DNA from: a virus
Length of the DNA stretch: 48,605 nucleotides
Strand: one strand, 5' to 3'
Virus record (IMG/VR): IMGVR_UViG_3300017963_000357
Location: 1-48,605 of that record
This document shows positions 1 to 48,605 of the stretch, piece after piece (positions within the stretch are counted from its first letter, which is position 1; every line of letters starts with the position of its first letter). A program made the translations under genes and the position numbers. Below the pieces are notes generated by a model. It was not told the DNA's origin. It was given only the letters and a program-made list of their open reading frames with translations, and ran no database searches.

Positions 1-1958
1 GCATTATTCGCCTGGTAGTTCTGAGTGAAGTTGAGTGTGACACCATCGAATGTCTCAGCATTGAGGGCATCCAGCGAGGCTTGGAAGTTTAGCGTTTTCC
101 ACGTGTTTCCACGACGAATTATCCAATATGTCATCGACTTCACAACACAATCAATACGGTTGTACGCGTAGTAGTCCACGTCTAACACATGCTTTCCATA
201 CTTCCTCACATTGTAACGCATGTTACAGTTGTAGGTCTCATCCTGAGCACCATGCTGTCTCCACGTCCCGTTGATAACAGTCACCAAGTCCTCGGTCTCG
301 GTGAAGCCCAATTCTACACTCAGTGTATCAACATTACTTTCGGTGAAAGTATGTACACTATCAGGTTGGGCAGGTAGATACTTTAGGATGAACTCACCGT
401 TCCGTAAGTAGATCGCACACCGGGCTTGGAAAGCCAGTTCTTGCAATGCTTGGAATATGTTCTTTTTCCCAGGGAACACGAAGTGCATGGGGTAGTTTGA
501 AACCAACGCACTAACCTCACTGAATGACGTCGGGTCAATTGCGAAGTCAGTGTACCGATTGATGAGGTACTTCATGATCTCGACAGTATTGGGACCAATG
601 CTGGATTGGAAGGTCACATAGATGGTGTCTTCCCACGGCTGGGGCTCTTGCTTCGAGAGTGCATCGTTGATTTCGACAATGGTGGCGCGTACGGTTCCGA
701 AGCTTTGATGGGTGACTTCGTACATGTCTTCCGGAACGTCTAGCAGCAATCGCTCACCTCCATTGACCGTGGTGAAGGCAGCAACCTTCAAAACTGATCC
801 CGGTGTAATGCTGGCGACGTAACGGATAGGTTCGGCTGTGTAGATTGTCACCGCCGCTCCAGCTTGGGCGAAGAACGCACCAGCTTGATCGCCATTGATG
901 TTTCCTGTGTAGACAAGGAAGGCTGACCCGTCCGCCTGGGTCACGCCATATGTCTCAGCCGACGGGTACTGCTTGGGTCCATCTGGGAAGAAGTTCTCCT
1001 CTTCCGGATGTACCTGGCTGCTGATTGTGAAGGTATCCGTTCCATTGAAGCTACCCGTAAGCAAGGCGCCATTGATGTTCAATGTCATCTCACCCTCTGG
1101 AAACTTCTCCCCGCCAACTATTCGGACGGCACTCTTCTCGGTGGCTTGTTGGTCAGCGTAGACCGCTGCTAACTCGTCCCTTTGTTGCAGGAACTGTATT
1201 TGCTGCTGGATGAACTGCTGCTGTTTCTGTTGTGCCTGCTGTGCAGCCTGCTCGGCGCCAATGAACGCAAGGTAGCCCGCTGCGAACGCCCAGAACAACT
1301 GTAAGTCGATCAGGTAGTTTCGAATCGCAAGGATCGCTTGGATACGGTGAGGGATTGTGAAGTCAGCCATTCCAAATGATTCACCCAACGAACCGTGGTG
1401 CTTTGCGTCAAGCTGCAACGCCTTCGTGTGAACTGTTGTCCCAAAGCACTCAGGCCATGGCTTACCGATCAGGTCATCGAGTTCTTCGCTTCCGAAGTCA
1501 CCTTCTTCAATCGAGAATCCAACCTCACGGTCTTCCAGCTGGGACACCGCACTGAATGAGACGCTGTTGTCGGTTGCGCGCCAAGCAATTGGTGAGTTGA
1601 TCTTCCCACGGAAGATGGCGAACTTGTCTTCCCATGGCAACTGCGCAAACCACTGGTACACGACGATGTCACGTGTGTGAATGTCGTTATTGTCAATGAT
1701 GTCTTTGATGGCTCCATCTTCGTCGTCGAGCACCACTGTCATTCCATCGTTTGTCTCATTGAGGGACACAGCGAGGATTGAATCCAGTTCGCCGATCTCA
1801 AGGATGGATGCCTTGACACCTGGCTGGCCTTCGATCTCACGGTCAGCATATAGTTTGAAGATGCCACCCTCTGTCCATTGGATACCAACCACAAGGATGG
1901 GCTCAACCCCTCGCTTCTGTGCAAGTTTGGCCAGAGCACTTGATGAAATCGATCTCAT
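1..1958 (-). CDS. Tail-tip / baseplate hub-like protein, C-terminus beyond the window
   Basis: I read this frame without a stop from the ATG at 1958 to the left edge, giving 652 codons and no end. The start overlaps the upstream gene's stop by one base (TAATG). The product starts MRSISSSALAKLAQKRG. It has a glutamine-rich probably coiled segment around residues 240-270, then beta-rich sequence with WRQHGAQDETYN late in the visible part. The position at the end of the tail module, after the tape measure and distal-tail-like genes, suggests a tail-tip or hub protein contacting the host. I recognise no enzymatic motif. The hub assignment rests on gene order. Confidence 0.8.
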   Translation of the reverse strand, partial: MRSISSSALAKLAQKRGVEPILVVGIQWTEGGIFKLYADREIEGQPGVKASILEIGELDSILAVSLNETNDGMTVVLDDEDGAIKDIIDNNDIHTRDIVVYQWFAQLPWEDKFAIFRGKINSPIAWRATDNSVSFSAVSQLEDREVGFSIEEGDFGSEELDDLIGKPWPECFGTTVHTKALQLDAKHHGSLGESFGMADFTIPHRIQAILAIRNYLIDLQLFWAFAAGYLAFIGAEQAAQQAQQKQQQFIQQQIQFLQQRDELAAVYADQQATEKSAVRIVGGEKFPEGEMTLNINGALLTGSFNGTDTFTISSQVHPEEENFFPDGPKQYPSAETYGVTQADGSAFLVYTGNINGDQAGAFFAQAGAAVTIYTAEPIRYVASITPGSVLKVAAFTTVNGGERLLLDVPEDMYEVTHQSFGTVRATIVEINDALSKQEPQPWEDTIYVTFQSSIGPNTVEIMKYLINRYTDFAIDPTSFSEVSALVSNYPMHFVFPGKKNIFQALQELAFQARCAIYLRNGEFILKYLPAQPDSVHTFTESNVDTLSVELGFTETEDLVTVINGTWRQHGAQDETYNCNMRYNVRKYGKHVLDVDYYAYNRIDCVVKSMTYWIIRRGNTWKTLNFQASLDALNAETFDGVTLNFTQNYQANN

Positions 1959-3514
1959 TATGATGTCTCCCCACAACAAACCGTGTCTACGTTGTTGTCG
2001 TCGATGTACTGCTGCGAGCCAGCGGTGAAGCTACCAACTTGATCCCCACCACACCATCGCGGATTCTCAATACACAGGTCTTTGAAACAGGACTCTGTTG
2101 TGTACCACGCTCGATCTGATCGGACGCCCCACTTCTGCATCAGGTACCGTTCGACTGCTCCGATCTGAGCGTCGCTCAGTGTATAGTCGTACACGATGAA
2201 CTGACCAAAGTGACCCCGTAGTGTACCGGTCGGGATAGGCGCGGTCACGCGTGTGAAGTATTTCTCATCCCCAGGCGTCAGTCCAATGTTCCGTAGGACT
2301 TCAGGCTGGTTCCATCGGAAGATTCCACTTGCCGGTGGGTTGTTCGGGATCGTCCGTCCAGTCTGCTCGAACCCATTCAACCTCCAACGCATGTTGGTAT
2401 CAGTGTTTCGCTGGAGCGTGTGGACATATGGTCGACCTCGAACCAAGATGGACGGGGCAGTGTCTTTGTTGCTACCCGCACCAAGGACCGGATGGAACAG
2501 GTCTGGAAGCACATCAGGTGATGTTGACCACGTTGCAGGATGGAACATACTCGCCCCAGCACCAACATCAAATGACTCTTTGACTTCACCGCTCTGATGG
2601 ATGTTCCACAGGTTCCAAAGGTTGCCGTCTGTCAACCACTGATAGATGCTTCCAGGCGGACCACCGATGCTGTGTGAGTGTACGAAGAACACTGTGCCAC
2701 GTCGGTTCGGGAAGAATGACACATTAGAGGAGGATCGCATTGACATGGCACCATTCCAGGTGTCACCAGCTGTCGCACCAAACCAGAGGCTGGCTGGACC
2801 ACAGAATTGATTGCGGAAGTATTGAGGCGCCAAGTCCAGTGTCGGATCGATGTTGTTCATGAAGTCGGATGTCGGACGCGGGATGAGCGTGACACTCGAA
2901 GTCCCGTCATTCGGAATCGACACAAGGCGGTCACCGTTCGAAAGCCCTGCCAGAGCTGACGCATCCCAGTTGTGAAGCGGGTTCGCGATCGGGACACCCA
3001 TATCGTTGAACTGGGTTTGGGCAACCGAGACCTCGGACGTGGCATCCAACTCGATTGTCCTTGGTTGGTTGGCTTGATCCAGACTGTAGCATTCGCCAGC
3101 TGTGATTGCATTTTTAGCTGTCACTGGAACACCTTCGAATTCAAGTGTCAGTTCCCAGTGCTCACCATCCAGGTCTTGTCGCCCGGGTGCTGCGCGCTTG
3201 ACGGAAGTGATTTCGAGAGGGTTGTTCATGATGAAGCCAGCGTACTTCCGCCCATCATGATCCTCGACGAGTATCTTGGAAGCATGATACGCGTAGGCGA
3301 ACTCCCGCACCTCAATGGCTTTGTTTCGTGTGAGCACGAAGGACCAAGCCATCTTCCGACGACCCGCCCGCTTGATGTACGTTCGAACCGTACCGTCAAT
3401 GGCTCGCTTGATGTTCTGGCTTTGAACCACACCCTCGCTGTTCCCGAACCCAGGGTTGGGCAGGACTGACGTTGTCTGGATACCAGGGTATGGGGCTTGA
3501 AGTGTGAATGACAT
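1958..3514 (-). CDS. Tail protein: distal-tail-like N-terminal domain plus LamG-like domain
   Basis: A 518-residue virion protein. Residues about 8-155 match the C-terminal domain of the upstream gene product in layout: a PxPGFGNxEGV opening, a RRKMAWSF strand, a VEDHDGRKYAGFI strand and an ELTLEFE close. The central and C-terminal part resembles concanavalin/LamG-type lectin folds; the stretch GQFIVYDYTLSDAQI is typical of a LamG C-terminal motif. It overlaps the neighbouring genes by one base on both sides, so translation is probably coupled. Likely role is a distal tail or tail-tip carbohydrate-binding component. The fold is inferred from motifs. Confidence 0.8.
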   Translation of the reverse strand: MSFTLQAPYPGIQTTSVLPNPGFGNSEGVVQSQNIKRAIDGTVRTYIKRAGRRKMAWSFVLTRNKAIEVREFAYAYHASKILVEDHDGRKYAGFIMNNPLEITSVKRAAPGRQDLDGEHWELTLEFEGVPVTAKNAITAGECYSLDQANQPRTIELDATSEVSVAQTQFNDMGVPIANPLHNWDASALAGLSNGDRLVSIPNDGTSSVTLIPRPTSDFMNNIDPTLDLAPQYFRNQFCGPASLWFGATAGDTWNGAMSMRSSSNVSFFPNRRGTVFFVHSHSIGGPPGSIYQWLTDGNLWNLWNIHQSGEVKESFDVGAGASMFHPATWSTSPDVLPDLFHPVLGAGSNKDTAPSILVRGRPYVHTLQRNTDTNMRWRLNGFEQTGRTIPNNPPASGIFRWNQPEVLRNIGLTPGDEKYFTRVTAPIPTGTLRGHFGQFIVYDYTLSDAQIGAVERYLMQKWGVRSDRAWYTTESCFKDLCIENPRWCGGDQVGSFTAGSQQYIDDNNVDTVCCGETS

Positions 3515-5319
3515 TAAACTGGGTCCTTCTCCAGCTCTAACTCAAGGGTGGCTGACCACTTGCCGCGACCGTCATGAATTATCGCCTCATCTGGGTTAAG
3601 AATCGTCCCTCGCCACGTACGACCTTCATGGTCTTGCACTCCGACTTCCAAGCCCAAGTGATCCTCCATGAACCGCAGCAACTTCCTCGCAGCTGGCTCA
3701 TCCAGGGCTGAGAATTGTGCGGTCATCTTGTAGAACTGCGGCCAGATCGGATCGCGGTAGATGAGCAGTGTCCCGCCACGCGTCTCCCGATTGACCCTTG
3801 TCGTTTGCACACCCTCACGGTTTCCGAAGTCAGGCGATCGCAGGACAACAGAGTCCAGCGGCGACCCGCCGCCCAAGGCGCCATACGCCGGGATGACCAA
3901 CTTGAACCTTGTCGTTGTCGGATCAAATGATTGGGCAGGTAGTGATCCATCAGGTGGGGTCGGTGCGTTAACATCAGTGTTGGCACCAACGAATGGGCTG
4001 TAGTCGCACTCGGTTGTTGGTTTGATGAGGGTGTAGGTAACAGCTTGCGAAACACCAATTGTTGACGTCGCCGGGTTACCACGAACAATGTTCACGAATG
4101 CCAACTGACCGTCGGTTGTCCCGATGTCCGGATTGTCTTCGAACAGCCCATCAGAAAGAGCAGGCTTTGAGTTGGTGACCGTCGCCGCATGCCCGAAGGT
4201 GATCTGGCTTTCTGCCTCTTGCGTTGTTGCAATGACCGCCGCTTGCGTCAGGGACAAGGTACTTGTGGCGCCATGCGATGTCGCTGTCGACTTGACAAGT
4301 GTGACCTTGGCTTCTTGGCTGAAGCTGATTTGGCTCTCGGTCGGTCGCGTCATGTTCGTACGCGTGACCGTTGCCTCTTGCGTGATGTCAAAGACAGTTG
4401 TGTCAACCAGACCCAACTCAGGATTCCACACGCTCTCTTCACCGACCAGCAATGACTCAGCACTCACCCGCCACGGTACAATGGCGGACATCTCCTGACT
4501 CAGGTCCATCGTCGACACAGCTTGCACCCAGCGGATGTTCGCTTTAGCTTCCTGCCCCATGCTCAGGGTACTGAACGCTTGACGTGTCGTTGGGATCGAA
4601 CTTGCAGCTTGTGTTAACCCGATCGAACTCTCAGCCGAGACATCAACCGAGCCCTTCAAAGCTGTCTGTGTCAAGGTCAATGTCGAGCGAGCGATCTTCA
4701 CGTATTCGAACGTTGCTGATTGTCCGAACGAGATGCTGGTGGTAACATTACGCTTCTTGACGCTATTGTCTGCATCGTCTGCGAAGACAATGATACTCTG
4801 GGCGTCATAGCGAAGCTTACCACTCTTCGTCGCGGCTTGCGTCAGAGCCATGGAGCTTTCAGCCGCAGCCACGTGTGTGTCTGGGATGCGGATGTCTTGG
4901 ATCAGAGACAACGTATTCTCAGCGAACAACTTCTTGATGTTGTTCGTCGAGGCTTGTGTCATCGCTAGTGTATTCTCAGCGGTCAACGCTTTGACGGGTT
5001 GCGTGTAGGTTGCAGCTTGAGTAAAACTGACATCCGACTCAGCAAAGTATCTCAACTTACCAGACAGCCCAACGGCTTGTGTAAATGAAAGAGAACTCCC
5101 ACCTTTCTCAGGAGACTGTTTAGTTGCTTCTTGAGATAGGGACAAGGAACTCTCGGCAAAGTATTCATTGACAGCCGTCAAGACTTCAACATACTGCTGA
5201 GTTACATGTATATTGGCCCCAGCCTCACTCAGTATTTCAACATACTGTTGAGTCGTACTGATTGCTCCATCACCGGCAGCTAGTATTTCTACATACTGTT
5301 GAGTAGCGCGAATAGCCAT
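3514..5319 (-). CDS. Repeat-rich tail protein ending in a distal-tail-like domain
   Basis: A 601-residue protein in three parts. First, three copies of TQQYVEIL/VEVL at residues 6-13, 23-30 and 40-47, an exact 17-residue period. Second, roughly twenty degenerate repeats of the type AxSxxSxTQxA through about residue 370. Third, a C-terminal domain (about 485-601) sharing its pattern with the N-terminus of the downstream tail protein (FGNREGV, VQDHEGRTWRGTI, ATLELELE). The repeats look like beta-hairpin or fibrous modules. It overlaps both neighbours by one base. Probably a structural tail-tip spacer or fibre attachment protein. Confidence 0.8.
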   Translation of the reverse strand: MAIRATQQYVEILAAGDGAISTTQQYVEILSEAGANIHVTQQYVEVLTAVNEYFAESSLSLSQEATKQSPEKGGSSLSFTQAVGLSGKLRYFAESDVSFTQAATYTQPVKALTAENTLAMTQASTNNIKKLFAENTLSLIQDIRIPDTHVAAAESSMALTQAATKSGKLRYDAQSIIVFADDADNSVKKRNVTTSISFGQSATFEYVKIARSTLTLTQTALKGSVDVSAESSIGLTQAASSIPTTRQAFSTLSMGQEAKANIRWVQAVSTMDLSQEMSAIVPWRVSAESLLVGEESVWNPELGLVDTTVFDITQEATVTRTNMTRPTESQISFSQEAKVTLVKSTATSHGATSTLSLTQAAVIATTQEAESQITFGHAATVTNSKPALSDGLFEDNPDIGTTDGQLAFVNIVRGNPATSTIGVSQAVTYTLIKPTTECDYSPFVGANTDVNAPTPPDGSLPAQSFDPTTTRFKLVIPAYGALGGGSPLDSVVLRSPDFGNREGVQTTRVNRETRGGTLLIYRDPIWPQFYKMTAQFSALDEPAARKLLRFMEDHLGLEVGVQDHEGRTWRGTILNPDEAIIHDGRGKWSATLELELEKDPV

Positions 5320-6350
5320 TAGCCAGTCTCATAACCAAATTGAGCCGCATTGATCCCAGATTCCGTCCACGCTACTCCCGTGTCTGGGTCAAGTTCAACG
5401 ACCCGCCAGAGAACCTTATATGACGTTGTCCCAATGGACTGAGCTGTGTCTGAACTTTCTGTTGTCCCTGTCTTTGCAAGCGTTGCTAGTGTGAATGCCG
5501 TCGCGTCAGTTTGTCTGCACACCGTATTGATTTGAACAGCCTTTATGTCGCCAAGACTCGTCGGCATCGACTGGTAGTTAAATAGGTCTTTGTTTGTCGA
5601 CGTCGAGTCGGTATTGTAGGTGGTGTTTTGATCATTAGGAATCTCATCCACATTCTGATAGTTTGACCCGGCGCTTGGAGTCCAATCCGAGCTATCCCCG
5701 GCTGCATTCGGCATGATGACATCCACGCGGACGTTACCTAACCAAGTGTTGTTCTGGGACCCTGAGTCATTCGCTACATACCAGTCATCAAATTGAAAGT
5801 CATCACTAGCTGTTGAACTTCCAAGTAGTTTTACATACTCGTAACCGGGTGTCCCACTCTCTTGCGTATCTTGACTTGTTAGACTAAGAACATTCGTGGT
5901 GCCACCCACACGGACATCAATAGTTCCAGCGCTGTTGCTACAGACTGCTTTGAACTCTAAGAAATACCATATGTTAGGTGAGAGACCCGCAGTCGTTGAG
6001 GTTCCAAGAAGAGTAGTGTCACGGTAGCAAGCAATCTCCCCACCGGCTGTGAGGCGGAAGTTAATGCTGCGTGTGACGCCAGTTTCATACAAGGTTAGGA
6101 ACTCTTCAGTGCTCGAAACAGCATCGTAGTAGAATGCAAACCCAATGAACATTGTTACATTGGTTCCTAGGCTTCTTGTGCGTAGAAACCCCGTGGGGTC
6201 CATGATTAAACTCTTCCCCGAACCAAGTCGAGGGGCCTCCAATGTGCTTAATGCCATTACTGAGTCGCCGTACTTAGCAACTGTCCCGATAGGAGCAACA
6301 CCGTTGGTTGTTCCGAAGGAATCGAAACCTTCAATCCATAATACAGCCAT
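5319..6350 (-). CDS. Virion protein with LamG/jelly-roll-like fold
   Basis: A 343-residue protein opening MAVLWIEGFDSFGTTNG. Phage tail proteins with this type of start usually carry a concanavalin-like beta-sandwich (WYFLEFKA, IDVRVGG and FQFDDWYVAND are typical strands). It ends DTGVAWTESGINAAQFGYETG, a closing motif common in such proteins. Its stop overlaps the next start by one base. It probably binds carbohydrate on the tail or the host surface; this is family-level inference. Confidence 0.8.
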   Translation of the reverse strand: MAVLWIEGFDSFGTTNGVAPIGTVAKYGDSVMALSTLEAPRLGSGKSLIMDPTGFLRTRSLGTNVTMFIGFAFYYDAVSSTEEFLTLYETGVTRSINFRLTAGGEIACYRDTTLLGTSTTAGLSPNIWYFLEFKAVCSNSAGTIDVRVGGTTNVLSLTSQDTQESGTPGYEYVKLLGSSTASDDFQFDDWYVANDSGSQNNTWLGNVRVDVIMPNAAGDSSDWTPSAGSNYQNVDEIPNDQNTTYNTDSTSTNKDLFNYQSMPTSLGDIKAVQINTVCRQTDATAFTLATLAKTGTTESSDTAQSIGTTSYKVLWRVVELDPDTGVAWTESGINAAQFGYETG

Positions 6351-6375
6351 TGAATTACTCCTGTTAGTAAAATGC

Positions 6376-6401
6376 TAGGGCCTACTTCCTTGCAAGCCCT
6401 A
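6376..6401 (-). terminator. Possible hairpin between tail genes
   Basis: TAGGGC (6376-6381) is repeated inverted as GCCCTA (6396-6401). It lies in the gap downstream of the leftward gene that ends at 6432 and before the start at 6350. The stem is only 6 bp and the following T-run (CATTTTAC) is weak, so this could be an attenuator or nothing. Confidence 0.3.
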
Positions 6402-6431
6402 ACCGGCGAGGGAGACTACGCCATCTCCAGT

Positions 6432-7058
6432 TTACGCACTCACTGTATAGGTGACCTTCAGTTGGTCACTCGCAGCCACAACCACGTCACCACTTGTGAA
6501 CAGAGCAGTTGCCCACAATGTACCACCAGATGCGTGATCACCCTTTGTCTGGGCACCGGCGATACCACCGACGCAGAAGATACCTTTGACAGTACCCGAT
6601 CCAGTGATGTCGTAAATCGCAACAGTGGAGTTGCTGATCGACTGGGCCGACGCTGCATCGGGTCCCCACTCAGGTCGCGTTGTTGTGCTGGACGCATTGT
6701 TCGCATCCGTGTAGGATGTAAACTCATCCCAGCCGTTTCCAGCCTGGTTAATGTCATCGTACGTGTCTCCGTCAGCCAGAGCCGAGTAGGACGCGTTGTC
6801 GATGAGACCGAGATACCAAGATGTGATCTGGGTATCGGCATTGAAAGCGACGTCAAGCAGGTTGTTCTTGCCTTCGTTTGTGATTCCGTTCGCGATGTTC
6901 CATTCGTTGATCCGCTTCCCACCGCGCCACTGCGACACGTTGAACATACCACGGATTTCATACAGGCCACTTCTCATGTCCTGGGACGCCGCAGGGTTCG
7001 CGGCGCGGATGATGCTCACAGCCGCACTTTGCGTTGCGTCAATCTTAGATGCTGACAT
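6432..7058 (-). CDS. Phage tail/structural protein, 208 aa
   Basis: Begins MSASKIDATQSAAVSIIRAA. The centre contains GLYEIRGMFNVSQWRGGKR and NGITNEGKNNLLDVAF, a pattern I associate with short phage virion proteins downstream of tape measures. The C-terminal half is rich in Ser, Thr and small residues and probably beta-structured. It lies 12 bp downstream of the tape measure stop. I cannot assign a defined role. Confidence 0.75.
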   Translation of the reverse strand: MSASKIDATQSAAVSIIRAANPAASQDMRSGLYEIRGMFNVSQWRGGKRINEWNIANGITNEGKNNLLDVAFNADTQITSWYLGLIDNASYSALADGDTYDDINQAGNGWDEFTSYTDANNASSTTTRPEWGPDAASAQSISNSTVAIYDITGSGTVKGIFCVGGIAGAQTKGDHASGGTLWATALFTSGDVVVAASDQLKVTYTVSA

Positions 7059-7070
7059 CTGATTCTCCTC

Positions 7071-10000
7071 CTAAAGAGAAAGGGTGTTGCGCCGCATTTC
7101 TCGTTTGAGAGCGCGACCGAGTTGTCTACCAGCCCTGTCATCAACACGCGATGTTGATGTGTTGACTGTTACGTTGATGTCTCCGAAGTTAGAGACGGGA
7201 CCGCCCTCTTGACGGTATATTGGTTGCACGCCAGCATTCATTGCTTGCAGCTGCGTGTAGAACTTCCGTGATGCTCGGGGATTCATTACGACTTCCCCTG
7301 GAGTTAACATGGCGGGAACCGTATCGGTCCCCTTTGGAACAAAGCCACCACCCGCAAGATAGCGAGCCCTGACATTGCGTCCAATCTGAGCGTTCCCAAC
7401 TTGCGATGTTGGCACGGTGGGGAATTGAATGTTCCCAGCCGCTTGCCCGACCGAGGTGACAAGGTTTAACATACCCTGCAACTGCTGATTTGTGTTCGCA
7501 GTCGTTTGTTCGACGGTACCCATTGTCGAGTTCAATTGGGTTGTCGCTTGTGTTGTGTTACCAGCTTCTGTTGTGGCATTCTTCAGTTCCGTATCGATAC
7601 CCTGCGCACCAGCCGCCCGTTGCTCTGTTGTAGCTGCACCTTGTTGAATTAGTCTTCCTAATTCAGCAGCCGACCTTGCGAACGAGGCTTCTGTGTTTCT
7701 GATCGTGGTATCGAGGACAGTTCTTTGGATGACGGACAGGCTGGCAAATAAGGCTTGGTAATCGTTGTCCAGCTTAATAAGGCTGGCAGACAAGTCCGCA
7801 GCTGTCTTCGTCCCGGCTGTTGCCGTGATGTTGGCAGCTGTTTGTGCAAGCGTATCCAATTCTGTTCGGGCACCAGCAATATCAAACCCCTGCGTTGAAC
7901 CACCCGGTGTCAAGAAGGCAGCGGAACTAATACCTGCGGCGACAGGGACGGTTACCACTTTGGCAGCTTGCTCCCAGAAGGTAGCCCCCTCCTTCATGAT
8001 CTCATTGATTTCCCTCGTGGTGTTGTGCAAGTCTTCTGTTGCCGACTTCTGAGCTTCGATGTTCTCTGCCACTTTGATTTGGCGAGCCTTCTCTTCGTTG
8101 ACAAACGAAACCAAGGCGTCGACTGTGCCAGTCCCACCTAACCCAAACTGAATCTCTTGTAACTTGGATCGATCGATGCCTTCACTCAGCCCTCGGTTAA
8201 CAGCCTTCGTGACCGCGTCTGCGATCCCGAGTTCAATGTCGATGTTCAGCTTGTTCAAGGAACGACCACTGAGAACCACGTCAACATCAATACCCGCCGC
8301 ACGCTGTGATTGGAGGGCACTGTTGATGTCTCGATTGAACTCAGCAAAGCTAAAGATGTCGTTTGCTGTTAGCTTGGCATTATCAGGTAGAGCCAGACCA
8401 CGTATGGTACTCAGACCTTGCTGAATCTGCTTTGTTATGTCCGATCGCTGCGTGAAGTTATCGGTGACATTCAATTTGTCTTGGAGATCAAGAACGTTCT
8501 TTACTGCCTTCTGTAAGCTTTGGAGACGACCTTGCTCGGCTTCCTGCTCGGCTGCCAGTTGTGCGGTACGCTGTCTCTGCTTGCGAGCCTGTGTCTCTTC
8601 GGCTGCGATTAAGGCGCGTTGGGACGAGAAGCGAGACTGAGCAATGCGGTTTTGGAGTGCCAGGTTGCCAGTTGTTTGGGCTGCCGCCGATGCCTCGCGC
8701 AAGAACCCGTCCGCTCGCTGCTGGACACGCAGAGCTGCTGATACGTCTTCTTGTGTTCGTGCTGACGCGAGAGCCTCTGACGCGGAGCGGGCGAGGGATA
8801 GCCCACGCTGCTCGGCAGCAGAGGCTTGTGCAATCGCTGAGCGACGCTTGTTGAGAAACTTGAACTCGTCGTCGGCTAAGGCTGCACGGCGATCCGCCGC
8901 ACGGAGGTCTGCGTCAAGAGCAAGCTGTGTTGCATCTTCACGTTCGCTTCCGAGGTTACTAACTAGGTCTTTGTTGGCTTGTACGATTGCGTCGAGTACG
9001 GACTTACTGTCGGACTTGATTTTAGCGTTGGTTTCTTCCCAATTCTTGATACGCTGTTGTAGAATCCCACGCTCGTCGCGTATGTACTCAGAGATACCTG
9101 AGAATCGTTCACGAATACTTTGCCGTTCAATCTCTAACAGTTGCTGACGAACGCTGCGTGCTTGTTGAACACGTGTGGCACTCGCTTGCTCAGCGGACTT
9201 TATTGTTTCTGCAAGTGCCTGCTTTCCACTCTCTTCCGCAGCCGCCTCAATTGCTAAATAGGCAGCAACAATTCCGCCAGCGACAGCAACCACTGTCCCA
9301 GCTGCAATTGTCACGGCACCAAACGACTGTGCGAGGAGGAAGTTCTTAATGGCTACCGCGCCAGCGGCACCACCATAGATACCAAGAACTGTGCCAGCTG
9401 TTATGACAACTGGGATCATCGCTTTAATTACAATTGTTGCGTTGTCGCCAGCGTTTGTGAGTTCAAGGAAACGGCGCGTGGCTGAGAGTATAGCCTGCCC
9501 CATGTCAACCGTCAGTGCGTTGCTGAGTTGGTTTAGTTGCCGCTCGACTCGTTCAGCATCAGTCTCGATTCTGATTTCCAACTTCTCTTGCACAAGGCTC
9601 TGTGAAACGTTGTTGATGCTTTCCAGGTTGCTTGCGAGTTGTCTTCCATCATCGCGCGCCAAGACTAAGGCACCCGCCAACCCACGAACACGCGGGATCA
9701 ACTTCGCCATCTCACTGGCACTTCCGCCAGATGCTTCAGAGATCAACTTTAGGGCGCCCTCAAGACCAAGGGCTTCGATGGCGACTTCACCAGAGGCAAA
9801 GCCAGCTTTGTCCAAGACTTCAACCATCGCATCCGTCGGCTTGATGAACGCGTTAATAACACCACGGAGTTGGGTTGCAGCCTTCGCTGTGTCCACACCA
9901 TTGATCGTCAATGTTGCGAACGCGGCAGACAACTCTTCAACGGACCCACCCGCTTCTTTGAACAGAGGAGCAACGGTGCCGAAGCTGTTAGACAGCTCAT

Positions 10001-10790
10001 CGATACGTGTACGACCAAGTCGAACCGTCTCGAAGAAGATTGCAGCAAGCTTATCAGTGTCACGTGAGGCTAACCCAAAAGCATTTATCGTGCCGGTCAT
10101 CAACTCAACTGTTGAGCTAAAGTCAGCAACACCGACCTTCGCCAAACGCGCAGATGCTTCGAGCACACCAATCTGATTGGAAGCCCCCTGAATCTGATTT
10201 GAGATCACCTGATAGAGACCTTCACTTACCTCACCGAGAGGGAGATTGAAGGCATCAGCGATTCCTCGAACAGACTCTGCCGCTCTATCGAAGCTTCCAA
10301 AGGTTCCTTGTGAAATCGTCTGGATTTCACTGATCTGGAGTTGGAACTCTTTCGCACTCGCGGTTGCCTCTCCAAATGTGTTGATGAGTGTGTTGATGCC
10401 GCGAACAATCAGCTGCGTGCTAATGATACGTCCCAGTAGTTGGAACCCTACCGCCATGCTCGTGATGGCGCCACCAGCTGATTGGGCGAGCTTTGCCATG
10501 TCTCTGGTGGTTGTTCCGATAGCACCGCCGAGCGCCCCGAGCCGACCTCGGAGACCACCAACTTGCTTACCAACCTTCTCGGCGGCGTCAGCGGCTTTGA
10601 CCGCTCCGACGACGAACTTGTTTCCGATCGCTCCAGCGACTTGGTTGGATTGCCCGGCTAACGGCTTCATCTTCCCTGCGAGTGTATCGAGGGAGGACCC
10701 CAATCCTTTGAGGCGCGCATCGAGGGCATCAACAGCACGGAGTGCTTCAGTGACATCGATACCAAGATTCTGCCTAATTTCGTCAGCCAT
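7071..10790 (-). CDS. Tail tape measure protein
   Basis: The longest gene in the window (1239 residues). The N-terminal third has the alternating-helix pattern of TP901-type tape measures (for example QISEIQTISQGTFGSFDRAAE and VELMTGTINAFGLASRDTDK). Hydrophobic segments at about 455-520 fit the usual membrane-active stretch. Residues about 520-800 are Gln/Ala/Arg-rich coiled coil. It ends in a basic tail (LGRALKREMRRNTLSL). Length sets tail length in this family; roughly 1200 residues implies a long tail. It follows the G/T chaperone pair, the standard order in siphoviruses, and overlaps the upstream gene by one base. Confidence 0.95.
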   Translation of the reverse strand: MADEIRQNLGIDVTEALRAVDALDARLKGLGSSLDTLAGKMKPLAGQSNQVAGAIGNKFVVGAVKAADAAEKVGKQVGGLRGRLGALGGAIGTTTRDMAKLAQSAGGAITSMAVGFQLLGRIISTQLIVRGINTLINTFGEATASAKEFQLQISEIQTISQGTFGSFDRAAESVRGIADAFNLPLGEVSEGLYQVISNQIQGASNQIGVLEASARLAKVGVADFSSTVELMTGTINAFGLASRDTDKLAAIFFETVRLGRTRIDELSNSFGTVAPLFKEAGGSVEELSAAFATLTINGVDTAKAATQLRGVINAFIKPTDAMVEVLDKAGFASGEVAIEALGLEGALKLISEASGGSASEMAKLIPRVRGLAGALVLARDDGRQLASNLESINNVSQSLVQEKLEIRIETDAERVERQLNQLSNALTVDMGQAILSATRRFLELTNAGDNATIVIKAMIPVVITAGTVLGIYGGAAGAVAIKNFLLAQSFGAVTIAAGTVVAVAGGIVAAYLAIEAAAEESGKQALAETIKSAEQASATRVQQARSVRQQLLEIERQSIRERFSGISEYIRDERGILQQRIKNWEETNAKIKSDSKSVLDAIVQANKDLVSNLGSEREDATQLALDADLRAADRRAALADDEFKFLNKRRSAIAQASAAEQRGLSLARSASEALASARTQEDVSAALRVQQRADGFLREASAAAQTTGNLALQNRIAQSRFSSQRALIAAEETQARKQRQRTAQLAAEQEAEQGRLQSLQKAVKNVLDLQDKLNVTDNFTQRSDITKQIQQGLSTIRGLALPDNAKLTANDIFSFAEFNRDINSALQSQRAAGIDVDVVLSGRSLNKLNIDIELGIADAVTKAVNRGLSEGIDRSKLQEIQFGLGGTGTVDALVSFVNEEKARQIKVAENIEAQKSATEDLHNTTREINEIMKEGATFWEQAAKVVTVPVAAGISSAAFLTPGGSTQGFDIAGARTELDTLAQTAANITATAGTKTAADLSASLIKLDNDYQALFASLSVIQRTVLDTTIRNTEASFARSAAELGRLIQQGAATTEQRAAGAQGIDTELKNATTEAGNTTQATTQLNSTMGTVEQTTANTNQQLQGMLNLVTSVGQAAGNIQFPTVPTSQVGNAQIGRNVRARYLAGGGFVPKGTDTVPAMLTPGEVVMNPRASRKFYTQLQAMNAGVQPIYRQEGGPVSNFGDINVTVNTSTSRVDDRAGRQLGRALKREMRRNTLSL

Positions 10791-11305
10791 TATATTCGCC
10801 TCGTTTCGACCACTTTGATGGTCGGTAAGGGTAACCTGATCCTGCGCACTACCGTGTCAAAAGCCACACGTCCCTTCTCTTGAAACCTGTAGGGGGTTGG
10901 GTGTCGCAACCCGCTAAAGATGTTCGGGTCATACGTCACGTTGGCATTATTGAATTCGTTGAAGATCAGGTGGTCGAGTGACGTCGTGTACTCAAAGTAG
11001 AAGTCACCCCTCTTCTCGTCCCCGCCGAATGTGCCGGTACTTTGTGCGCGTCCAACTGCGGGTCCTAATCCTGCCGCGCGTCCAAACTGCGTGGGACTGA
11101 TGTTCAATGAGAAGTTGACCTCTGAAGCCAGATCACTGAATGTCCCGAGGGCAGCCCCACTCCACACTGGGATAGGGGCAGTCGCGGCGTTGAGCCAAGC
11201 AATGGCGGCTTCTTTCAACCGCTCCCTCATCTCTTCGATTATCTTGGCTTTCCATCTGTTAACGTCAATTCCTGGCTTTCGTATGGTGCCTTTGAATTTC
11301 AACAT
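10790..11305 (-). CDS. Putative minor tail protein
   Basis: A 171-residue protein beginning MLKFKGTIRKPGIDVNRWKAKI, with a helical N-terminus (EEMRERLKEAAIAWLNAATAP) and then PVWSGAALGTF, which resembles the start of tail-completion or minor tail proteins. It sits between the G/T chaperones and the tape measure and overlaps the tape measure start by one base. Function by position only. Confidence 0.65.
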   Translation of the reverse strand: MLKFKGTIRKPGIDVNRWKAKIIEEMRERLKEAAIAWLNAATAPIPVWSGAALGTFSDLASEVNFSLNISPTQFGRAAGLGPAVGRAQSTGTFGGDEKRGDFYFEYTTSLDHLIFNEFNNANVTYDPNIFSGLRHPTPYRFQEKGRVAFDTVVRRIRLPLPTIKVVETRRI

Positions 11306-11319
11306 GGTCAGGTCGCACC

Positions 11320-11574
11320 TTATCGTCTTGGACTACGAGTTCCGCCAGAACGGTAGCTCGCTGATTGGGGCATCCGTGCCGATTCATTCGAGTCCATTCC
11401 ACTTTCATCATGCGTGCTTACTTGATCATAAGCCAAGACATCGGCTTGCTGCTCACTGCTCAGGTCATCCCAGTGGGTTTTCCCATCTTGTTTTGGGAGA
11501 CCTGGTGGAGTGATGCTTAACCTGTCACAGGCTCGCCAGATTGCGTATCGCTGGGACCTTCCTCTGGGCCACAT
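11320..11574 (-). CDS. Tail assembly chaperone, T-type partner, probably made by -1 frameshift
   Basis: The frame carries YAIWRACDRLSITPPGLPKQ, a WDDLSSEQQADVLAYDQV segment and an acidic tail. That is the arrangement of T-like tail assembly chaperones: W-x3-C, a PPG turn, W-D-D-L and an aromatic end. It lies -1 relative to the upstream G-like gene and overlaps its last 58 bases. The -1 frame stays open upstream only as far as about 11638, so any slip must occur in that last stretch. I find no clean X XXY YYZ heptamer. A separate start at the ATG at 11574 has only a weak Shine-Dalgarno sequence. Confidence 0.7.
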   Translation of the reverse strand: MWPRGRSQRYAIWRACDRLSITPPGLPKQDGKTHWDDLSSEQQADVLAYDQVSTHDESGMDSNESARMPQSASYRSGGTRSPRR

Positions 11575-12056
11575 GAATCGCTTCGCGCCTGCTCCTGACC
11601 ACGTGAGAAAGACTCTCGCGCCGCTTTGAGCTTGTTCTCATTCAGGTTGTTCACGTCCAGAATGAGCCCAAAGATGAGTCCTGTTTCCATCGTCGTGAAC
11701 CCTGCGGCATGCAGTTCGTCTTCCCACTTGACCCACGTCTTGGGATTACTCTCCATGACGGTTTCCCATTCGAACTCGTACAGAGAATGGAGGGCGAGCC
11801 AACCAATCTTCTGGAGTCCATACTGACCCAGCCGAAGCTTGTACGTGTCGTCTTCACGGTCGGGGATGAACCCCTCACGCGTCTGCTTTCCAGGCGGCGT
11901 CGGCAGCGGGCAGAGCTTCTCGAACTCTGTGTAGTCCGGCACGGCTCTCGCCTTGACAACGATGTCTTCGCCCGTTTGCGGCAAGACAATGTAATCTTCG
12001 AACAGGGTCTTTTCGATCTCGCGACCAGCAATCTTTACCATTTTGTAGTCTCCCAA
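11517..12056 (-). CDS. Tail assembly chaperone, G-type
   Basis: A 179-residue protein (MGDYKMVKIAGREIEKTLFED). It contains DYTEFEKLCPLPTPP and WVKWEDELHAAGFTTMETGLIFG, typical of G-like chaperones that coat the tape measure during assembly. It lies directly before the T-like frame and the tape measure. A second in-frame ATG (MVKIAGREIEK) six residues in is an alternative start. The C-terminus is polar and acidic, as expected for the region that is replaced in a G-T fusion. Confidence 0.8.
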   Translation of the reverse strand: MGDYKMVKIAGREIEKTLFEDYIVLPQTGEDIVVKARAVPDYTEFEKLCPLPTPPGKQTREGFIPDREDDTYKLRLGQYGLQKIGWLALHSLYEFEWETVMESNPKTWVKWEDELHAAGFTTMETGLIFGLILDVNNLNENKLKAARESFSRGQEQARSDSCGPEEGPSDTQSGEPVTG

Positions 12057-12072
12057 CTAACGAAAGAAAGAA

Positions 12073-12099
12073 GGCGGACCGGACCGATTCCGGTCCGCC
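12073..12099 (-). terminator. Rho-independent terminator after the tail tube gene
   Basis: An 11-bp perfect stem, GGCGGACCGGA (12073-12083) and TCCGGTCCGCC (12089-12099), with a 5-base loop. On the leftward strand it is followed by TTCTTTCTTTCG. It lies just after the tail tube stop at 12114 and before the G-like chaperone. Confidence 0.8.
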
Positions 12100-12113
12100 A
12101 TAAAACACAATGC

Positions 12114-13208
12114 TTACGCAGTTACCCGCGTAACGGTCGGCTTCGTAGCCTTGCAACGACCCGTGAAGGAAATCGTCGCGTCACTGATGTCGAACTCAGC
12201 GGTGTCCGCACGGAAGTCCGGGAACACAGTCACTTCGTTCTGGGTTGCCCCACACGACGGTGCGTGGGTCATCTGGATGTCAACCGCGTACGGCTCACAA
12301 AGGTCAGAAGACGAACTCACGAATTCGTCGGCTCCACCTTCGCCATACATGGCGTCGACCGGCGTGATAGCTTCGCCCGTGCCCGTGGTCACGAACTCAT
12401 ACACACCGTCAATTGTGACGTCCATCGGGACTTCGTCGTTCTCCTTGACTGTGTCCAGAATACCGCGATCGAGCAGATACTCGTAATCCTTGCTTCGCGT
12501 GTACGTCAGGTTACCATCACCAATCTTGATTGCCACTTCGATCGGAGCGAACGTAATGACATCGTTGTCGGACGGGGTAGCTGTCGCACCCCAAGCCGGT
12601 GTGAACGTGATGTTGGTCGTCTGGTCGACGAATTCACCTTCGGTCGTGGTTGTGATGGCTTCACTCCCACCACCCGTCAAGCCCGTACCATCGACAGTGA
12701 TCGCCGGATGGTTCTTCTTCTCAACGCTCGTGCCGTCAAACGTGAAGGTCGTGGGATTGGCGTCAGCCGTACCCGCACCCGCTACTGTGACGTCGCCAGC
12801 AACGTATGTTGCCACTGCCGCGAGGGCTGTGTCAACCGCAGTCTGGATCGCAGCCGGAGCCGCGTCGTAGGCGATGTTGGCGGTCGTGACCGCAGCAGTC
12901 TCACCGTACAATTGAATGTCGAGTGTGAAGTTACCAGCCGTCGCACCACTGGCGCTGAGGCTTTGGACTTCATTGACACCAGCACTGTTCGTACGTCCAG
13001 TTACGACGTAGACCTGGGTATTGCCAGCGGTGCTGACAGTAAAGCGAGCACCGATGGGGACTTTGTCCGTATCAGTGGTATTCAAAACGAGTGTGTCGAC
13101 ATCCACGTCGGTGTCGGAAGCGCCCGGCGTCGCTTCATTGATTGCGCCAGTGCCGGACAAACCATCTTTGATGATGATGGTAGCATCTCGAAGTTCGATG
13201 CGTGCCAT
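12114..13208 (-). CDS. Major tail (tube) protein with inserted decoration-like domain
   Basis: A 364-residue protein (MARIELRDATIIIKDGLSG). The first 40 and last 150 residues look like a tail-tube core (EVAIKIGDGNLTYTRSKDYEYLLDRG and DISDATISFTGRC). Residues about 40-200 are Thr/Ala/Val-rich beta sequence and may be an Ig-like insertion. The position between neck/terminator genes and the G/T chaperones, and the strong terminator right after it, fit an abundant tube subunit. A GGAG Shine-Dalgarno sequence precedes the ATG. Confidence 0.8.
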   Translation of the reverse strand: MARIELRDATIIIKDGLSGTGAINEATPGASDTDVDVDTLVLNTTDTDKVPIGARFTVSTAGNTQVYVVTGRTNSAGVNEVQSLSASGATAGNFTLDIQLYGETAAVTTANIAYDAAPAAIQTAVDTALAAVATYVAGDVTVAGAGTADANPTTFTFDGTSVEKKNHPAITVDGTGLTGGGSEAITTTTEGEFVDQTTNITFTPAWGATATPSDNDVITFAPIEVAIKIGDGNLTYTRSKDYEYLLDRGILDTVKENDEVPMDVTIDGVYEFVTTGTGEAITPVDAMYGEGGADEFVSSSSDLCEPYAVDIQMTHAPSCGATQNEVTVFPDFRADTAEFDISDATISFTGRCKATKPTVTRVTA

Positions 13209-13282
13209 AGTTATGTCTCCTAGTTAGAGGTTGGCCGCCAATGGCCATTTGTTACAAATCAACCCGGGAAGCCGGTACTTGA

Positions 13283-13789
13283 TCAGACTGTCAGATACAT
13301 GACATACCGAGCGTCAAGCTGTTGCTCGCGCAGTCGGTCCGTTTTGTCGAGTTGCCCAAAGTCCAAGTCCTTGACTGAGTCTTTCAGTCCAGTACGAGGT
13401 CTCAGGTGCCCTAACAGTGCCTGATCGTTCTGTGAGTCGACGCTGACGTCACCCAACCTATAGATCGGAATACAGGTGTCCATCGCTGCGTGGAACTTAC
13501 CCGCGATACGCTCAAGTGTGTAAATGTCCTTCGACTCCTCATCCATGTGGGATATCACGAGCACATTTATGTCGACCCACAAGCGCCAGTAGTTGGCACT
13601 CATCTCTTTCGTGAACGGGCCATTTACACGACACTCAGCGCGGTCTGGTGCCTGCGTGAACGTCTCAGTAACCATGTCGATGCCAGCGACGAGAAACGGC
13701 AACGAGAGTGGTGTTGTGACATTCGTACGGAAATACTTTGTAATCGACTGCTTGATCCAGCGAGCCCAACGTTCGTTTGGTTGCGTCAT
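13283..13789 (-). CDS. Putative tail terminator protein
   Basis: A 168-residue protein (MTQPNERWARWIKQSITKYF). It sits just before the tail tube gene and after the stopper-like gene, the usual place for the tail terminator in siphoviruses. The mixed alpha/beta composition (YWRLWVDINVLVISHMDEE) is compatible with that fold. Assignment is by gene order. Its start overlaps the upstream stop by 4 bases. Confidence 0.6.
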   Translation of the reverse strand: MTQPNERWARWIKQSITKYFRTNVTTPLSLPFLVAGIDMVTETFTQAPDRAECRVNGPFTKEMSANYWRLWVDINVLVISHMDEESKDIYTLERIAGKFHAAMDTCIPIYRLGDVSVDSQNDQALLGHLRPRTGLKDSVKDLDFGQLDKTDRLREQQLDARYVMYLTV

Positions 13790-14292
13790 GAAACACCTCC
13801 AGAATCCGTGACACGCACAAGATTGTCAGCTCTGAGATTGTGAATCTTCTCTGGACTGTCGCCGATTACAGCTTTCCCCGTGATGACATAAGCCGCATCA
13901 AACTCGAACATCTCGAAGTGCTTGATCTCGTACTTTGTGCCATCATACACGACCCAGTCACTCACACCCAAGTCTGGGAGAGTGACAGCCGTTGGGTCAG
14001 TTCGATCTACGATGAACAGTCGGGTCCTGGTATCGTAGTCTCCACCATAGGAGAATGCTTTGTTGGCGGAGATGACTGGTAATGTTTGGACGCTCTCACG
14101 TGCGACCTTGGCGGTGAGGATTATGGCTCGCTCAACATTGTAGACTGTCTTGCCAACCGTACGTTCACCCGTATCGTAGTTGGTGCTCGAAGAGCCCAAC
14201 TTATAGATGTCGATTGAACCCCCATACTTCCGCTTCAAAGCGTAGAGCAGGTGTTGTAGTCGACGGTTCATGTTTCGGTTGACGATTGTCAT
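13786..14292 (-). CDS. Putative head-tail stopper / neck protein
   Basis: A 168-residue protein (MTIVNRNMNRRLQHLLYALKRKYGG). A basic N-terminal helix is followed by beta sequence including DTRTRLFIVDRTDP and WVVYDGTKYEIKHFEMFE. That pattern matches small neck proteins that follow the adaptor, which convert input such as 'known value to be corrected' in the classical stopper position. It is adjacent to and translationally coupled with the putative tail terminator. Role by position and pattern. Confidence 0.6.
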   Translation of the reverse strand: MTIVNRNMNRRLQHLLYALKRKYGGSIDIYKLGSSSTNYDTGERTVGKTVYNVERAIILTAKVARESVQTLPVISANKAFSYGGDYDTRTRLFIVDRTDPTAVTLPDLGVSDWVVYDGTKYEIKHFEMFEFDAAYVITGKAVIGDSPEKIHNLRADNLVRVTDSGGVS

Positions 14293-14646
14293 TTACGCAC
14301 CAAAGTCTTCAGTGAGTTCCGTTTCAATGGCCGCACGAGCGATTGTCGCCGCAGCGTCCGCCGCCTGCTTGACCTCCGCTGATTGACGTACCTGTCGATG
14401 GAATTCTATCTGCTGATCCATATAGAAGGCTGCTTTCTGGTCATTGGTTAAGGACGCATATGGGATGGCCACGCCGTCGTTGTCATACAAAGGACCATAC
14501 ACAGTGTAGAAAGACTCAACCCAACCATCAGCTTTAGCCCCGTTAAAGAGGTCGACGCTGGCGTAGGGAGCCGCGTTGGCGACTGTGCCATCTTTGATTA
14601 AGTCCATCACAATCAAGACTCGGTTAATATCGTTGATCGTCGCCAT
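14293..14646 (-). CDS. Conserved small virion-module protein
   Basis: I chose the ATG at 14646 (MATINDINRVL) because AAGGAG lies 6 bases upstream; a further ATG five codons earlier would put that Shine-Dalgarno sequence inside the gene. The 117-residue product is Ala-rich and helical at its C-terminus. It abuts the stopper-like gene. I do not recognise the family. Confidence 0.65.
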   Translation of the reverse strand: MATINDINRVLIVMDLIKDGTVANAAPYASVDLFNGAKADGWVESFYTVYGPLYDNDGVAIPYASLTNDQKAAFYMDQQIEFHRQVRQSAEVKQAADAAATIARAAIETELTEDFGA

Positions 14647-14673
14647 ACATGGCTCCTTCATGGTTGGGTTTGA

Positions 14674-14704
14674 GGTAGCGTGTATGTTATAAATCCACGC
14701 TACC
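14674..14704 (-). terminator. 9-bp hairpin after the short collar gene
   Basis: GGTAGCGTG (14674-14682) and CACGCTACC (14696-14704) form a perfect 9-bp stem with a 13-base AT-rich loop. It lies between the collar gene and the next leftward gene. No good T-run follows, so it may be an RNA-processing or attenuation site. Two weaker 6-bp hairpins lie upstream in the 15186-15279 gap, at 15201-15220 and 15242-15272. Confidence 0.5.
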
Positions 14705-14720
14705 CACGAACAGATGGTTG

Positions 14721-15185
14721 TTACTCTTCAATGATGAAATTGATGACTGTATGCGGATTCATAACATCCACCCCGCCCACAACACCGGTGTTGGAAGTGG
14801 CTGCCATATCAGCGTTGGCTGAATCAGCAAACAGGTCTTCACCGACTGCAAAAGAACTTGCAGCAACGCGCCCTTGCGGATTCGTGTCGTCTCCGTCACC
14901 TGTGCTGCATTTAACTGCATGCACATGCTCGGGAACATTTGTGATCTTTTCAGTCCCTAAAGAACTTCCAAGTGTCCTGGCCGTTAGTTCAAGACCCTGC
15001 CCCGCACCGATAACGGATCGCCCTCGTAGGTCGGGAACCTTGAATGTTGCGCCGGACCCTCCGTACAAGTAACCAATGATGTTAAACAAGTCTGGCTTGT
15101 CAGCAATGTTGTATGACGCTCCGTCGCACAGCAACCACCCACTCGGTGCTGTAAGCCCACCAAAACCACAAATCTGCCCTGTCAT
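14721..15185 (-). CDS. Tail collar-domain protein (short copy)
   Basis: A 154-residue protein with the phage tail collar pattern APSGWLLCDGASYN, DLFNIIGYLYGGSG, FKVPDLRGR and NFIIEE at the very end. It is clearly paralogous to the gene at 17763-18323, sharing CDG-x3-Y, KPDLF, YGGSGA and VPEH-x-H. The conserved His in VPEHVH could bind metal, as in T4-type collar/short-fibre tips. Probably a fibre tip or adhesin. Confidence 0.85.
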   Translation of the reverse strand: MTGQICGFGGLTAPSGWLLCDGASYNIADKPDLFNIIGYLYGGSGATFKVPDLRGRSVIGAGQGLELTARTLGSSLGTEKITNVPEHVHAVKCSTGDGDDTNPQGRVAASSFAVGEDLFADSANADMAATSNTGVVGGVDVMNPHTVINFIIEE

Positions 15186-15279
15186 GTTCTCTCCTAAATC
15201 TTCTGGAATCTCATCCAGAATAGTAGTGCTATAGAATTAAAGGCTCATCAGTGGCGCACAACACGTTGAGCCATACCAA

Positions 15280-17718
15280 CTAGATTTTAGAAATACTGAG
15301 GGTTACATCTTCTACTGTGATGGCAGTAGTGTTTAATTCATTTTGAATCCACAATTCAACTGTGTCCGTTGCCGAGAGTGTGGCTTGCCCACTAATTCCA
15401 GCATTTCCAACATCACCCCCTGTGCCTAATTTCCTCGTGGCGCGAGTTGTTAATTGTGTTGCCCCGTTGTTCTTGAAGATTGCGAATGACAGTGTATTAC
15501 TATTCCCACCCGAGAAGGACACATCTGCTCTCAGGTTATAATCGCCATCCTCATCGATTGTAATATGGTCGTTTGTGTGGTCAGGTGTTGTCCCTCTTGA
15601 TATTCCGTTTGTGTCAAAGATTACTATTTGAACTTTGTTACTGAAGTCTGTTGACGAATCTGAGAATGTGGTAGTCGTGGCATTACTCTCCGCCCTTATC
15701 TCGCCGTAGGCGCCCGTAAGGTATTTCTCGACTCCATCCTCATCGATAGCCTTCATTCGGACATTTCCACCATCACTCTCACCAAAGATGCCCGCAGTGT
15801 CTGTGCCCATGGTGGGTGTGCTTGACTTGGCCTTAAATATGAGCATGTCTCCGCTGTTAGCGGAGGGTTGTGTTATTGTTCCAACAAGAACATTCCCATC
15901 TTCATCAACGGAGAAACGGGGCGTTGCGGATGTGTGCGCGATTACTAATGGCACACCATCATCAAGGACAAGAGCCGCCTTGTTCGGATACACTCCGTGG
16001 AGACTTCCGCCCATAAAGAATTGAAACTGAACTGAACCATCATTGTCACAAACAAGACCCGATCTGGAGCCCGTGCCTGTGCTTCGTATCGTCAGGCCAT
16101 CACTGGCGGCATTCGTAATTGTCTGTGTTCCATTGATGGTTAAAACATCTGTCGAGAAGTCACCGTGTATGAGTGGGGTCGCTGTGTTGCTGTTGGAGAT
16201 ATAAAGTTTGTTGGAACCTGTCTCATTGTACCCAGCTTGGTAGCCTAAAAAGACATTGCTCGCCCCGCTCACATTGTTCTCGCCAGCGCCCGCCCCAAGG
16301 GCTGTGTTGAATGATCCACTGGTATTCTTCCAAAGAGAACGCATCCCAATCGCTGTCGACGCCACCGATGAGGTACTGACTGGGAGAGCATCATATCCGA
16401 CTGCCGTGTTATTCGAAGTCGAAACGATGGAAGCGCCAGCCTCGCCGCCAACAAAGGTATTGTTAATACCCCCGACAATGTTTTGTCCAGCTCGGTACCC
16501 TAGTCCGGTATTGTTGTTACCCGTTGTCTTTTCAAGTGCATTCATGCCAACAGCGGTATTGTAATCCCCGGTAGTTACGGAGGCCAAGGCATGGTAACCC
16601 ACCCCTGTGTTATTGAGACCTGCTGAGACCAAATTCAACGCCGCCCAACCAACACCAGTATTTGCCGCCCCTGTTGGAGCCAATGAGCCAGCAAGGGAGC
16701 CAAAGAACTCACATCCAGCTTTCCCACGTGAGTTTGTGAAGTTTCCTTCCTCAGTTATTGATGCACATACGGCACCACCAACCTCGGTCACAAACATGTC
16801 TGCTGCCTGTGTACCACCCGCCACTAATCGAAGTGGCTCTTGGGAGATGGTTGGTGCTGTTATAGTTGTCGCGCCTTGTATATTAACAGTCTCTCCAGAG
16901 AAGTCACCACCAATGAGAGGTGTCGCCGTGCTACTATTGGCGATGTAGAGTTTGTTGCTGCTTGTTTCATTAAAGCCAGCGTTAAAACCGACAAATACAC
17001 TTCCTGAACCAGTATTAGAGTACCCAGCTCGGTAACCGACTGCTACGTTATTTGATCCAATGATCAAACCGGCGAGTGCATATCCACCTATCGCGGTGTT
17101 ATCATTACCAGATTGACTCGCAGTTAATGAGTAACCCCCGACAGCTACATTTCTTAGTCCCGTCAGGTTATTGGTTAGTGAAATGTAACCAATTCCAACG
17201 TTCTGGTTGCCGCTCGTGTTGTTATACATGGCATCGGACCCAACAGCAACATTATAGTCGCCATCAATGTTTTCACGGAGGGCTCGATGTCCAATACCAA
17301 AGTTGTAGTTCCCATCCTCATTCTTAAATAACGCCTGGTAGCCAATTCCTGTGTTGAATTGACCTGTCGTTATCGCTGACAACGCACCAGTACCAAATGC
17401 CTCGTTCGTAAGCCCAGCGACGTTATGTGTAAATTGTCCTTTCGCATTTATAGTGGCAGTCTGTACACTATCGTTTTCTGTGTACAGTATGACACCCGAC
17501 TGGAGTGCTGGTACACTGATTGAGATAGGGATGTCTGTTGTCCCAGGTGGTATAATCTCAACACCACCAGCCCATTTGAAGTTGGCAGAGTTTGCAACGT
17601 TCCCACTAGAGTCGACATATAGAACGGCATCGTTGACAGCCACACCACCGACTGTATCGCCGATAGTGACTCCACCGCCACCTGCTCCGCCACCTGGACT
17701 TGTGTATTCCCAACCCAT
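15280..17718 (-). CDS. Tail fibre with tandem NxAxG repeats and C1q-like head
   Basis: An 812-residue fibre protein. Two blocks (about residues 85-270 and 335-500) contain repeats of about 23 residues of the form GxxNxAxGxxAxxxxxxG, each block ending with GSNKLYISNSxTATPLI. Such repeats build beta-rolls or trimeric shafts. The last 140 residues (SNKVQIVIFDTNGIS to VEDVTLSISKI) look like a C1q/TNF-type jelly-roll head. A GGAG Shine-Dalgarno sequence lies 6 bases before the start. It is flanked by two collar genes, making an adhesin cluster. Confidence 0.85.
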   Translation of the reverse strand: MGWEYTSPGGGAGGGGVTIGDTVGGVAVNDAVLYVDSSGNVANSANFKWAGGVEIIPPGTTDIPISISVPALQSGVILYTENDSVQTATINAKGQFTHNVAGLTNEAFGTGALSAITTGQFNTGIGYQALFKNEDGNYNFGIGHRALRENIDGDYNVAVGSDAMYNNTSGNQNVGIGYISLTNNLTGLRNVAVGGYSLTASQSGNDNTAIGGYALAGLIIGSNNVAVGYRAGYSNTGSGSVFVGFNAGFNETSSNKLYIANSSTATPLIGGDFSGETVNIQGATTITAPTISQEPLRLVAGGTQAADMFVTEVGGAVCASITEEGNFTNSRGKAGCEFFGSLAGSLAPTGAANTGVGWAALNLVSAGLNNTGVGYHALASVTTGDYNTAVGMNALEKTTGNNNTGLGYRAGQNIVGGINNTFVGGEAGASIVSTSNNTAVGYDALPVSTSSVASTAIGMRSLWKNTSGSFNTALGAGAGENNVSGASNVFLGYQAGYNETGSNKLYISNSNTATPLIHGDFSTDVLTINGTQTITNAASDGLTIRSTGTGSRSGLVCDNDGSVQFQFFMGGSLHGVYPNKAALVLDDGVPLVIAHTSATPRFSVDEDGNVLVGTITQPSANSGDMLIFKAKSSTPTMGTDTAGIFGESDGGNVRMKAIDEDGVEKYLTGAYGEIRAESNATTTTFSDSSTDFSNKVQIVIFDTNGISRGTTPDHTNDHITIDEDGDYNLRADVSFSGGNSNTLSFAIFKNNGATQLTTRATRKLGTGGDVGNAGISGQATLSATDTVELWIQNELNTTAITVEDVTLSISKI

Positions 17719-17762
17719 ACTATGCTCCGATCACTCCGGTTTGTATCATCGTAGGTAGATGA

Positions 17763-18323
17763 TCACTCTTTGATGATGAAGTTGACGACACCAAACGGGT
17801 TCATTACATCAACACCACCAGCTGTGCCCGTGTTTTCAGTTGGCCCCATATTCCCTGTTGGCGTGTCTGCATACAAGTCCTCTCCAGTAGCGTCTGAGTT
17901 CGCGCAGTAACGGTCAAGAGGGTCTGTATCCGTATTTGGATCACTAACATTTGAATTACATTCAATGTCATGGTTGTGCTCAGGCACGTCGGTGATCTTC
18001 TCAGCGCCGCTGGAATCCCCGCGAGACCGTGCTGTTAACCCTGCGCCCGACCCAGCTCCAATTAACATCCGTCCTTGGAAATCAGGTACATTGAAGTTTG
18101 CGCCAGACCCGCCGTAAGTGTACCCGATTATACTAAAAAGATCGGGTTTGTCAGCGGTCGCATAACTTGACCCATCACAAAGGACCCACCCGCTCGGGGC
18201 GGCACTCCCACAGTACGCACGGACTTCACCAGTCACGATATCCTCACTTTCAACGCCATAGTAACAATTAAAGCCCCAACCAACGAACCCCCTCTGATTT
18301 GGATAACCGAGCGTCCATCTCAT
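17763..18323 (-). CDS. Tail collar-domain protein (long copy)
   Basis: A 186-residue paralogue of the collar gene at 14721-15185, with about 40 extra N-terminal residues including GWGFNCYYG. It has APSGWVLCDGSSY, KPDLFSIIGYTYGGSG, VPDFQGR, VPEHNHD and a NFIIKE end. GGAG lies 8 bases before the ATG. It probably forms a fibre tip or joins the repeat fibre to the virion. Confidence 0.85.
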   Translation of the reverse strand: MRWTLGYPNQRGFVGWGFNCYYGVESEDIVTGEVRAYCGSAAPSGWVLCDGSSYATADKPDLFSIIGYTYGGSGANFNVPDFQGRMLIGAGSGAGLTARSRGDSSGAEKITDVPEHNHDIECNSNVSDPNTDTDPLDRYCANSDATGEDLYADTPTGNMGPTENTGTAGGVDVMNPFGVVNFIIKE

Positions 18324-18326
18324 GTG

Positions 18327-18641
18327 TTATGCTCCGATCCAAGCAATGTCTTGTGTCGCGGCTGTAGAAATCAGCCATATCTTTGTCGCGTCATCGGTCG
18401 GGACTAGCATCGATGCCCCAGCCGGTAAAGGCATGCCACCGGTACTCTCTGCGGAGTCGGCAGTTACATTCGAACCCACTCCAACCCACACGTCAGCAGC
18501 ATTTGCAGAGTTGGCTCGCAATAGAACGCCCTTTTGCATCGTTTGTGGATTAGTGGAAACAAGTTGCACGGCGGTAGTCCCTACAGCCTTATGCCCATGC
18601 TTGAGCGGCGACGCCACGGTGTCTTTGAATTCAGCTGGCAT
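18327..18641 (-). CDS. Small virion protein, 104 aa
   Basis: MPAEFKDTVASPLKHGHKAVG, then beta-like sequence rich in small residues (GVLLRANSANAADVWVGVGS, GMPLPAGASMLVP). Proteins of this size and pattern occur near phage fibre genes and may form beta-sandwich decoration or spike parts. It ends 4 bases before the long collar gene starts. Function not established. Confidence 0.6.
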   Translation of the reverse strand: MPAEFKDTVASPLKHGHKAVGTTAVQLVSTNPQTMQKGVLLRANSANAADVWVGVGSNVTADSAESTGGMPLPAGASMLVPTDDATKIWLISTAATQDIAWIGA

Positions 18642-18651
18642 GTTGAGGTCC

Positions 18652-18897
18652 TCATTTGAGAAGGGTTAGTGCTGTTTCCGCTCCCAAGGCAGCAACAGCG
18701 GTCACAACGATCCACAGGAACTTCCCACGGATTCTGTCTTTGTCTTCTAGCAATGCCATCCGTGTTAAGAGCCCCGGCTTACCGTTGCCTAGTAAACTGT
18801 CTCTGATTTCCTTACAAGTTGTCTCGATCGTCGCAACCTTCACGTGCTGCTCGGCTTGCGCTTTCAACAACTCCTGGATGGTGTCCTTATCCGTCAT
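18652..18897 (-). CDS. Small coiled-coil membrane protein, possible holin/XhlA-like
   Basis: I start at MTDKDTIQELL (18897), since an upstream ATG would place the capsid terminator hairpin inside the gene. The 81-residue product has an amphipathic helix (KAQAEQHVKVATIETTCKEI) then one C-terminal transmembrane helix (FLWIVVTAVAALGAETALTLL). This coil-plus-one-helix plan is that of haemolysin XhlA-type accessory holins. A tail or head role is also possible. Confidence 0.6.
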   Translation of the reverse strand: MTDKDTIQELLKAQAEQHVKVATIETTCKEIRDSLLGNGKPGLLTRMALLEDKDRIRGKFLWIVVTAVAALGAETALTLLK

Positions 18898-18921
18898 CTT
18901 CCCGCTCCATAAACAGCCAGC

Positions 18922-18947
18922 GCCCTCCCCGATTGATCGGGGAGGGC
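18922..18947 (-). terminator. Terminator hairpin after the major capsid gene
   Basis: GCCCTCCCCGAT (18922-18933) and ATCGGGGAGGGC (18936-18947) are perfect 12-bp inverted arms separated by TG. It lies 15 bases past the capsid stop on the leftward strand. No long T-run follows, but the stem is very stable. Confidence 0.7.
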
Positions 18948-18961
18948 AGCCGACTAGTTGA

Positions 18962-20356
18962 TTAGCCAAGCATCACCACACCGAGATTGGTGTCGAGGGT
19001 CTGGACACCAGCGAGCATGTCCAAAGTCACCTTTGTACCAGCGGAAGCGATGTCATACTGCATCGCAATTCGCATCGGTACATCCTTGTAGACCGCTTGG
19101 AATGCACGGACGCCAAGGTTCGACGCGGGCAGAGCCAGGGGACGTGTCACGAGAGCCAGAGCTTCGCGATGGAAGCAGAAGTTGTAACCGCCAGCTGGGC
19201 CTGGGAAGCAAGCCTGGTTGTTGATCACGGCAACTTCCAGAGGTCGGTCAAGGAGCAGGTAGCGATCGCTCGCCCCACCGTCCCAAGACTCGATCACTGT
19301 GTAGGTCCGGCGAGCCGCACCTACACCGATAGCCAACAGTTGCCCGACGCGCGGGTACTTACCAGCGGTGTAGCCATCGACCAGAATCTGCTTACCTTCA
19401 CCAGCGGCGTAACCAGCAGCGTTCTTGATCGCACAAGCCTTGTAGTACGTGATCGCGGCACCGGAGGCGGTACCACTTACGAGACCTGCATCCAATGTCA
19501 CATCGGGACCAGCACCAGTGGCTGTGATGTAACGGGGCTGCTCGTCGCCAACAATCGTTGTGAAACAACCGACGGTTACGCCAGTCGTGTTCGTCACGGC
19601 AATGTTGGTCTCGCCAGCAGGCTCAACAGCTGTCGTTGTGGTCGAAGCGGTGTCCGCTGTCGTCGCCACGACGAGAGGCGTGTTCTGGTCCATCCAGGTG
19701 TTCATACCAAGGATACGACCGAGGCTGGCTTCACGAAGAGCCGTGCCGTCGTCACCCTTCTTGTCGGCAGTCACGAATGTCTGGTCCTTCAAGAGGGCGG
19801 TTTCACCGGAGGGACTCACAACAAGGTTACGCCCAGCGGCGCCAGCCTTGTTCTCGATCAGCTTCTGGCGTGCCGCCAACACTGTGTCGTAAGACGTTGT
19901 GCTGGACAACAGACCCAAGCCACCGACGGTGTTCGCGAGGAACTCATGGACTTGACCCAAGAGAACACGATCGATACCGTTGGCAATCGAGATCATCGCA
20001 GGTTCCAAGTACATCTCGACGAGGTCCTGGAACGACTTCGAAGCCTCTCCGTCTTTGATGACGAAGTGCTCGTAGAAATACTGGTTCAGCGGAACCGCAA
20101 CGTTTGTCGCTACCGCATCTTGTGCCACAACGGCTGTCGCATCGTCACGTCGACGGATGCCGAACTCACCAGGTCGACGTGTATTCACAACGTCACCATA
20201 GCTGGCTACCATATCCTCGAAGTCACGGTGGACCAAGTTGGCCATCACCATGTTCTCTGTCAGGATCATCAGACCCTCGTTGGCCCAGTGCTCCGGGATA
20301 AGTGCGTCATTGTCATTCGCGTACAACGAAACGACGGGATTCAAGTAAGTAGTCAT
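18962..20356 (-). CDS. Major capsid protein (P22-like coat)
   Basis: The start at MTTYLNPVVSLY (20356) has GGAG 10 bases upstream; an ATG 11 codons earlier lacks one. The product is 464 residues. EHWANEGLMILTENMVMANLVHRDFE and the FQDLVEMYLEPAM helix follow the P22 coat family layout. Residues about 235-300 are Thr/Gly/Ala-rich beta sequence and look like an insertion domain. The scaffold gene lies directly upstream, and both share the N-terminal peptide YLNPVVSLY. Confidence 0.9.
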   Translation of the reverse strand: MTTYLNPVVSLYANDNDALIPEHWANEGLMILTENMVMANLVHRDFEDMVASYGDVVNTRRPGEFGIRRRDDATAVVAQDAVATNVAVPLNQYFYEHFVIKDGEASKSFQDLVEMYLEPAMISIANGIDRVLLGQVHEFLANTVGGLGLLSSTTSYDTVLAARQKLIENKAGAAGRNLVVSPSGETALLKDQTFVTADKKGDDGTALREASLGRILGMNTWMDQNTPLVVATTADTASTTTTAVEPAGETNIAVTNTTGVTVGCFTTIVGDEQPRYITATGAGPDVTLDAGLVSGTASGAAITYYKACAIKNAAGYAAGEGKQILVDGYTAGKYPRVGQLLAIGVGAARRTYTVIESWDGGASDRYLLLDRPLEVAVINNQACFPGPAGGYNFCFHREALALVTRPLALPASNLGVRAFQAVYKDVPMRIAMQYDIASAGTKVTLDMLAGVQTLDTNLGVVMLG

Positions 20357-20424
20357 GTCCTTATTTCTCCATAAGGTAGGGTTACGCACCGCGTGGGTGC
20401 AGGTCTGTCAAAGTTCAACCCCGA

Positions 20425-21267
20425 CTATTGAAAAGCCCTTCGGGCGCGACCCACTTTGGCTGGGTCCTTGCGTCTCAATTCCTGGTACTGCTCGGGTGTC
20501 AGCTTAGAAATATCGATTTCCCCGTTGGCACCCGGTGTGACACCACCGGTAGTGGAAGCCCCGCCAACGCCCGCAGCCACATTCGCAAGAAATAGGTTGG
20601 GGTCAATAACTTTCAGACGCTCGACGGCGTCATCGGGGGTTCGGTTGGAGATGTAAGCTTCGCCAGCTTCATTCACATCTGGCAAGTCTACTCTCGGGAC
20701 AAGCTCACCGTCGATCGGATTCCCCTTCTCGTCAACTGGGGGCACCAACTTGGTGTGCTTCTCCAATATCGTTACAATCTGGGATGCTTTATAAGCACCG
20801 TGCTTGCTCGCCGCATCTGTCAACGCTCGTTCGATTGTTGACCTGGTGTAGCGGTTCTCGTAGTCCTGTGCTCGCTTCTCCAGTTCTTTGAGCTTGTTCT
20901 CGTACTGTTCTCGAATCTCACGCTTTTCGACTTTGGCTTGTTCTTCCTTCGTCCGGTTCTGACGTTGGAGTTCTTCAAGCCGCTCTGTGAGTGAATCGCG
21001 TTCTGATTCTGTGAGTCCCTTCGATGCGAGGAGGTTTTGATAGTCCTTCTCGATCTTCTTGAACTCTTCCTGTCGGGCTTTCCGGTCCTTTGCGAGTCGT
21101 TCTTGAACGTACTGGTTCAACTGCTCTTGCGTGAAGACTTTGTCTTGCTGCTGGGCTGCTGCGGCTGCGGCATCGGCAGCTGTCTTCTGTAGCGCGGCTT
21201 GTGCGGCGGCTACGTCGGCGTCAGTTGATTCTCCCTCGTACAGTGAAACGACCGGATTCAAATACAT
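20425..21267 (-). CDS. Capsid scaffolding protein
   Basis: A 280-residue, strongly helical, charged protein between portal/adaptor and capsid. After MYLNPVVSLY comes an Ala/Gln-rich stretch, a long coiled coil (about residues 45-145, KEEQAKVEKREIREQYENKL) and a C-terminal DISKLTPEQYQELRRKDP segment ending in basic RARRAFQ, as in P22-like scaffolds that bind coat through a basic helix-loop-helix. It should be absent from mature virions. Confidence 0.9.
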   Translation of the reverse strand: MYLNPVVSLYEGESTDADVAAAQAALQKTAADAAAAAAQQQDKVFTQEQLNQYVQERLAKDRKARQEEFKKIEKDYQNLLASKGLTESERDSLTERLEELQRQNRTKEEQAKVEKREIREQYENKLKELEKRAQDYENRYTRSTIERALTDAASKHGAYKASQIVTILEKHTKLVPPVDEKGNPIDGELVPRVDLPDVNEAGEAYISNRTPDDAVERLKVIDPNLFLANVAAGVGGASTTGGVTPGANGEIDISKLTPEQYQELRRKDPAKVGRARRAFQ

Positions 21268-21336
21268 GTCTTTCCTCTTTTTACCCTGCGAGTACCCAGG
21301 TGTTCATCCTCTAAGGCAGGTTTAGGATGCTGGTAG

Positions 21337-21900
21337 CTATGAGACTCGACGAATCTTGATTGCGTCATTGTCTCGGATGAAAGGTTTGAGTATTCTCCAC
21401 GCAAGTGCGTTGGGAACCATGTTAATAAGATGCTCGATCGGCACTTGGCTTCGGTTGTACGTGGCTCTCGCGGAGGCGATGCCCATACTGGAGATACCGA
21501 GGTTCTCAAGTTCGATCTCAACATCTACGCCATCCAACAATGAATGAGCGATTTCATAGCAGGCCCGTCGAATGTCTTCGGGCACTACTGTGTCTTGTCC
21601 TCGTGGGAATGCGAGCGGCTGTGCGAGATTTGCTGCTTGTAATTCCGCAATCGTTATACACCCCTCATCCAGGGCACCCTCTGAGCTGCACGCATTACAC
21701 GAGTTCGTTGTATTGATCAAGGTGTAGACCGTAGCCTTGTCACCTTTGAAGTTCAAGTAGTCGATGATTCTTGTTGCGGCGATCAACGCCTTTGTTCTGT
21801 CGGTAGGTACCGCATTCGTCCACGCATGTTCATGCAGGCGCGATGCGAAGTAGTCTTCGGCTTCGGCGAGCGTTCCGTAGTAGGTCTCATTGATAGCCAT
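21337..21900 (-). CDS. Head-tail adaptor-like protein (DnaT-like phage family)
   Basis: A 187-residue protein (MAINETYYGTLAEAEDYFASRLHEHAW). The opening, with an aromatic-rich helix then W, and the RACYEIAHSLLDG helix fit the phage family often named 'DnaT-like', believed to act as head-tail adaptors. It follows the portal with a one-base overlap. NSCNACSSEGALDEGC gives a Cys cluster of unknown use. Confidence 0.65.
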   Translation of the reverse strand: MAINETYYGTLAEAEDYFASRLHEHAWTNAVPTDRTKALIAATRIIDYLNFKGDKATVYTLINTTNSCNACSSEGALDEGCITIAELQAANLAQPLAFPRGQDTVVPEDIRRACYEIAHSLLDGVDVEIELENLGISSMGIASARATYNRSQVPIEHLINMVPNALAWRILKPFIRDNDAIKIRRVS

Positions 21901-23735
21901 TACTTATTCTCCGTTCGCTTGCCCTTACCTCGTACACGCTTCTTCCTATCAGCTTGGAGGTCTGGGTTATTCGCTTCCTCTCGCTCCTTCGAGGCGCCAC
22001 CACTCCCATCATCGAAGTCCTTCAGCCCCCGTGCGGCTAGGTTGTCGTCCTCACCGTCGTCTTTACTGCTTTGTGCTTCTGCGATACGTGCGAGTCGGTC
22101 CGCGTGGTCGATCCTTGCTTTCTTCACTTCTTCTTCACCCTCGAACCCGAGTGCCAGGTTAGCGGTGACTTCACCAACGGCTCCACGTTCCAACGCCTCG
22201 AAGATGACGTCCGGATCACTTGTCGTAAACGCAGCTGTCTCGATCTCTCGGAAGATTGTGTTCATGTCATCGACGCTGATCTTACCGCCCAGGAGGACAG
22301 TGATGATCGTCTTCCACAGTTCCTTGCGGGCGGTGGAAGACGGTGTTTGCTTGATCAGGTCAACAAGACCAGCCGCTTCGTCGATTCGTTCTTGGTCGCT
22401 GCGGAGGGCGTACCGCTCGGGGTACTTGATGACTGCAATGTTACGCGCGGCGACTTCAACGCTCTCGTAGCTGGCCCAGAAGTCAGCAACACGCTGCTCT
22501 GTTTGTTCGAGCACCAGCCCAATGAATGAAAGACCCGCTTCCAAACCTTGGTTGTCGAACGACTTCGATGCCGCCGACTGACGGGGCGCCGCTGTATTCA
22601 CAACCGCGAGGTTGATGAGTTGTCGGATGTTGGCTTCCAGCTTCTCTTGAAGCTTCATGGAGCCCAGTAGGGGTTCACTTGACGGGTGGATAAACCCAGG
22701 TCGGTCTGTATTGCGGTCGTACTTGATGCCGTGCTCAAGCCCGATCTTCATTTCCTTTAGGTGCGTGTGCTGCCCACCCGCTTCGGCTGTGCCGTCTGGG
22801 TTGACATTGTGTTTCAGGTGGTCGCCGACCGCTCGCAGGTCTTCTTGCTGCGAGAGGAACGGGAAGTTGACTTTGTATGCAAACGCCACGTCGCGGGATG
22901 ACATGTTCATGAGAGCGATCTGGTGACGGTACACATCTCTCAGAAGGCTGTCGCCGATGTCCGGCATGATGAACGGGATGCGGTTCAAGTTCAGCACGCG
23001 TGGTTCGGTAACAATGTCGCCGTTCGCATTCACTGTGTCGCCATTCTCATCGAAGAACTGCAAGCGAACGAGACCGTCAACAGGATCGATCCACAAGAGG
23101 CGGTACCGCTCAAACGTTTGGATCGGTAGGAGCGTCGCATCATCGTAGTCGAGACACGTGTCACGTAGTAAGATGGACTGGAATTCACTCGGGTCTTCTG
23201 GTCTCGACAGTCTCCATGACAGGATGTCTTCGACCTGGTACATGTAGATGTAAGGTCGGAAGTTGGCGGCTCGAATATCAGCGAGGGTTGGGAGTGATCC
23301 ATCATCACGACGAATATCTGGGCTGTCCACATACAAACCACATCGCCCCATCACGAGTAGTTCGGTCAGGACATCTTTCCCGAAGAACCCATTCATTGTG
23401 CTACCACGAAGGTCAACGCCGTTATCCAGCCCGGCTACGGCACGGTGATACGAGGCACTACCGTCGCGACGGACAATCGAGTGCATCCGTTGGAAGATAC
23501 TGTTTCGAACGTCGTTGACGGCTGCTTTGGCAAACGTCGGAGCGGGTGCCATGTCCTTCCGCGCCTGGAAGTCAAGGGCATCCTCTTGACGGTCGATCTT
23601 TGTCATGTACTCTTCGACGAACTCATCTCCGCCTCGGTACGTATATCTCCACTTTCTCCACATGCCTTGATCTGTGAGATAGGCAGGGTGGCGCGCATCG
23701 ATAATCCGACGCTTTGTCGTTAGGTTGGTTGGCAT
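21900..23735 (-). CDS. Portal protein
   Basis: A 611-residue protein placed after terminase and before adaptor/scaffold. It opens MPTNLTTKRRIIDARHPAY and has VNDVRNSIFQRMHSIVRRDG, LTELLVMGRCGLYVD and IALMNMSSRDVAFAYK, the pattern of DUF4055-type portals. The C-terminus is a charged, disordered tail (about 550-611). The portal forms the dodecameric DNA channel of the head. One-base overlaps on both sides indicate coupled translation. Confidence 0.9.
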   Translation of the reverse strand: MPTNLTTKRRIIDARHPAYLTDQGMWRKWRYTYRGGDEFVEEYMTKIDRQEDALDFQARKDMAPAPTFAKAAVNDVRNSIFQRMHSIVRRDGSASYHRAVAGLDNGVDLRGSTMNGFFGKDVLTELLVMGRCGLYVDSPDIRRDDGSLPTLADIRAANFRPYIYMYQVEDILSWRLSRPEDPSEFQSILLRDTCLDYDDATLLPIQTFERYRLLWIDPVDGLVRLQFFDENGDTVNANGDIVTEPRVLNLNRIPFIMPDIGDSLLRDVYRHQIALMNMSSRDVAFAYKVNFPFLSQQEDLRAVGDHLKHNVNPDGTAEAGGQHTHLKEMKIGLEHGIKYDRNTDRPGFIHPSSEPLLGSMKLQEKLEANIRQLINLAVVNTAAPRQSAASKSFDNQGLEAGLSFIGLVLEQTEQRVADFWASYESVEVAARNIAVIKYPERYALRSDQERIDEAAGLVDLIKQTPSSTARKELWKTIITVLLGGKISVDDMNTIFREIETAAFTTSDPDVIFEALERGAVGEVTANLALGFEGEEEVKKARIDHADRLARIAEAQSSKDDGEDDNLAARGLKDFDDGSGGASKEREEANNPDLQADRKKRVRGKGKRTENK

Positions 23736-24151
23736 TATGAGCCCTCCCCACTGTTTAAGTACGAGATTGCGTTGTACAACAACTCAGTCCCATCTCGAAA
23801 GAGCCCCAACCCATGGTTACACCGATTCCATAGGAGCCCACGTACCTCACCCGTTTGATGGTCATGATCAATGTAAAATGCTTTCTGCTTTCCACCTGGT
23901 TTCTTTGCCCCACAGATCGCACATCCATAACCTTGTTTGGCCAGCATGGTGTCATAGTCTGCAATGGTGATCCCATACTTGCTTTTTATATTCGCTGCAC
24001 GTTGTTTGTGTCGATTCTTTTTGTAGTAGTCACGTACGTACATATTGTTGCAAGTTCGGCAACGTGGTCCCCGTCCCGATTTCATCCGCTTGTTACGCAT
24101 GAACTCCTCGAAAGACTTAGTTTCACCACATAGCGTACACGTTTTCATCAT
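23735..24151 (-). CDS. HNH endonuclease, recombination endonuclease VII family
   Basis: A 138-residue protein. N-terminal CTLCGE with CRTCNNMY forms a zinc-binding pair, and YGCAICG, DHDHQTGEVRGLLWNRCNHGLG is the endonuclease VII / HNH core with its catalytic DHDH. It sits between terL and portal, its start nested in the terL stop (ATGATGA). Possible roles are packaging-linked cleavage, branch resolution, or a free-standing homing nuclease. Confidence 0.85.
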   Translation of the reverse strand: MMKTCTLCGETKSFEEFMRNKRMKSGRGPRCRTCNNMYVRDYYKKNRHKQRAANIKSKYGITIADYDTMLAKQGYGCAICGAKKPGGKQKAFYIDHDHQTGEVRGLLWNRCNHGLGLFRDGTELLYNAISYLNSGEGS

Positions 24152-25848
24152 AAGAAAGTCCGGATATCGGTTCCACGCACATAACTCGCTGCGAATGGTA
24201 ATGCAATCTCAGCGTAGTTCAAGGAATGAGCATAGTGGTCAGCTCTGTTCCCTGGCTTCAAGTACGTTGCGACCGGGTTATCATTCTCGTCCTTCTTGTA
24301 CGTACGCACAAGCGTCTTGAGATGGTCCCTCATCTCGATGTTGATGTCTCTTGGCAAGAGCATCCGTGGTTCAGCTGTCTTGTAGCGACCCAGGGTGATG
24401 TCGAGCCAACTTGTTCGATCTACTGTTGCGACTTCCGTTCGCATGTCGTCCATCTCCGTCACTGCCACTTCTTTCTGCGGCACTCCTCGGCGGTAGCGGC
24501 ACAGCGTGACATAACCCGGGAAGGACCGTGCGAACTGTCTGGCGTCGTGCGTGTTGGGGTCGGCGTCGACCACACAGTGCATTACTTGCCACGTCCGCAT
24601 CATCTCGCGGAGCCTGCCCCATCCGTTGTCGGCTTGCACGTTGAACTTGCCGAACCACAACATCTTGCCGATGGCGACTGCATTCAAATCTGGTCCAAAC
24701 GCTTCGAAGAACCATTCAATCACCACTACATGTAACCAGTTGCCTTGATCCACACCCATCGTGATCATGCGTCTATGAGCAGCTTCACTCTGGATTGGCG
24801 GCATGTCGTTCTTCGAGTGCCCTCGAATGCAGTTATCGATTTGACCATCGATGATCTGCCCGCCTTCTGGCACGAACGGCTTGCCGAGCTTCGATTTGTG
24901 GAACTCAGCCTCGGCTCCTTCGTCGCCCATCCCACGGAGGTGGGCAATTACAATCTCGCCCGGGGTGACAGTGAAGCTGTACAGCTGATTGATGTGGAAT
25001 CCTCGGTTGTCCATGTTGGCGTCGGGATTCATCGGAACCCACTTCGCCTTGTTGAGGAAGTTCGGCTTGTCTTCGTGATTCAGCTTCCCACCACACTCCT
25101 TGCATTTCAGATAGGACTCGTGACATCTTGGGTCGCTCACGCCCTCTCCGATGATCTCCATACAGTCTGGCCAGATCAGTTCAGTCATTCGCGAGCAACA
25201 AGGGCATTCGAAAACGAAGTGTTCTTGGCTGCTTTCGTCGTAAAGGAGACTGACTCCGTGATCAGGTATCGTCGGTGTCGAGATAGCCCAAATGTGCTTC
25301 TCTAATTGCCCCGACAACCGCTCAAAGGCTAACCAGATTTGACTCTGGTCCATTTCGTCGACTTCGTCAAGGATCAGGTCCGAGACAGGGATCGACTTCA
25401 GGTTGCTATCGCCACGGCTTCCTCTGATGTACAGGGTGGTGCCATGGTGAGTTTGTTTCAGCTTCTCGCTGTTCGTGTTTGTGAAGAGGTTCTTCAGGTA
25501 CTGGCTGTGCGTCAGGGCCGGTCCGAATCGACCCTTTGAGAAGTCACCTGCGTTGACCGTCGTTGGCAACACATACAAGACATCTCGTTTGAGCACGTCG
25601 AGTGTGAAGAAGGCGCGGTTGATGCACACTTCCGTCAACCCTGTTTGTGCCGCCTTCATCGCCACGTTCTGGTGTGCCGTGGAGTCGTGGACTCCGCGTG
25701 CCCAGGGATGATACTTGAAACTGAATGGTCCCGGGAAAGGCACTCCCATCACCCGCCTCGCCACCGCCCATCGAGAGCAGGTGGTGAGTGTCCTGGACTT
25801 GAATCCAGAGCGGATGGCTTCTTGTACGTCTGTGAGATCAATTGGCAT
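24148..25848 (-). CDS. terL: Terminase large subunit (GpA-like)
   Basis: A 566-residue packaging motor. The ATPase part has a deviant Walker A (KAAQTGLTE, 65-73) as in lambda gpA-type enzymes, and Walker B LILDEVDEMD (158-167). A zinc-binding insert follows, with cysteines at 215, 217, 218 and at 249, 252. The nuclease domain has MGVDQGNW and CVVDADPNTHDA as likely metal-binding acidic motifs and ends with NRADHYAHSLNYAEIA. GpA-like enzymes usually cut cos-type sites. Confidence 0.93.
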   Translation of the reverse strand: MPIDLTDVQEAIRSGFKSRTLTTCSRWAVARRVMGVPFPGPFSFKYHPWARGVHDSTAHQNVAMKAAQTGLTEVCINRAFFTLDVLKRDVLYVLPTTVNAGDFSKGRFGPALTHSQYLKNLFTNTNSEKLKQTHHGTTLYIRGSRGDSNLKSIPVSDLILDEVDEMDQSQIWLAFERLSGQLEKHIWAISTPTIPDHGVSLLYDESSQEHFVFECPCCSRMTELIWPDCMEIIGEGVSDPRCHESYLKCKECGGKLNHEDKPNFLNKAKWVPMNPDANMDNRGFHINQLYSFTVTPGEIVIAHLRGMGDEGAEAEFHKSKLGKPFVPEGGQIIDGQIDNCIRGHSKNDMPPIQSEAAHRRMITMGVDQGNWLHVVVIEWFFEAFGPDLNAVAIGKMLWFGKFNVQADNGWGRLREMMRTWQVMHCVVDADPNTHDARQFARSFPGYVTLCRYRRGVPQKEVAVTEMDDMRTEVATVDRTSWLDITLGRYKTAEPRMLLPRDINIEMRDHLKTLVRTYKKDENDNPVATYLKPGNRADHYAHSLNYAEIALPFAASYVRGTDIRTFL

Positions 25849-26625
25849 TTATTCGTCGCTGGGTTGCGGACGTTCGGGCTCATCGTTCTCAGGCTCGTCG
25901 TCCTTGACATCTTCTTGTAATTCCTTGAGCCCGTACTTCACATCCGGTTCCGGGCTTGGAAACATCACTTTCTTCTCGGGAGCCATGTACGGACGCTCTT
26001 CCATGTCGTAGAACGCGCGGGTCTCTTCGGCAATCTGCTCCATGGCAGTTAATTCGTCGACTGGCTCGTCCACCTCGGGTTCGTAGTCGAGCACTTCGCC
26101 TGGGGCGGGCGTGTCGGCTACGTAGGCCCTGGGCGATCCCTCATGTACGATCACTTCGTCGGGCGAGAACTGTTTCGTTGTCCAGAGCGTTGTCTCGGGC
26201 TCAACGACGGTCTCGGGCGCGGGCTCAACGACGGTCTCGGGCGAGGGCTCAACGACGGTCTCGGGCGCGGGCTCTGCATCCGACTCGACATAGGTTGGGG
26301 CGGGCAACCCTTCTTCATCTTTAACATACACACGTTTGCCAGCGGGCTCCTTTGGCGTCCAGCGGTCAGTCTCGGGGTTATAGGGTCCGAGCTTACCGTC
26401 TTTCCATTGGTACGGATTGCCAATCTCTTGCCCGTCATTCCCAATCGTCTTGACGACGATGAGGCACTCTTCGAGCGGCACATGGTCAGGAAGCTTGACT
26501 TTGATGGATTCGGTTCCTGGCCACTGTTCGCTCGAACGCTCGGGGACATCAGGGTCGCCGTGGTAGAGTTCGAGTCGAGTGACATACTCGCTAACGGGTA
26601 GTTCAACGTGGATGCGTTCTGCCAT
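25849..26625 (-). CDS. Acidic protein with PETVVEP repeats
   Basis: The start MAERIHVELP (26625) has GGGAG 8 bases upstream, better than the ATG at 26685. The product is 258 residues. An N-terminal folded part (about 1-110, ELYHGDPDVPERSSEQWPG) is followed by three tandem copies of EPAPETVVEP-type repeats (about 120-150) and a very acidic tail ending PERPQPSDE. It ends next to terL. Function unknown; the low-complexity acidic repeat could be a linker. Confidence 0.7.
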   Translation of the reverse strand: MAERIHVELPVSEYVTRLELYHGDPDVPERSSEQWPGTESIKVKLPDHVPLEECLIVVKTIGNDGQEIGNPYQWKDGKLGPYNPETDRWTPKEPAGKRVYVKDEEGLPAPTYVESDAEPAPETVVEPSPETVVEPAPETVVEPETTLWTTKQFSPDEVIVHEGSPRAYVADTPAPGEVLDYEPEVDEPVDELTAMEQIAEETRAFYDMEERPYMAPEKKVMFPSPEPDVKYGLKELQEDVKDDEPENDEPERPQPSDE

Positions 26626-26674
26626 GTAATAGTCTCCCGTCCCGCTGAGTGGGTTGCCTTTCTGATTGCAGCCT

Positions 26675-26983
26675 TTACACGTCATCGGGAATTCCAGTTA
26701 GTTGTGGGGGCCAATGCCTTCGTGGACAACCCTCACTGACAAGTTCTAGTTTGTTTAAGCCGCCTGGTACCCGCTTCAGGAAGCAGCCACATTCGAGACA
26801 CTTACCTCGCTCGGCTGAGATACGCTGGTACCGGTTGCTTGGGCACTTTGTGCAGAAGTCAAACAGAGCCGCAATCAATGTCGGCGACCGCTTGGGCATT
26901 CCTGCGGCGACCCAAGTTGCATACGCGACTGTCGCGTTCTTGATCTGGGTCAGGATCGATACTGAATTCTTTGGACAACACAT
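26675..26983 (-). CDS. Small zinc-finger protein
   Basis: A 102-residue protein with FCTKCPSNRYQ, KCLECGCFLKR and a final CPRRHWP. That is the C-x2-C ... C-x2-C-x-C ... C-P-x3-W pattern of a common small phage zinc protein. The N-terminal half is a helical VAAGMPKRSPTLIAALFDFC segment. The start overlaps the preceding stop (TGATG). It is presumably a binding or regulatory protein; the role is unknown. Confidence 0.7.
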   Translation of the reverse strand: MCCPKNSVSILTQIKNATVAYATWVAAGMPKRSPTLIAALFDFCTKCPSNRYQRISAERGKCLECGCFLKRVPGGLNKLELVSEGCPRRHWPPQLTGIPDDV

Positions 26984-27729
26984 CAGAGATCATAGTCAGG
27001 TCTGGGTGTGGGGTCATCCGGGACAACAACCACTGGCTTCTTCATGTGTGGTTTGATTCGCTCCATCGGGGTGAAGCCTCGGAACACCTTGACCGTCTCC
27101 CCTTCGCTTCGGATAACAAACCAAGGAATGCCACTGCCAATCGGGCGGGCGTCTTTGTCCAACGCTGTGATTTGGGCTTTGATCTCTGGGTAATCCGAGG
27201 TGCTAAACACGTAGACTTTGTAGCCTGCATCCCTGAGTTCTTGAACGATTGGGTACATCCGTTTGCAATGGATGCAGCCATCACCGGTCAAGAGTACAGC
27301 ATAATTCCCATCCATATCAACGATGGGCGGGACGTCGTGGTCTACAGTTCGAACTTTCCTATTTGCCGCCTCTCGCGTCTCCGTCGGAGTGCTTCCATAA
27401 AGACGCGGTCCGACACTGTCCCATCCTTGTCCTTCTCGGGTCCACTCGGCGGACTGGGCTGGGCAGGTTCCGGGACAGGCTTCGGTTTCACTGGTGCTCG
27501 TTCCAGCCGCTCCAACGCTTGTCTCGTCCGTAGGTCGAGTGCTTCGTTGGCTAGGTCGACAGCAGCGTTGATTTCGTCTTGCCAATCGACGGGTCTCTTG
27601 CCACACATCGCCCGCCAAACTCCAATCAACCAGGCTTGGAACCGAACCCACAGTCTCATTCGCGGAACTAGTCTCATGTGTCAACCCCTGTTGCGCCAGA
27701 ATGGCGATCAATAGTAATGCAAGTCTCAT
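26983..27729 (-). CDS. Exported thioredoxin-fold protein, N-terminal extent uncertain
   Basis: The last 110 residues are thioredoxin-like: YAVLLTGDGCIHCKRMYPIV carries a CxxC active site, then VYVFSTSDYPE and GIPWFVI with the expected cis-proline. The start at 27729 has GGGGAG at the right distance and encodes a signal-like peptide (MRLALLLIAILAQQG). The roughly 115 residues between look like out-of-frame sequence and overlap a plausible gene at 27342-27677. A short form from the ATG at 27315 is possible but lacks a Shine-Dalgarno sequence. Confidence 0.65.
   Translation of the reverse strand: MRLALLLIAILAQQGLTHETSSANETVGSVPSLVDWSLAGDVWQETRRLARRNQRCCRPSQRSTRPTDETSVGAAGTSTSETEACPGTCPAQSAEWTREGQGWDSVGPRLYGSTPTETREAANRKVRTVDHDVPPIVDMDGNYAVLLTGDGCIHCKRMYPIVQELRDAGYKVYVFSTSDYPEIKAQITALDKDARPIGSGIPWFVIRSEGETVKVFRGFTPMERIKPHMKKPVVVVPDDPTPRPDYDL
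27342..27677 (-). CDS. Basic helical protein overlapping the thioredoxin-like frame
   Basis: A 111-residue frame with normal-looking protein composition: basic/aromatic N-terminus, helix DEINAAVDLANEALDLRTRQ, a proline linker VKPKPVPEPAQPSPP and a basic end (EALRRRRERRQIGKFEL). AGGGG lies 8 bases before the ATG. It is entirely inside the longer thioredoxin-like frame. Its more natural composition makes me think it is the coding frame over this stretch. Function unknown. Confidence 0.5.
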   Translation of the reverse strand: MRLVPRMRLWVRFQAWLIGVWRAMCGKRPVDWQDEINAAVDLANEALDLRTRQALERLERAPVKPKPVPEPAQPSPPSGPEKDKDGTVSDRVFMEALRRRRERRQIGKFEL

Positions 27730-27739
27730 GTGTCTCCCC

Positions 27740-28735
27740 TTACCAAACGTAGTCGAGCCGACTGCGTCGAGGATAGCCTCTGTAGTTTGAGATGGCGTAA
27801 CTGTCGCCAAAGCTCAGCATGTATTCAATTGTGTCTGGGTCTACCCAGAACGAGCCATCGGGCTGATTCCAACGCTTCGGACCTTTGATCCACTTCTTAC
27901 CCCAGGAGTTGATGACCAAGCCACCGTGGCGTCGGCTCAGGGTGTCCGTCCCTGCCAGGAGCATCGCGTGGTACCACTTCTCGCTGATGGGCTTTGCAAA
28001 GCCGTCCTCATCGCGTTCGTTCGAGAACCCCTGATCCGAACACAGGATGATTGGGTACCCATTCGACGTGGCGTCACAGGCTTCGTCCCATGTCTTGACA
28101 ACGGCAGCTGTCCTGACTGGGTGCTCCTTGCACAGTGAAATCAATTCCTCCGGGACGCCGCCGCCCCACGTCGTGCATTCGTTGCACTTGTGCGCCCATG
28201 CGCGGGCTTTCAGTCCATCGTATGTTGTGAAGTCGAAGTCACCGTAGGCTTGGCGGAGCAGACTACCGTAGTGCATACACCAATCGGCTGCCCATTCCCC
28301 TGCACAGCCATCCCTGAAGGGGAGGTTACCGCCAGCAATCTGAACTCTCGCACCAGCGTGAATCACTTCGGTCGCGGCTTTACCCGCCCACCGCTCCAAG
28401 CGGCGAAGCGAGTACATCTGCACGCACGTCAGGACGTCAATCCCGAGTCCGTACGCCTGGCTCACGCAGTCGCCGATCTTTTGATCATGCGGCACGAGCG
28501 GGGCTTTTGTTGCTCGCTCCAGGTATTTCCATAAGAGAGCAAGCTTCCGTCGACCTGTCCGCTGCAAAGCGTAGTTGAATGTTGCGAACTCGGGTCGGTG
28601 CTTGGCTGGTCCGGGTCGCCAGCCGCCATCAATCGGTTTCTTGGATCGCGTTGCCTCTGCAAGTAACTGCCCGGGGGACATTGCGCCAGCGACGAGTGTG
28701 CCACCAGCAAGGCTTAAAAACGATCTGCGATCCAT
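27740..28735 (-). CDS. Papain-like (C1-type) cysteine protease with Tat-type signal
   Basis: A 331-residue protein. The N-terminus MDRRSFLSLAGGTLVAGAM has a twin-arginine motif and a hydrophobic core, so export in folded form is likely. The catalytic pattern of papain enzymes is present in order: oxyanion Gln85 and nucleophile Cys90 (QKIGDCVSQ), His256 (WYHAMLLAG) and Asn276 in INSWGKKW. Many other cysteines suggest disulphides. It lies in the late operon between exported proteins and a thioredoxin-like gene. Possible roles are lysis, envelope protein cleavage or virion use. Confidence 0.85.
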   Translation of the reverse strand: MDRRSFLSLAGGTLVAGAMSPGQLLAEATRSKKPIDGGWRPGPAKHRPEFATFNYALQRTGRRKLALLWKYLERATKAPLVPHDQKIGDCVSQAYGLGIDVLTCVQMYSLRRLERWAGKAATEVIHAGARVQIAGGNLPFRDGCAGEWAADWCMHYGSLLRQAYGDFDFTTYDGLKARAWAHKCNECTTWGGGVPEELISLCKEHPVRTAAVVKTWDEACDATSNGYPIILCSDQGFSNERDEDGFAKPISEKWYHAMLLAGTDTLSRRHGGLVINSWGKKWIKGPKRWNQPDGSFWVDPDTIEYMLSFGDSYAISNYRGYPRRSRLDYVW

Positions 28736-28762
28736 AACCCTCTCCTCTACTCGGTCAGAAGG

Positions 28763-29560
28763 CTATTTCACCTCCTCACGATCAGCAAACTGTTGCAGTC
28801 CCTTCGACACCGTCGTCCACACTTTGGAGTGGGACTCGATTGTCGGAAGCTGACCTGCGTCAAACATTGTTCGTAGCTCCTCGGCGAGTTTATCGAGGAA
28901 CGGGTCCCAGTGTACTTTGTTGGCGCCAAGAGCGTCAGCATTCGATTCCTTTGTCGCGGACATGATCTGTGCGACATCGGAGAACGCGCCACTCTCAATT
29001 ACCATCGCTAGGGTGCTGAATGACTGTTGGAGTTTCAACGCATCGTCGCGCGCCGTCGGGGACTGCACGTCTTCACACCACGTGATTACGCGTCCGAGAA
29101 GGCTGTCCGGCTCCACCGGAGGCTTCGGAGGCGTCGGCGGCTTCGGAGGCTTCGGTGGTTTGGGCGGCGCGGGCGGTGTTCGCTGCTCGACGCGGATGAC
29201 TTTGGTCTTTACATCAGACTTGTCGGCAATCGCACACGAGAAGATGAACAGGTACTCAATCGGTTTGTCGCCAGTGGAGGCAGTGATGATTCGTCCTTCG
29301 TTGAAGACGCGGACAACCGAAGGTTCGGGGATGATGCGAAGATCGAACCCGTTGCCAATGCTGTCGCTTAAGTCAATCACAATCATGTCGCCGATGAACA
29401 CCGAGTCGGGCGCATCAACAATCACTTGTGGCGTCCCTTCCGTTGCCTCTTCCGGATCATTGAACACAGCCGATGGGCTGTAGTCGATTGCCGGAAAGTC
29501 GTCGGCGCCGGTCGTGGTCGTCATCAAGAACACAGCAGTACACAAGATGTACCTAATCAT
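28763..29560 (-). CDS. Exported PKD-like protein with proline-rich linker
   Basis: A 265-residue protein: signal peptide MIRYILCTAVFLMTTTTGA, a beta domain about residues 45-130 (VDAPDSVFIGDMIVIDLSDS, KPIEYLFIFSCA) resembling PKD/Ig modules, a linker of PPKPPK/TPPKPP repeats (about 132-150), and a helical C-terminal domain. It presumably acts in the periplasm or on the surface. Location just before the papain-like protease suggests a joint late function. Confidence 0.8.
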   Translation of the reverse strand: MIRYILCTAVFLMTTTTGADDFPAIDYSPSAVFNDPEEATEGTPQVIVDAPDSVFIGDMIVIDLSDSIGNGFDLRIIPEPSVVRVFNEGRIITASTGDKPIEYLFIFSCAIADKSDVKTKVIRVEQRTPPAPPKPPKPPKPPTPPKPPVEPDSLLGRVITWCEDVQSPTARDDALKLQQSFSTLAMVIESGAFSDVAQIMSATKESNADALGANKVHWDPFLDKLAEELRTMFDAGQLPTIESHSKVWTTVSKGLQQFADREEVK

Positions 29561-29569
29561 AGTCTCCCC

Positions 29570-29941
29570 TTACCAATAAATGGTTGCCGATTGATCTCGA
29601 CCGTGGTACTTCACCTGGTCGTCGGCGTAACAGTCCTCGCACCGTGTCTCGTGGGCATACTTGATCTGTTTCCCACAGCTGCATATCAGAGCAGACGGTT
29701 GCGACTTTGGATTGCCCTTTGTACGTCTTGTACGGGGCTGTTTGGTTGTTGTGGTAGCTTTGTGTCGGGCTGGCGTCGGATGATCTGGCCCACATTCAAA
29801 ACTCGCGTATCCGTCCCGACGCCTCGAATCCCACGCAGATGCTGTTGAAGGTTTACTGGAATCATGGCGTTCTCGGACGAGCTGGGCAAGGGGACCCGCT
29901 GGTCCCCGTTGCCGCTTCGTGTTAGTGGATTGATTAGTCAA
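29570..29941 (-). CDS. Zinc-ribbon protein, TTG start
   Basis: A 123-residue frame. The basic, probably disordered first 80 residues are followed by a clear zinc ribbon, ICSCGKQ then CEDCYADDQV. The start is TTG, 3 bases after the holin-like gene stop. Other starts are possible because the N-terminal half has poor composition. Unknown role. Confidence 0.55.
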   Translation of the reverse strand: MTNQSTNTKRQRGPAGPLAQLVRERHDSSKPSTASAWDSRRRDGYASFECGPDHPTPARHKATTTTKQPRTRRTKGNPKSQPSALICSCGKQIKYAHETRCEDCYADDQVKYHGRDQSATIYW

Positions 29942-29944
29942 TGA

Positions 29945-30160
29945 TCAGTTACCGGTGACGGTTACCTCATCGGACGATACGAGTCGCAACATGACGTTGA
30001 GGACAGCCATCCCAGTTGCGAAGTACGCAACCAGTTGAGGGTTGCTCATCACAAAGGGGCTCTCGACCAGGACTGCGCCAACACTGACGACGCCGCCCAA
30101 AAGGTTCGCCCAAAACGTCTTCGACCTCAGAAGGCCCTTGCGTCGGGGTGTTTCTACCAT
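29945..30160 (-). CDS. Holin-like small membrane protein
   Basis: A 71-residue protein. A basic N-terminus (MVETPRRKGLLRSK) is followed by two hydrophobic segments (FWANLLGGVVSVGAVLVESP and LVAYFATGMAVLNVMLRLVS). The 'KTFWANLLGG' pattern is common in small phage holin-like proteins. It lies upstream of exported enzymes in the late operon, which supports a role in lysis. Not proven by sequence alone. Confidence 0.65.
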   Translation of the reverse strand: MVETPRRKGLLRSKTFWANLLGGVVSVGAVLVESPFVMSNPQLVAYFATGMAVLNVMLRLVSSDEVTVTGN

Positions 30161-30169
30161 GGTTTCTCC

Positions 30170-30706
30170 TTACTCGGGGTTCTTGACATGCACAATTGAT
30201 TCGGCGAGGAGCGTGCCTAATTCATCGCCTACGTCTTCCCAACCCTCAAAGCGCCCTTCGATCTTATCGAGGACAATCTTATGGATGCTGGTCGCCCATA
30301 CGAGCAAAGCATCCTTGTTGAGAAGCTGGTCGTTCTGACGTTCGAGTTCAACTAGCGTGCGGATGAGTTTCTCAGCTTTGGTCATTAGAGTTGACAGATG
30401 ACCCGAGTGCTCTCGGAAGGTGTCCGAGTCTTCGATCATGTCGCGGCGAGCCGCAATGAGTGCGCGGATCGTAAGAACGTCCTCCCGGAGTAGATCGATT
30501 TCAGCCCCAGGATTGATCTTGGAACGGACGGCTTTCTTGTACTGTTGCGTTAGCCAGTCCGTGTGCTCTCGCTCTACCGGGTCGACAGCGCGGCACGCAT
30601 CGCACCTCCCGTCAAGGGTGGCGCGGTTGCTACATTGGCTGCCGGTCGCCGGTGCTACCCCCTGGCAGCGGTCTGGGGAATCGGCTGGTACTTGTTCATG
30701 TTTCAT
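30170..30706 (-). CDS. First late gene, possible terminase small subunit
   Basis: I start at MKHEQVPADSPD (30706), which has AGGAG 8 bases upstream. The 178-residue product has an N-terminal zinc-finger-like part (CQGVAPATGSQCSNRATLDGRC then CRA) and a long helical C-terminal part (LSTLMTKAEKLIRTLVELERQ). Being first in the late operon and helical fits a small terminase subunit, but it could be a late regulator. Confidence 0.5.
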   Translation of the reverse strand: MKHEQVPADSPDRCQGVAPATGSQCSNRATLDGRCDACRAVDPVEREHTDWLTQQYKKAVRSKINPGAEIDLLREDVLTIRALIAARRDMIEDSDTFREHSGHLSTLMTKAEKLIRTLVELERQNDQLLNKDALLVWATSIHKIVLDKIEGRFEGWEDVGDELGTLLAESIVHVKNPE

Positions 30707-30728
30707 GAATTTCACTCCTACTATCCTC

Positions 30729-30734
30729 ATTATA
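30729..30734 (-). promoter_or_regulatory. Leftward late promoter, -10 box
   Basis: On the leftward strand this is a perfect TATAAT, about 20 bases upstream of the AGGAG/ATG of the first late gene. The matching -35 region (CTTACT at 30752-30757) is poor, so an activator may be needed, as for many late promoters. Confidence 0.5.
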
Positions 30735-30828
30735 CGAAGTTGGTGCCCAAAAGTAAGCCAGAATATCCGAATAATCGTCATTTTCCCCAAAATAGTCAAA
30801 ATAAGCATCAAATAAGCCGTTTTCCCAC

Positions 30829-30857
30829 TTGCATCGACGTGGTTTGTGTGGTAAGCT
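30829..30857 (+). promoter_or_regulatory. Rightward early promoter
   Basis: TTGCAT (30829-30834), a 17-base spacer and TAAGCT (30852-30857) lie about 40 bases before the first rightward gene. It is divergent from the late promoter; the two share the 190-base gap 30707-30896. Confidence 0.5.
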
Positions 30858-30896
30858 AGTGGTATCAGAAGTATTTCTAGTCACAGGAGAAGACAA

Positions 30897-31064
30897 ATGG
30901 CAACCTGGCCACAAGACGAAGACTTTGATGATGACGTCTACGATGAGTACGATTGGGGCTTGGAGATCGACGTTGATCCGGACGATGATCTGCTCGGACT
31001 CGACGACGATGACATGCCCGATGACTTCTTCAATGACGATTGGGACGACTCAACCCCTTACTAG
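30897..31064 (+). CDS. Extremely acidic 55-aa protein, first rightward gene
   Basis: AGGAG lies 8 bases before the ATG. The 55-residue product begins MATWPQDEDFDDDVYDEYDW and contains 22 Asp and 3 Glu with no Lys or Arg, giving a net charge near -25. Trp and Tyr/Phe are interspersed among the acidic residues. Strongly acidic, small, first-expressed phage proteins include DNA mimics such as Ocr-type anti-restriction proteins; there is no sequence proof of that here. The next gene's Shine-Dalgarno sequence overlaps its stop codon. Confidence 0.8.
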   Translation: MATWPQDEDFDDDVYDEYDWGLEIDVDPDDDLLGLDDDDMPDDFFNDDWDDSTPY

Positions 31065-31072
31065 GAGGCACT

Positions 31073-31363
31073 ATGGCACGCGCCAAAGCACCTGTTTACA
31101 AAAGACAAGGGACACCTACGTGTGCTGCTGAGATCGAGCAACTACGCAAGGTCTGCGCAGAACTGAAAGATGACCTCGTGTCAACGTACTACAACCGGCT
31201 AATGTCCGCGATCGATGATGTTGAGACAGCATGCCGGGCTGTCTTGCCGATTAGTAAGGGCGGGCATAGGGTTGGCTTTGGTGTTGACAAGGCACAGAAG
31301 AACATCACCATCGCGACCGCAATCGAAATCCTCCGACAGATCAAGGCAGAGAAAGCATGGTAA
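31073..31363 (+). CDS. Unknown early protein, 96 aa
   Basis: The start at 31073 is chosen from AGGAGG four bases upstream. The product begins basic (MARAKAPVYKRQG) and is helical, including EIEQLRKVCAELKDDLVSTY and ATAIEILRQIKAEKAW. No family recognised. Its stop region overlaps the next start. Confidence 0.7.
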   Translation: MARAKAPVYKRQGTPTCAAEIEQLRKVCAELKDDLVSTYYNRLMSAIDDVETACRAVLPISKGGHRVGFGVDKAQKNITIATAIEILRQIKAEKAW

Positions 31364-31698
31364 TTGAATTCCAGTGGAACGAAATGGATATTGGGGACAA
31401 GAAGGTCCTGACAACAACGCCACGCCACAATATGGGTGATTGGTTGGTATTCAACAAGCCTCGGGCTGGCGTTGGGAAGGTAGAAGTCATCCAAGGCTCG
31501 CTTCCTGTCCCTCCGGAGCCGATCCGGAAGGTCCTCATGGTCTCCAATGTCAGTGGAGTCATGACATTTGATGGTCGGTTTGCGATCATCGTGAAGGACC
31601 AAACACGCTGGCTCGGTGTCAAGCCGGACATCGAATCAATCCTCGCAGTCGAATTGGAGGGATTCCTAGATGCCATGGATCAACCCACCGACACCTGA
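31357..31698 (+). CDS. Unknown early protein, 113 aa
   Basis: MVIEFQWNEMDIGDKKVLTTT, alpha/beta in look, with VEVIQGSLPVPPEPIRKVLM. It overlaps the upstream gene by 7 bases and the downstream gene by 29. No recognised motif. Confidence 0.7.
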   Translation: MVIEFQWNEMDIGDKKVLTTTPRHNMGDWLVFNKPRAGVGKVEVIQGSLPVPPEPIRKVLMVSNVSGVMTFDGRFAIIVKDQTRWLGVKPDIESILAVELEGFLDAMDQPTDT

Positions 31699-31891
31699 AC
31701 ATGACGGACTGAACCTGTCGTTCCAGTTCGTGAAGATTCAACGAGACCCGTTGAGTCCGCCCGTCAATGCGATGACGTTTCCACAACTCATGTCATTTTA
31801 CCAATCCCTGTTGGATCAAGTGGACGACGACATGTCCGCCGCAGCAATATTGGAGAGCCTCCTTGACACACTTACAAGACAAGACTATTGA
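31670..31891 (+). CDS. Unknown early protein, 73 aa
   Basis: Start supported by GGAGG 9 bases upstream. The product MPWINPPTPEHDGLNLSFQF ends in an acidic helix (LDQVDDDMSAAAILESLLDTL). It overlaps both neighbours. Function unknown. Confidence 0.65.
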   Translation: MPWINPPTPEHDGLNLSFQFVKIQRDPLSPPVNAMTFPQLMSFYQSLLDQVDDDMSAAAILESLLDTLTRQDY

Positions 31892-32132
31892 CGTCTACAA
31901 AGTCACGATCATTGATGGGAAATCCTCACTCACTATGCACATGTGTTTCATGCCGACCATCAACATCGTAAAGCGGCGCTTACGGTGGATGGACGAAGAC
32001 GGGATTGATGTTGGTGCATTTTATCCGGTGCTAGAGGGGCTGGGTACTCCCCTGCTGGTTGGGCAGACAGTGTATGGTTCGCACGGACATGTCACTGTCC
32101 ACTTTCCAGTTAAAGCGTGGGTATACCTATGA
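31863..32132 (+). CDS. Unknown early protein, 89 aa, TTG start
   Basis: TTG at 31863 with GGAG 8 bases upstream. The product reads MTHLQDKTIDVYKVTIIDGK and is mainly beta. Its stop forms an ATGA overlap with the following zinc-ribbon gene. No family recognised. Confidence 0.6.
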   Translation: MTHLQDKTIDVYKVTIIDGKSSLTMHMCFMPTINIVKRRLRWMDEDGIDVGAFYPVLEGLGTPLLVGQTVYGSHGHVTVHFPVKAWVYL

Positions 32133-32314
32133 AATGTGAAGTTTGCACAGTTGCGGAGTATGTCCGCGCCAAGGACGTGTATCGATCAAAGGATCGATTA
32201 CAATGCGCACGCTGTGGTGCAGTCTCGATTAACTTAACGCGGGTTGCCTTTCTGCAAGCTGGGCACTCCGGACCCTTTGAATTCCTGAAAGGTGAACCCA
32301 ATGACGATAAATGA
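32129..32314 (+). CDS. Small zinc-ribbon protein
   Basis: Start MKCEVCTVAEY at 32129 is in an ATGA overlap with the previous stop. The 61-residue product has two CxxC knuckles, CEVC near the N-terminus and CARCGAVS in the middle, as in small phage zinc ribbons. Confidence 0.7.
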   Translation: MKCEVCTVAEYVRAKDVYRSKDRLQCARCGAVSINLTRVAFLQAGHSGPFEFLKGEPNDDK

Positions 32315-32648
32315 TCCCCGTCTACGTGTGTCATGGGAGCAGAGGATGGACGCGTTGTTCACCGAGATGCTCAAGGAACTCCGAGCCATACGGCAGCAGA
32401 AACAGCAGCAGGATACGGCGGCGGAGTGGAAGCTGGCGAACCCCTACCTGTCCAAGCAGTGCGGACTCGCATTCGACAAGCTGGCTCAGATTCAGAATGA
32501 ATTCGTCGAGCAATTGGTCAATGAGGTCGCAGACCTGGAAGTCCATGGCGAGGACATGTACATGCTACGCGAGTTCACCGAACGGTTCGGGAATGTCTCG
32601 ACGCAGCTCAACAATGTAATGAACACGTTGAAGTTCCTACGATCATGA
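32301..32648 (+). CDS. Unknown helical early protein, 115 aa
   Basis: Start at ATG 32301 with AAGGTGA upstream. Mostly helical and charged (MLKELRAIRQQKQQQD, VEQLVNEVADLEVHGEDMYM). Overlaps neighbours by 14 and 4 bases. No family recognised. Confidence 0.7.
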   Translation: MTINDPRLRVSWEQRMDALFTEMLKELRAIRQQKQQQDTAAEWKLANPYLSKQCGLAFDKLAQIQNEFVEQLVNEVADLEVHGEDMYMLREFTERFGNVSTQLNNVMNTLKFLRS

Positions 32649-32821
32649 CACCTTGTAAGATGCAGATTCGGTACGAGGTTTGGGACAAGACCTGTGACAT
32701 GGTCTCGAAAGGTCTCGGGGAGGAAGACAATGCTATCCGGCGTCAGGTCGTGCTTGGAGTAAGGCTTGATTGCATCTATCAATTCGATCTACTTCACAGC
32801 AGCATCAAGGATGCCCTATGA
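32645..32821 (+). CDS. 58-aa protein, possible outlying member of the MTP mini-gene family
   Basis: ATGA overlaps at both ends, with the upstream gene and with the metallophosphatase. The product begins MTPCKMQIRYEVWDKTCDMV, sharing with the 37-42 kb array the MTP start, a basic residue at position 5 and a V-W pair near residue 12. Similarity is short, so kinship is tentative. Confidence 0.65.
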   Translation: MTPCKMQIRYEVWDKTCDMVSKGLGEEDNAIRRQVVLGVRLDCIYQFDLLHSSIKDAL

Positions 32822-33411
32822 ACACATGGTTTACGTCCGATCTGCACTTCGAGCACGAGCGACTCATCAATCTGGGTGGGCGCCCGTTCGAGTCCGTCGA
32901 CCATTGGAACGAACACATCCTCGACGCGATCAACTCAAGGGTCATGAGGGCGGACCGGTTGTTCATCCTTGGAGACTTCGCGTGGCACCGCCCTGGTTAC
33001 TGGCGTCAACAGATACGTTGTAGGCACGTTGAACTTATATTGGGCAACCACGACAACGAGAACAAGTGCCGGAAGGTCTTCGGAGGGTCCTGCTATCGAC
33101 AAAGAATGACCAAGATGAACGGAGTGCGCGTCTTTATGAGTCACTTCCCGAACGCGTTCTGGGACTTGAGCCACCGTGGGTCGCTGCATTGTTATGGACA
33201 TACACATGCGCAACGAGAAGACACCCTCGACACAACATGGCCAGAACGACGCAGTATGGACGTTGGTCCTGACAATGCGGCTCGTCTGACCGGCGAGTGG
33301 CGCCCCTTCAGTGGGCAGGAGGTTATTGAGCGGCTGATGGCTCGGAAGGGTCATGATTTGCCAGAGTTCTATCACGAGTTTCAGAGAAACCTTGCAGAGG
33401 AGCGATCATGA
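32818..33411 (+). CDS. Calcineurin-like metallophosphatase
   Basis: Start MNTWFTSDLHFEHERL at 32818 (ATGA overlap). All metallophosphatase motifs are present in order: D8-x-H10, GD53, GN77-H-D79, SH109 and GH128-T-H130. The 197-residue size fits small phage and bacterial members. It should bind two metal ions and hydrolyse phosphoesters. The substrate is not predictable; its 4-base coupling to the Thg1-like gene suggests RNA-end chemistry. Confidence 0.9.
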   Translation: MNTWFTSDLHFEHERLINLGGRPFESVDHWNEHILDAINSRVMRADRLFILGDFAWHRPGYWRQQIRCRHVELILGNHDNENKCRKVFGGSCYRQRMTKMNGVRVFMSHFPNAFWDLSHRGSLHCYGHTHAQREDTLDTTWPERRSMDVGPDNAARLTGEWRPFSGQEVIERLMARKGHDLPEFYHEFQRNLAEERS

Positions 33412-34100
33412 AAGACCTTGGCGACAGGATGAAAGAGAACTACGAGAGCCGTGCGAAGTTCTGCCTCACGCGGAGGACGCCGGTCATCATCCGGATAGAC
33501 GGGCGCGCCTTCCACACATTCACGCGTGGCTTCGATCGTCCCTTCGATCAACGCCTCATCAACGCGATGGTGCATGCTACCAAGGAACTCTTGGCGGACG
33601 CCCAAGGCGCCAAGCTGGCCTACACCCAGAGTGATGAGATCAGCGTGGTGTTGACGGACTACGACACACTCCAGACGGACGCGTGGTTCAATTATAGCGT
33701 GCCTAAGATATGCAGCAATGCCGCCTCCATAGTGACGCGAGCCTTTAACAAGGCGATCGTGTACCCGGAGGCTGCCACGAAGTACCCGTCGGGCGCCACG
33801 TTCGACGCGCGGTGCTTCAACATCCCGAAGGAAGAGGTGGCCAACTATTTCCTCTGGAGAGGTTTGGACTGGAAGCGTAATTCCCTCTCGATGTTCGCGA
33901 GTTCGTTCTTCTCGCAGAAGCAGCTCCATGGGAAGCACGCGTCGCAAGTCCACGAGATGCTTCATGAAATTGGAAAGAATTGGGCAACCGATTTGACAGA
34001 GCAGGAAAAGAATGGTACATTTGTAAGTAAGCGTGGCCCGTTTCATGTCTACCCGGACTACGAGGCCATAGAGTGGGTTCTTGAGGAGACGATGCCGTGA
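33408..34100 (+). CDS. thg1: Thg1-like 3'-5' RNA polymerase (tRNAHis guanylyltransferase family)
   Basis: A 230-residue protein with the Thg1 signature: RID31GRAFHTFTRGF and AKLAYTQSD76EISV. Asp31 and Asp76/Glu77 match the metal-binding carboxylates of the palm domain. FDARCFNIPKEEVANYFLWRG and WKRNSLSMFASSFFS follow, as in the family. Thg1-like proteins add nucleotides to RNA 5' ends, to tRNAHis G-1 or to repair truncated tRNAs. No tRNA gene was found in the window. Overlaps of 4 bases on both sides indicate a tight operon. Confidence 0.93.
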   Translation: MKDLGDRMKENYESRAKFCLTRRTPVIIRIDGRAFHTFTRGFDRPFDQRLINAMVHATKELLADAQGAKLAYTQSDEISVVLTDYDTLQTDAWFNYSVPKICSNAASIVTRAFNKAIVYPEAATKYPSGATFDARCFNIPKEEVANYFLWRGLDWKRNSLSMFASSFFSQKQLHGKHASQVHEMLHEIGKNWATDLTEQEKNGTFVSKRGPFHVYPDYEAIEWVLEETMP

Positions 34101-34936
34101 AACGTTGGTTGATTTTACTTGGTTGTGTTTGTCTGTACATCGTTGGTATGTCGATTGTTGGGCATTTCGTGTGCTCATCGGCTTGTGGCGCGCCTCCTGA
34201 CTTCTGTGTCCGTGTCTTCGTCGATGACAAGGGCGGCAGCCCGGTCTGTGACTCGCAAGGCAGCGGTACGCTGATCTCGCCCACGGAGATAGTGACGAAT
34301 CACCATGTGGTTCGCGACCGCAAGGAGAACAAGGTCCTGATCATGTTTACCGATTGGGAGTGGACGACCGGCAAAGTCATCCGCGAAGACAAGATTTGGG
34401 ACATCGCAATTGTCCAAATCGATAAAACCGATCGCACGCCAGCCGTTCTGGGTGAGACGCCATGCGACGACGAGTCGCTCACAATCCATGGCTATGGGTT
34501 TGGCATCCCAGCATCGATCACAGGCACGCTCTCGGACTGTATCCCGAGCCCTACGGCTGCCAAGGGTCAATCGGGTCTTAGGTTTGTCGCCGGGGCAGGT
34601 GCGCGGGGTGGTGACTCAGGAGGACCTGTGACATACAATGGGAAATATGTTGGGACGCTTGTGGCGACCAACGGAGTCGATACGCTTTACATCACAGTTG
34701 AACGCGTCAACAAGATCAGAAAGGTCCCCAATGGAAACGTTTCAGTTCCAAAAGAAGAATCAAGCGGGGAAGTGGATTCCAGTGTCGGTGATACAGTGCC
34801 AACCTCGCGATATCAGCCGCGCGATCGAGTTCATGTCTGGGTCGGACCCCGACTCACGTATGAAACGAATGAATTGCAGCATCGCCGAAGCCTGTACTTC
34901 CCCAAGTGGTACACTCCCGATCCGAGTGCTGGCTAA
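34097..34936 (+). CDS. Exported trypsin-like serine protease
   Basis: GTG start in a GTGA overlap with the Thg1-like gene. Residues 1-30 form a signal peptide or membrane anchor (MKRWLILLGCVCLYIVGMSI). The catalytic triad of S1 proteases is clear: His70 (TNHHVV), Asp102 (WDIAIVQID) and Ser174 (GGDSGGPV). Cysteines could form disulphides. The last 65 residues after the domain look unstructured and overlap another frame at 34731-34964. It presumably acts in the periplasm or at the surface. Confidence 0.88.
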   Translation: MKRWLILLGCVCLYIVGMSIVGHFVCSSACGAPPDFCVRVFVDDKGGSPVCDSQGSGTLISPTEIVTNHHVVRDRKENKVLIMFTDWEWTTGKVIREDKIWDIAIVQIDKTDRTPAVLGETPCDDESLTIHGYGFGIPASITGTLSDCIPSPTAAKGQSGLRFVAGAGARGGDSGGPVTYNGKYVGTLVATNGVDTLYITVERVNKIRKVPNGNVSVPKEESSGEVDSSVGDTVPTSRYQPRDRVHVWVGPRLTYETNELQHRRSLYFPKWYTPDPSAG

Positions 34937-34964
34937 AGGAGTCCCCGAGCTATGCTCCGAGTAA
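34731..34964 (+). CDS. Possible 77-aa gene overlapping the protease 3' end
   Basis: The frame METFQFQKKNQAGKWIPVSV begins after AAGG at a usable distance, has natural composition, and its TAA overlaps the next gene's ATG by 13 bases, matching the local style. It overlaps the protease frame by 206 bases. Either the protease tail or this frame could be the overprinted one. Confidence 0.45.
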   Translation: METFQFQKKNQAGKWIPVSVIQCQPRDISRAIEFMSGSDPDSRMKRMNCSIAEACTSPSGTLPIRVLAKGVPELCSE

Positions 34965-35230
34965 CCCTGGAAATGGTCCCGTTCGGCGACGAGAGGCGTC
35001 GTCGAACGCTAGGCACTCTGGAAATAGCGAACACGACACCCTTCCTCAACGCAGAGACAGGGCAGTACAGGGCACACCTGGTAGATGAAGAGGTGGATTT
35101 GCACCACGAGTTGACGCACTGGCCAAGGAAACGTGGTGCGTGGCACTTGACACACGCGATTCTGGAGGGTATGTTTGGTAAGTGCCCTATGACAACCAAA
35201 GGAAAGAAGTCACAATGGAGAGACGAATGA
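34952..35230 (+). CDS. Conserved small phage protein, 92 aa
   Basis: MLRVTLEMVPFGDERRRRTLG then TLEIANTTPF and WPRKRGAWHLTHAILEGMFG. The opening 'vTLExVPxGDExRxRxxGTLEIAN' and a closing basic W-x-L motif are familiar from many phage hypothetical proteins. Function unknown. Confidence 0.75.
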   Translation: MLRVTLEMVPFGDERRRRTLGTLEIANTTPFLNAETGQYRAHLVDEEVDLHHELTHWPRKRGAWHLTHAILEGMFGKCPMTTKGKKSQWRDE

Positions 35231-35571
35231 TCAAATTCGACACACCTCAGTTCCAAATAATTGTTCGACCTGAGAAGATTGCCTTCTTGTCGAAGGCGCC
35301 GTTCGAGAAAGACTACACTGTTGCCTTGATGGATGGTGTGGGCCTGCCCTGCACAGGCGGGCTGACGTACGACGCGATGATGGCCACATTGGAAGACAGT
35401 GGATTCCACGTTCGATTCAAGACGCCGACCGGTCTGGACACAATGGTCAACCGGGACTTCTTGTTCTTGACCAGCCCCGACCTGGCACAAGTTACGATTG
35501 CATTCACTGGCGCTCGGTGCGTGGTGGATGGAACCGTTGAGTCTGTCATGGAGGCATTTGAGTGCGGCTGA
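35227..35571 (+). CDS. Unknown early protein, 114 aa
   Basis: Start MIKFDTPQFQIIVRPEK at 35227 with GGAG 6 bases upstream and an ATGA overlap; an ATG four codons earlier is possible. Alpha/beta composition. No recognised motif. Confidence 0.7.
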   Translation: MIKFDTPQFQIIVRPEKIAFLSKAPFEKDYTVALMDGVGLPCTGGLTYDAMMATLEDSGFHVRFKTPTGLDTMVNRDFLFLTSPDLAQVTIAFTGARCVVDGTVESVMEAFECG

Positions 35572-35720
35572 ACCTCTTTTACTGGTGTTGGGGCGTGAAT
35601 TGTACCTACTGGTTATTCGCGCCCTCTCTGTCCGAACCTCATTCGATACATGTACTTCTACTGGCGATGTCCGTCAGCGTCCCGATATCGATTCAAACCT
35701 ATTTGGAGAAACTACGATGA
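35562..35720 (+). CDS. Small hydrophobic protein, 52 aa, GTG start
   Basis: GGAGG lies 7 bases before GTG at 35562. The frame overlaps the previous gene by 10 bases and ends in an ATGA overlap with the next. The product begins with aromatic-rich sequence (LNLFYWCWGVNCTYWLF) and has a second hydrophobic stretch (IHVLLLAMSVSVPIS), so it is probably membrane-associated. Confidence 0.6.
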   Translation: MRLNLFYWCWGVNCTYWLFAPSLSEPHSIHVLLLAMSVSVPISIQTYLEKLR

Positions 35721-35866
35721 GAGCCTTCTACTGTGTGAGCGGAATGGTGGCTGGGAACACAATTTGCGAGGGGCTGGATACTTTGACGTTGCTGTTAATT
35801 GGATTCGCTGCTTACGCCGTCCCAGCCACAATCGAAATGGTGATCGACAAGGCGAGGTCAGCGTGA
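35717..35866 (+). CDS. Small membrane protein, 49 aa
   Basis: GGAG lies 8 bases before ATG 35717. The product MRAFYCVSGMVAGNTICEGL then LTLLLIGFAAYAVPATIEM has one transmembrane segment. It overlaps both neighbours by 4 bases. Unknown function. Confidence 0.65.
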   Translation: MRAFYCVSGMVAGNTICEGLDTLTLLLIGFAAYAVPATIEMVIDKARSA

Positions 35867-36048
35867 ACATCGAACGCCTCGTGACACAAGCCCGCGAACT
35901 GGGCTTTGATTGGCAACTGTCACAGCAAAAGGGTGTCTTCACGCTTGACACCATGTTCCCGAGCACCAAGTGCTTAGGCAAAGACCTGGCTCTCGTGATC
36001 ACCCTCACCTTAGCTGAAATCAAATATTTGAAATCTTTGGAATCTTGA
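35863..36048 (+). CDS. Unknown 61-aa protein, GTG start
   Basis: GTG in a GTGA overlap with the previous gene. The product contains IERLVTQARELGFDWQLSQQ and LVITLTLAEIKYLKSLES. It is the last gene before the internal promoter at 36050. No family recognised. Confidence 0.65.
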   Translation: MNIERLVTQARELGFDWQLSQQKGVFTLDTMFPSTKCLGKDLALVITLTLAEIKYLKSLES

Positions 36049-36049
36049 T

Positions 36050-36077
36050 TTGACAACCGACGCTCATAGTGTATACT
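36050..36077 (+). promoter_or_regulatory. Strong sigma70-type promoter for the DUF6745 gene
   Basis: A perfect TTGACA (36050-36055), a 16-base spacer and TATACT (36072-36077) lie just before the DUF6745 gene. This is the best promoter in the rightward operon and could also feed the mini-gene array downstream. Confidence 0.85.
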
Positions 36078-36110
36078 TGAGTGTTACAATAACCCTTTCC
36101 TTCGGAGACT

Positions 36111-37070
36111 ATGATGATCGAAGAACTGACCCCGGAACAAACCGCTCAACTTGATGTTTACTTCCAAGAAGCCTTGGACATCGGTCTTAGCACCGCCGAC
36201 GTCGACAGAGAGAAGGCAATCACCGCCGTCCGCCTCGCGTACGAGAAGGTTGATATCGAATGCCCGGAGACCTTCATCTTCGCGCAATCACCCACGGACT
36301 GCGTCGACAAACAGAAGCAGTTCTCCGATGAGCACAAGTGTGGGCTGTCACGGTCGACTCTCTTTGAGCACCAAATTTATGGGTGCCACGACATCTACTG
36401 GTTGCAGTTCTACAACTTCTTCTGGAAGGAAGTCGGCTTCGACGAGCTGGCGATCATTGAGGGGCTCCTGGAAGTCTCGCGAACCTGTGGTTGGTGGGCG
36501 CCATACAAAGAGGTGGTGTTCATCCAAGAGCGTCCACTTGAGATTCACTTCAACGAAGGTCAGTTGCACAACGAGGATGGACCTGCCATTCTCTACCGTG
36601 ATGGCTTCGCGGTGTGGGCTCTCAACGGCGTCCGCGTTCCCGAGTGGCTGGTGACGACTCCGATCGAGGATATCACTGGGCAGCAGGTCTTGAGCATCAC
36701 AAATGCCCAAGTCCGTGCCGAAGCCATCCGTAAGATAGGGATGGAGCGACTGGTCGTAATCTCCAATCCGATCGTTCTCGATAAGGAAGAGAACTACGAA
36801 CTCGTCGACCTTCAGGCGATGTTCGAGACGGAAGGACCCAAGCCGTACTTGAAGATGAAGAACCCGAGTGTTCCAGACTTGTGGCACGTCGAGGGTGTCG
36901 GGGTTGAGTGTACGACGATCGACGAAGCACTCCACTTCCGGAAGCCGGACAACATGCGGCGCATCCCGGTCGACGCCGAGAACGGCAAGGACTGGTTTCA
37001 GCAAGGGGATGTCTGCATCTTCCCGAAGAATGCAACGAGTCTGAAGCCGAGGCCCAAGATTCTTACCTGA
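36111..37070 (+). CDS. DUF6745-like protein
   Basis: A 319-residue protein. The second ATG (36114) has better spacing to GGAG. Recognisable DUF6745 segments are YGCHDIYWLQFYNFFWKEV (about 90-108), CGWWAPYKEVVFIQERP and IHFNEGQLHNEDGPAILYRD, then VPEWLV and a C-terminal LWHVEGV part. The family has no known function. In my recollection many members carry long DQVW/DQVR tetrapeptide repeats just before the YGxHD motif. This copy lacks them, yet such repeats occur as separate mini-genes 3 kb downstream. Confidence 0.85.
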   Translation: MMIEELTPEQTAQLDVYFQEALDIGLSTADVDREKAITAVRLAYEKVDIECPETFIFAQSPTDCVDKQKQFSDEHKCGLSRSTLFEHQIYGCHDIYWLQFYNFFWKEVGFDELAIIEGLLEVSRTCGWWAPYKEVVFIQERPLEIHFNEGQLHNEDGPAILYRDGFAVWALNGVRVPEWLVTTPIEDITGQQVLSITNAQVRAEAIRKIGMERLVVISNPIVLDKEENYELVDLQAMFETEGPKPYLKMKNPSVPDLWHVEGVGVECTTIDEALHFRKPDNMRRIPVDAENGKDWFQQGDVCIFPKNATSLKPRPKILT

Positions 37071-37130
37071 TCCACATGTGGGCTGAGAACGGTAGCCCTT
37101 TATCACCGTTCGCAACAGTAGGAGAGTATC

Positions 37131-37382
37131 ATGACTCCAGAAGTAGACAAGAGCAAGAAAGCGTTGATCCTTGCTCACGGTGAAGTCACCGGACATTACC
37201 ACGGGATCGATATTGACGAAGTCGAAGTCCACGAAGACTTCTTCGCCGTCTCCAAGCCGGAAGGCGCCACGTTGACTCACCAAGAGCACAACGCGGTCAC
37301 ACTTCCTCCGGACGAGTACGACTCGGGTATTATCCGCGAGACGGATCATATAACGGAAGAAGTTCGCAACGTCGCCGACTGA
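37131..37382 (+). CDS. HGExTGHxH-motif partner of DUF6745
   Basis: An 83-residue protein with LILAHGEVTGHYHGI, LTHQEHNAVTLPP and a closing EEVRNVAD. The His-rich HGExTGHxH motif and this ending are typical of a small protein often encoded beside DUF6745 genes. Histidines suggest metal binding in a cupin-like fold. GGAG lies upstream of the start. Function unknown. Confidence 0.85.
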   Translation: MTPEVDKSKKALILAHGEVTGHYHGIDIDEVEVHEDFFAVSKPEGATLTHQEHNAVTLPPDEYDSGIIRETDHITEEVRNVAD

Positions 37383-37418
37383 GCCGAGAGGGCTGAGCTG
37401 AGACGTAGTGGAAAGGGT

Positions 37419-37445
37419 GGGCTCCCTTCGGGGAGCCCTTTGTTT
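37419..37445 (+). terminator. UUCG-loop terminator after the DUF6745 pair
   Basis: GGGCTCCC (37419-37426), loop TTCG, GGGAGCCC (37431-37438), then TTTGTTT. A canonical intrinsic terminator. The mini-gene array starts four bases after it, so array expression needs read-through or an unseen promoter. Confidence 0.9.
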
Positions 37446-37448
37446 ACC

Positions 37449-37643
37449 ATGACACCATTGTGTGTAACCTTTCGACCAGAAGTCTACCACCAAGGGTGTC
37501 GCATCCTTGGCCTTGGCAGGACATTTATGGCAGTTGATGTCAACAGGGATGGGGACCGGTACACGGAGGTTTGGGATGACGAACTCTTTCCTATCACTTG
37601 GAGCATAGGTGATGCAGTCCGTGATTCCGAACTTATACGTTAG
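37449..37643 (+). CDS. MTPL mini-gene 1 (64 aa)
   Basis: Begins MTPLCVTFRPEVYHQG right after the terminator. It contains YTEVWDDELFPITW. An upstream TTG in frame is a less likely start. First member of the array. Confidence 0.6.
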   Translation: MTPLCVTFRPEVYHQGCRILGLGRTFMAVDVNRDGDRYTEVWDDELFPITWSIGDAVRDSELIR

Positions 37644-37647
37644 TGTG

Positions 37648-37791
37648 ATGCGACGATGTATGGCCTGGAGTTTCAAACAGCGTCAACTCGATGAGGCAGA
37701 AAGTTCATCGCAGAAGCTGTATTTGGAAGGAATGAGAAACATAACATTTGCTGCGAAGGAAGAGGCACGTCTGGCTTCTCGCGAAAATTAA
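37648..37791 (+). CDS. Small basic frame inside the array (47 aa)
   Basis: MRRCMAWSFKQRQLDEAESS, with no MTP start and no good Shine-Dalgarno sequence. It fills the gap between mini-genes 1 and 3. It could be a decayed member. Confidence 0.35.
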   Translation: MRRCMAWSFKQRQLDEAESSSQKLYLEGMRNITFAAKEEARLASREN

Positions 37792-37792
37792 G

Positions 37793-37951
37793 ATGACGCC
37801 ACTCTACTCACGTATTCGAAACGCAATCAAACACAGCATCGACGTGAACAATAATGTGCCTGGGTTCCTAGTATTCGGATGGTATCCACAAACAGTCCAG
37901 TTCCTCGACCTGACACGTGAACTGATTATGACTACGAGAGACACGATATGA
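37793..37951 (+). CDS. MTPL mini-gene 3 (52 aa)
   Basis: MTPLYSRIRNAIKHSIDVNN, ending IMTTRDTI. Its TGA lies in the next ATGAC. Confidence 0.65.
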   Translation: MTPLYSRIRNAIKHSIDVNNNVPGFLVFGWYPQTVQFLDLTRELIMTTRDTI

Positions 37952-38160
37952 CTTCCATTCGACCGCTCTTCGCCACAAGACCGCTCCTCCGTTCGGGCTT
38001 CGGTATTCACAGGTCCTCGTCTGTGATGAAGGGGCTGGGGCTCACGTACTGGCTGACCAGTGAAGGGCACGGGCTTCAGATGGTCTACAACCAACAGATA
38101 CTGAGAGTGAAATCCGCCGCCTATGCAGACAGTAAGGAATCAATTGTTGAGGGAGCCTGA
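37948..38160 (+). CDS. MTPL-family mini-gene 4 (70 aa, MTSI start)
   Basis: MTSIRPLFATRPLLRSGFG, with Pro replaced by Ser at position 3. ATGA overlap with the previous member. Confidence 0.6.
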   Translation: MTSIRPLFATRPLLRSGFGIHRSSSVMKGLGLTYWLTSEGHGLQMVYNQQILRVKSAAYADSKESIVEGA

Positions 38161-38182
38161 CGAGGTGTCATATGACATCGTC

Positions 38183-38305
38183 ATGACTCGTGTGAGTGCG
38201 ACACCCCGCCGACAGATCGAGGATCGGTTACTATGGGTTTTCGACTTCTACCCAGGAGATTGGTGTGACGCCGATGAAATGGAAACTCCGTTCACGCCCA
38301 CTTGA
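38183..38305 (+). CDS. Mini-gene 5 (40 aa, MTRV start)
   Basis: MTRVSATPRRQIEDRLLWVF. The frame is open upstream to an ATG at 38123 and a GTG at 38165, so the start is uncertain. It overlaps the next member by 41 bases. Confidence 0.45.
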   Translation: MTRVSATPRRQIEDRLLWVFDFYPGDWCDADEMETPFTPT

Positions 38306-38429
38306 CGTGTGTACGAATTGGCACAACCTGTCGAAGTTTGAACTCACGTGCAAAGCCTACGTGCAACTCGATGCTCCGTTGTGGAAGACCATGACCGAGC
38401 TGATTGAAAGTGTGAGGGACTCGGTATGA
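38265..38429 (+). CDS. Mini-gene 6 (54 aa, GTG start)
   Basis: AGGAG lies 7 bases before GTG ACG CCG, so the family start is kept with GTG for ATG. The product begins (M)TPMKWKLRSRPLDV and has PLWKTMTELIESV near its end. TGA lies in the next ATGAC. Confidence 0.65.
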   Translation: MTPMKWKLRSRPLDVCTNWHNLSKFELTCKAYVQLDAPLWKTMTELIESVRDSV

Positions 38430-38593
38430 CGCCACTTCATCAGACCGTTGGTCGAATACGGGTCAGCAGTGTGTTCCCACCTGGTTGTTGGAATAGGTGG
38501 ATAGACCGGGTGCCAGCTTCAATACGGGCTGTCCGACTCGAAGTAGATAGCAGAATGTTAACGGAGGACTTACGTGGCACCCCTTCGAGATGA
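38426..38593 (+). CDS. MTPL mini-gene 7 (55 aa)
   Basis: MTPLHQTVGRIRVSSVFPPG, with CWNRWIDRV in the middle. ATGA overlap upstream and a 20-base overlap downstream. Confidence 0.65.
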   Translation: MTPLHQTVGRIRVSSVFPPGCWNRWIDRVPASIRAVRLEVDSRMLTEDLRGTPSR

Positions 38594-38732
38594 AATCTGG
38601 TGGCGGGTCGCTGGTCCGTTGTGGACGCGGATACCATGTGAATCATTGTTGAAACATTCAATCCATGATTGGATGGCTCCGCATAGGGTCAATATAGTGT
38701 CCGCATTTGTGAAACAGGTAATAGATGACTGA
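38574..38732 (+). CDS. Mini-gene 8 (52 aa, GTG start, APL)
   Basis: GGAGG lies 6 bases before GTG GCA CCC CTT. The product (M)APLRDEIWWRVAGPLWTRI keeps the periodic W/V pattern. Confidence 0.65.
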   Translation: MAPLRDEIWWRVAGPLWTRIPCESLLKHSIHDWMAPHRVNIVSAFVKQVIDD

Positions 38733-38913
38733 TCTTCGTAACGACTTGCGAGACTGTGTGTGGTCACGATCAGCGCACCGAGTGTGGAAACAGGCGTCAC
38801 AACCTGTACGGACTCGTTGTCAAGTCCCTACTGCGGTCGCTGTGTTGATGAGGGACTGGTTGAAAGACGTGATCTGGGTCGAGGTTTATGACCTGTTGGA
38901 GGGGATCACATGA
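38725..38913 (+). CDS. Mini-gene 9 (62 aa, MTDL)
   Basis: MTDLRNDLRDCVWSRSAHRV, with VWKQ and WLKDVIWVEVYDLL later. The VW pairs fit the family. TGA lies in the next ATGAC. Confidence 0.65.
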   Translation: MTDLRNDLRDCVWSRSAHRVWKQASQPVRTRCQVPTAVAVLMRDWLKDVIWVEVYDLLEGIT

Positions 38914-39071
38914 CACCAGTGAAGTTCTTTGTAAGCAGTCAAATGCGAGGTAAAGCGTGGGACTGCGTGGTGGCATCCTTCCGCTCTAGGATTGTTCATC
39001 AAAAGTTACGGAGACCACTTAGGCATACGTTCATATCGATTCAAGACCTGGTAAAAGGACCATGGCGATGA
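38910..39071 (+). CDS. MTPV mini-gene 10 (53 aa)
   Basis: MTPVKFFVSSQMRGKAWDCV, ending VKGPWR. ATGA overlaps at both ends. Confidence 0.65.
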   Translation: MTPVKFFVSSQMRGKAWDCVVASFRSRIVHQKLRRPLRHTFISIQDLVKGPWR

Positions 39072-39253
39072 CACCTTTGAAAGAGGCGACCCGATCAGGT
39101 ATAGCCCCACAGGCTAATACTTGCCTCGACAATCGTGTTGCGTCCTTTACGTTCGACCTCGTGTGGCTCGTTATTCGAGAGGAGCTGTGGGTGAGGCTTT
39201 GGCTTGGAACTCGTGATCACATCAGGCAGGAAATCAAAGAGACATTACCATGA
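39068..39253 (+). CDS. MTPL mini-gene 11 (61 aa)
   Basis: MTPLKEATRSGIAPQANTCL; the second half VWLVIREELWVRLWLGTR shows the W/V/L period. ATGA overlaps at both ends. Confidence 0.65.
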   Translation: MTPLKEATRSGIAPQANTCLDNRVASFTFDLVWLVIREELWVRLWLGTRDHIRQEIKETLP

Positions 39254-39432
39254 CACCTCTGGTTGACAGTGTTTGCCGAGCTGCTCAGTACCAAGCCATG
39301 GATTCCGTGCAGGAGTTAGTCAATGATAACATCTCCGCCTGCGTGTGGAAGGCGACTCGCGGGAAGGCATGGCGTTTTATGTTGAATGTGGTGATCATCC
39401 CAGTACGGCACCAGGTGAAGGAGCCATTATAA
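39250..39432 (+). CDS. MTPL mini-gene 12 (60 aa)
   Basis: MTPLVDSVCRAAQYQAMDSV, ending IIPVRHQVKEPL. Its TAA shares one base with the next ATG. Confidence 0.65.
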   Translation: MTPLVDSVCRAAQYQAMDSVQELVNDNISACVWKATRGKAWRFMLNVVIIPVRHQVKEPL

Positions 39433-39599
39433 TGACTTCGATCAAACTTGAAATCCGCGAACACGTTTGGGAAGACATGCACCACCGCCTGTGGGGACCT
39501 CAAAGACGCTACACGCTGAAGTCACTTGGAGAGGTACTGTCCGTATTGAAACCGGTTGGGTTCGCGTTCCTTGTCGAGACCATTAAGGATTCAACATGA
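39432..39599 (+). CDS. MTSI mini-gene 13 (55 aa)
   Basis: MTSIKLEIREHVWEDMHHRL then WG, with the V-W spacing of the repeat members. Confidence 0.65.
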   Translation: MTSIKLEIREHVWEDMHHRLWGPQRRYTLKSLGEVLSVLKPVGFAFLVETIKDST

Positions 39600-39754
39600 C
39601 ACCATTGAAACGGATAGTGTATTACGATGTGGGGAAGCGTATGTGGGCTCTCATGGTTTGCGTGGCGCCCGAGCATCGCGAGTGGCAGAAGCCGTGGGTG
39701 AGGATTCCTCGACTCATTATTCCGATAGCGAATGCCGTGAGGGAGACAGTATGA
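39596..39754 (+). CDS. MTPL mini-gene 14 (52 aa)
   Basis: MTPLKRIVYYDVGKRMWALM, ending PIANAVRETV. ATGA overlaps at both ends. Confidence 0.65.
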   Translation: MTPLKRIVYYDVGKRMWALMVCVAPEHREWQKPWVRIPRLIIPIANAVRETV

Positions 39755-39906
39755 CACCACTTTACCGTGAGTGCCGCCCATACAATAGGCGCCCGCTGAT
39801 TGCGACGCATCTGCCCGAGTGGATCGCGTCACTTGCATGGGTGGTATTTACTCAGGATGCTTTGATGCGCGGTGTTATCGAGATGCTTACTCAGGGGGCA
39901 CTATGA
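39751..39906 (+). CDS. MTPL mini-gene 15 (51 aa)
   Basis: MTPLYRECRPYNRRPLIATH, ending IEMLTQGAL. ATGA overlaps at both ends. Confidence 0.65.
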   Translation: MTPLYRECRPYNRRPLIATHLPEWIASLAWVVFTQDALMRGVIEMLTQGAL

Positions 39907-40073
39907 CGCCATTGAAATCGATAATGCGACGGTACGTCTGGGAGTGGCTTCACGTCTTCGTGGATAAACGGACGAGTCGGGGACTGCGAGTGTCGGTAAG
40001 CGAGCGGTTAGATTTCTGGACTGTCACGAGGGCGCGAAACTTACTTCGTGCGTGGATCAAGGAGTCACTATGA
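39903..40073 (+). CDS. MTPL mini-gene 16 (56 aa)
   Basis: MTPLKSIMRRYVWEWLHVFV, ending RAWIKESL. Its VWEWLHVFV stretch looks like a diverged DQVWDQV repeat. ATGA overlaps. Confidence 0.7.
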   Translation: MTPLKSIMRRYVWEWLHVFVDKRTSRGLRVSVSERLDFWTVTRARNLLRAWIKESL

Positions 40074-40180
40074 CGCCTCTTAGAAATCAGGTTTGGAATC
40101 AGGTTTGGAATCAGGTTTGGAATCAGGTTTGGGATCAGGTTCGGAATCAGGTTAGGGATCAGGTTGGGGCGCAACTATGA
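40070..40180 (+). CDS. Pure-repeat mini-gene 17 (36 aa)
   Basis: MTPLR followed by seven NQVW/DQVR-type tetrapeptides, closing GAQL. Each unit is 12 bp (GATCAGGTTTGG type). ATGA overlaps. Confidence 0.75.
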   Translation: MTPLRNQVWNQVWNQVWNQVWDQVRNQVRDQVGAQL

Positions 40181-40347
40181 CGCCAATTAAGGATCAGGTT
40201 TGGGATCAGGTTTTGAATCGGGTTTGGGATCAGGTGCGGGATCAGGTGCGGGATCAGGTTTGGAATCAGGTTTGGGATCAGGTTTGGGATCATGTTTGGG
40301 ATCAGGTTCGGAATCAGGTTTGGGATCAGGTTGGGGCGCAACTATGA
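40177..40347 (+). CDS. Pure-repeat mini-gene 18 (56 aa)
   Basis: MTPIK then about twelve [D/N][Q/R]V[W/R/L] units, closing GAQL, exactly as the previous member. The shared head and tail mark a recent tandem duplication with expansion. Confidence 0.75.
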   Translation: MTPIKDQVWDQVLNRVWDQVRDQVRDQVWNQVWDQVWDHVWDQVRNQVWDQVGAQL

Positions 40348-40550
40348 CGCCAATTAAGGATCAGGTTTGGAATCAGGTTTGGAATCAGGTTCGGAATCAG
40401 GTTTGGAATCAGGTTCGGAATCAGGTTTGGAATCAGGTTGGGGATCGGGTTTGGAATCGGGTTTGGAATCGGGTTGGGGATCAGGTTTGGGATCAGGTTA
40501 GGGATCAGGTTTGGGATCAGGTTAGGGATCAGGTTGGGGAGCAACGATGA
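40344..40550 (+). CDS. Pure-repeat mini-gene 19 (68 aa)
   Basis: MTPIK then about fifteen tetrapeptide units, closing GEQR. Same head as mini-genes 18, 20 and 27. Confidence 0.75.
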   Translation: MTPIKDQVWNQVWNQVRNQVWNQVRNQVWNQVGDRVWNRVWNRVGDQVWDQVRDQVWDQVRDQVGEQR

Positions 40551-40831
40551 CGCCAATTAAGGATCAGGTTTTGAATCGGGTTTGGGATCAGGTTCGGGTT
40601 GGGGATCAGGTTCGGGCGCAGGTTGGGGATCAGGTTGGGGATCAGGTTCGGGCGCAGGTTTGGAATCGGGTTTGGAATCGGGTTAGGGATCAGGTTTGGG
40701 ATCAGGTGCGGGATCAGGTGCGGGATCAGGTGCGGGATCAGGTTTGGAATCAGGTTTTGGATCAGGTTTGGGATCGGGTTGGGATCGGGTTGGGGATCAA
40801 CGATGACGCCGCTTCGAAAAGAGATGTGTGA
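40547..40831 (+). CDS. Pure-repeat mini-gene 20 (94 aa, frameshifted at its end)
   Basis: MTPIK then about eighteen units, including irregular RVGDQVRAQV. Near 40780 one base is missing relative to the repeat, so the frame changes to GIGLGIND and misses the expected CGA TGA at the next start, running on to 40831. Without the loss it would end at 40806 like its neighbours. Confidence 0.65.
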   Translation: MTPIKDQVLNRVWDQVRVGDQVRAQVGDQVGDQVRAQVWNRVWNRVRDQVWDQVRDQVRDQVRDQVWNQVLDQVWDRVGIGLGINDDAASKRDV

Positions 40832-40973
40832 CCGGCTCTGGGGACGGAGTTGGGATTTGATCCAGGATACGGTCCATGTCCCGGTTCAACAGTTTGTTGA
40901 GATGGGTGACGGGTTGATGGGGCAAACTCGCAACTTCGTTCGTGAGGAGATGAGGAATTACACCATTAGCTGA
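40803..40973 (+). CDS. MTPL mini-gene 21 (56 aa)
   Basis: MTPLRKEMCDRLWGRSWDLI, ending REEMRNYTIS. Non-repeat member following the repeat block. Confidence 0.7.
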   Translation: MTPLRKEMCDRLWGRSWDLIQDTVHVPVQQFVEMGDGLMGQTRNFVREEMRNYTIS

Positions 40974-41106
40974 ACTGTTCATGGGAACTGATTTCAAGTG
41001 TGGGAGTCTGACGGGGAGCATGGTCCCATTTGACACGCGTGGCACGGCTGGGTTGTTTAGTCAGGTGATGTTTCGGGTATACGTGTCCGTGCGAGAGTGG
41101 TTATGA
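40957..41106 (+). CDS. Mini-gene 22 (49 aa, apparent ATT start)
   Basis: The family start appears as ATT ACA CCA TTA: (I)TPLAELFMGTDFK. GAGGAG lies 7 bases upstream, at the proper place. Otherwise the first ATG is at 40981 and the TPL head would be lost. It ends VSVREWL with TGA in the next ATGA. Confidence 0.5.
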   Translation: MTPLAELFMGTDFKCGSLTGSMVPFDTRGTAGLFSQVMFRVYVSVREWL

Positions 41107-41270
41107 TACCATTGATTGACGTGATTCGAACGAACATATTTCAGGGCTCGTTCACTGCGTTGGGCAAAGGGACTCATCCACTCAACGATTTGGTGAGGTC
41201 GGTGCGGCCAGAAGTGATGCTGCCGCTCATTCTTTCTATCAGATGGGAGGTCAGGAATGACGCCACTTAG
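41103..41270 (+). CDS. MIPL mini-gene 23 (55 aa)
   Basis: MIPLIDVIRTNIFQGSFTAL. Its 3' end overlaps the next member by 14 bases, with TAG inside the following CCACTTAG. Confidence 0.65.
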   Translation: MIPLIDVIRTNIFQGSFTALGKGTHPLNDLVRSVRPEVMLPLILSIRWEVRNDAT

Positions 41271-41454
41271 AAATCAGGTTTGGGATCAGGTTTTGAATCG
41301 GGTTTTAATCAGGTTTGGGATCAGGTTCGGAATCAGGTTTGGAAACAGGTTTGGAAACAGGTTCGGAATCAGGTTCGGAATCAGGTTAGGGATCGGGTTG
41401 GGAATCAGGTTAGGGATCAGGTTAGGGAATTACTATGACACCTTTGCGACGTGA
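41257..41454 (+). CDS. Pure-repeat mini-gene 24 (65 aa, frameshifted)
   Basis: MTPLRNQVWDQVLNRVL, then one base is missing near 41306 (GTTTTAATC for GTTTTGAATC), so the frame changes to GIRFGNRF repeats. In the original frame it would read NQVWDQVRNQV and end ELL at the TGA inside the next ATGAC. Confidence 0.6.
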   Translation: MTPLRNQVWDQVLNRVLIRFGIRFGIRFGNRFGNRFGIRFGIRLGIGLGIRLGIRLGNYYDTFAT

Positions 41455-41614
41455 GATGGTTGATGATGTGTGTAGCTACTGTTACCGCTGGCAGTTCGCG
41501 GTGCCTAACGTATCGAGAGCCGTGGGCGCCTTGTGTCATTTCCATAGCTGTCCGCAGGAGGTGGAGGCGGTTTGGAGTGGGTACGTTCTTCAGGAGGCTT
41601 TCCAATGGGTCTGA
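41435..41614 (+). CDS. MTPL mini-gene 25 (59 aa)
   Basis: MTPLRREMVDDVCSYCYRWQ, with Cys- and aromatic-rich sequence, ending LQEAFQWV. Confidence 0.65.
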   Translation: MTPLRREMVDDVCSYCYRWQFAVPNVSRAVGALCHFHSCPQEVEAVWSGYVLQEAFQWV

Positions 41615-41808
41615 CGCCTATGAAGAGTCAGGTTTGGAATAATGTTCAGAAGTCGGTTCGGGTCCATGTTCAGAAGCAGGTTGGGTCCCTGGTTTGGAAT
41701 CAGGTTTGGAATCAGCTTCATGCGGAGATGGGGTATCGGATTTGGGATCATATTTGGTATCAGATGTGGTACTGGATCAGATTAGGGAAGAATTATGACG
41801 CCAATTAA
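41605..41808 (+). CDS. Mini-gene 26 (67 aa, MGLTPMK start)
   Basis: AGGAGG lies 7 bases before ATG 41605, placing two residues (Gly, Leu) in front of the TPMK head. It continues SQVWNNVQKSVRV, SLVWNQVWNQLH, IWDHIWYQMWYW: a clear intermediate between pure repeats and diverged members. Confidence 0.7.
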   Translation: MGLTPMKSQVWNNVQKSVRVHVQKQVGSLVWNQVWNQLHAEMGYRIWDHIWYQMWYWIRLGKNYDAN

Positions 41809-41887
41809 GGATCAGGTTCGGGCGCAGGTTTGGAATCAGGTTCGGAATCAGGTTGTGGATCAGGTTCGGAATCAGGTTGGTGATTGA
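41795..41887 (+). CDS. Pure-repeat mini-gene 27 (30 aa)
   Basis: MTPIKDQVRAQVWNQV and a few more units, ending QVGD. The shortest pure-repeat member. Confidence 0.65.
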   Translation: MTPIKDQVRAQVWNQVRNQVVDQVRNQVGD

Positions 41888-41905
41888 TCATTATGGGGTG
41901 GATCG

Positions 41906-41989
41906 ATGACTCCATCTATGAAAACCCACCACGCGCCCGCGTTCCAACGACGCGTCACCCTACCAACTCTACGTGGAGATAAAAGATGA
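41906..41989 (+). CDS. Mini-gene 28 (27 aa, MTPS)
   Basis: MTPSMKTHHAPAFQRRV, with its TGA in the next ATGAC. Very short; a truncated or marginal member. Confidence 0.4.
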   Translation: MTPSMKTHHAPAFQRRVTLPTLRGDKR

Positions 41990-42183
41990 CCCCACTCCGA
42001 GCAGCCATCTACACGACCCCGGCGATCCAGATTCAGGAGTGGCTGTGGACACGGGGTTCCACTGGGTGCCGGAATGTGGTGTGGGGACGGTTACCCATCC
42101 GCTTCTTCTTAGCTACGGTCGATCCTATTGCCGATGAGCTGGCGATACGCTGGCGGCTGCCGACTGCCGCTCCGTCTCTTTGA
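41986..42183 (+). CDS. MTPL mini-gene 29 (65 aa), last of the array
   Basis: MTPLRAAIYTTPAIQIQEWL, ending LPTAAPSL. The last codons and stop are inside the first of three 19-bp tandem repeats. Confidence 0.65.
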   Translation: MTPLRAAIYTTPAIQIQEWLWTRGSTGCRNVVWGRLPIRFFLATVDPIADELAIRWRLPTAAPSL

Positions 42184-42221
42184 TGCCGCTCCGTCTCTTT
42201 GATGCCGCTCCGTCTCTTTGA
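42165..42221. repeat. Three tandem 19-bp repeats
   Basis: TGCCGCTCCGTCTCTTTGA occurs three times in perfect tandem (42165-42183, 42184-42202, 42203-42221). The first copy contains the stop codon of the last array member. A run of G follows at 42236-42246. Confidence 0.95.
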
Positions 42222-42512
42222 TGCCTTGCACGCGTGGGGGGGGGGTGGTAGCGCACCGTTTGCGACGCGCGGCGCCCTCTGACCTGCGACGCGTCGGCTA
42301 CTTCTCAGATTGACCCGCCAGTGTCGAAAGGGCATGGCGAGGATATAACCCCTACCACCGGTATAACCCGCACAATTAGACCCACCCCACTTACCCACAC
42401 AACCACACCTACCCTCCAGCTCGACCCCACCGCTCCATCCATCATCACCCGCACAACCATCACCCGCACCACGGCATATCCGATCATTCCAATCATACCG
42501 ACTTGGAGGCTT

Positions 42513-42606
42513 GCACACGTGGTGCGGGTTATCCTGAGTTGGAGAGTGAGACGGGTGGTGGTGATTATCCTGAGCTGGAGGGTGGCGCCACCCGCACCAC
42601 GTGTGC
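42513..42606. repeat. 17-bp perfect inverted repeat
   Basis: GCACACGTGGTGCGGGT (42513-42529) is repeated inverted as ACCCGCACCACGTGTGC (42590-42606), with a 60-base loop. The loop holds two copies of ATCCTGAGYTGGAG. Confidence 0.9.
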
Positions 42607-42853
42607 TGGTTATCATGGGTGGCAGGGGTTGGAGGATTGGTGGGGTTGGGCTGAGTTGGGGATGTGGATGGGTGGTGCGGAGTGGTGTGGTGGGGTGGAT
42701 TGTAGAATGTGTGAGCGCCTGGTGGGGTTCTCTCGCCTGTAGGCATTTTCCAGATTCTTAGGAACTTTCCGGTTGTGACGGCGCGGCTCCACACCCCTCC
42801 ACGCGTCCAATTATGCAGGTTGGGCAGGTTGTAGGGTGTAGTCAGAATGACGA

Positions 42854-42942
42854 CAGAAGTGTATCATTTTAATACACACCACCCATTGGAGGGGTAAGCC
42901 AGAAGTGTATCATTTTAATACACTCCACCCGTTGGAGGGGTA
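42854..42942. promoter_or_regulatory. Twin 43-bp elements with palindromic core, candidate operators
   Basis: Two 43-bp direct copies with two mismatches lie at 42854-42896 and 42900-42942, a 46-base period. Each contains GTGTAT-N7-ATACAC (42859-42877 and 42905-42923) followed by CCACCC and TTGGAGGGGTA. They look like tandem protein-binding sites. Confidence 0.6.
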
Positions 42943-43160
42943 CAGTTGGTGGGATCGAAGCGGTTTCACGAGTCGATCGCATGGTGATGGCGGACCCATG
43001 ACCCGGTGCGGATATGCACGTATACAGGGGTCAAATCGACTTTTACGAGTAAACGATGAGGTGATTACATTACCTGTATGTTTTATTTTAATTATTCATA
43101 TTGAAAGTCAGGCGCTAAAATACAAATATATACACTAAAGTACCGAACCTATTCAACGCC

Positions 43161-43277
43161 TCAATACCTCACAGCCCGCACAAACATCACAAGCCAGCCA
43201 AGCCCGGCACCCAGCATAGCCAGTGAACCCGTGACATGTGACAGAACATCCGCATCCGTCGTGAGCGATTCAAACAT
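43161..43277 (-). CDS. 38-aa single-pass membrane peptide
   Basis: CAGGGGAA lies before the ATG at 43277. The product has MFESLTTDADVLSHVTGSLA then a hydrophobic LGAGLGWLVMFV segment and a basic end. It lies 15 bases downstream of another 38-residue membrane peptide gene. Function unknown; holin-like, toxin-like or superinfection-exclusion roles are possible. Confidence 0.6.
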   Translation of the reverse strand: MFESLTTDADVLSHVTGSLAMLGAGLGWLVMFVRAVRY

Positions 43278-43292
43278 TGCAATTCCCCTGAG

Positions 43293-43409
43293 CTAGCTGC
43301 AATACTGTCGTGAGCAGACGTTTGTGGTGTAGTGCCAGCAGAATCCGATGAATCCACCCAAAGCGACTACAAGCAAGTCAAGCGGCGCGTTGGCGAGTGT
43401 CTCGATCAT
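43293..43409 (-). CDS. 38-aa membrane peptide behind cassette promoter 1
   Basis: Start at 43409, the first ATG after the conserved ACAGGGGAAACA leader. The product MIETLANAPLDLLVVALGGF then IGFCWHYTTN has one membrane helix. Same length and similar M-x-E-x-L start as the next gene. Confidence 0.65.
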   Translation of the reverse strand: MIETLANAPLDLLVVALGGFIGFCWHYTTNVCSRQYCS

Positions 43410-43475
43410 TGTGTTTCCCCTGTTTGCGTGTTGCCTTGAACTATTCAAGTCTACGTCGCACCGCAAGCAAGTCAA
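43410..43475 (-). promoter_or_regulatory. Promoter-operator cassette 1
   Basis: On the leftward strand: TTGACT (-35, 43475-43470), 16-base spacer with GCGGTGCGACG, TAGACT (-10, 43453-43448), palindrome TTGAATAGTTCAA (43448-43436), then leader CGCAAACAGGGGAAACA with the Shine-Dalgarno sequence. Confidence 0.8.
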
Positions 43476-43672
43476 ATGGATTCTTGGAAATGAGGAAATA
43501 AAGTCGACAATTCCCCGCGCCAGAAGTCGGCCTCACCGATGTCACCCTTCAAATCGTTATGAACGATTGTTTCGAGTATGTCGCGCAGCGTGCGCGAGCC
43601 TTCGCAATACTCGTTGTCGATATCCGATCGGCTGCCGAAGCGGTTTTCAATTAGGCGTTTTGCGGTTCTCAT
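43472..43672 (-). CDS. Small protein behind cassette promoter 2 (66 aa)
   Basis: MRTAKRLIENRFGSRSDIDN, a helical acidic protein (RTLRDILETIVHNDL). AGGGGA Shine-Dalgarno sequence in the conserved leader. Its last bases contain the -35 of cassette 1. Unknown function. Confidence 0.7.
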   Translation of the reverse strand: MRTAKRLIENRFGSRSDIDNEYCEGSRTLRDILETIVHNDLKGDIGEADFWRGELSTLFPHFQESI

Positions 43673-43739
43673 CGTGTTTCCCCTGTTTGCGTCGCGTTCC
43701 TGAACTATTAAAGGATACGTCGCACCGCAAGCAAGTCAA
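43673..43739 (-). promoter_or_regulatory. Promoter-operator cassette 2
   Basis: TTGACT (43739-43734), 16-base spacer, TATCCT (43717-43712), a degenerate TTTAATAGTTCAG palindrome and the CAAACAGGGGAAACACG leader. Confidence 0.8.
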
Positions 43740-43742
43740 GGA

Positions 43743-43961
43743 TTATTTCTCGGATTCCAAAACTTTGAATGCGGCGCGAGTAGCTCGACGCGCATCCCGT
43801 GGCGGATTCCACATATCATAGCCGTAGGTGTCGCCCCCATAGTGGATTGGCCAATCGGTGTTGAATCCGTTTGGATGGTCGAGTCGGACCCGAAGCCCCG
43901 TATCTGTTTGCACAATGTGCGATTCCCAAGCGCCCCGTTTGAAACTCCTAAGAATCGTCAT
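43743..43961 (-). CDS. Small protein (72 aa), third in the cassette 3 operon
   Basis: Start MTILRSFKRGAWESHIVQTD at 43961, with GGAG upstream and an ATGA overlap with the previous frame. The product has HYGGDTYGYDMWNPPRDARR. No family recognised. Confidence 0.65.
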   Translation of the reverse strand: MTILRSFKRGAWESHIVQTDTGLRVRLDHPNGFNTDWPIHYGGDTYGYDMWNPPRDARRATRAAFKVLESEK

Positions 43962-44062
43962 TTCCCAAATCTCCGCATGAAGCGGCGCGACCGGTGCAAA
44001 GCATACCACCGTCGTCGCGCCTCATTGCTTGAATGGCGGCGCTTGCGTTTTCCATCCGCCAT
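43958..44062 (-). CDS. Very basic 34-aa peptide
   Basis: MADGKRKRRHSSNEARRRWY, 14 of 34 residues Arg or Lys. It fits snugly between the flanking genes (3-base gap upstream, ATGA overlap downstream). A competing 43-residue frame (43948-44079, MRDIDQWRMENASAA) covers the same bases; I favour the basic one for its overlap pattern. Confidence 0.45.
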   Translation of the reverse strand: MADGKRKRRHSSNEARRRWYALHRSRRFMRRFGK

Positions 44063-44065
44063 TGG

Positions 44066-44224
44066 TCAATATCCCGCATTCCGTAGCGCGTCGACTTGTG
44101 CGCGGACGTCGCGAAGGTTAGGTGCGACAAGCACTACCGAACCTCCTACGTCGATTGCAAGCTTGTCACCATCCACCCAAGCGTCGAACCCGTTCTGGCG
44201 GACAAAGTTGATAAGACTGGTCAT
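44066..44224 (-). CDS. 52-aa protein behind cassette promoter 3
   Basis: First ATG after the leader. MTSLINFVRQNGFDAWVDGD then LAIDVGGSVVLVAPN and LRDVRAQVDALRNAGY: a compact alpha-beta protein. Unknown function. Confidence 0.65.
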   Translation of the reverse strand: MTSLINFVRQNGFDAWVDGDKLAIDVGGSVVLVAPNLRDVRAQVDALRNAGY

Positions 44225-44291
44225 TTTGTTTCCCCTGTTTGCGTTTCGTTCCTGAACTACTCAAATGTAGCCCGCACCGGTGCTAGGTCAA
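44225..44291 (-). promoter_or_regulatory. Promoter-operator cassette 3
   Basis: TTGACC (44291-44286), 16-base spacer, TACATT (44269-44264), then TTGAGTAGTTCAG and the CAAACAGGGGAAACAAA leader. Confidence 0.75.
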
Positions 44292-44292
44292 G

Positions 44293-44865
44293 TCAAAATA
44301 CCCGAATTCCGGAACAAGCATTCTTTCCCGATGTGGTTATGCGGACTGCGCCAGCTTTGTTGATTTTGAGGAACCCCCGATCGGCAAGCGAGTCCAGTTC
44401 CGGACCGACAACGTTCATCGCATCCAATGCCGACTTGCGATACTGCCCTCCTTTGGTCGAGCGGATGGTTGCCAGAATGCGCTTTTCCCGTTCCGACAAG
44501 TCAACAGGCGATGGAAGCAACGCAGGCGCATTGGCCACGCCAACGATTATTGTGGCATAGTTTCGGTATCCAGCCGATCCCTTAATCACCAACGCATTGG
44601 CTGGAATCGGATAATCCGCACTATCAAGATCGACTCGATTTGCCGGGTTGAACATGTTCGCGCCGCCCCACGACCCGTTAAACTCGCGCACAACCGCGCC
44701 GCTTTCCAAGTCGATAATGTCACAATACCCGCGTTGTCCATCCGACCCACAATCGAGAGGGCAAACGGTTTCGGCTACTTCAATCGCGACGTCGCGTTTG
44801 TTGTAACCACGGGCGCGGAGTCGACTTTGGACGGATGACGGAAGGCTTTTGGTTTCGATGTGCAT
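44293..44865 (-). CDS. 190-aa protein with C-terminal winged-helix-like region
   Basis: MHIETKSLPSSVQSRLRARG, with CPLDCGSDGQRGYCD as a Cys cluster in the N-terminal half. Residues about 125-185 (LSEREKRILATIRSTKGGQY, DSLADRGFLKINKAG, VRITTSGKNA) have the helix-helix-wing order of a winged helix, so DNA binding is plausible. It is the largest gene behind a cassette promoter and a candidate regulator of the cassettes. Confidence 0.7.
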   Translation of the reverse strand: MHIETKSLPSSVQSRLRARGYNKRDVAIEVAETVCPLDCGSDGQRGYCDIIDLESGAVVREFNGSWGGANMFNPANRVDLDSADYPIPANALVIKGSAGYRNYATIIVGVANAPALLPSPVDLSEREKRILATIRSTKGGQYRKSALDAMNVVGPELDSLADRGFLKINKAGAVRITTSGKNACSGIRVF

Positions 44866-44935
44866 TGCGTTTCCCCTGTTTGCGTGCGTGTTGCCTTGAA
44901 CTATTCAAGTTTACGTCGCACCGCAATCAAGTCAA
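44866..44935 (-). promoter_or_regulatory. Promoter-operator cassette 4
   Basis: TTGACT (44935-44930), 16-base spacer, TAAACT (44913-44908), perfect TTGAATAGTTCAA (44908-44896) and the CAAACAGGGGAAACGCA leader. Confidence 0.8.
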
Positions 44936-45217
44936 GTAGATAATGAATTCATACCGACCGCTTGGCATACGAAACCACGTACAAAACGCACAAGTGTCAA
45001 TCTCGACACCATCGTGAGAAAGCAACCAAGTCGCACGACCCTCATCACCCGGACAATTCGCCCATGTTTCAAGTTGTAATCCGTGCGCGTCGAGAACCTC
45101 CGTTAGTGCGTTGATAAAGGCCCCTTTGGTTTCGTAATAGCGCCCGGACGATAGCTTGGCCACGTCATCCCGCAATTGACAACTCGACCGAACCCGTTCT
45201 TTGTTCGTTGTTAGCAT
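44927..45217 (-). CDS. Small protein behind cassette promoter 5 (96 aa)
   Basis: MLTTNKERVRSSCQLRDDVA, with helix GAFINALTEVLDAHGLQLET and a C-terminal beta part GVEIDTCAFCTWFRMPSGRY. Unknown function. Its 3' end overlaps the -35 of cassette 4. Confidence 0.7.
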   Translation of the reverse strand: MLTTNKERVRSSCQLRDDVAKLSSGRYYETKGAFINALTEVLDAHGLQLETWANCPGDEGRATWLLSHDGVEIDTCAFCTWFRMPSGRYEFIIYLT

Positions 45218-45280
45218 CGTGTTTCCCCTGTCGTGCGCGTTGAACTATTGAAAGCTTAGTTCACACCACAAGCAAGTCAA
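45218..45280 (-). promoter_or_regulatory. Promoter-operator cassette 5
   Basis: TTGACT (45280-45275), 16-base spacer, TAAGCT (45258-45253), TTTCAATAGTTCAA and the ACAGGGGAAACACG leader. Confidence 0.8.
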
Positions 45281-45296
45281 GGGAAATAATTCCGGT

Positions 45297-45324
45297 TTGA
45301 CAAAACGGTTCTACGTGGTAGGCT
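45297..45324 (+). promoter_or_regulatory. Rightward promoter, divergent from cassette 5
   Basis: Perfect TTGACA (45297-45302), 16-base spacer, TAGGCT (45319-45324). A 60-codon frame starts at 45329, too close for a normal leader, so the product could be a small RNA or a leaderless message. Confidence 0.6.
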
Positions 45325-45530
45325 TCATATGAGCCCCACCACACGTGGTTGGGTTCTTCCGGTTCTCCGGATTCTCCGGGTTCTTCCGGTTCTCCGGATT
45401 CTTCCGACTGGCGGAACCGGGCGAGCGGGGGAAACTCGCGTCGCCGACGAACACGCTAACTTAGGCGGACACGCCGCCGCCCGCCCCGTGGAGATAAGCG
45501 CTACTAATTAACAATAGCGCTACAATCAAT
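45325..45530 (+). other. Gap with tandem and inverted repeats, possible small transcript
   Basis: Holds two 27-28-bp tandem copies (45351-45377, 45378-45405) starting GGGTTCTTCCGGTTCTCCGG, and the perfect inverted pair AGCGCTA (45497-45503) / TAGCGCT (45515-45521) around TAATTAACAA. The + strand frame 45329-45511 (MSPTTRGWVLPVLRILRVL) is repetitive and unconvincing. Confidence 0.5.
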
Positions 45531-45537
45531 TCAACCA

Positions 45538-45807
45538 TCAAAACGGCACGTCATCAGGCCAAGCCTGTCGTTCGAGATACGCCGCATGGAACGCGGCTTC
45601 CTCATCGTTCGCCAATTGCTCACAGTAGTCACAACCGCCAACGTTGCCATGGTCGCACGGACCGTCACCCTCAACATCAGCCGCAGGGTCGCCACAATCC
45701 CAACCGTCGAACCGATCGAACTGGGCGTTAAACTCATGCTCATAATGATCCCGCTCGGGATCGCCAAAGATGGCATACTCGTTGCAATAGTCTTCATAGC
45801 TGGACAT
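45538..45807 (-). CDS. Acidic zinc-binding-like protein (89 aa)
   Basis: MSSYEDYCNEYAIFGDPERD, acidic and aromatic, then CDHGNVGGCDYCEQL with a C-x7-C-x2-C metal-site pattern and an acidic tail. It is behind cassette 6. Unknown function. Confidence 0.75.
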   Translation of the reverse strand: MSSYEDYCNEYAIFGDPERDHYEHEFNAQFDRFDGWDCGDPAADVEGDGPCDHGNVGGCDYCEQLANDEEAAFHAAYLERQAWPDDVPF

Positions 45808-45877
45808 GGTGAATTCCCGATCGGGTGCGTGTTGTGTTGGAACTACTCAAGTCTACGCCGCCCCGCCTAGTTGTCCA
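45808..45877 (-). promoter_or_regulatory. Promoter-operator cassette 6 (variant leader)
   Basis: TGGACA (45877-45872), 16-base spacer with GCGGGGCGGCG, TAGACT (45855-45850) and TTGAGTAGTTCCAA. The CAAACAGGGGAAAC leader is replaced by ACCCGATCGGGAATTCACC. Confidence 0.7.
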
Positions 45878-46064
45878 GTGAAAAGATTGCATTTTCCACG
45901 AGGAGTTGAATATCCTCGCCGTCACAATCGGCAAGATGCACAGTGATGAGCCAATCCACCCACTCGTCATCAAACGTTTCATCCGAATGAAGATGAACGG
46001 CAAAGTCAGACGGAAGCAAGTCATCTTTGACGCTTGTCATGGTCGTGCGGGGTGTTCGTGTCAT
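45867..46064 (-). CDS. Small acidic protein (65 aa)
   Basis: Start MTRTPRTTMTSVKDDLLPSD at 46064 with GGAGG 7 bases upstream. An acidic C-terminal part contains DEWVDWLITVHLADCDGEDI. Unknown function. Confidence 0.65.
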   Translation of the reverse strand: MTRTPRTTMTSVKDDLLPSDFAVHLHSDETFDDEWVDWLITVHLADCDGEDIQLLVENAIFSLDN

Positions 46065-46095
46065 GCCGGTCCTCCCAGAAACGCCAGCGCGCTTT

Positions 46096-46281
46096 TCATT
46101 CCTGATTCTGGTTATGGCGCCTAGGGCTAGGCTCAAATAGACCCACCCCTATGACCCGCACCAGCTCACCAAAGGGCTCATCACGAAGGGCCCAATCCGC
46201 CCAAGGCTCCCAATCCGTAATACAGCTCATCGCCAGCTGCTCGAATACGTCTGGATTCAGCACATCCCGCAAAGGCGTCAT
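46096..46281 (-). CDS. Leftward MTPL-family gene (61 aa)
   Basis: MTPLRDVLNPDVFEQLAMSC then WEPWADWALRDEP. It carries the array's MTPLR head and ATGACGCC start on the opposite strand, 4 kb from the array. The upstream gap is shared with a rightward promoter. Confidence 0.6.
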   Translation of the reverse strand: MTPLRDVLNPDVFEQLAMSCITDWEPWADWALRDEPFGELVRVIGVGLFEPSPRRHNQNQE

Positions 46282-46303
46282 AATCCCAACCACACTTTCA
46301 TGT

Positions 46304-46332
46304 TTGACACCACTCCCGATTGGTGGTACAAT
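46304..46332 (+). promoter_or_regulatory. Strong rightward promoter
   Basis: Perfect TTGACA (46304-46309), 17-base spacer, TACAAT (46327-46332). The spacer has CCAC...GGTGG inverted ends. AGGAG and the ATG at 46361 follow. Confidence 0.85.
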
Positions 46333-46360
46333 GAAGGTTTTACACTAGGAGAATCAAACT

Positions 46361-46714
46361 ATGCTTCCAAACCTCAAAACCCTCTCAGATGGTCGTTATC
46401 GTGTTAAAATGGAAATCCCGCTCAGTCGGAACATCCAAAACCAAATCATCCCTTTCATCGGCAAAGCCGGACACATGTATTGCTACGGCCCCGGGCGAAT
46501 CGGTGTTTCAATCGACATAAAGGGACCCCGCCGCAAAGCCCTTCTAGCTCTCCCAGGCGCCAGAATCGAGCAGGATGGCGACGACGGGATGAACATTTCC
46601 CTCCCAACCGACACATTCGATTCAGTCGCTGCAATCATGAAACCCTACCGAATTCCTAATCTGTCGCCCGAAGAACGTCAACGTCGACGGGATAGAATAT
46701 CGTTCATCCGGTAA
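46361..46714 (+). CDS. Unknown protein (117 aa), lone rightward gene
   Basis: MLPNLKTLSDGRYRVKMEIP, then IIPFIGKAGHMYCYGPGRIG and a basic tail LSPEERQRRRDRISFIR. It has its own strong promoter and a good AGGAG, among leftward genes: an arrangement typical of a regulator or moron. No domain recognised. Confidence 0.8.
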   Translation: MLPNLKTLSDGRYRVKMEIPLSRNIQNQIIPFIGKAGHMYCYGPGRIGVSIDIKGPRRKALLALPGARIEQDGDDGMNISLPTDTFDSVAAIMKPYRIPNLSPEERQRRRDRISFIR

Positions 46715-46739
46715 AAAAGGCACCTCTTACGAGCGCCAG

Positions 46740-46803
46740 CGAGCGCAAAGCCCTCCAAAGGTAGTTGGAGCCCCCTAGCCCTGTTTGCGCTCGTCTACGC
46801 TCA
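46740..46803. terminator. Nested hairpin between convergent genes
   Basis: Outer arms CGAGCGCAAA (46740-46749) and TTTGCGCTCG (46794-46803), inner arms CTCCAA (46753-46758) and TTGGAG (46765-46770). It lies between a rightward gene and the 3' end of a leftward gene. No T-run, so it may be structural or a bidirectional Rho-type stop. Confidence 0.5.
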
Positions 46804-47005
46804 ATTTAGCCATATTCCGCCGTCCGGCACCTATCCACACCGCCACCCGCACCTCTTGGACCAGATTTGACGATAATCCGACTGGTATCGGTGTTGACAG
46901 TATTGACAGCTGAAACGCATCACGCACCACTCGACGGTGGAAGCTAATCCGCACCACCGGAGCAACCTGCTCATTCAGCATCTTTGTCACGGGTAGTGGA
47001 TTCAT
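46775..47005 (-). CDS. Leftward MNPL variant of the MTP family (76 aa)
   Basis: MNPLPVTKMLNEQVAPVVRI, ending MAKLSVDERKQG. Thr is replaced by Asn in the head. It follows two leftward MTP members. Kinship to the array rests mainly on the start and size. Confidence 0.5.
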   Translation of the reverse strand: MNPLPVTKMLNEQVAPVVRISFHRRVVRDAFQLSILSTPIPVGLSSNLVQEVRVAVWIGAGRRNMAKLSVDERKQG

Positions 47006-47090
47006 TGTCGCGATTCCTATACCTTTTGCGACCTTTAATGGTCACACAGGCGTGATTACTGTCGAAGTCAACCTATGTCGTGCGACTGTT

Positions 47091-47249
47091 TTAACCGATG
47101 TCATCGTCCAGCTCCAGCAGAATCCATATAATCTCGTCCACCTCTCCGACCAGCAGCTCAGCGCCAATCAGTGGCGCCTCCCCATACGTTATGACTTGAT
47201 CAAGTCGCGCACGTGTTTCATGCCAGAGAATCGCGGCCAGTGGTGTCAT
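47091..47249 (-). CDS. Leftward MTPL-family gene (52 aa)
   Basis: ATGACACCACTG start: MTPLAAILWHETRARLDQVI, acidic end IIWILLELDDDIG. It overlaps the upstream MTPV frame by 32 bases. Confidence 0.6.
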   Translation of the reverse strand: MTPLAAILWHETRARLDQVITYGEAPLIGAELLVGEVDEIIWILLELDDDIG

Positions 47250-47418
47250 CCCGTATCTTCCCCCAAACCAGTCTCACCAGCGCACGTGGTAGGTCCCTGT
47301 CATTCGGTAACACGAGTTGAAGCCGACCAGGCCACACAGCACACATGAACCCTCGAAACTGAGTAGTCATGATATACCTATTTCTCGGCATTTCCCTTAT
47401 TTCCGGCACAGGCGTCAT
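47218..47418 (-). CDS. Leftward MTPV-family gene (66 aa)
   Basis: MTPVPEIREMPRNRYIMTTQ, later FMCAVWPGRLQLV and LVRLVWGKIRDD with the family's V-W pairs. Its ATG forms an overlap with the Cys-rich gene's stop at 47415. Confidence 0.6.
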   Translation of the reverse strand: MTPVPEIREMPRNRYIMTTQFRGFMCAVWPGRLQLVLPNDRDLPRALVRLVWGKIRDDTTGRDSLA

Positions 47419-47876
47419 TCGTCGCCCTCTTCCTCATAGTCAATGTAATCGTAGAAAGGCTTCCAGACCATAACAGCCACCGAATCGTCATAACCCTCCC
47501 GCAGGTCGGTCTGGACGGTTTCCTTGACATATTCGGCACCAGCGCTGGTAAGGTCATTACCGAGAAAGCAGCCATACTTGAAACCGTCGGGAGTTTGCTC
47601 ACAGTTGACACAGTCCTCATGATTACCACAATGCTGAGGACAGTCACTTTCCTCATCATCGCTACACCACTTCGGATACTCATCACTGTCATACGTGCGC
47701 TCATCCATCCCACGCAGATAGTCGTTCAGCGCCTTGCAGGACGCAAACTCGGAAACACGCTCACCATCCGGCGTAACGGAAAGAGCCCGATCATGCCACA
47801 TGACGTCAGCAATGGAGTCTTTGGCTTGGTCGATACAATCGTCACAATAGATGTCAGCACGGTAAATCCCTGCCAT
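47415..47876 (-). CDS. Cys-rich acidic protein (153 aa)
   Basis: MAGIYRADIYCDDCIDQAKD, later CSDDEESDCPQHCGNHEDCVNC: multiple C-x2-C pairs that should bind zinc. Acidic C-terminus. Proteins with the 'YRADIYCDDC' start are common in environmental phages; function unknown. Confidence 0.8.
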   Translation of the reverse strand: MAGIYRADIYCDDCIDQAKDSIADVMWHDRALSVTPDGERVSEFASCKALNDYLRGMDERTYDSDEYPKWCSDDEESDCPQHCGNHEDCVNCEQTPDGFKYGCFLGNDLTSAGAEYVKETVQTDLREGYDDSVAVMVWKPFYDYIDYEEEGDE

Positions 47877-47880
47877 CGTT

Positions 47881-48123
47881 TCAACCCTCCAAATCGCTTA
47901 GAGTCAACGCTTTCCGTTCAAGCGACGCAACAGCTACATGCCAACCGAGTGACATAATCGACCTAAGCAGCGAATGCACACTTTCGTCATGAACGAATTC
48001 TTTCACCGCATTGCACGTATCATGCGTAACCTGTTTGTCTTGCGCAAGCTGATCAACCACTATTTCCTGCATTTGATCAGCCATCGCCAATTTGTAGATT
48101 GCAGAACGTTCAAGCGTTTTCAT
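47881..48123 (-). CDS. Helical protein (80 aa)
   Basis: Start MKTLERSAIYKLAMADQMQE at 48123 with GGAGG 9 bases upstream. Fully helical sequence with SLLRSIMSLGWHVAVASLERK. Unknown function. Confidence 0.7.
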   Translation of the reverse strand: MKTLERSAIYKLAMADQMQEIVVDQLAQDKQVTHDTCNAVKEFVHDESVHSLLRSIMSLGWHVAVASLERKALTLSDLEG

Positions 48124-48271
48124 CGTTACAAGCCTCCATATCCCAAGGATACTCGAAGAACACAAAACCGTCACGAGAGACATAGGCGAGCATGCCCGGA
48201 CGATCGGTCCAGCAGTCGAACCTGGCACAACGGGCGCCAAGCATACACGTGCGCCAGCTGAACTCAATCAT
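48110..48271 (-). CDS. Small protein (53 aa)
   Basis: Start MIEFSWRTCMLGARCARFDC at 48271, overlapping the previous stop by 8 bases. Cys-rich N-terminus, then LAYVSRDGFVFFEYPWD. Unknown function. Confidence 0.65.
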   Translation of the reverse strand: MIEFSWRTCMLGARCARFDCWTDRPGMLAYVSRDGFVFFEYPWDMEACNDENA

Positions 48272-48524
48272 CACACCACCTATGAAGGTCACCACTCGTA
48301 CATTCGGCAACGGTGATGTTACAGTCAAGAGCCTTACGACCGGTAAACTTGGCAACAGCGTCGCCATAGACACCGTACGGATTACCGTCAGCGTACCCCT
48401 CAATCGTCACAATCGGACTAATCATCGATTCGCCCATCGGCGTCTCTGCAACCATCACAATCCGGAAAGGCTTCTGATTCGTCTTAGGCTCCCGCACGTA
48501 CTCACGTATTACAATCACGTTCAT
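48264..48524 (-). CDS. Unknown protein (86 aa)
   Basis: MNVIVIREYVREPKTNQKPF, then VMVAETPMGESMISPIVTIE and CNITVAECTSGDLHRWCDD. Beta-rich. It follows the partial gene at the edge by 3 bases. Confidence 0.7.
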   Translation of the reverse strand: MNVIVIREYVREPKTNQKPFRIVMVAETPMGESMISPIVTIEGYADGNPYGVYGDAVAKFTGRKALDCNITVAECTSGDLHRWCDD

Positions 48525-48527
48525 CGG

Positions 48528-48605
48528 TCAACCCCTCTTCTCATCGTTACTCGTATCATCCAACCAAACGTCAGTGTGCGAACAATCATCGCCCTTCGTA
48601 CAGGC
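48528..48605 (-). CDS. Partial gene at the right edge (last 25 codons)
   Basis: The visible end reads CTKGDDCSHTDVWLDD and closes NDEKRG before TGA at 48528. It is in frame to the window edge. The two Cys and a His suggest a small metal-binding protein. Confidence 0.55.
   Translation of the reverse strand, partial: ACTKGDDCSHTDVWLDDTSNDEKRG

What the first reader, a model, noticed from the sequence alone, without database searches (positions are those of the whole stretch)
20320..21267. Scaffold and capsid proteins share the N-terminal peptide YLNPVVSLY
The scaffold starts M-YLNPVVSLY and the capsid MTT-YLNPVVSLY. Over these nine codons I count four base differences, all synonymous (TAC/TAT, CCC/CCG, TCG/TCA, TTG/CTG), so the peptide is under selection and is not a recent copy. 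It could be a shared signal for binding portal, protease or each other during procapsid assembly.
Basis: partly seen in the sequence, partly recalled or inferred. Interest (0 to 1): 0.72.

Follow-up and report, generated by a model that had tools for sequence, protein, structure and literature searches.

The report
Phage-specific leader shared by virion proteins
The scaffold and shell proteins of this uncultured phage begin with the same nine-residue peptide; in its relatives the peptide changes from phage to phage but changes in step in both proteins, and in some also in tail proteins, which looks like a removable start tag read by one common factor.

Summary
In detail: scaffold (21267-20425, minus strand) starts M-YLNPVVSLY, capsid (20356-18962) MTT-YLNPVVSLY, with four synonymous base differences. 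Relatives make it more interesting. In 117 non-redundant related contigs the N-terminal peptide differs widely between phages but matches between the two unrelated proteins of the same phage. Own-pair similarity exceeds 10,000 permutations, is higher than between orthologous capsid leaders, is strongest in the last three residues, and is not mirrored in codon choice (218 same codons, 233 expected), so copying is not the cause. At least 14 relatives carry their leader on a third, putatively tail, protein; one carries it on five proteins. Leaders sit exactly between Met and the residue (usually Ala) with which leaderless homologues begin; in three of four leaderless-capsid lineages the scaffold leader is absent too. 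Leaders are predicted disordered. Best reading: a removable leader recognised by one common factor, probably a host protease, as host Prp does for capsid and scaffold of Staphylococcus phage 80α. The Prp motif is absent here (0 of 114), no Prp or S78 protease gene was found in 26 records, and cleavage is unproven. Filed as a new variant of a known kind, not as a Prp system.

The parts
20425..21267 (-). head scaffolding protein, 280 aa, with N-terminal leader
   Evidence: PHROG 206, E 6.8e-12; AF2 model: long helices from residue 16 to 155, leader low confidence
21238..21264 (-). leader YLNPVVSLY of the scaffold; inferred junction before GAG (E11, 21235-21237)
   Evidence: sequence; junction inferred from relatives
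18962..20356 (-). major capsid protein, 464 aa, P22-coat type
   Evidence: PF11651, E 2e-29; Foldseek best matches Sf6 and P22 coat
20321..20347 (-). leader YLNPVVSLY of the capsid protein; inferred junction before GCG (A13, 20318-20320)
   Evidence: sequence; leaderless capsids start M|AN.. at this place
12114..13208 (-). putative major tail protein, leaderless here (M|ARIELRDAT); homologues in at least 14 relatives carry the leader at this junction
   Evidence: name by gene order only, no Pfam, PHROG or PDB match
7071..10790 (-). tape measure protein, leaderless here
   Evidence: PHROG tape measure families, PF10145
21900..23735 (-). portal protein, no leader
   Evidence: PHROG 145; N-terminus
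34097..34936 (+). trypsin-like protease gene; considered as leader protease and judged unlikely to be the general one
   Evidence: PF13365, E 2.6e-14; family in only 7 of 26 related records

Best explanation
YLNPVVSLY is an N-terminal leader (propeptide) that scaffold and capsid, and in some relatives also a putative major tail protein, the tape measure and a fibre-like protein, carry so that one common factor handles them all. The most likely factor is a host-encoded protease that cuts directly after the last leader residue (Y|E in the scaffold, Y|A in the capsid), because no likely leader protease gene was found to be common to the phages. The leader would keep young subunits in a controlled state and be removed around assembly, leaving the N-terminus that leaderless relatives make directly. 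Its sequence drifts with the factor's specificity, so all tagged proteins of one phage change together. Shown here by computation: the sharing, the coupled change, amino-acid-level selection, the exact junction, predicted disorder. Inferred: the cut, the protease, its host origin, the timing.
For: (1) Coupled change: own capsid-scaffold leader score sum 3590 against 2005 +- 59 for shuffled pairings, largest of 10,000 = 2236; with scaffold junctions located without the capsid, 2508 against 429 +- 92, largest 748. (2) Own pairs (mean 31.5) are closer than capsid leaders of other phages at 40-60% capsid identity (11.5-14.9); 113 of 114 leaders are closer to their own scaffold than to the median such capsid. 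(3) No codon memory: 218 same codons of 540, expected 232.6 +- 10.7. (4) The match peaks at the junction: identity 0.68, 0.72, 0.58 at the last three residues against 0.39, 0.17, 0.12 for other pairs; last capsid leader residue Y/F in 100 of 114, scaffold residue after the leader D/E in 82 of 91. (5) Same leader on non-homologous proteins: 14 putative tail proteins matching own capsid and own scaffold (0 of 10,000 permutations reach either sum), joined before Ala in 12 of 14; five proteins with an R.WYG ending in one phage. (6) Leaderless capsids begin M|AN or M|AL at the junction; the scaffold lacks the leader too in three of four such lineages. (7) Leader disordered in both AF2 models. (8) Measured precedent: phage 80α.
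Against: No cleavage has been measured and no protease identified. Leaders vary much more than known Prp sites, and the Prp motif occurs in 0 of 114. Similarity extends to about 11 residues, more than many proteases read. 28 of 114 pairs do not individually beat 95% of distant scaffolds; I judge six of these to be wrong or truncated upstream ORFs. Own scaffold is the best or tied match in only 28 of 114, at least in part because close relatives share leaders. L034/L035 break the pairing. In 80α the scaffold leader is essential but its cleavage is not (abstract and passages of PMC5744158), so a non-proteolytic role remains open. The host is not identified, so the host-protease step is untested.
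Confidence: 0.5

Rival explanations
1. The leader is a recognition peptide that is not necessarily cut: a common chaperone or assembly factor binds it on nascent scaffold, capsid and tail proteins and coordinates their folding or delivery.
For: Authors of the 80α study propose a common chaperone as one reading of the essential scaffold N-terminus. The leader is short, predicted disordered and on proteins that self-assemble into large structures. The match extends up to 11 residues.
Against: The match is strongest at the last three residues before the junction, as expected of a cut site; leaderless homologues start exactly at the junction; chaperone recognition is usually degenerate (general knowledge).
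Confidence: 0.28
2. The leader is a homotypic or same-pocket contact between scaffold and capsid (or with the portal) that guides procapsid assembly; the two copies resemble each other because they occupy the same site.
For: Most phages in the set are seen to have it on exactly these two partners; in eight of nine long records searched, no third protein clearly stood out.
Against: Putative tail protein, tape measure and fibre-like proteins carry it in some relatives, and these are not expected to assemble with the scaffold. The AF2 monomer shows no confident docking (multimers were not modelled). Some lineages lack it in both proteins.
Confidence: 0.12
3. The leader is cut by a phage-encoded protease.
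For: The window encodes a trypsin-like protein (34097-34936); many phages have maturation proteases.
Against: Trypsin_2 is found in 7 of 26 records, Prp and S78 in 0 of 26; no gene family was shared by all nine tagged genomes and absent from the leaderless records (some are fragments, and remote homologues could be missed).
Confidence: 0.08
4. Recent duplication, gene conversion or a DNA/RNA-level signal at the two gene starts.
For: Two similar 27-base stretches at two gene starts.
Against: Codon agreement at identical residues is at the level expected from codon usage.
Confidence: 0.02

Closest known systems
Prp-processed leaders of Staphylococcus phage 80α capsid and scaffold, shared with host ribosomal protein L27
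   Same: A leader shared by capsid and scaffold, ending in an aromatic residue followed by A in the capsid; no prohead protease in the phage; the same motif reported on the major tail protein of φ13 (passages and Discussion of PMC5744158; passages and Table 1 of PMC9405229).
   Different: L27 and 80α leaders follow MLxx(D/N)LQ(F/L)F'A or close to it; here [DN]LQ[FLHYW]F is in 0 of 114 capsid and 0 of 114 scaffold N-termini, the leader differs from phage to phage, can end in Y, F, G, R or H, and the scaffold residue after it is mostly D/E. Host, L27 and Prp are unknown here.
T4 capsid targeting sequence
   Same: An N-terminal peptide shared by several proteins of one virion and removed in maturation (recalled; papers seen only as a search listing).
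   Different: T4 uses a phage protease (gp21) and targets proteins into the prohead core (recalled); here putative tail proteins carry the peptide too and no S78 protease gene was found in 26 records.
P22/Sf6 coat and scaffold
   Same: Capsid family and fold and a separate scaffold gene upstream of the coat gene.
   Different: Six named P22-coat-type phages read here (MaAM05, Galactica, phiSASD1, Kumao, Shaeky, Javan262) show no such shared leader (judged by eye).

Membership tests
Prp-processed leader system (80α type) | capsid and scaffold share an N-terminal leader | tested here: met
Prp-processed leader system (80α type) | leader matches the Prp motif (D/N)LQ(F/L)F'A | tested here: not met
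   0 of 114 capsid leaders and 0 of 114 scaffold N-termini match [DN]LQ[FLHYW]F
Prp-processed leader system (80α type) | host encodes Prp and a long L27 with the same leader | not testable with these tools
Phage records: no Prp in 26
Prp-processed leader system (80α type) | leader is cut off after the aromatic residue | not testable with these tools
   only indirect: junction alignment with leaderless homologues
T4-type capsid targeting sequence with phage prohead protease | phage encodes a prohead protease | tested here: inconclusive
   S78: 0 of 26 records; other protease clans not searched one by one; trypsin-like in 7 of 26
P22-type coat protein | P22 coat profile and HK97-type fold | tested here: met
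   PF11651 E 2e-29; Foldseek Sf6/P22, best E 3e-17

The most novel reading that the evidence does not exclude
The leader is a private, fast-changing password: all proteins of one phage that must pass a common gate (an unknown host leader protease or chaperone, different in each host) carry the same variant. It could record the host's specificity, so that the host could be read from the leader, and might keep co-infecting phages from sharing assembly parts. It would be a class of leader-processing system distinct from Prp.
Probability: 0.3. Interest if true: 0.8.

Novelty: new variant of a known kind. Interest (0 to 1): 0.66.

Why it matters
Why 80α's capsid and scaffold carry a host-protease leader was called still unclear by the authors of the 2017 study (PMC5744158). 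Here is a large natural experiment: over a hundred phages in which the same kind of leader has diverged in step on two to five non-homologous proteins, including lineages without it. It makes the role testable, predicts cut sites residue by residue, points to an unknown host protease or chaperone in the hosts of these uncultured phages, and may give a host-linked signature for metagenomic phages.

Tried and rejected
Recent copy or gene conversion: rejected by the codon test. Prp motif or Prp gene: not found. S78 prohead protease: not found in 26 records. The window's trypsin-like gene as general leader protease: rejected, family in 7 of 26 records. A gene family restricted to tagged phages: none shared by all nine tagged genomes. 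Named phages: tblastn of the capsid gave 38 records, all under 60% identity and none covering 80% of the query; the scaffold gave none. Genome contigs: neither the peptide pattern nor the capsid profile gave a relative. Host search through plasmids: only distant capsid hits (Leptospira, Prescottella) and a non-informative DUF6745 hit list; empty. Naming the third leader-bearing protein: no Pfam, PHROG or convincing PDB-sequence match, so 'major tail protein' rests on gene order. Co-loss of leaders is suggestive but too rare for a test (three supported independent pairs, sign test p 0.5). Literature for an earlier description; apart from 80α/Prp and T4 nothing relevant appeared in the listings.

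Rows dropped: of 223 loci examined (14 loci that were named phages or overlapped other fetches were not given to the script), capsids were located in 220 (missed: L025, L036, L046); 6 had no usable upstream ORF, 97 were duplicates at 95% identity, 117 remained. Three of these have no room for a leader, leaving 114. Among the 114, L137 is in my reading leaderless and L017's true first exon lies before an intron; both stayed in the counts. In capsids with an insertion after the leader (L100, L126, L160, L162) the automatic leader position is off, which lowers their scores; for L126 and L160 it was set by hand.

Full report
WHAT IS THERE. The window is an IMG/VR virus record of 48,605 bases. On the minus strand it carries a head module in the order terminase (24148-25848), portal (21900-23735), a head-tail adaptor (21337-21900), scaffold (20425-21267) and capsid (18962-20356). 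The scaffold begins MYLNPVVSLYEGEST and the capsid MTTYLNPVVSLYANDNDALIPEHW. The nine shared codons differ at four synonymous bases.

THE PEPTIDE IN RELATIVES. The nearest relatives keep it: L002 (capsid 94% identical over the part held) has YLNPVVSLY in both proteins, and L014 (62%) has LYPVISLY in the scaffold and TNPVVSLY in the capsid. More distant relatives have quite different peptides that again agree within the phage; scaffold first: L018 YLFVSQISCF / YLCVAQVTCF and L019 SRLWYG / NRLWYG; L025 IFNLQVVLACF / LFNLQVVMACF; L031 YQIKWVG / YQIKWVG; L054 YLRTLR / VIRTLR. Five scans of IMG/VR with the capsid or alignments of it, and one with a DNA pattern, gave the set.

STATISTICS. Of 223 loci examined, capsids were located in 220; 117 were non-redundant below 95% identity and had an upstream ORF, 114 with room for a leader. 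With the best ungapped BLOSUM62 match, the own pairs sum to 3590 against 2005 +- 59 for 10,000 shuffled pairings, whose largest value was 2236. Cross scores fall with capsid divergence (34.8 at 80-95% identity, 20.7 at 60-70%, 15.0 at 40-50%) while own scores average 31.5. The own scaffold is the best or tied match in 28 of 114 and within the top five in 73; against scaffolds of phages at 40-60% capsid identity it beats at least 95% in 86 of 114. Of the 28 that fail, I judge six (L017, L038, L070, L220, L229, L234) to be wrong or truncated ORFs. When the scaffold junction is located by a rule that ignores the capsid (found in 108 of 114), the own sum is 2508 against 429 +- 92, largest 748; 74 of 108 pass 5% individually. 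Capsid leaders resemble their own scaffold's leader (31.5) more than the capsid leaders of other phages at 40-60% identity (11.5-14.9); above 70% identity the capsid leaders resemble each other more. This is coupled evolution of two non-homologous proteins.

NOT A DNA EFFECT. In 91 phages with a clear match, 540 identical residues use the same codon 218 times; codon usage alone predicts 232.6 +- 10.7. Copying or conversion would raise this number. Selection therefore acts on the peptide.

SHAPE OF THE SIGNAL. Own identity is 0.68, 0.72 and 0.58 at the last three residues (others 0.39, 0.17, 0.12), 0.39-0.47 at positions 4-6, 0.19 at position 7 and 0.34-0.38 at positions 8-11. The capsid leader ends in Y or F in 100 of 114; the next residue is A in 59, D in 28, E in 9, V in 8. 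In 91 scaffolds the leader ends in Y or F in 79 and is followed by D or E in 82. AlphaFold2 gives the window capsid a confident body (mean pLDDT 85.7, best Foldseek matches Sf6 and P22 coat) with mean pLDDT 47 over residues 1-10, and the scaffold long helices with mean pLDDT 52 over residues 1-10.

A LEADER ON OTHER VIRION PROTEINS. In the phage of L022 (record IMGVR_UViG_3300033149_000928) five proteins share an R.WYG ending near the N-terminus: scaffold DRSWYG|EGE, capsid SRSWYG|VND, a putative major tail protein DRRWYG|AQIDLK, the tape measure NRKWYG|GEE and a fibre-like protein RNWYG|VTI. A survey of that tail protein found leaders matching the same phage's capsid or scaffold in 14 phages, for example L041 PFLTVH|AP with capsid RQFLTVH|TQ and scaffold PWLCVH|AD, and L207 PVLVCR|AR with capsid PMLVLR|AN and scaffold LAVLVCR|DN. 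Permutation: own tail-capsid sum 331 against 189 +- 23, tail-scaffold 343 against 213 +- 20, 0 of 10,000 in each; the 14 were picked by eye, and single cases such as L090 (capsid) and L131 are weak. Most homologues, the window's included, have no leader and start MA[RQ]I[DE]L or similar; the leader takes the place of the Met, with Ala next in 12 of 14. On a capsid tree the tail-protein leader changes state at least seven times among 65 scored phages (states assigned by eye), the capsid leader four times. In the other eight long tagged records no further protein clearly stood out. The name 'major tail protein' rests on gene order.

LEADERLESS LINEAGES. Four lineages have capsids that start at the junction: L091-L093 MANSLDAY, L102 MANLLDAY, L137 MALPPNTVDAF and L034/L035 MANSIDAF. 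In the first three the scaffold also shows no leader (MSTSEEVKK, MADDINNEN, MPDEDPPV; start codons of L137 are my choice); in L034/L035 the scaffold still begins MVLDLYDLLVWAGDGE. This is suggestive but too rare for a test.

MECHANISM. A peptide that is shared by proteins of different structure and place in the virion, changes in step in all of them, is most constrained next to a fixed junction, is predicted disordered, and can be replaced by a bare Met, is best explained as a removable leader read by one common factor. No Prp (0 of 26) or S78 (0 of 26) gene was found in the phage records, trypsin-like genes are in 7 of 26, and no family is common to the nine tagged genomes and missing in the leaderless records. 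A host protease is therefore the best guess. It is inferred, not shown. Binding of scaffold to capsid or portal does not explain the tail proteins; a common chaperone does and remains the main rival.

COMPARISON. In 80α, capsid and scaffold are cut by host Prp between F and A at a leader shared with ribosomal protein L27; the intact scaffold leader is essential, cleavage is not, and φ13's major tail protein is said to have the motif (abstract, passages and Discussion of PMC5744158; passages and Table 1 of PMC9405229). The present system looks like that one, but the Prp motif is absent from all 114 and host, L27 and protease are unknown, so it is not filed as a Prp system. Searches for an earlier description found none (listings only, open-licence papers only).

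VERDICT.

Noticed in passing
L017 98-770 and 5026-5242 (same contig as L003): Group I introns (Rfam RF00028): the first, with an HNH-like ORF, splits the capsid gene just after the leader exon (MLNYLLQVSVTCFENDNDAFIPEL...); the second lies just before a tail-protein reading frame. L025 also has its capsid first exon (MNELFNLQVVMACF...) separated from the body by an endonuclease-like ORF, but no Rfam match.
   Followed up: partly
window 34097-34936 (+): Phage-encoded trypsin-like protease with an apparent signal peptide; relatives by protein search in three of the other 25 records.
   Followed up: partly
window 33408-34100 (+): tRNA-His guanylyltransferase (Thg1) gene next to the protease gene (PF04446, E 2.8e-31).
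   Followed up: no
window 26983-29560 (-): Three genes upstream of the terminase with secretion-signal-like starts (one begins MDRRSFLSLAGGTLVAGA) are conserved in five or six of nine tagged genomes; no Pfam match.
   Followed up: no
L034 about 3985-4005: Scaffold stop codon TAG and capsid start lie in one frame, two codons apart, in the lineage whose capsid has no leader; a read-through fusion is conceivable.
   Followed up: no
scaffold residue after the leader, e.g. window 21235-21237: After the inferred cut most scaffolds would start with D or E (82 of 91) and about half of the capsids with A (59 of 114). Acidic starts can be degradation signals in some bacteria (recalled), a possible route for scaffold removal.
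   Followed up: no

Follow-up and report, generated by a model that had tools for sequence, protein, structure and literature searches.

Tandem mini-genes matching the internal repeat of DUF6745 beside a repeat-free DUF6745 gene in a viral genome

The window, that is the whole stretch of 48,605 nucleotides analysed here (IMG/VR record IMGVR_UViG_3300017963_000357), carries a long chain of small open reading frames. The gene directly upstream of this array (36111-37070) belongs to DUF6745 (Pfam PF20530, a family that includes gp174 of Microcystis phage Ma-LMM01), scoring 80 bits against a curated cut-off of 27. The features of the locus are as follows:

36050..36077, plus strand: promoter-like TTGACA-16-TATACT (11/12) upstream of the module; a consensus match only, the total of such matches in the region being not above that of shuffles
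36111..37070, plus strand: DUF6745 protein, repeat-free form, 319 aa (PF20530, E=1.9e-22); the family profile is covered continuously, with no repeat insertion
37131..37382, plus strand: small HGEVTGHYH-motif protein, a conserved DUF6745 neighbour (PHROG 27831 family)
37419..37438, plus strand: hairpin resembling an intrinsic terminator, after the HGE gene and before the array (fold z = -3.3)
37449..37643, plus strand: first MTP-headed frame, weak tetrad character
37793..38913, plus strand: divergent members 37793, 37948, 38183, 38265 (GTG), 38426, 38574 (GTG) and 38725
38910..40073, plus strand: seven divergent members, 38910, 39068, 39250, 39432, 39596, 39751 and 39903, each stop overlapping the next start by 4 or 1 nt
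40070..40180, plus strand: pure xQVx tetrad mini-gene, 36 aa
40177..40347, plus strand: pure tetrad mini-gene, 56 aa
40344..40550, plus strand: pure tetrad mini-gene, 68 aa
40547..40831, plus strand: tetrad mini-gene, frameshifted close to the 3' end
40803..41270, plus strand: divergent members 40803, 40957 (putative ATT start, or in-frame ATG at 40981) and 41103
41257..41438, plus strand: tetrad mini-gene with an early frameshift; the tetrad frame runs on from 41280 to 41438, ending over the next ATGA
41435..41887, plus strand: members 41435, 41605 (LTPM head) and 41795
41906..42183, plus strand: last two MTP-headed frames, 41906 and 41986, weak tetrad character
40086..41879, plus strand: stretches of 12-bp tandem units coding tetrads, consensus ATCAGGTTTGGG

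The original prediction described about 29 mini-genes, nearly all headed by Met-Thr-Pro, with most stops lying inside the next start. The array itself is confirmed: 4.7 kb of the plus strand (about 37449-42183) is tiled by some 28 small frames that have an MTP head or a variant of it. Strict MTP heads, however, were found in 19 of these ~28 members, the others being MTS, MTD, MTR, MIP, VTP, VAP, LTP and ITP (the latter on ATT). Likewise, the overlap is genuine but less general than claimed: the stop TGA falls inside the next ATGACn[C/T]C start 12 times, at about half of the junctions (preceding frame at least 35 aa), whereas first-order Markov resamples of the same region gave 0.11 such overlaps on average and never more than 1. 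Member 41103 has an additional ATGATACC overlap, beyond the 12 exact ones. The codon preference of the other genes of this phage favoured the stated frame in 15 of the 20 members tested, a test in which stop-free frames are at an advantage. Members 40547 and 41257 are frameshifted within their own 12-bp repeats and their frames therefore end in the wrong register. The weakest members are 37449, 41906 and 41986, where little tetrad structure was seen by eye. The terminator-like hairpin before the array makes its cotranscription with the DUF6745 gene uncertain.

Spacings of -4, -1 and -8 nt are enriched in closely spaced gene pairs (PMC12548453), and the same spacings that characterize translationally coupled operons are used by the array junctions: across arrays, 76 of 137 junctions had a spacing of -4, 19 of -8 and 3 of -1. 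Known coupled operons, however, join a few unlike genes, whereas here a single mini-gene is present in a chain of as many as 17 copies or more. It had also been proposed that the conserved head is selected. Part of the head follows from the junction instead, because the ATGA overlap forces an A-initial second codon, which was found at 132 of the 137 junctions. Moreover, arrays with other heads lie at loci L133, L129, L137, L125, L134, L219 and L166, and MKSV, MKPV, MKQV or MNSV is used in arrays elsewhere than in the window, so that the wider form of the head is M-x-[P/S/Q]-[V/L/I]-[K/R/S]-x-Q-V. The suggested search for similarly headed tandem frames in other phages did succeed: L345 and L202 carry MTPV-headed arrays, and the former also has the same ATGACACC stop/start overlap.

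The nature of the mini-genes is most evident in the pure members (40070-40550, 41257 and 41795), which consist of in-phase xQVx tetrads like those of the internal repeat of DUF6745. The divergent members are tied to this repeat by a period-4 signal only: V, I, L or M recurs at every fourth position, phase-locked to the V of the xQVx tetrad (z = 6.6), and they are thus diverged tetrad peptides and not random frames. The 12-bp repeat is itself prone to open frames in several registers.

Within the tetrads, variation is almost confined to two residues, x4 (mostly W, G or R) and x1 (mostly D, A or N), while synonymous sites are fixed; the variable bases are base 1 of x4 (T/G/A/C) and bases 1-2 of x1. 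Q is retained in 92% of split tetrads. Such two-residue variation with fixed synonymous sites asks for strong diversifying selection or for an unknown route of diversification. The pattern does not fit a diversity-generating retroelement target, which would vary at template adenines: the Q codon contains adenines and these do not vary, so this reading was rejected. Open alternative frames were also considered as a cause of the codon pattern and were discarded, as inspection of the codon tables gave inconsistent results among loci. Could the array act as DNA or RNA, for instance as a recombination hot spot, a protein-binding repeat or a regulatory RNA, and not through peptides? Its strong 12-bp periodicity and G-rich strand bias, together with Q and V codons that are nearly invariant within one locus, would fit such a role. 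Between loci, however, the codons change (CAA/CAG; GTC/GTT/GTA) while the residues are kept, the variable residues are the same whether the constant pair is QV, QL, SV, NL or NI, and a search of Rfam gave no match. We therefore consider a nucleic acid function very improbable.

The adjacent DUF6745 gene and the correspondence of the mini-genes to the internal repeat domain of DUF6745 were missed in the original prediction. This link is the main clue to the nature of the array. In most viral relatives sampled, xQVx tetrads are inserted at a fixed point within DUF6745; unlike these, the window protein is a core without insertion and the tetrads are encoded as separate, coupled mini-genes. Locus L133 likewise has a repeat-free DUF6745 gene (6658-7515). 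Of the members known from named phages, gp174 of Ma-LMM01 lacks QV tetrads, and gp38 of prophiGD102-1 contains QL tetrads. About 30 other non-redundant viral loci resemble the window, with a DUF6745 gene lacking the insertion and the repeats in nearby mini-genes, often ATGA-coupled, whose heads and tails differ from array to array. All together, dozens of viral genomes have chains of this kind, so that these look like a widespread and undescribed gene system. Literature searches on DUF6745, on the strings of the repeat and on mini-genes of tandem tetrapeptides returned nothing relevant, and none of the papers found mentioned DUF6745 by name.

Internal repeats and mini-gene arrays are mutually exclusive among non-redundant viral loci: 39 have an internal repeat without mini-genes, none has both, 32 have mini-genes with a repeat-free DUF6745 and 7 have neither (p = 4e-15). 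Loci that an earlier tally had listed as mixed were false positives on inspection and are absent from this count. A few loci were miscounted in it: L235, scored as split, encodes an internal QL-repeat protein, L226 and L223, scored as repeat-free, encode internal SV and AV repeat proteins, and L182 and L204 are near-identical to contigs having mini-genes. Correcting these five makes the exclusion stronger. No mini-genes were detected at the repeat-free loci L195, L212 and L234. On the DUF6745 tree, the window protein groups with the internal-repeat relatives L157 and L117 (support 99), its nearest relative has internal repeats, and the split state must have changed at least 6 times to account for the well-supported branches. 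Thus, in many viral lineages a hypervariable repeat domain lies either in one protein or in coupled mini-gene arrays, with several switches between the two, which amounts to a natural experiment on the transfer of a domain from cis to trans.

This pattern bears on a rival explanation, according to which each peptide is an independent small inhibitor with its own target, for example in host defence or metabolism, DUF6745 being only their historical source and neighbour. Phages commonly carry arrays of small accessory genes, highly divergent members share one operon here, and two large contigs (G015 and G016, which may be incomplete) contain tetrad mini-ORFs, while a DUF6745 core was found in neither. 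Nevertheless, mutual exclusion and repeated switching are better explained by a task shared with DUF6745. Moreover, no weighty match to a defence or anti-defence family was obtained, the PADLOC defence models giving one weak match to a repeat peptide (E=0.0035). Independent inhibitors are thus rather unlikely.

Arrays turn over between near-identical phages. L219 and L220 differ by 1 mismatch in 5153 aligned bases, yet also by a 12-bp tetrad indel and by a gap of ~194 bases that leaves a hybrid unit still in frame. Among related split phages, arrays were either identical or non-orthologous and thus gave no usable pairs of orthologous units for dN/dS. The closest relatives by terminase are fragments ending before the array (G003, with 85% terminase identity, ends inside DUF6745), so the window array lacks an orthologous array for comparison. 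Fast turnover, the two frameshifted units of the window and the several frames of the 12-bp repeat that stay open would all be expected if a unit that escaped from DUF6745 simply duplicates and decays, the open frames being a by-product. We find such a non-functional expansion unlikely: members that retain no DNA repeat still have the start/stop overlaps, the ribosome-binding-like sites and the period-4 spine, ~37 loci share this design although their heads and codons differ, and the exclusion of internal repeats would not be expected. The period-4 hydrophobicity of the divergent members, these ~37 viral loci of the same kind and the near-identical phages differing by one tetrad and one fused unit also support, as had been proposed, that the units duplicated serially and then diverged and that they are genuinely coding.

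We favour, as somewhat probable, an explanation in which polycistronic helical repeat peptides supply the repeat rod of DUF6745 in trans and the array is reshuffled by recombination. The small genes would encode stand-alone versions of the xQVx domain that is internal in most viral DUF6745 proteins and missing from the adjacent one. One message would encode the peptides, many of which would be translated by termination-reinitiation at the ATGA overlaps, and they would fold as helical rods. The 56-aa member (40177) is predicted as a single 53-residue helix with pLDDT 91, helix prediction for low-complexity repeats being weak evidence, and the repeat region of a full-length protein model reached a pLDDT of only ~51-77. 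Genomic linkage and mutual exclusion suggest that the rods associate with the DUF6745 core in place of the missing cis rod, and during infection they may act as a variable element in recognition or assembly. The array would grow, shrink and reshuffle as its 12-bp units undergo unequal recombination and slippage, so that each phage would carry a changing family of peptides differing mainly at two residues per tetrad, the older members diverging while keeping the hydrophobic spine. By analogy, a case is known of a larger protein whose variable part also exists as a small protein of its own; in the window, however, the separate parts form gene arrays and the large protein lacks the domain. If correct, trans supply would explain one class of small phage ORFs that lack annotation, and would make the function of DUF6745, a family without known role, testable.

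TALE and pentapeptide repeats are modular repeat proteins with variable residue pairs. Like them, the tetrads have a backbone of invariant residues and, in each repeat, two positions that vary; unlike them, the unit has four residues and no useful sequence or fold match to it was found. By extension, the tetrads might form a modular recognition system: each x1-Q-V-x4 unit would offer a two-position choice, rewritten by recombining 12-bp units inside DUF6745 or across the peptide array. As the x4/x1 alphabet is kept when the constant pair changes to QL, SV, NL or NI, unit order along the rod would then specify the ligand. We regard this as an improbable elaboration.

A fold search with the DUF6745 model gave nothing significant in the PDB, and only DUF6745 relatives and fragments in BFVD. 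The loci survey revealed no general conserved neighbour of DUF6745 other than the HGExTGHxH-type family, to which the window protein at 37131-37382 was assigned by its motif and PHROG match. Of 129 loci, 79 have this family next to DUF6745, which makes it common but not defining, and one of its members is also present in Ma-LMM01.

The window is a virus record of 48,605 bases whose - strand carries the structural module of a tailed phage (PHROGs matches for terminase, portal, major head and tape-measure proteins). On the + strand, about 28 small ORFs, mostly of 27-70 aa, tile the region downstream of a DUF6745 gene:

36111-37070: DUF6745 protein, upstream of the array (PF20530, E = 1.9e-22)
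37131-37382: small HGEVTGHYH protein, after DUF6745 (PHROG 27831)
37419-37438: terminator-like hairpin, between the HGEVTGHYH protein and the array
37449-42183, + strand: the array
40086-40799 and 41272-41428: 12-bp tandem arrays (Tandem Repeats Finder)
reaching 41879: shorter tandem arrays (Tandem Repeats Finder)

A strict Met-Thr-Pro head is found in 19 of the ~28 ORFs, other heads being MTS, MTD, MTR, MIP, VTP, VAP, LTP and ITP. Counting only preceding ORFs of at least 35 aa, 12 ATGACn[C/T]C starts enclose the TGA stop of the ORF before them, against an expected mean of 0.11 and maximum of 1 in first-order resamples of the region. Measured against the codon preference of confident genes in this phage, the stated frame came out ahead in 15 of 20 members, in a test that inherently favours open frames. 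Two units, starting at 40547 and 41257, carry frameshifts, and the array could alternatively be decaying junk; as a whole, it is a set of coupled mini-genes with coding signals.

With its 12-bp repeats, the region might instead act at the DNA level. In the 18 members lacking obvious DNA repeats, V/I/L/M recur at lag 4 (106 versus 64.7 expected, z = 6.6) and at lag 8 (z = 3.0). In divergent members these residues are concentrated in a single phase, that of V in the four-residue repeat x1-Q-V-x4 (the tetrad; 46% versus 15-21% elsewhere), and W is over-represented at the x4 phase. Divergent members are kin of the repeat units.

Spacings at 137 close junctions in 37 loci were -4 (76), -8 (19), -14 (11), -17 (8), +4 (6), -1 (3) and others; closely spaced gene pairs are enriched at -4, -1 and -8 (review, PMC12548453). 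Because the -4 spacing restricts the second codon (PMC12548453), the latter starts with A at 132 of the 137 junctions; the MTP head is therefore one version of a broader head, M-x-[P/S/Q]-[V/L/I]-[K/R/S]-x-Q-V.

Judged by sequence, the array units correspond to an internal repeat of DUF6745. An xQVW peptide search of viral contigs yielded at least 79 loci. In most, the tetrads are inserted at one fixed site within the DUF6745 protein, after the N-terminal helices and before the 'YG.HD..WL.FY' region (internal form); in a second class, DUF6745 is uninterrupted and the tetrads lie in nearby separate small ORFs (split form):

L133: split; head MKLKSV, tail RTIH[RQ]; two arrays
L129: split; head MKSVHKQI
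L137: split; head MKSV
L125: split; head MTLSEEQIQPVRNQV
L134: split; head MRLDKPDVRVW; DUF6745 a degenerate relative only
L219: split; MK[QE]V...VKENLK; 17 junctions
L202: split; MTPV heads
L345: split; MTPV heads; ATGACACC stop/start overlap, as in the window

Among non-redundant viral loci with usable flanks, 39 had internal repeats without mini-genes, none had both, 32 were repeat-free with mini-genes and 7 had neither; the two forms are mutually exclusive (Fisher p = 4e-15). These class frequencies are not population estimates, the viral scans having used different bait, and locus totals are minima; the records are metagenomic, often fragments, and repeat arrays are liable to assembly error. 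Three loci were mislabelled (L226 and L223 carry internal repeats with other constant pairs, L235 an internal QL repeat), and since these errors ran against the exclusion, relabelling strengthened it. Two 'neither' loci (L182, L204) are near-identical to contigs carrying mini-genes; L195, L212 and L234 remain after corrections. Mini-gene arrays were not found in 50,697 phage records by tblastn, which masks low complexity and gives weak evidence. At L129, tetrad mini-genes flank DUF6745 on both strands, and at L092 they lie between two different repeat-free DUF6745 genes. Tetrad mini-ORFs are also present in two viral contigs of 77-80 kb (L077/L078; G015, G016), in which no DUF6745 core was found.

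On a DUF6745 core tree from a short search with SH-aLRT support only, the split state requires 10 changes, at least 6 of them forced by well-supported branches. The window protein clusters (support 99) with L157, its closest relative (49% identity; irregular internal repeat), and L117, both carrying internal repeats. The design recurs in many viral lineages, and the two forms thus switched several times, separately in the window lineage. L157 also has an extra small ORF of WS/RS/GS/LS dipeptides (7115-7372), another short-period repeat gene.

Arrays turn over by whole tetrads and units. L219 and L220 share identical DUF6745 DNA and show 1 mismatch in 5153 aligned bases overall, yet they differ by a 12-bp indel, one tetrad, and by a ~194-base gap making an in-frame two-unit hybrid in L219. 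Mini-gene sets differ between L137 and L163 (DUF6745 DNA 86.5% identical) and between L187 and L185 (85%). Array turnover outpaces the adjoining DUF6745 gene.

Within loci, conditional on kept Q and V, gene diversity was 0.096 (split) and 0.017 (internal) at the V fourfold site, 0.024 and 0.008 at the Q third base, 0.53 and 0.62 at the x4 first base, and 0.39-0.46 at the more variable x1 bases. Codons for Q and V vary from locus to locus. In other lineages the constant pair is QL, SV, NL or NI (examples are Xenococcus L266, Mycobacterium L261, Roseovarius L248 and prophage prophiGD102-1), but W, G or R (TGG, GGG, AGG, CGG) still predominate at x4, as do D, A or N at x1. An adenine-targeting retroelement was rejected as the source of variation, as the Q codon is kept though it would change too; recombination among units with diversifying selection is the sole mechanism at hand. 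One Roseovarius chromosome record carries five 100% identical DUF6745 genes with NL-type tetrads (L248, L249, L251, L252, L253) close to an integrase-like gene, either a multi-copy mobile element or an assembly effect.

AlphaFold2 modelled the core of an internal-repeat DUF6745 (L121) confidently (most >90 pLDDT) and its repeat region as helical but uncertain (pLDDT ~51-77); a window mini-protein was predicted as a single 53-residue helix (pLDDT 91). We propose that the mini-gene peptides are made, would be helical as modelled, and may bind repeat-free DUF6745 in trans, the complex possibly serving variable recognition or assembly in infection. Alternatively, the peptides could be independent inhibitors; internal repeats and mini-genes did not occur together at any of the loci compared.

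The L121 model had no significant match in a PDB fold search, and all its BFVD matches were either DUF6745 relatives or phage fragments with no name, Ma-LMM01 gp174 being the best. This gene lies between gp175, an HGE protein (the small neighbour with an HGExTGHxH motif), and gp173, described as a middle-phase gene in PMC5780444.

Elsewhere in the window, a 19-bp tandem repeat, TGCCGCTCCGTCTCTTTGA (42165-42225, 3.2 perfect copies), spans the end of the array's final ORF. Downstream, two near-identical 46-bp direct repeats (42854-42942), each with the imperfect palindrome GTGTATCATTTTAATACAC, are possible operator or origin iterons. A tRNA-His guanylyltransferase homologue lies at 33408-34100 (PHROG 4717, E=1e-78); ARAGORN found no tRNA genes in the phage record. 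Judged by eye, 27740-28735 appears to encode a papain-like protein whose leader is of twin-arginine type, and 34097-34936 a trypsin-like serine protease; both are unusual cargo for a phage.

Follow-up and report, generated by a model that had tools for sequence, protein, structure and literature searches.

Repeated upstream elements have been described in several viruses. Phages T4, RB69, RB49, RB43, 44RR and Aeh1 carry many copies of a sigma-70-like early promoter, with a phage-specific consensus and often located before novel ORFs (PMC1524935). Kayvirus vB_SauM-515A1 displays 58 early promoters of the sigma-70 type with a single consensus (PMC7698491). Repeated intergenic promoter cassettes of T4-type phages, called PeSLs (Arbiol 2010; Comeau 2014), were proposed to aid the shuffling of small genes (PMC4503421). 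SIRV2 and other archaeal viruses place a genome-specific conserved regulatory sequence before small early anti-defence genes, among them one for a wHTH regulator (PMC11065993), and cluster K mycobacteriophages harbor 11-19 start-associated copies of SAS/ESAS per genome, half of them with an upstream element that possibly acts as promoter or operator (PMC3203893).

The locus considered here belongs to an incomplete viral genome, IMG/VR record IMGVR_UViG_3300017963_000357, and the whole stretch analysed (48,605 nucleotides) is referred to as the window. Terminase, portal, coat and tape-measure genes confirmed that it derives from a phage. Six minus-strand genes, starting at 43409, 43672, 44224, 44865, 45217 and 45807, were each preceded by a related block, designated below as a cassette with the number of its gene start. 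Such a recurring cassette had been proposed in a sequence-only reading of the locus, and leave-one-out searches bore this out. When a full-cassette profile was built from five copies and run over the whole window, the left-out copy was recovered in all six cases (E = 2.2e-19 for c43409, 1.5e-18 for c43672, 2.2e-11 for c44224, 6.4e-18 for c44865, 3.1e-10 for c45217 and 2.5e-5 for c45807, the weakest member), while matches elsewhere in the window never scored better than E = 0.34. At E <= 10, the six-copy model retrieved exactly the six known cassettes from the window and nothing further.

All six cassettes displayed a -35/-10 spacer of 16 nt, as had been stated, and an invariant RTAGTTC at the likely transcription start; the distance from -35 to ATG was nearly constant (63-70 nt). 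The hexamers described earlier held for most copies, with TTGACT in four and TAnnCT in five out of six; c44224 departed from both (TTGACC, TACATT) and c45807 from the former (TGGACA). The leader attributed to five copies was recognised by its core ACAGGGGAAAC, which occurred five times in the window, always inside a cassette (0.75 expected with one mismatch allowed).

On the minus strand, c45807 (45808..45877; TGGACA-16-TAGACT, RTAGTTC, then ACGCA without ACAGGGGAAAC) reaches into the end of the ORF before it (gap -11) and is followed by an acidic ORF of 89 aa in which a Cys/His cluster was noticed by eye (45538..45807). Cassette c45217 (45218..45280; TTGACT-16-TAAGCT, leader core ACAGGGGAAAC), in which one additional base separates -10 and RTAGTTC, lies 257 nt past the preceding stop and before a 96-aa ORF (44927..45217). 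A near-copy of c43409, c44865 (44866..44935; TTGACT-16-TAAACT, RTAGTTC, leader), has its -35 in the last codons of the preceding gene (TTG ACT TGA, gap -9) and precedes the gene of a 190-aa protein, a candidate regulator (44293..44865). Cassette c44224 (44225..44291; TTGACC-16-TACATT, a divergent spacer, RTAGTTC, leader) begins 1 nt past the preceding stop and is followed by a 52-aa ORF (44066..44224), next to which a 72-aa ORF (43743..43961) lacks a cassette of its own. Cassette c43672 (43673..43739; TTGACT-16-TATCCT, RTAGTTC, leader) begins 3 nt past the preceding stop and before a 66-aa ORF (43472..43672). Finally, c43409 (43410..43475; TTGACT-16-TAGACT, RTAGTTC and leader CAAACAGGGGAAAC, to ATG) has a -35 that includes the stop codon (TGA) ending the gene before it (gap -4) and is followed by two 38-aa ORFs judged by eye to be hydrophobic, one with a hydrophobic stretch directly behind it (43293..43409) and the next without its own cassette (43161..43277). 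Four of the ORFs behind cassettes, those of 66, 190, 96 and 89 aa, were scanned against Pfam and PHROGs, and none matched. When only the -35 to -10 part was considered in leave-one-out, four cassettes were above chance (0 in 100 shuffles); c44224 (4.7 bits) and c45807 (7.5 bits) displayed no excess, such sites occurring 8.8 and 2.6 times per shuffle, respectively.

By analogy with T4 early promoters and the archaeal-virus anti-defence regulons, this multi-copy combination of promoter and leader is of a known kind. The cassettes resemble multi-copy sigma-70-type phage promoters in that both hexamers recur in several copies at a distance typical of sigma-70, and T4-type phages likewise carry many copies of one such promoter per genome (PMC1524935). 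They differ from the T4-type promoters, as that source describes them, by their TTGAC -35, their 16-nt spacer, the conservation of leader and Shine-Dalgarno sequence and the abutment of units to stop codons, while the Kayvirus promoters, in the account used, display a 17-nt spacer, a TRTGN extension and terminators. As in the archaeal regulons, a genome-specific conserved sequence precedes several small unrelated genes and relatives carry other sequences; those regulons, as reported, have TATA/BRE promoters before single genes and a partly tested function. PeSLs are also repeated promoter cassettes, but they are described as pairing the promoter with a stem-loop terminator, and no minus-strand stem-loop above chance was found between the array genes. 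The cluster K elements, according to their description, consist of a 13-bp GGGATAGGAGCCC at start codons plus 17-bp inverted repeats, whereas the window leader is CAAACAGGGGAAAC and, by reading, the 17-bp inverted repeat is absent from the six cassettes. Stoperators of cluster A are short asymmetric immunity-repressor sites distributed genome-wide; the cassette is asymmetric, but in the window its copies are restricted to 43.4-45.9 kb; no repressor family was recognised among the ORFs scanned, and the genome is incomplete.

The cassettes are probably strong sigma-70-type promoters, specific to this genome, that share an untranslated leader and its Shine-Dalgarno sequence; duplication would have distributed them over a series of small accessory genes. 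Shortly after the DNA has entered the cell, host RNA polymerase would initiate on or close to the TAG conserved within RTAGTTC; early timing, promoter strength and start sites are what we infer from the DNA. Five cassettes adjoin the preceding stop (gaps of -11 to 3 nt) and terminator signals did not exceed chance (nine on the minus strand of the whole region, with 6.6 expected in shuffles), so that transcripts should be nested and separate transcription units are unlikely. As the packing leaves no space for terminators, each promoter would add to transcripts arriving from upstream. From 45.9 to about 43.2 kb, the array would then yield nested mRNAs of rising dosage, and the common leader would give similar translation to each small gene. 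The putative accessory genes driven in this way probably serve host takeover or anti-defence and would be switched on together; a dedicated regulator would be unnecessary.

According to this promoter-family explanation, the copies would have arisen through duplication of a cassette together with its gene, their likeness being maintained by recombination and selection. Two pairs of near-copies, c43409/c44865 (93% identity over 57 nt) and c43672/c44224 (71% over 95 nt), reach through non-promoter linker, which fits duplication. The conservation of the spacer beyond promoter needs, also claimed earlier, was found in part: mean identity over the 15 pairs was 0.63 in the spacer versus 0.36 in the 20 nt upstream of the cassette, and the spacers of c43409, c43672 and c44865 differ at 0-1 of 16 bases, but those of c44224 and c45807 are just 31-56% identical to the others, and recent duplication can account for a large part of the spacer identity. 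The spacer bases GG.G.G are invariant in all six and could mark a regulator. A spacer GGTG, found in the window, in an unrelated 212-kb phage (G034) and in the 46304 promoter, was considered as a candidate element shared by all the phages and dropped, its distance from -10 being variable.

It is conceivable, if rather doubtful, that the cassettes stay alike chiefly because they provide homology by which small genes can be exchanged, a role proposed for the PeSLs of T4-type phages; this and the promoter-family explanation are compatible. The cassette edge coincides with the stop codon of the preceding gene, which would make cassette plus ORF a swappable unit, similarity drops sharply upstream of -35 (see the identities above), and none of the 11 array-region proteins searched was shared, at E <= 0.01, with two phages of alike structural genes (G017 and G023). 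The cassettes lack a stem-loop, which speaks against a recombination module, and a relative carrying this cassette was not found in the genomes and contigs searched, so that swapping is not directly visible.

A regulon under one phage regulator is unlikely, although the locus offers a candidate. The spacer and/or start region would be the operator, and the co-expressed protein encoded at 44293-44865 would shut the array down after a burst, similarly to Aca repressors. Its gene itself lies behind a cassette, and the winged helix suspected earlier agrees with the fold predicted for the C-terminal part (residues about 119-190 of a model with pLDDT 80 overall). All 50 matches listed in a fold search span residues ~119-190, led by MarR/DtxR-type and similar regulators, with Z up to 8.5 and rmsd of 2.1-3.2 over 61-71 residues for the best nine, but Foldseek E values were weak (0.03 and above). 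In archaeal viruses, the wHTH protein Aca8 is the likely repressor of a comparable regulon, as presented in PMC11065993. Homologues of the 190-aa protein were located behind same-genome repeated upstream DNA in four of the eight phages tested (window, G033, G034 and G038; 2-5% of 60 random 110-nt stretches per genome reached the same best score). The other four lacked it, with a script-chosen and possibly wrong start codon for G036, G037 and G039. The most conserved part of the family, GSWGGANMFNP, sits outside the winged helix, an unexpected trait in a simple repressor.

A palindrome TTGAAtagTTCAA had been claimed at the transcription start, and the claim did not hold: it is perfect only in c43409 and c44865, both belonging to the 93%-identical pair, with three of five arm pairs left in c43672, c44224 and c45807 and four in c45217. 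No compensatory changes were seen in its arms across the six copies. Being lost in four of six, a palindromic operator was rejected as a conserved feature of the start site, where RTAGTTC is what is conserved; no dyad was seen in the spacer by eye. For three copies the leader RNA was folded, and its folding did not exceed that of shuffled sequences. The protein at 46361-46714, also suggested as regulator, gave a low-confidence model (pLDDT 64) with alternating strands and helices and no evident DNA-binding fold. As the window genome is incomplete, regulators may lie outside.

Improbable, too, is the broader proposal of a winged-helix family, marked by GSWGGANMFNP, that travels between phages as master regulator of their small-gene arrays. 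In structurally unrelated phages, it would sit behind and switch off a repeated upstream element that had evolved separately in each genome. The repeated DNA upstream of the family gene has a different sequence in each of the four genomes. If the proposal were true, the gene and the repeat behind it would reveal the host-takeover or anti-defence genes of each phage. It is very improbable that the cassettes serve a single-subunit RNA polymerase or an alternative sigma factor coded by the phage, which would recognise the long conserved block: conservation does extend over both spacer and start, a trait of T7-type promoters, but TTGAC/TAnnnT at 16-nt spacing is standard, PF00940 (single-subunit RNA polymerase) gave no match in eight records (nor in control genomes, and the window genome is incomplete), and a sigma region-4 domain, found in 14 of 14 control genomes, was absent from the eight phage records.

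A search for further copies outside the window, as had been suggested, yielded a single match, weak and partial, in the G017 record (17.5 bits, E = 3.3e-4 for this record) when the cassette model was run over 29 further virus records, three terminase-relative genomes and eight records with homologues of the 190-aa protein. Regular expressions were applied to all 67 loci of terminase relatives, and the model was run on 47 of these loci and on 28 of the 67 records in full. In viral_contigs, one exact cassette pattern gave a chance match inside apparent coding DNA and a second none; the leader pattern was present in four contigs, one copy each and without the RTAGTTC block, as chance predicts.

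Structural relatives G017 and G023 displayed their own, different repeated promoters (four and three copies, respectively) with shared spacers. The unrelated G034 harbored a family of 27 sites, again with shared spacers and with the same unit layout as the window array; when eight records were shuffled 50 times each, families reached two sites at most. The distance from -35 to ATG in G034 was 62-68 nt in 12 of 13 units (95 in the other) and the gap from stop to next cassette was -12 to +20 in 11 of 12, as measured from gene starts having a ribosome site because TTGAC always contains TGA in one frame and a -4 gap is thus partly an artefact. No TTGAC promoter family was found in G007, G024, G025 and G033, and such a family is not universal among relatives. 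Terminase, portal and coat were shared at 50-60% identity between phages with entirely different repeated promoters. This comparison shows turnover of the repeated promoters, which resemble one another inside a genome and differ from one genome to the next, and it makes their cause testable (sequence homogenisation versus a co-evolving regulator). If the promoter-family explanation holds, repeated upstream elements would allow early genes with coordinated expression to be picked out by sequence alone in uncultured bacterial phages, as already done for archaeal viruses.

No DNA relatives were found among named phages, against which the terminase displayed 23.8-26.4% identity among the 15 matches listed, all 723 records being under 60%. 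With the reservation that binning may be wrong, terminase relatives were encountered in MAGs labelled Anaerolinea, Planctomycetota and Chloroflexi.

The window carried genes for terminase, portal, coat and tape-measure proteins and was therefore considered to derive from a tailed phage. This virus record of 48,605 bases represented a fragment, since a second record (G001), near-identical to its bases 1-27557, extended 2.7 kb further left. An array of small ORFs occupied the minus strand at the right-hand end; six of them were headed by a cassette comprising a -35 box, a 16-nt spacer, a -10 box, the motif RTAGTTC and a leader with Shine-Dalgarno sequence (c43409, c43672, c44224, c44865, c45217 and c45807, named after the downstream gene starts). 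Two small acidic proteins from this side (45538-45807 and 47415-47876, minus strand) displayed a common Cys/His cluster (C.H..DC..CEQ type, by eye) and are possibly paralogues.

The sequence-only reading had proposed six related blocks before six small genes, and this was confirmed here. Each block was recovered when left out of the profile used to find it (five copies per profile; E 2.2e-19 to 2.5e-5); the best non-cassette match of these leave-one-out whole-cassette profiles in the window reached E 0.34, and a cassette model search of the window returned no seventh copy at E <= 10. Considering the promoter part alone, four copies stood above chance (0 in 100 shuffles) and c44224 and c45807 did not. 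Family membership of c44224 rests on RTAGTTC and the leader, that of c45807 on RTAGTTC; the latter, which lacked ACAGGGGAAAC and had TGGACA for its -35, was the weakest of the six.

RTAGTTC was the invariant part of the start region across the six cassettes. Given the standard distance from the -10, transcription would start on or next to its TAG, so that the motif is explained equally well by a preference of the initiation region and by an operator. The palindrome formerly ascribed to this site in all copies was not a common feature: only c43409 and c44865, a pair nearly identical across 57 nt, carried it in perfect form, and the other four cassettes kept 3, 3, 4 and 3 of 5 arm pairs, with no compensating changes in their arms. 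Spacer conservation beyond promoter need was partly upheld. Mean pair identity (0.63, 15 pairs) exceeded that of the 20 nt upstream of the -35 (0.36), but fell into two groups, 0.69-1.00 among c43409, c43672, c44865 and c45217 and 0.31-0.56 in any pair with c44224 or c45807. As the near-copies also resembled each other in the linker that joins start and leader, much of this identity is explained by recent duplication. GG.G.G was the only spacer pattern encountered in all six.

Cassettes were tightly packed. The -35 lay 70, 63, 70, 67, 67 and 66 nt from the ATG, and five of the six cassettes started at -11, -9, -4, +1 and +3 nt relative to the preceding stop. The stop of the preceding ORF fell inside the -35 of c43409, and the -35 of c44865 lay within the last codons of its neighbour; c45217 alone followed a long gap (257 nt). 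Terminator-like sites in 42000-48605 were no commoner than in shuffles (9 versus 6.6, sd 2.7). Separate transcription units, as once supposed, are thus unlikely, and from this anatomy transcripts are expected to pile up toward the array's left end. Just past that (downstream) end lay a tandem duplication of a 46-nt unit that carries two inverted repeats (42854-42942; minus-strand fold z = -2.35), possibly marking the end of transcription. The array's only long gap contained 27-nt and 9-nt tandem repeats (45351-45406). The sequence that best matched sigma-70 in this region (46304-46332, plus strand; TTGACA-17-TACAAT, with TG before the -10) preceded a divergent gene for 117 aa (46361-46714).

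All sites of the form TTGAC-(15 to 18)-TAnnnT were listed for eight virus records, the window included (two of the other seven were read in part), and grouped where their spacers agreed at 11 or more bases (control: 50 shuffles per record). The largest groups comprised four sites in the window, four in G017, three in G023 and 27 in G034 (out of its 36 sites at 16 nt), and one each in G007, G024, G025 and G033; shuffles gave at most two, and one in every record except G007. G017 and G023 have terminase, portal, coat and tail proteins in common with the window (identity 50-60% for the first three), yet their repeated promoters differed in sequence from those of the window, and the lone weak cassette match in G017 belonged to its own family of four. 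G034, with which the window had none of seven structural proteins in common, displayed the same unit layout. In a run of 14 units, 13 had a start codon with ribosome site, 12 of 13 at 62-68 nt from the -35, and 11 of 12 stop-to-next-unit gaps measured -12 to +20 nt. Its spacer was conserved as AGCC beside the -35 and TGGT beside the -10, not in the middle. This 212-kb phage (L099-L101) displayed 36 one-type promoters at 16-nt spacing, most within ~40 kb.

Phage-specific early promoter families before novel ORFs are an already known kind, to which the window's cassettes probably belong; they are described for T4-type phages (PMC1524935) and, as an early promoter family, for Kayvirus (PMC7698491). 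Also known are start-associated repeats in cluster K mycobacteriophages (PMC3203893; PMC12699233), mobile promoter cassettes of T4-type phages (as cited in PMC4503421) and the use of conserved regulatory sequences to find anti-defence genes in archaeal viruses (PMC11065993). Most probably the array is read by host polymerase, which starts at a number of near-equal promoters that each carry a leader of their own; the small accessory genes would thereby be expressed strongly and together, and cassette copies would have spread by duplication.

An Aca-type repressor may act in addition, with the 190-aa protein encoded behind c44865 (44293-44865, minus strand) as the candidate. Repressor sites of cluster A mycobacteriophages are described as asymmetric (PMC9283540), and the missing palindrome is therefore compatible with a repressor. 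The protein was the only one of 11 from the array region with a match among the loci searched; relatives were found in eight further virus records and in one of 50,697 named phage records, and eight aligned sequences had GSWGGANMFNP in common. No fitting Pfam or PHROGs family was found. With its AlphaFold2 model (pLDDT 80), Foldseek returned nothing at E <= 0.001, its top rows including DR2539 and MarR repressors over ~70 residues. The best rows of a second structure comparison, all on residues ~119-190, were CouR, DR2539 and MarR (Z 8.3-8.5, rmsd 2.1-3.2, 62-71 residues), although the tool cautions that a Z near 8 may reflect only a common arrangement. In eight of the nine carriers (the ninth, L093, is cut off), the 110 nt before the gene were set against all other DNA of the stretch around it (8.3-40 kb). 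An upstream repeat stood out in the window, G033, G034 and G038, where 2-5% of 60 random stretches scored as high, and not in G035, G036, G037 and G039. These repeats were mutually unlike: sigma-70-like (window, G034), AT-rich palindromes (G033) and GC-rich (G038). In G033 (L124) the palindromes were of the types TTATTTATTC..GAATAAATAA in four copies, one of them upstream of the homologue, and GTTTTAACTTG..GTTAAAGG in five. The putative link between this family, with its predicted winged helix, and repeated upstream DNA is the part worth following.

Elsewhere in the window, a Thg1-type tRNA-His guanylyltransferase was encoded at 33408-34100 (plus strand; PF04446 2.8e-31, phrog_4717 9.8e-79), with a phosphoesterase, a trypsin-like protease and a DUF6745 protein as neighbours (32770-33411, 34097-34936 and 36111-37070). 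A 12-nt repeat (ATCAGGTTTGGG-like) formed long arrays at 40086-40799 (59 copies) and 41272-41428; their one-base register breaks argue against a coding repeat, and they lay in a stretch with a GC skew of +0.36.
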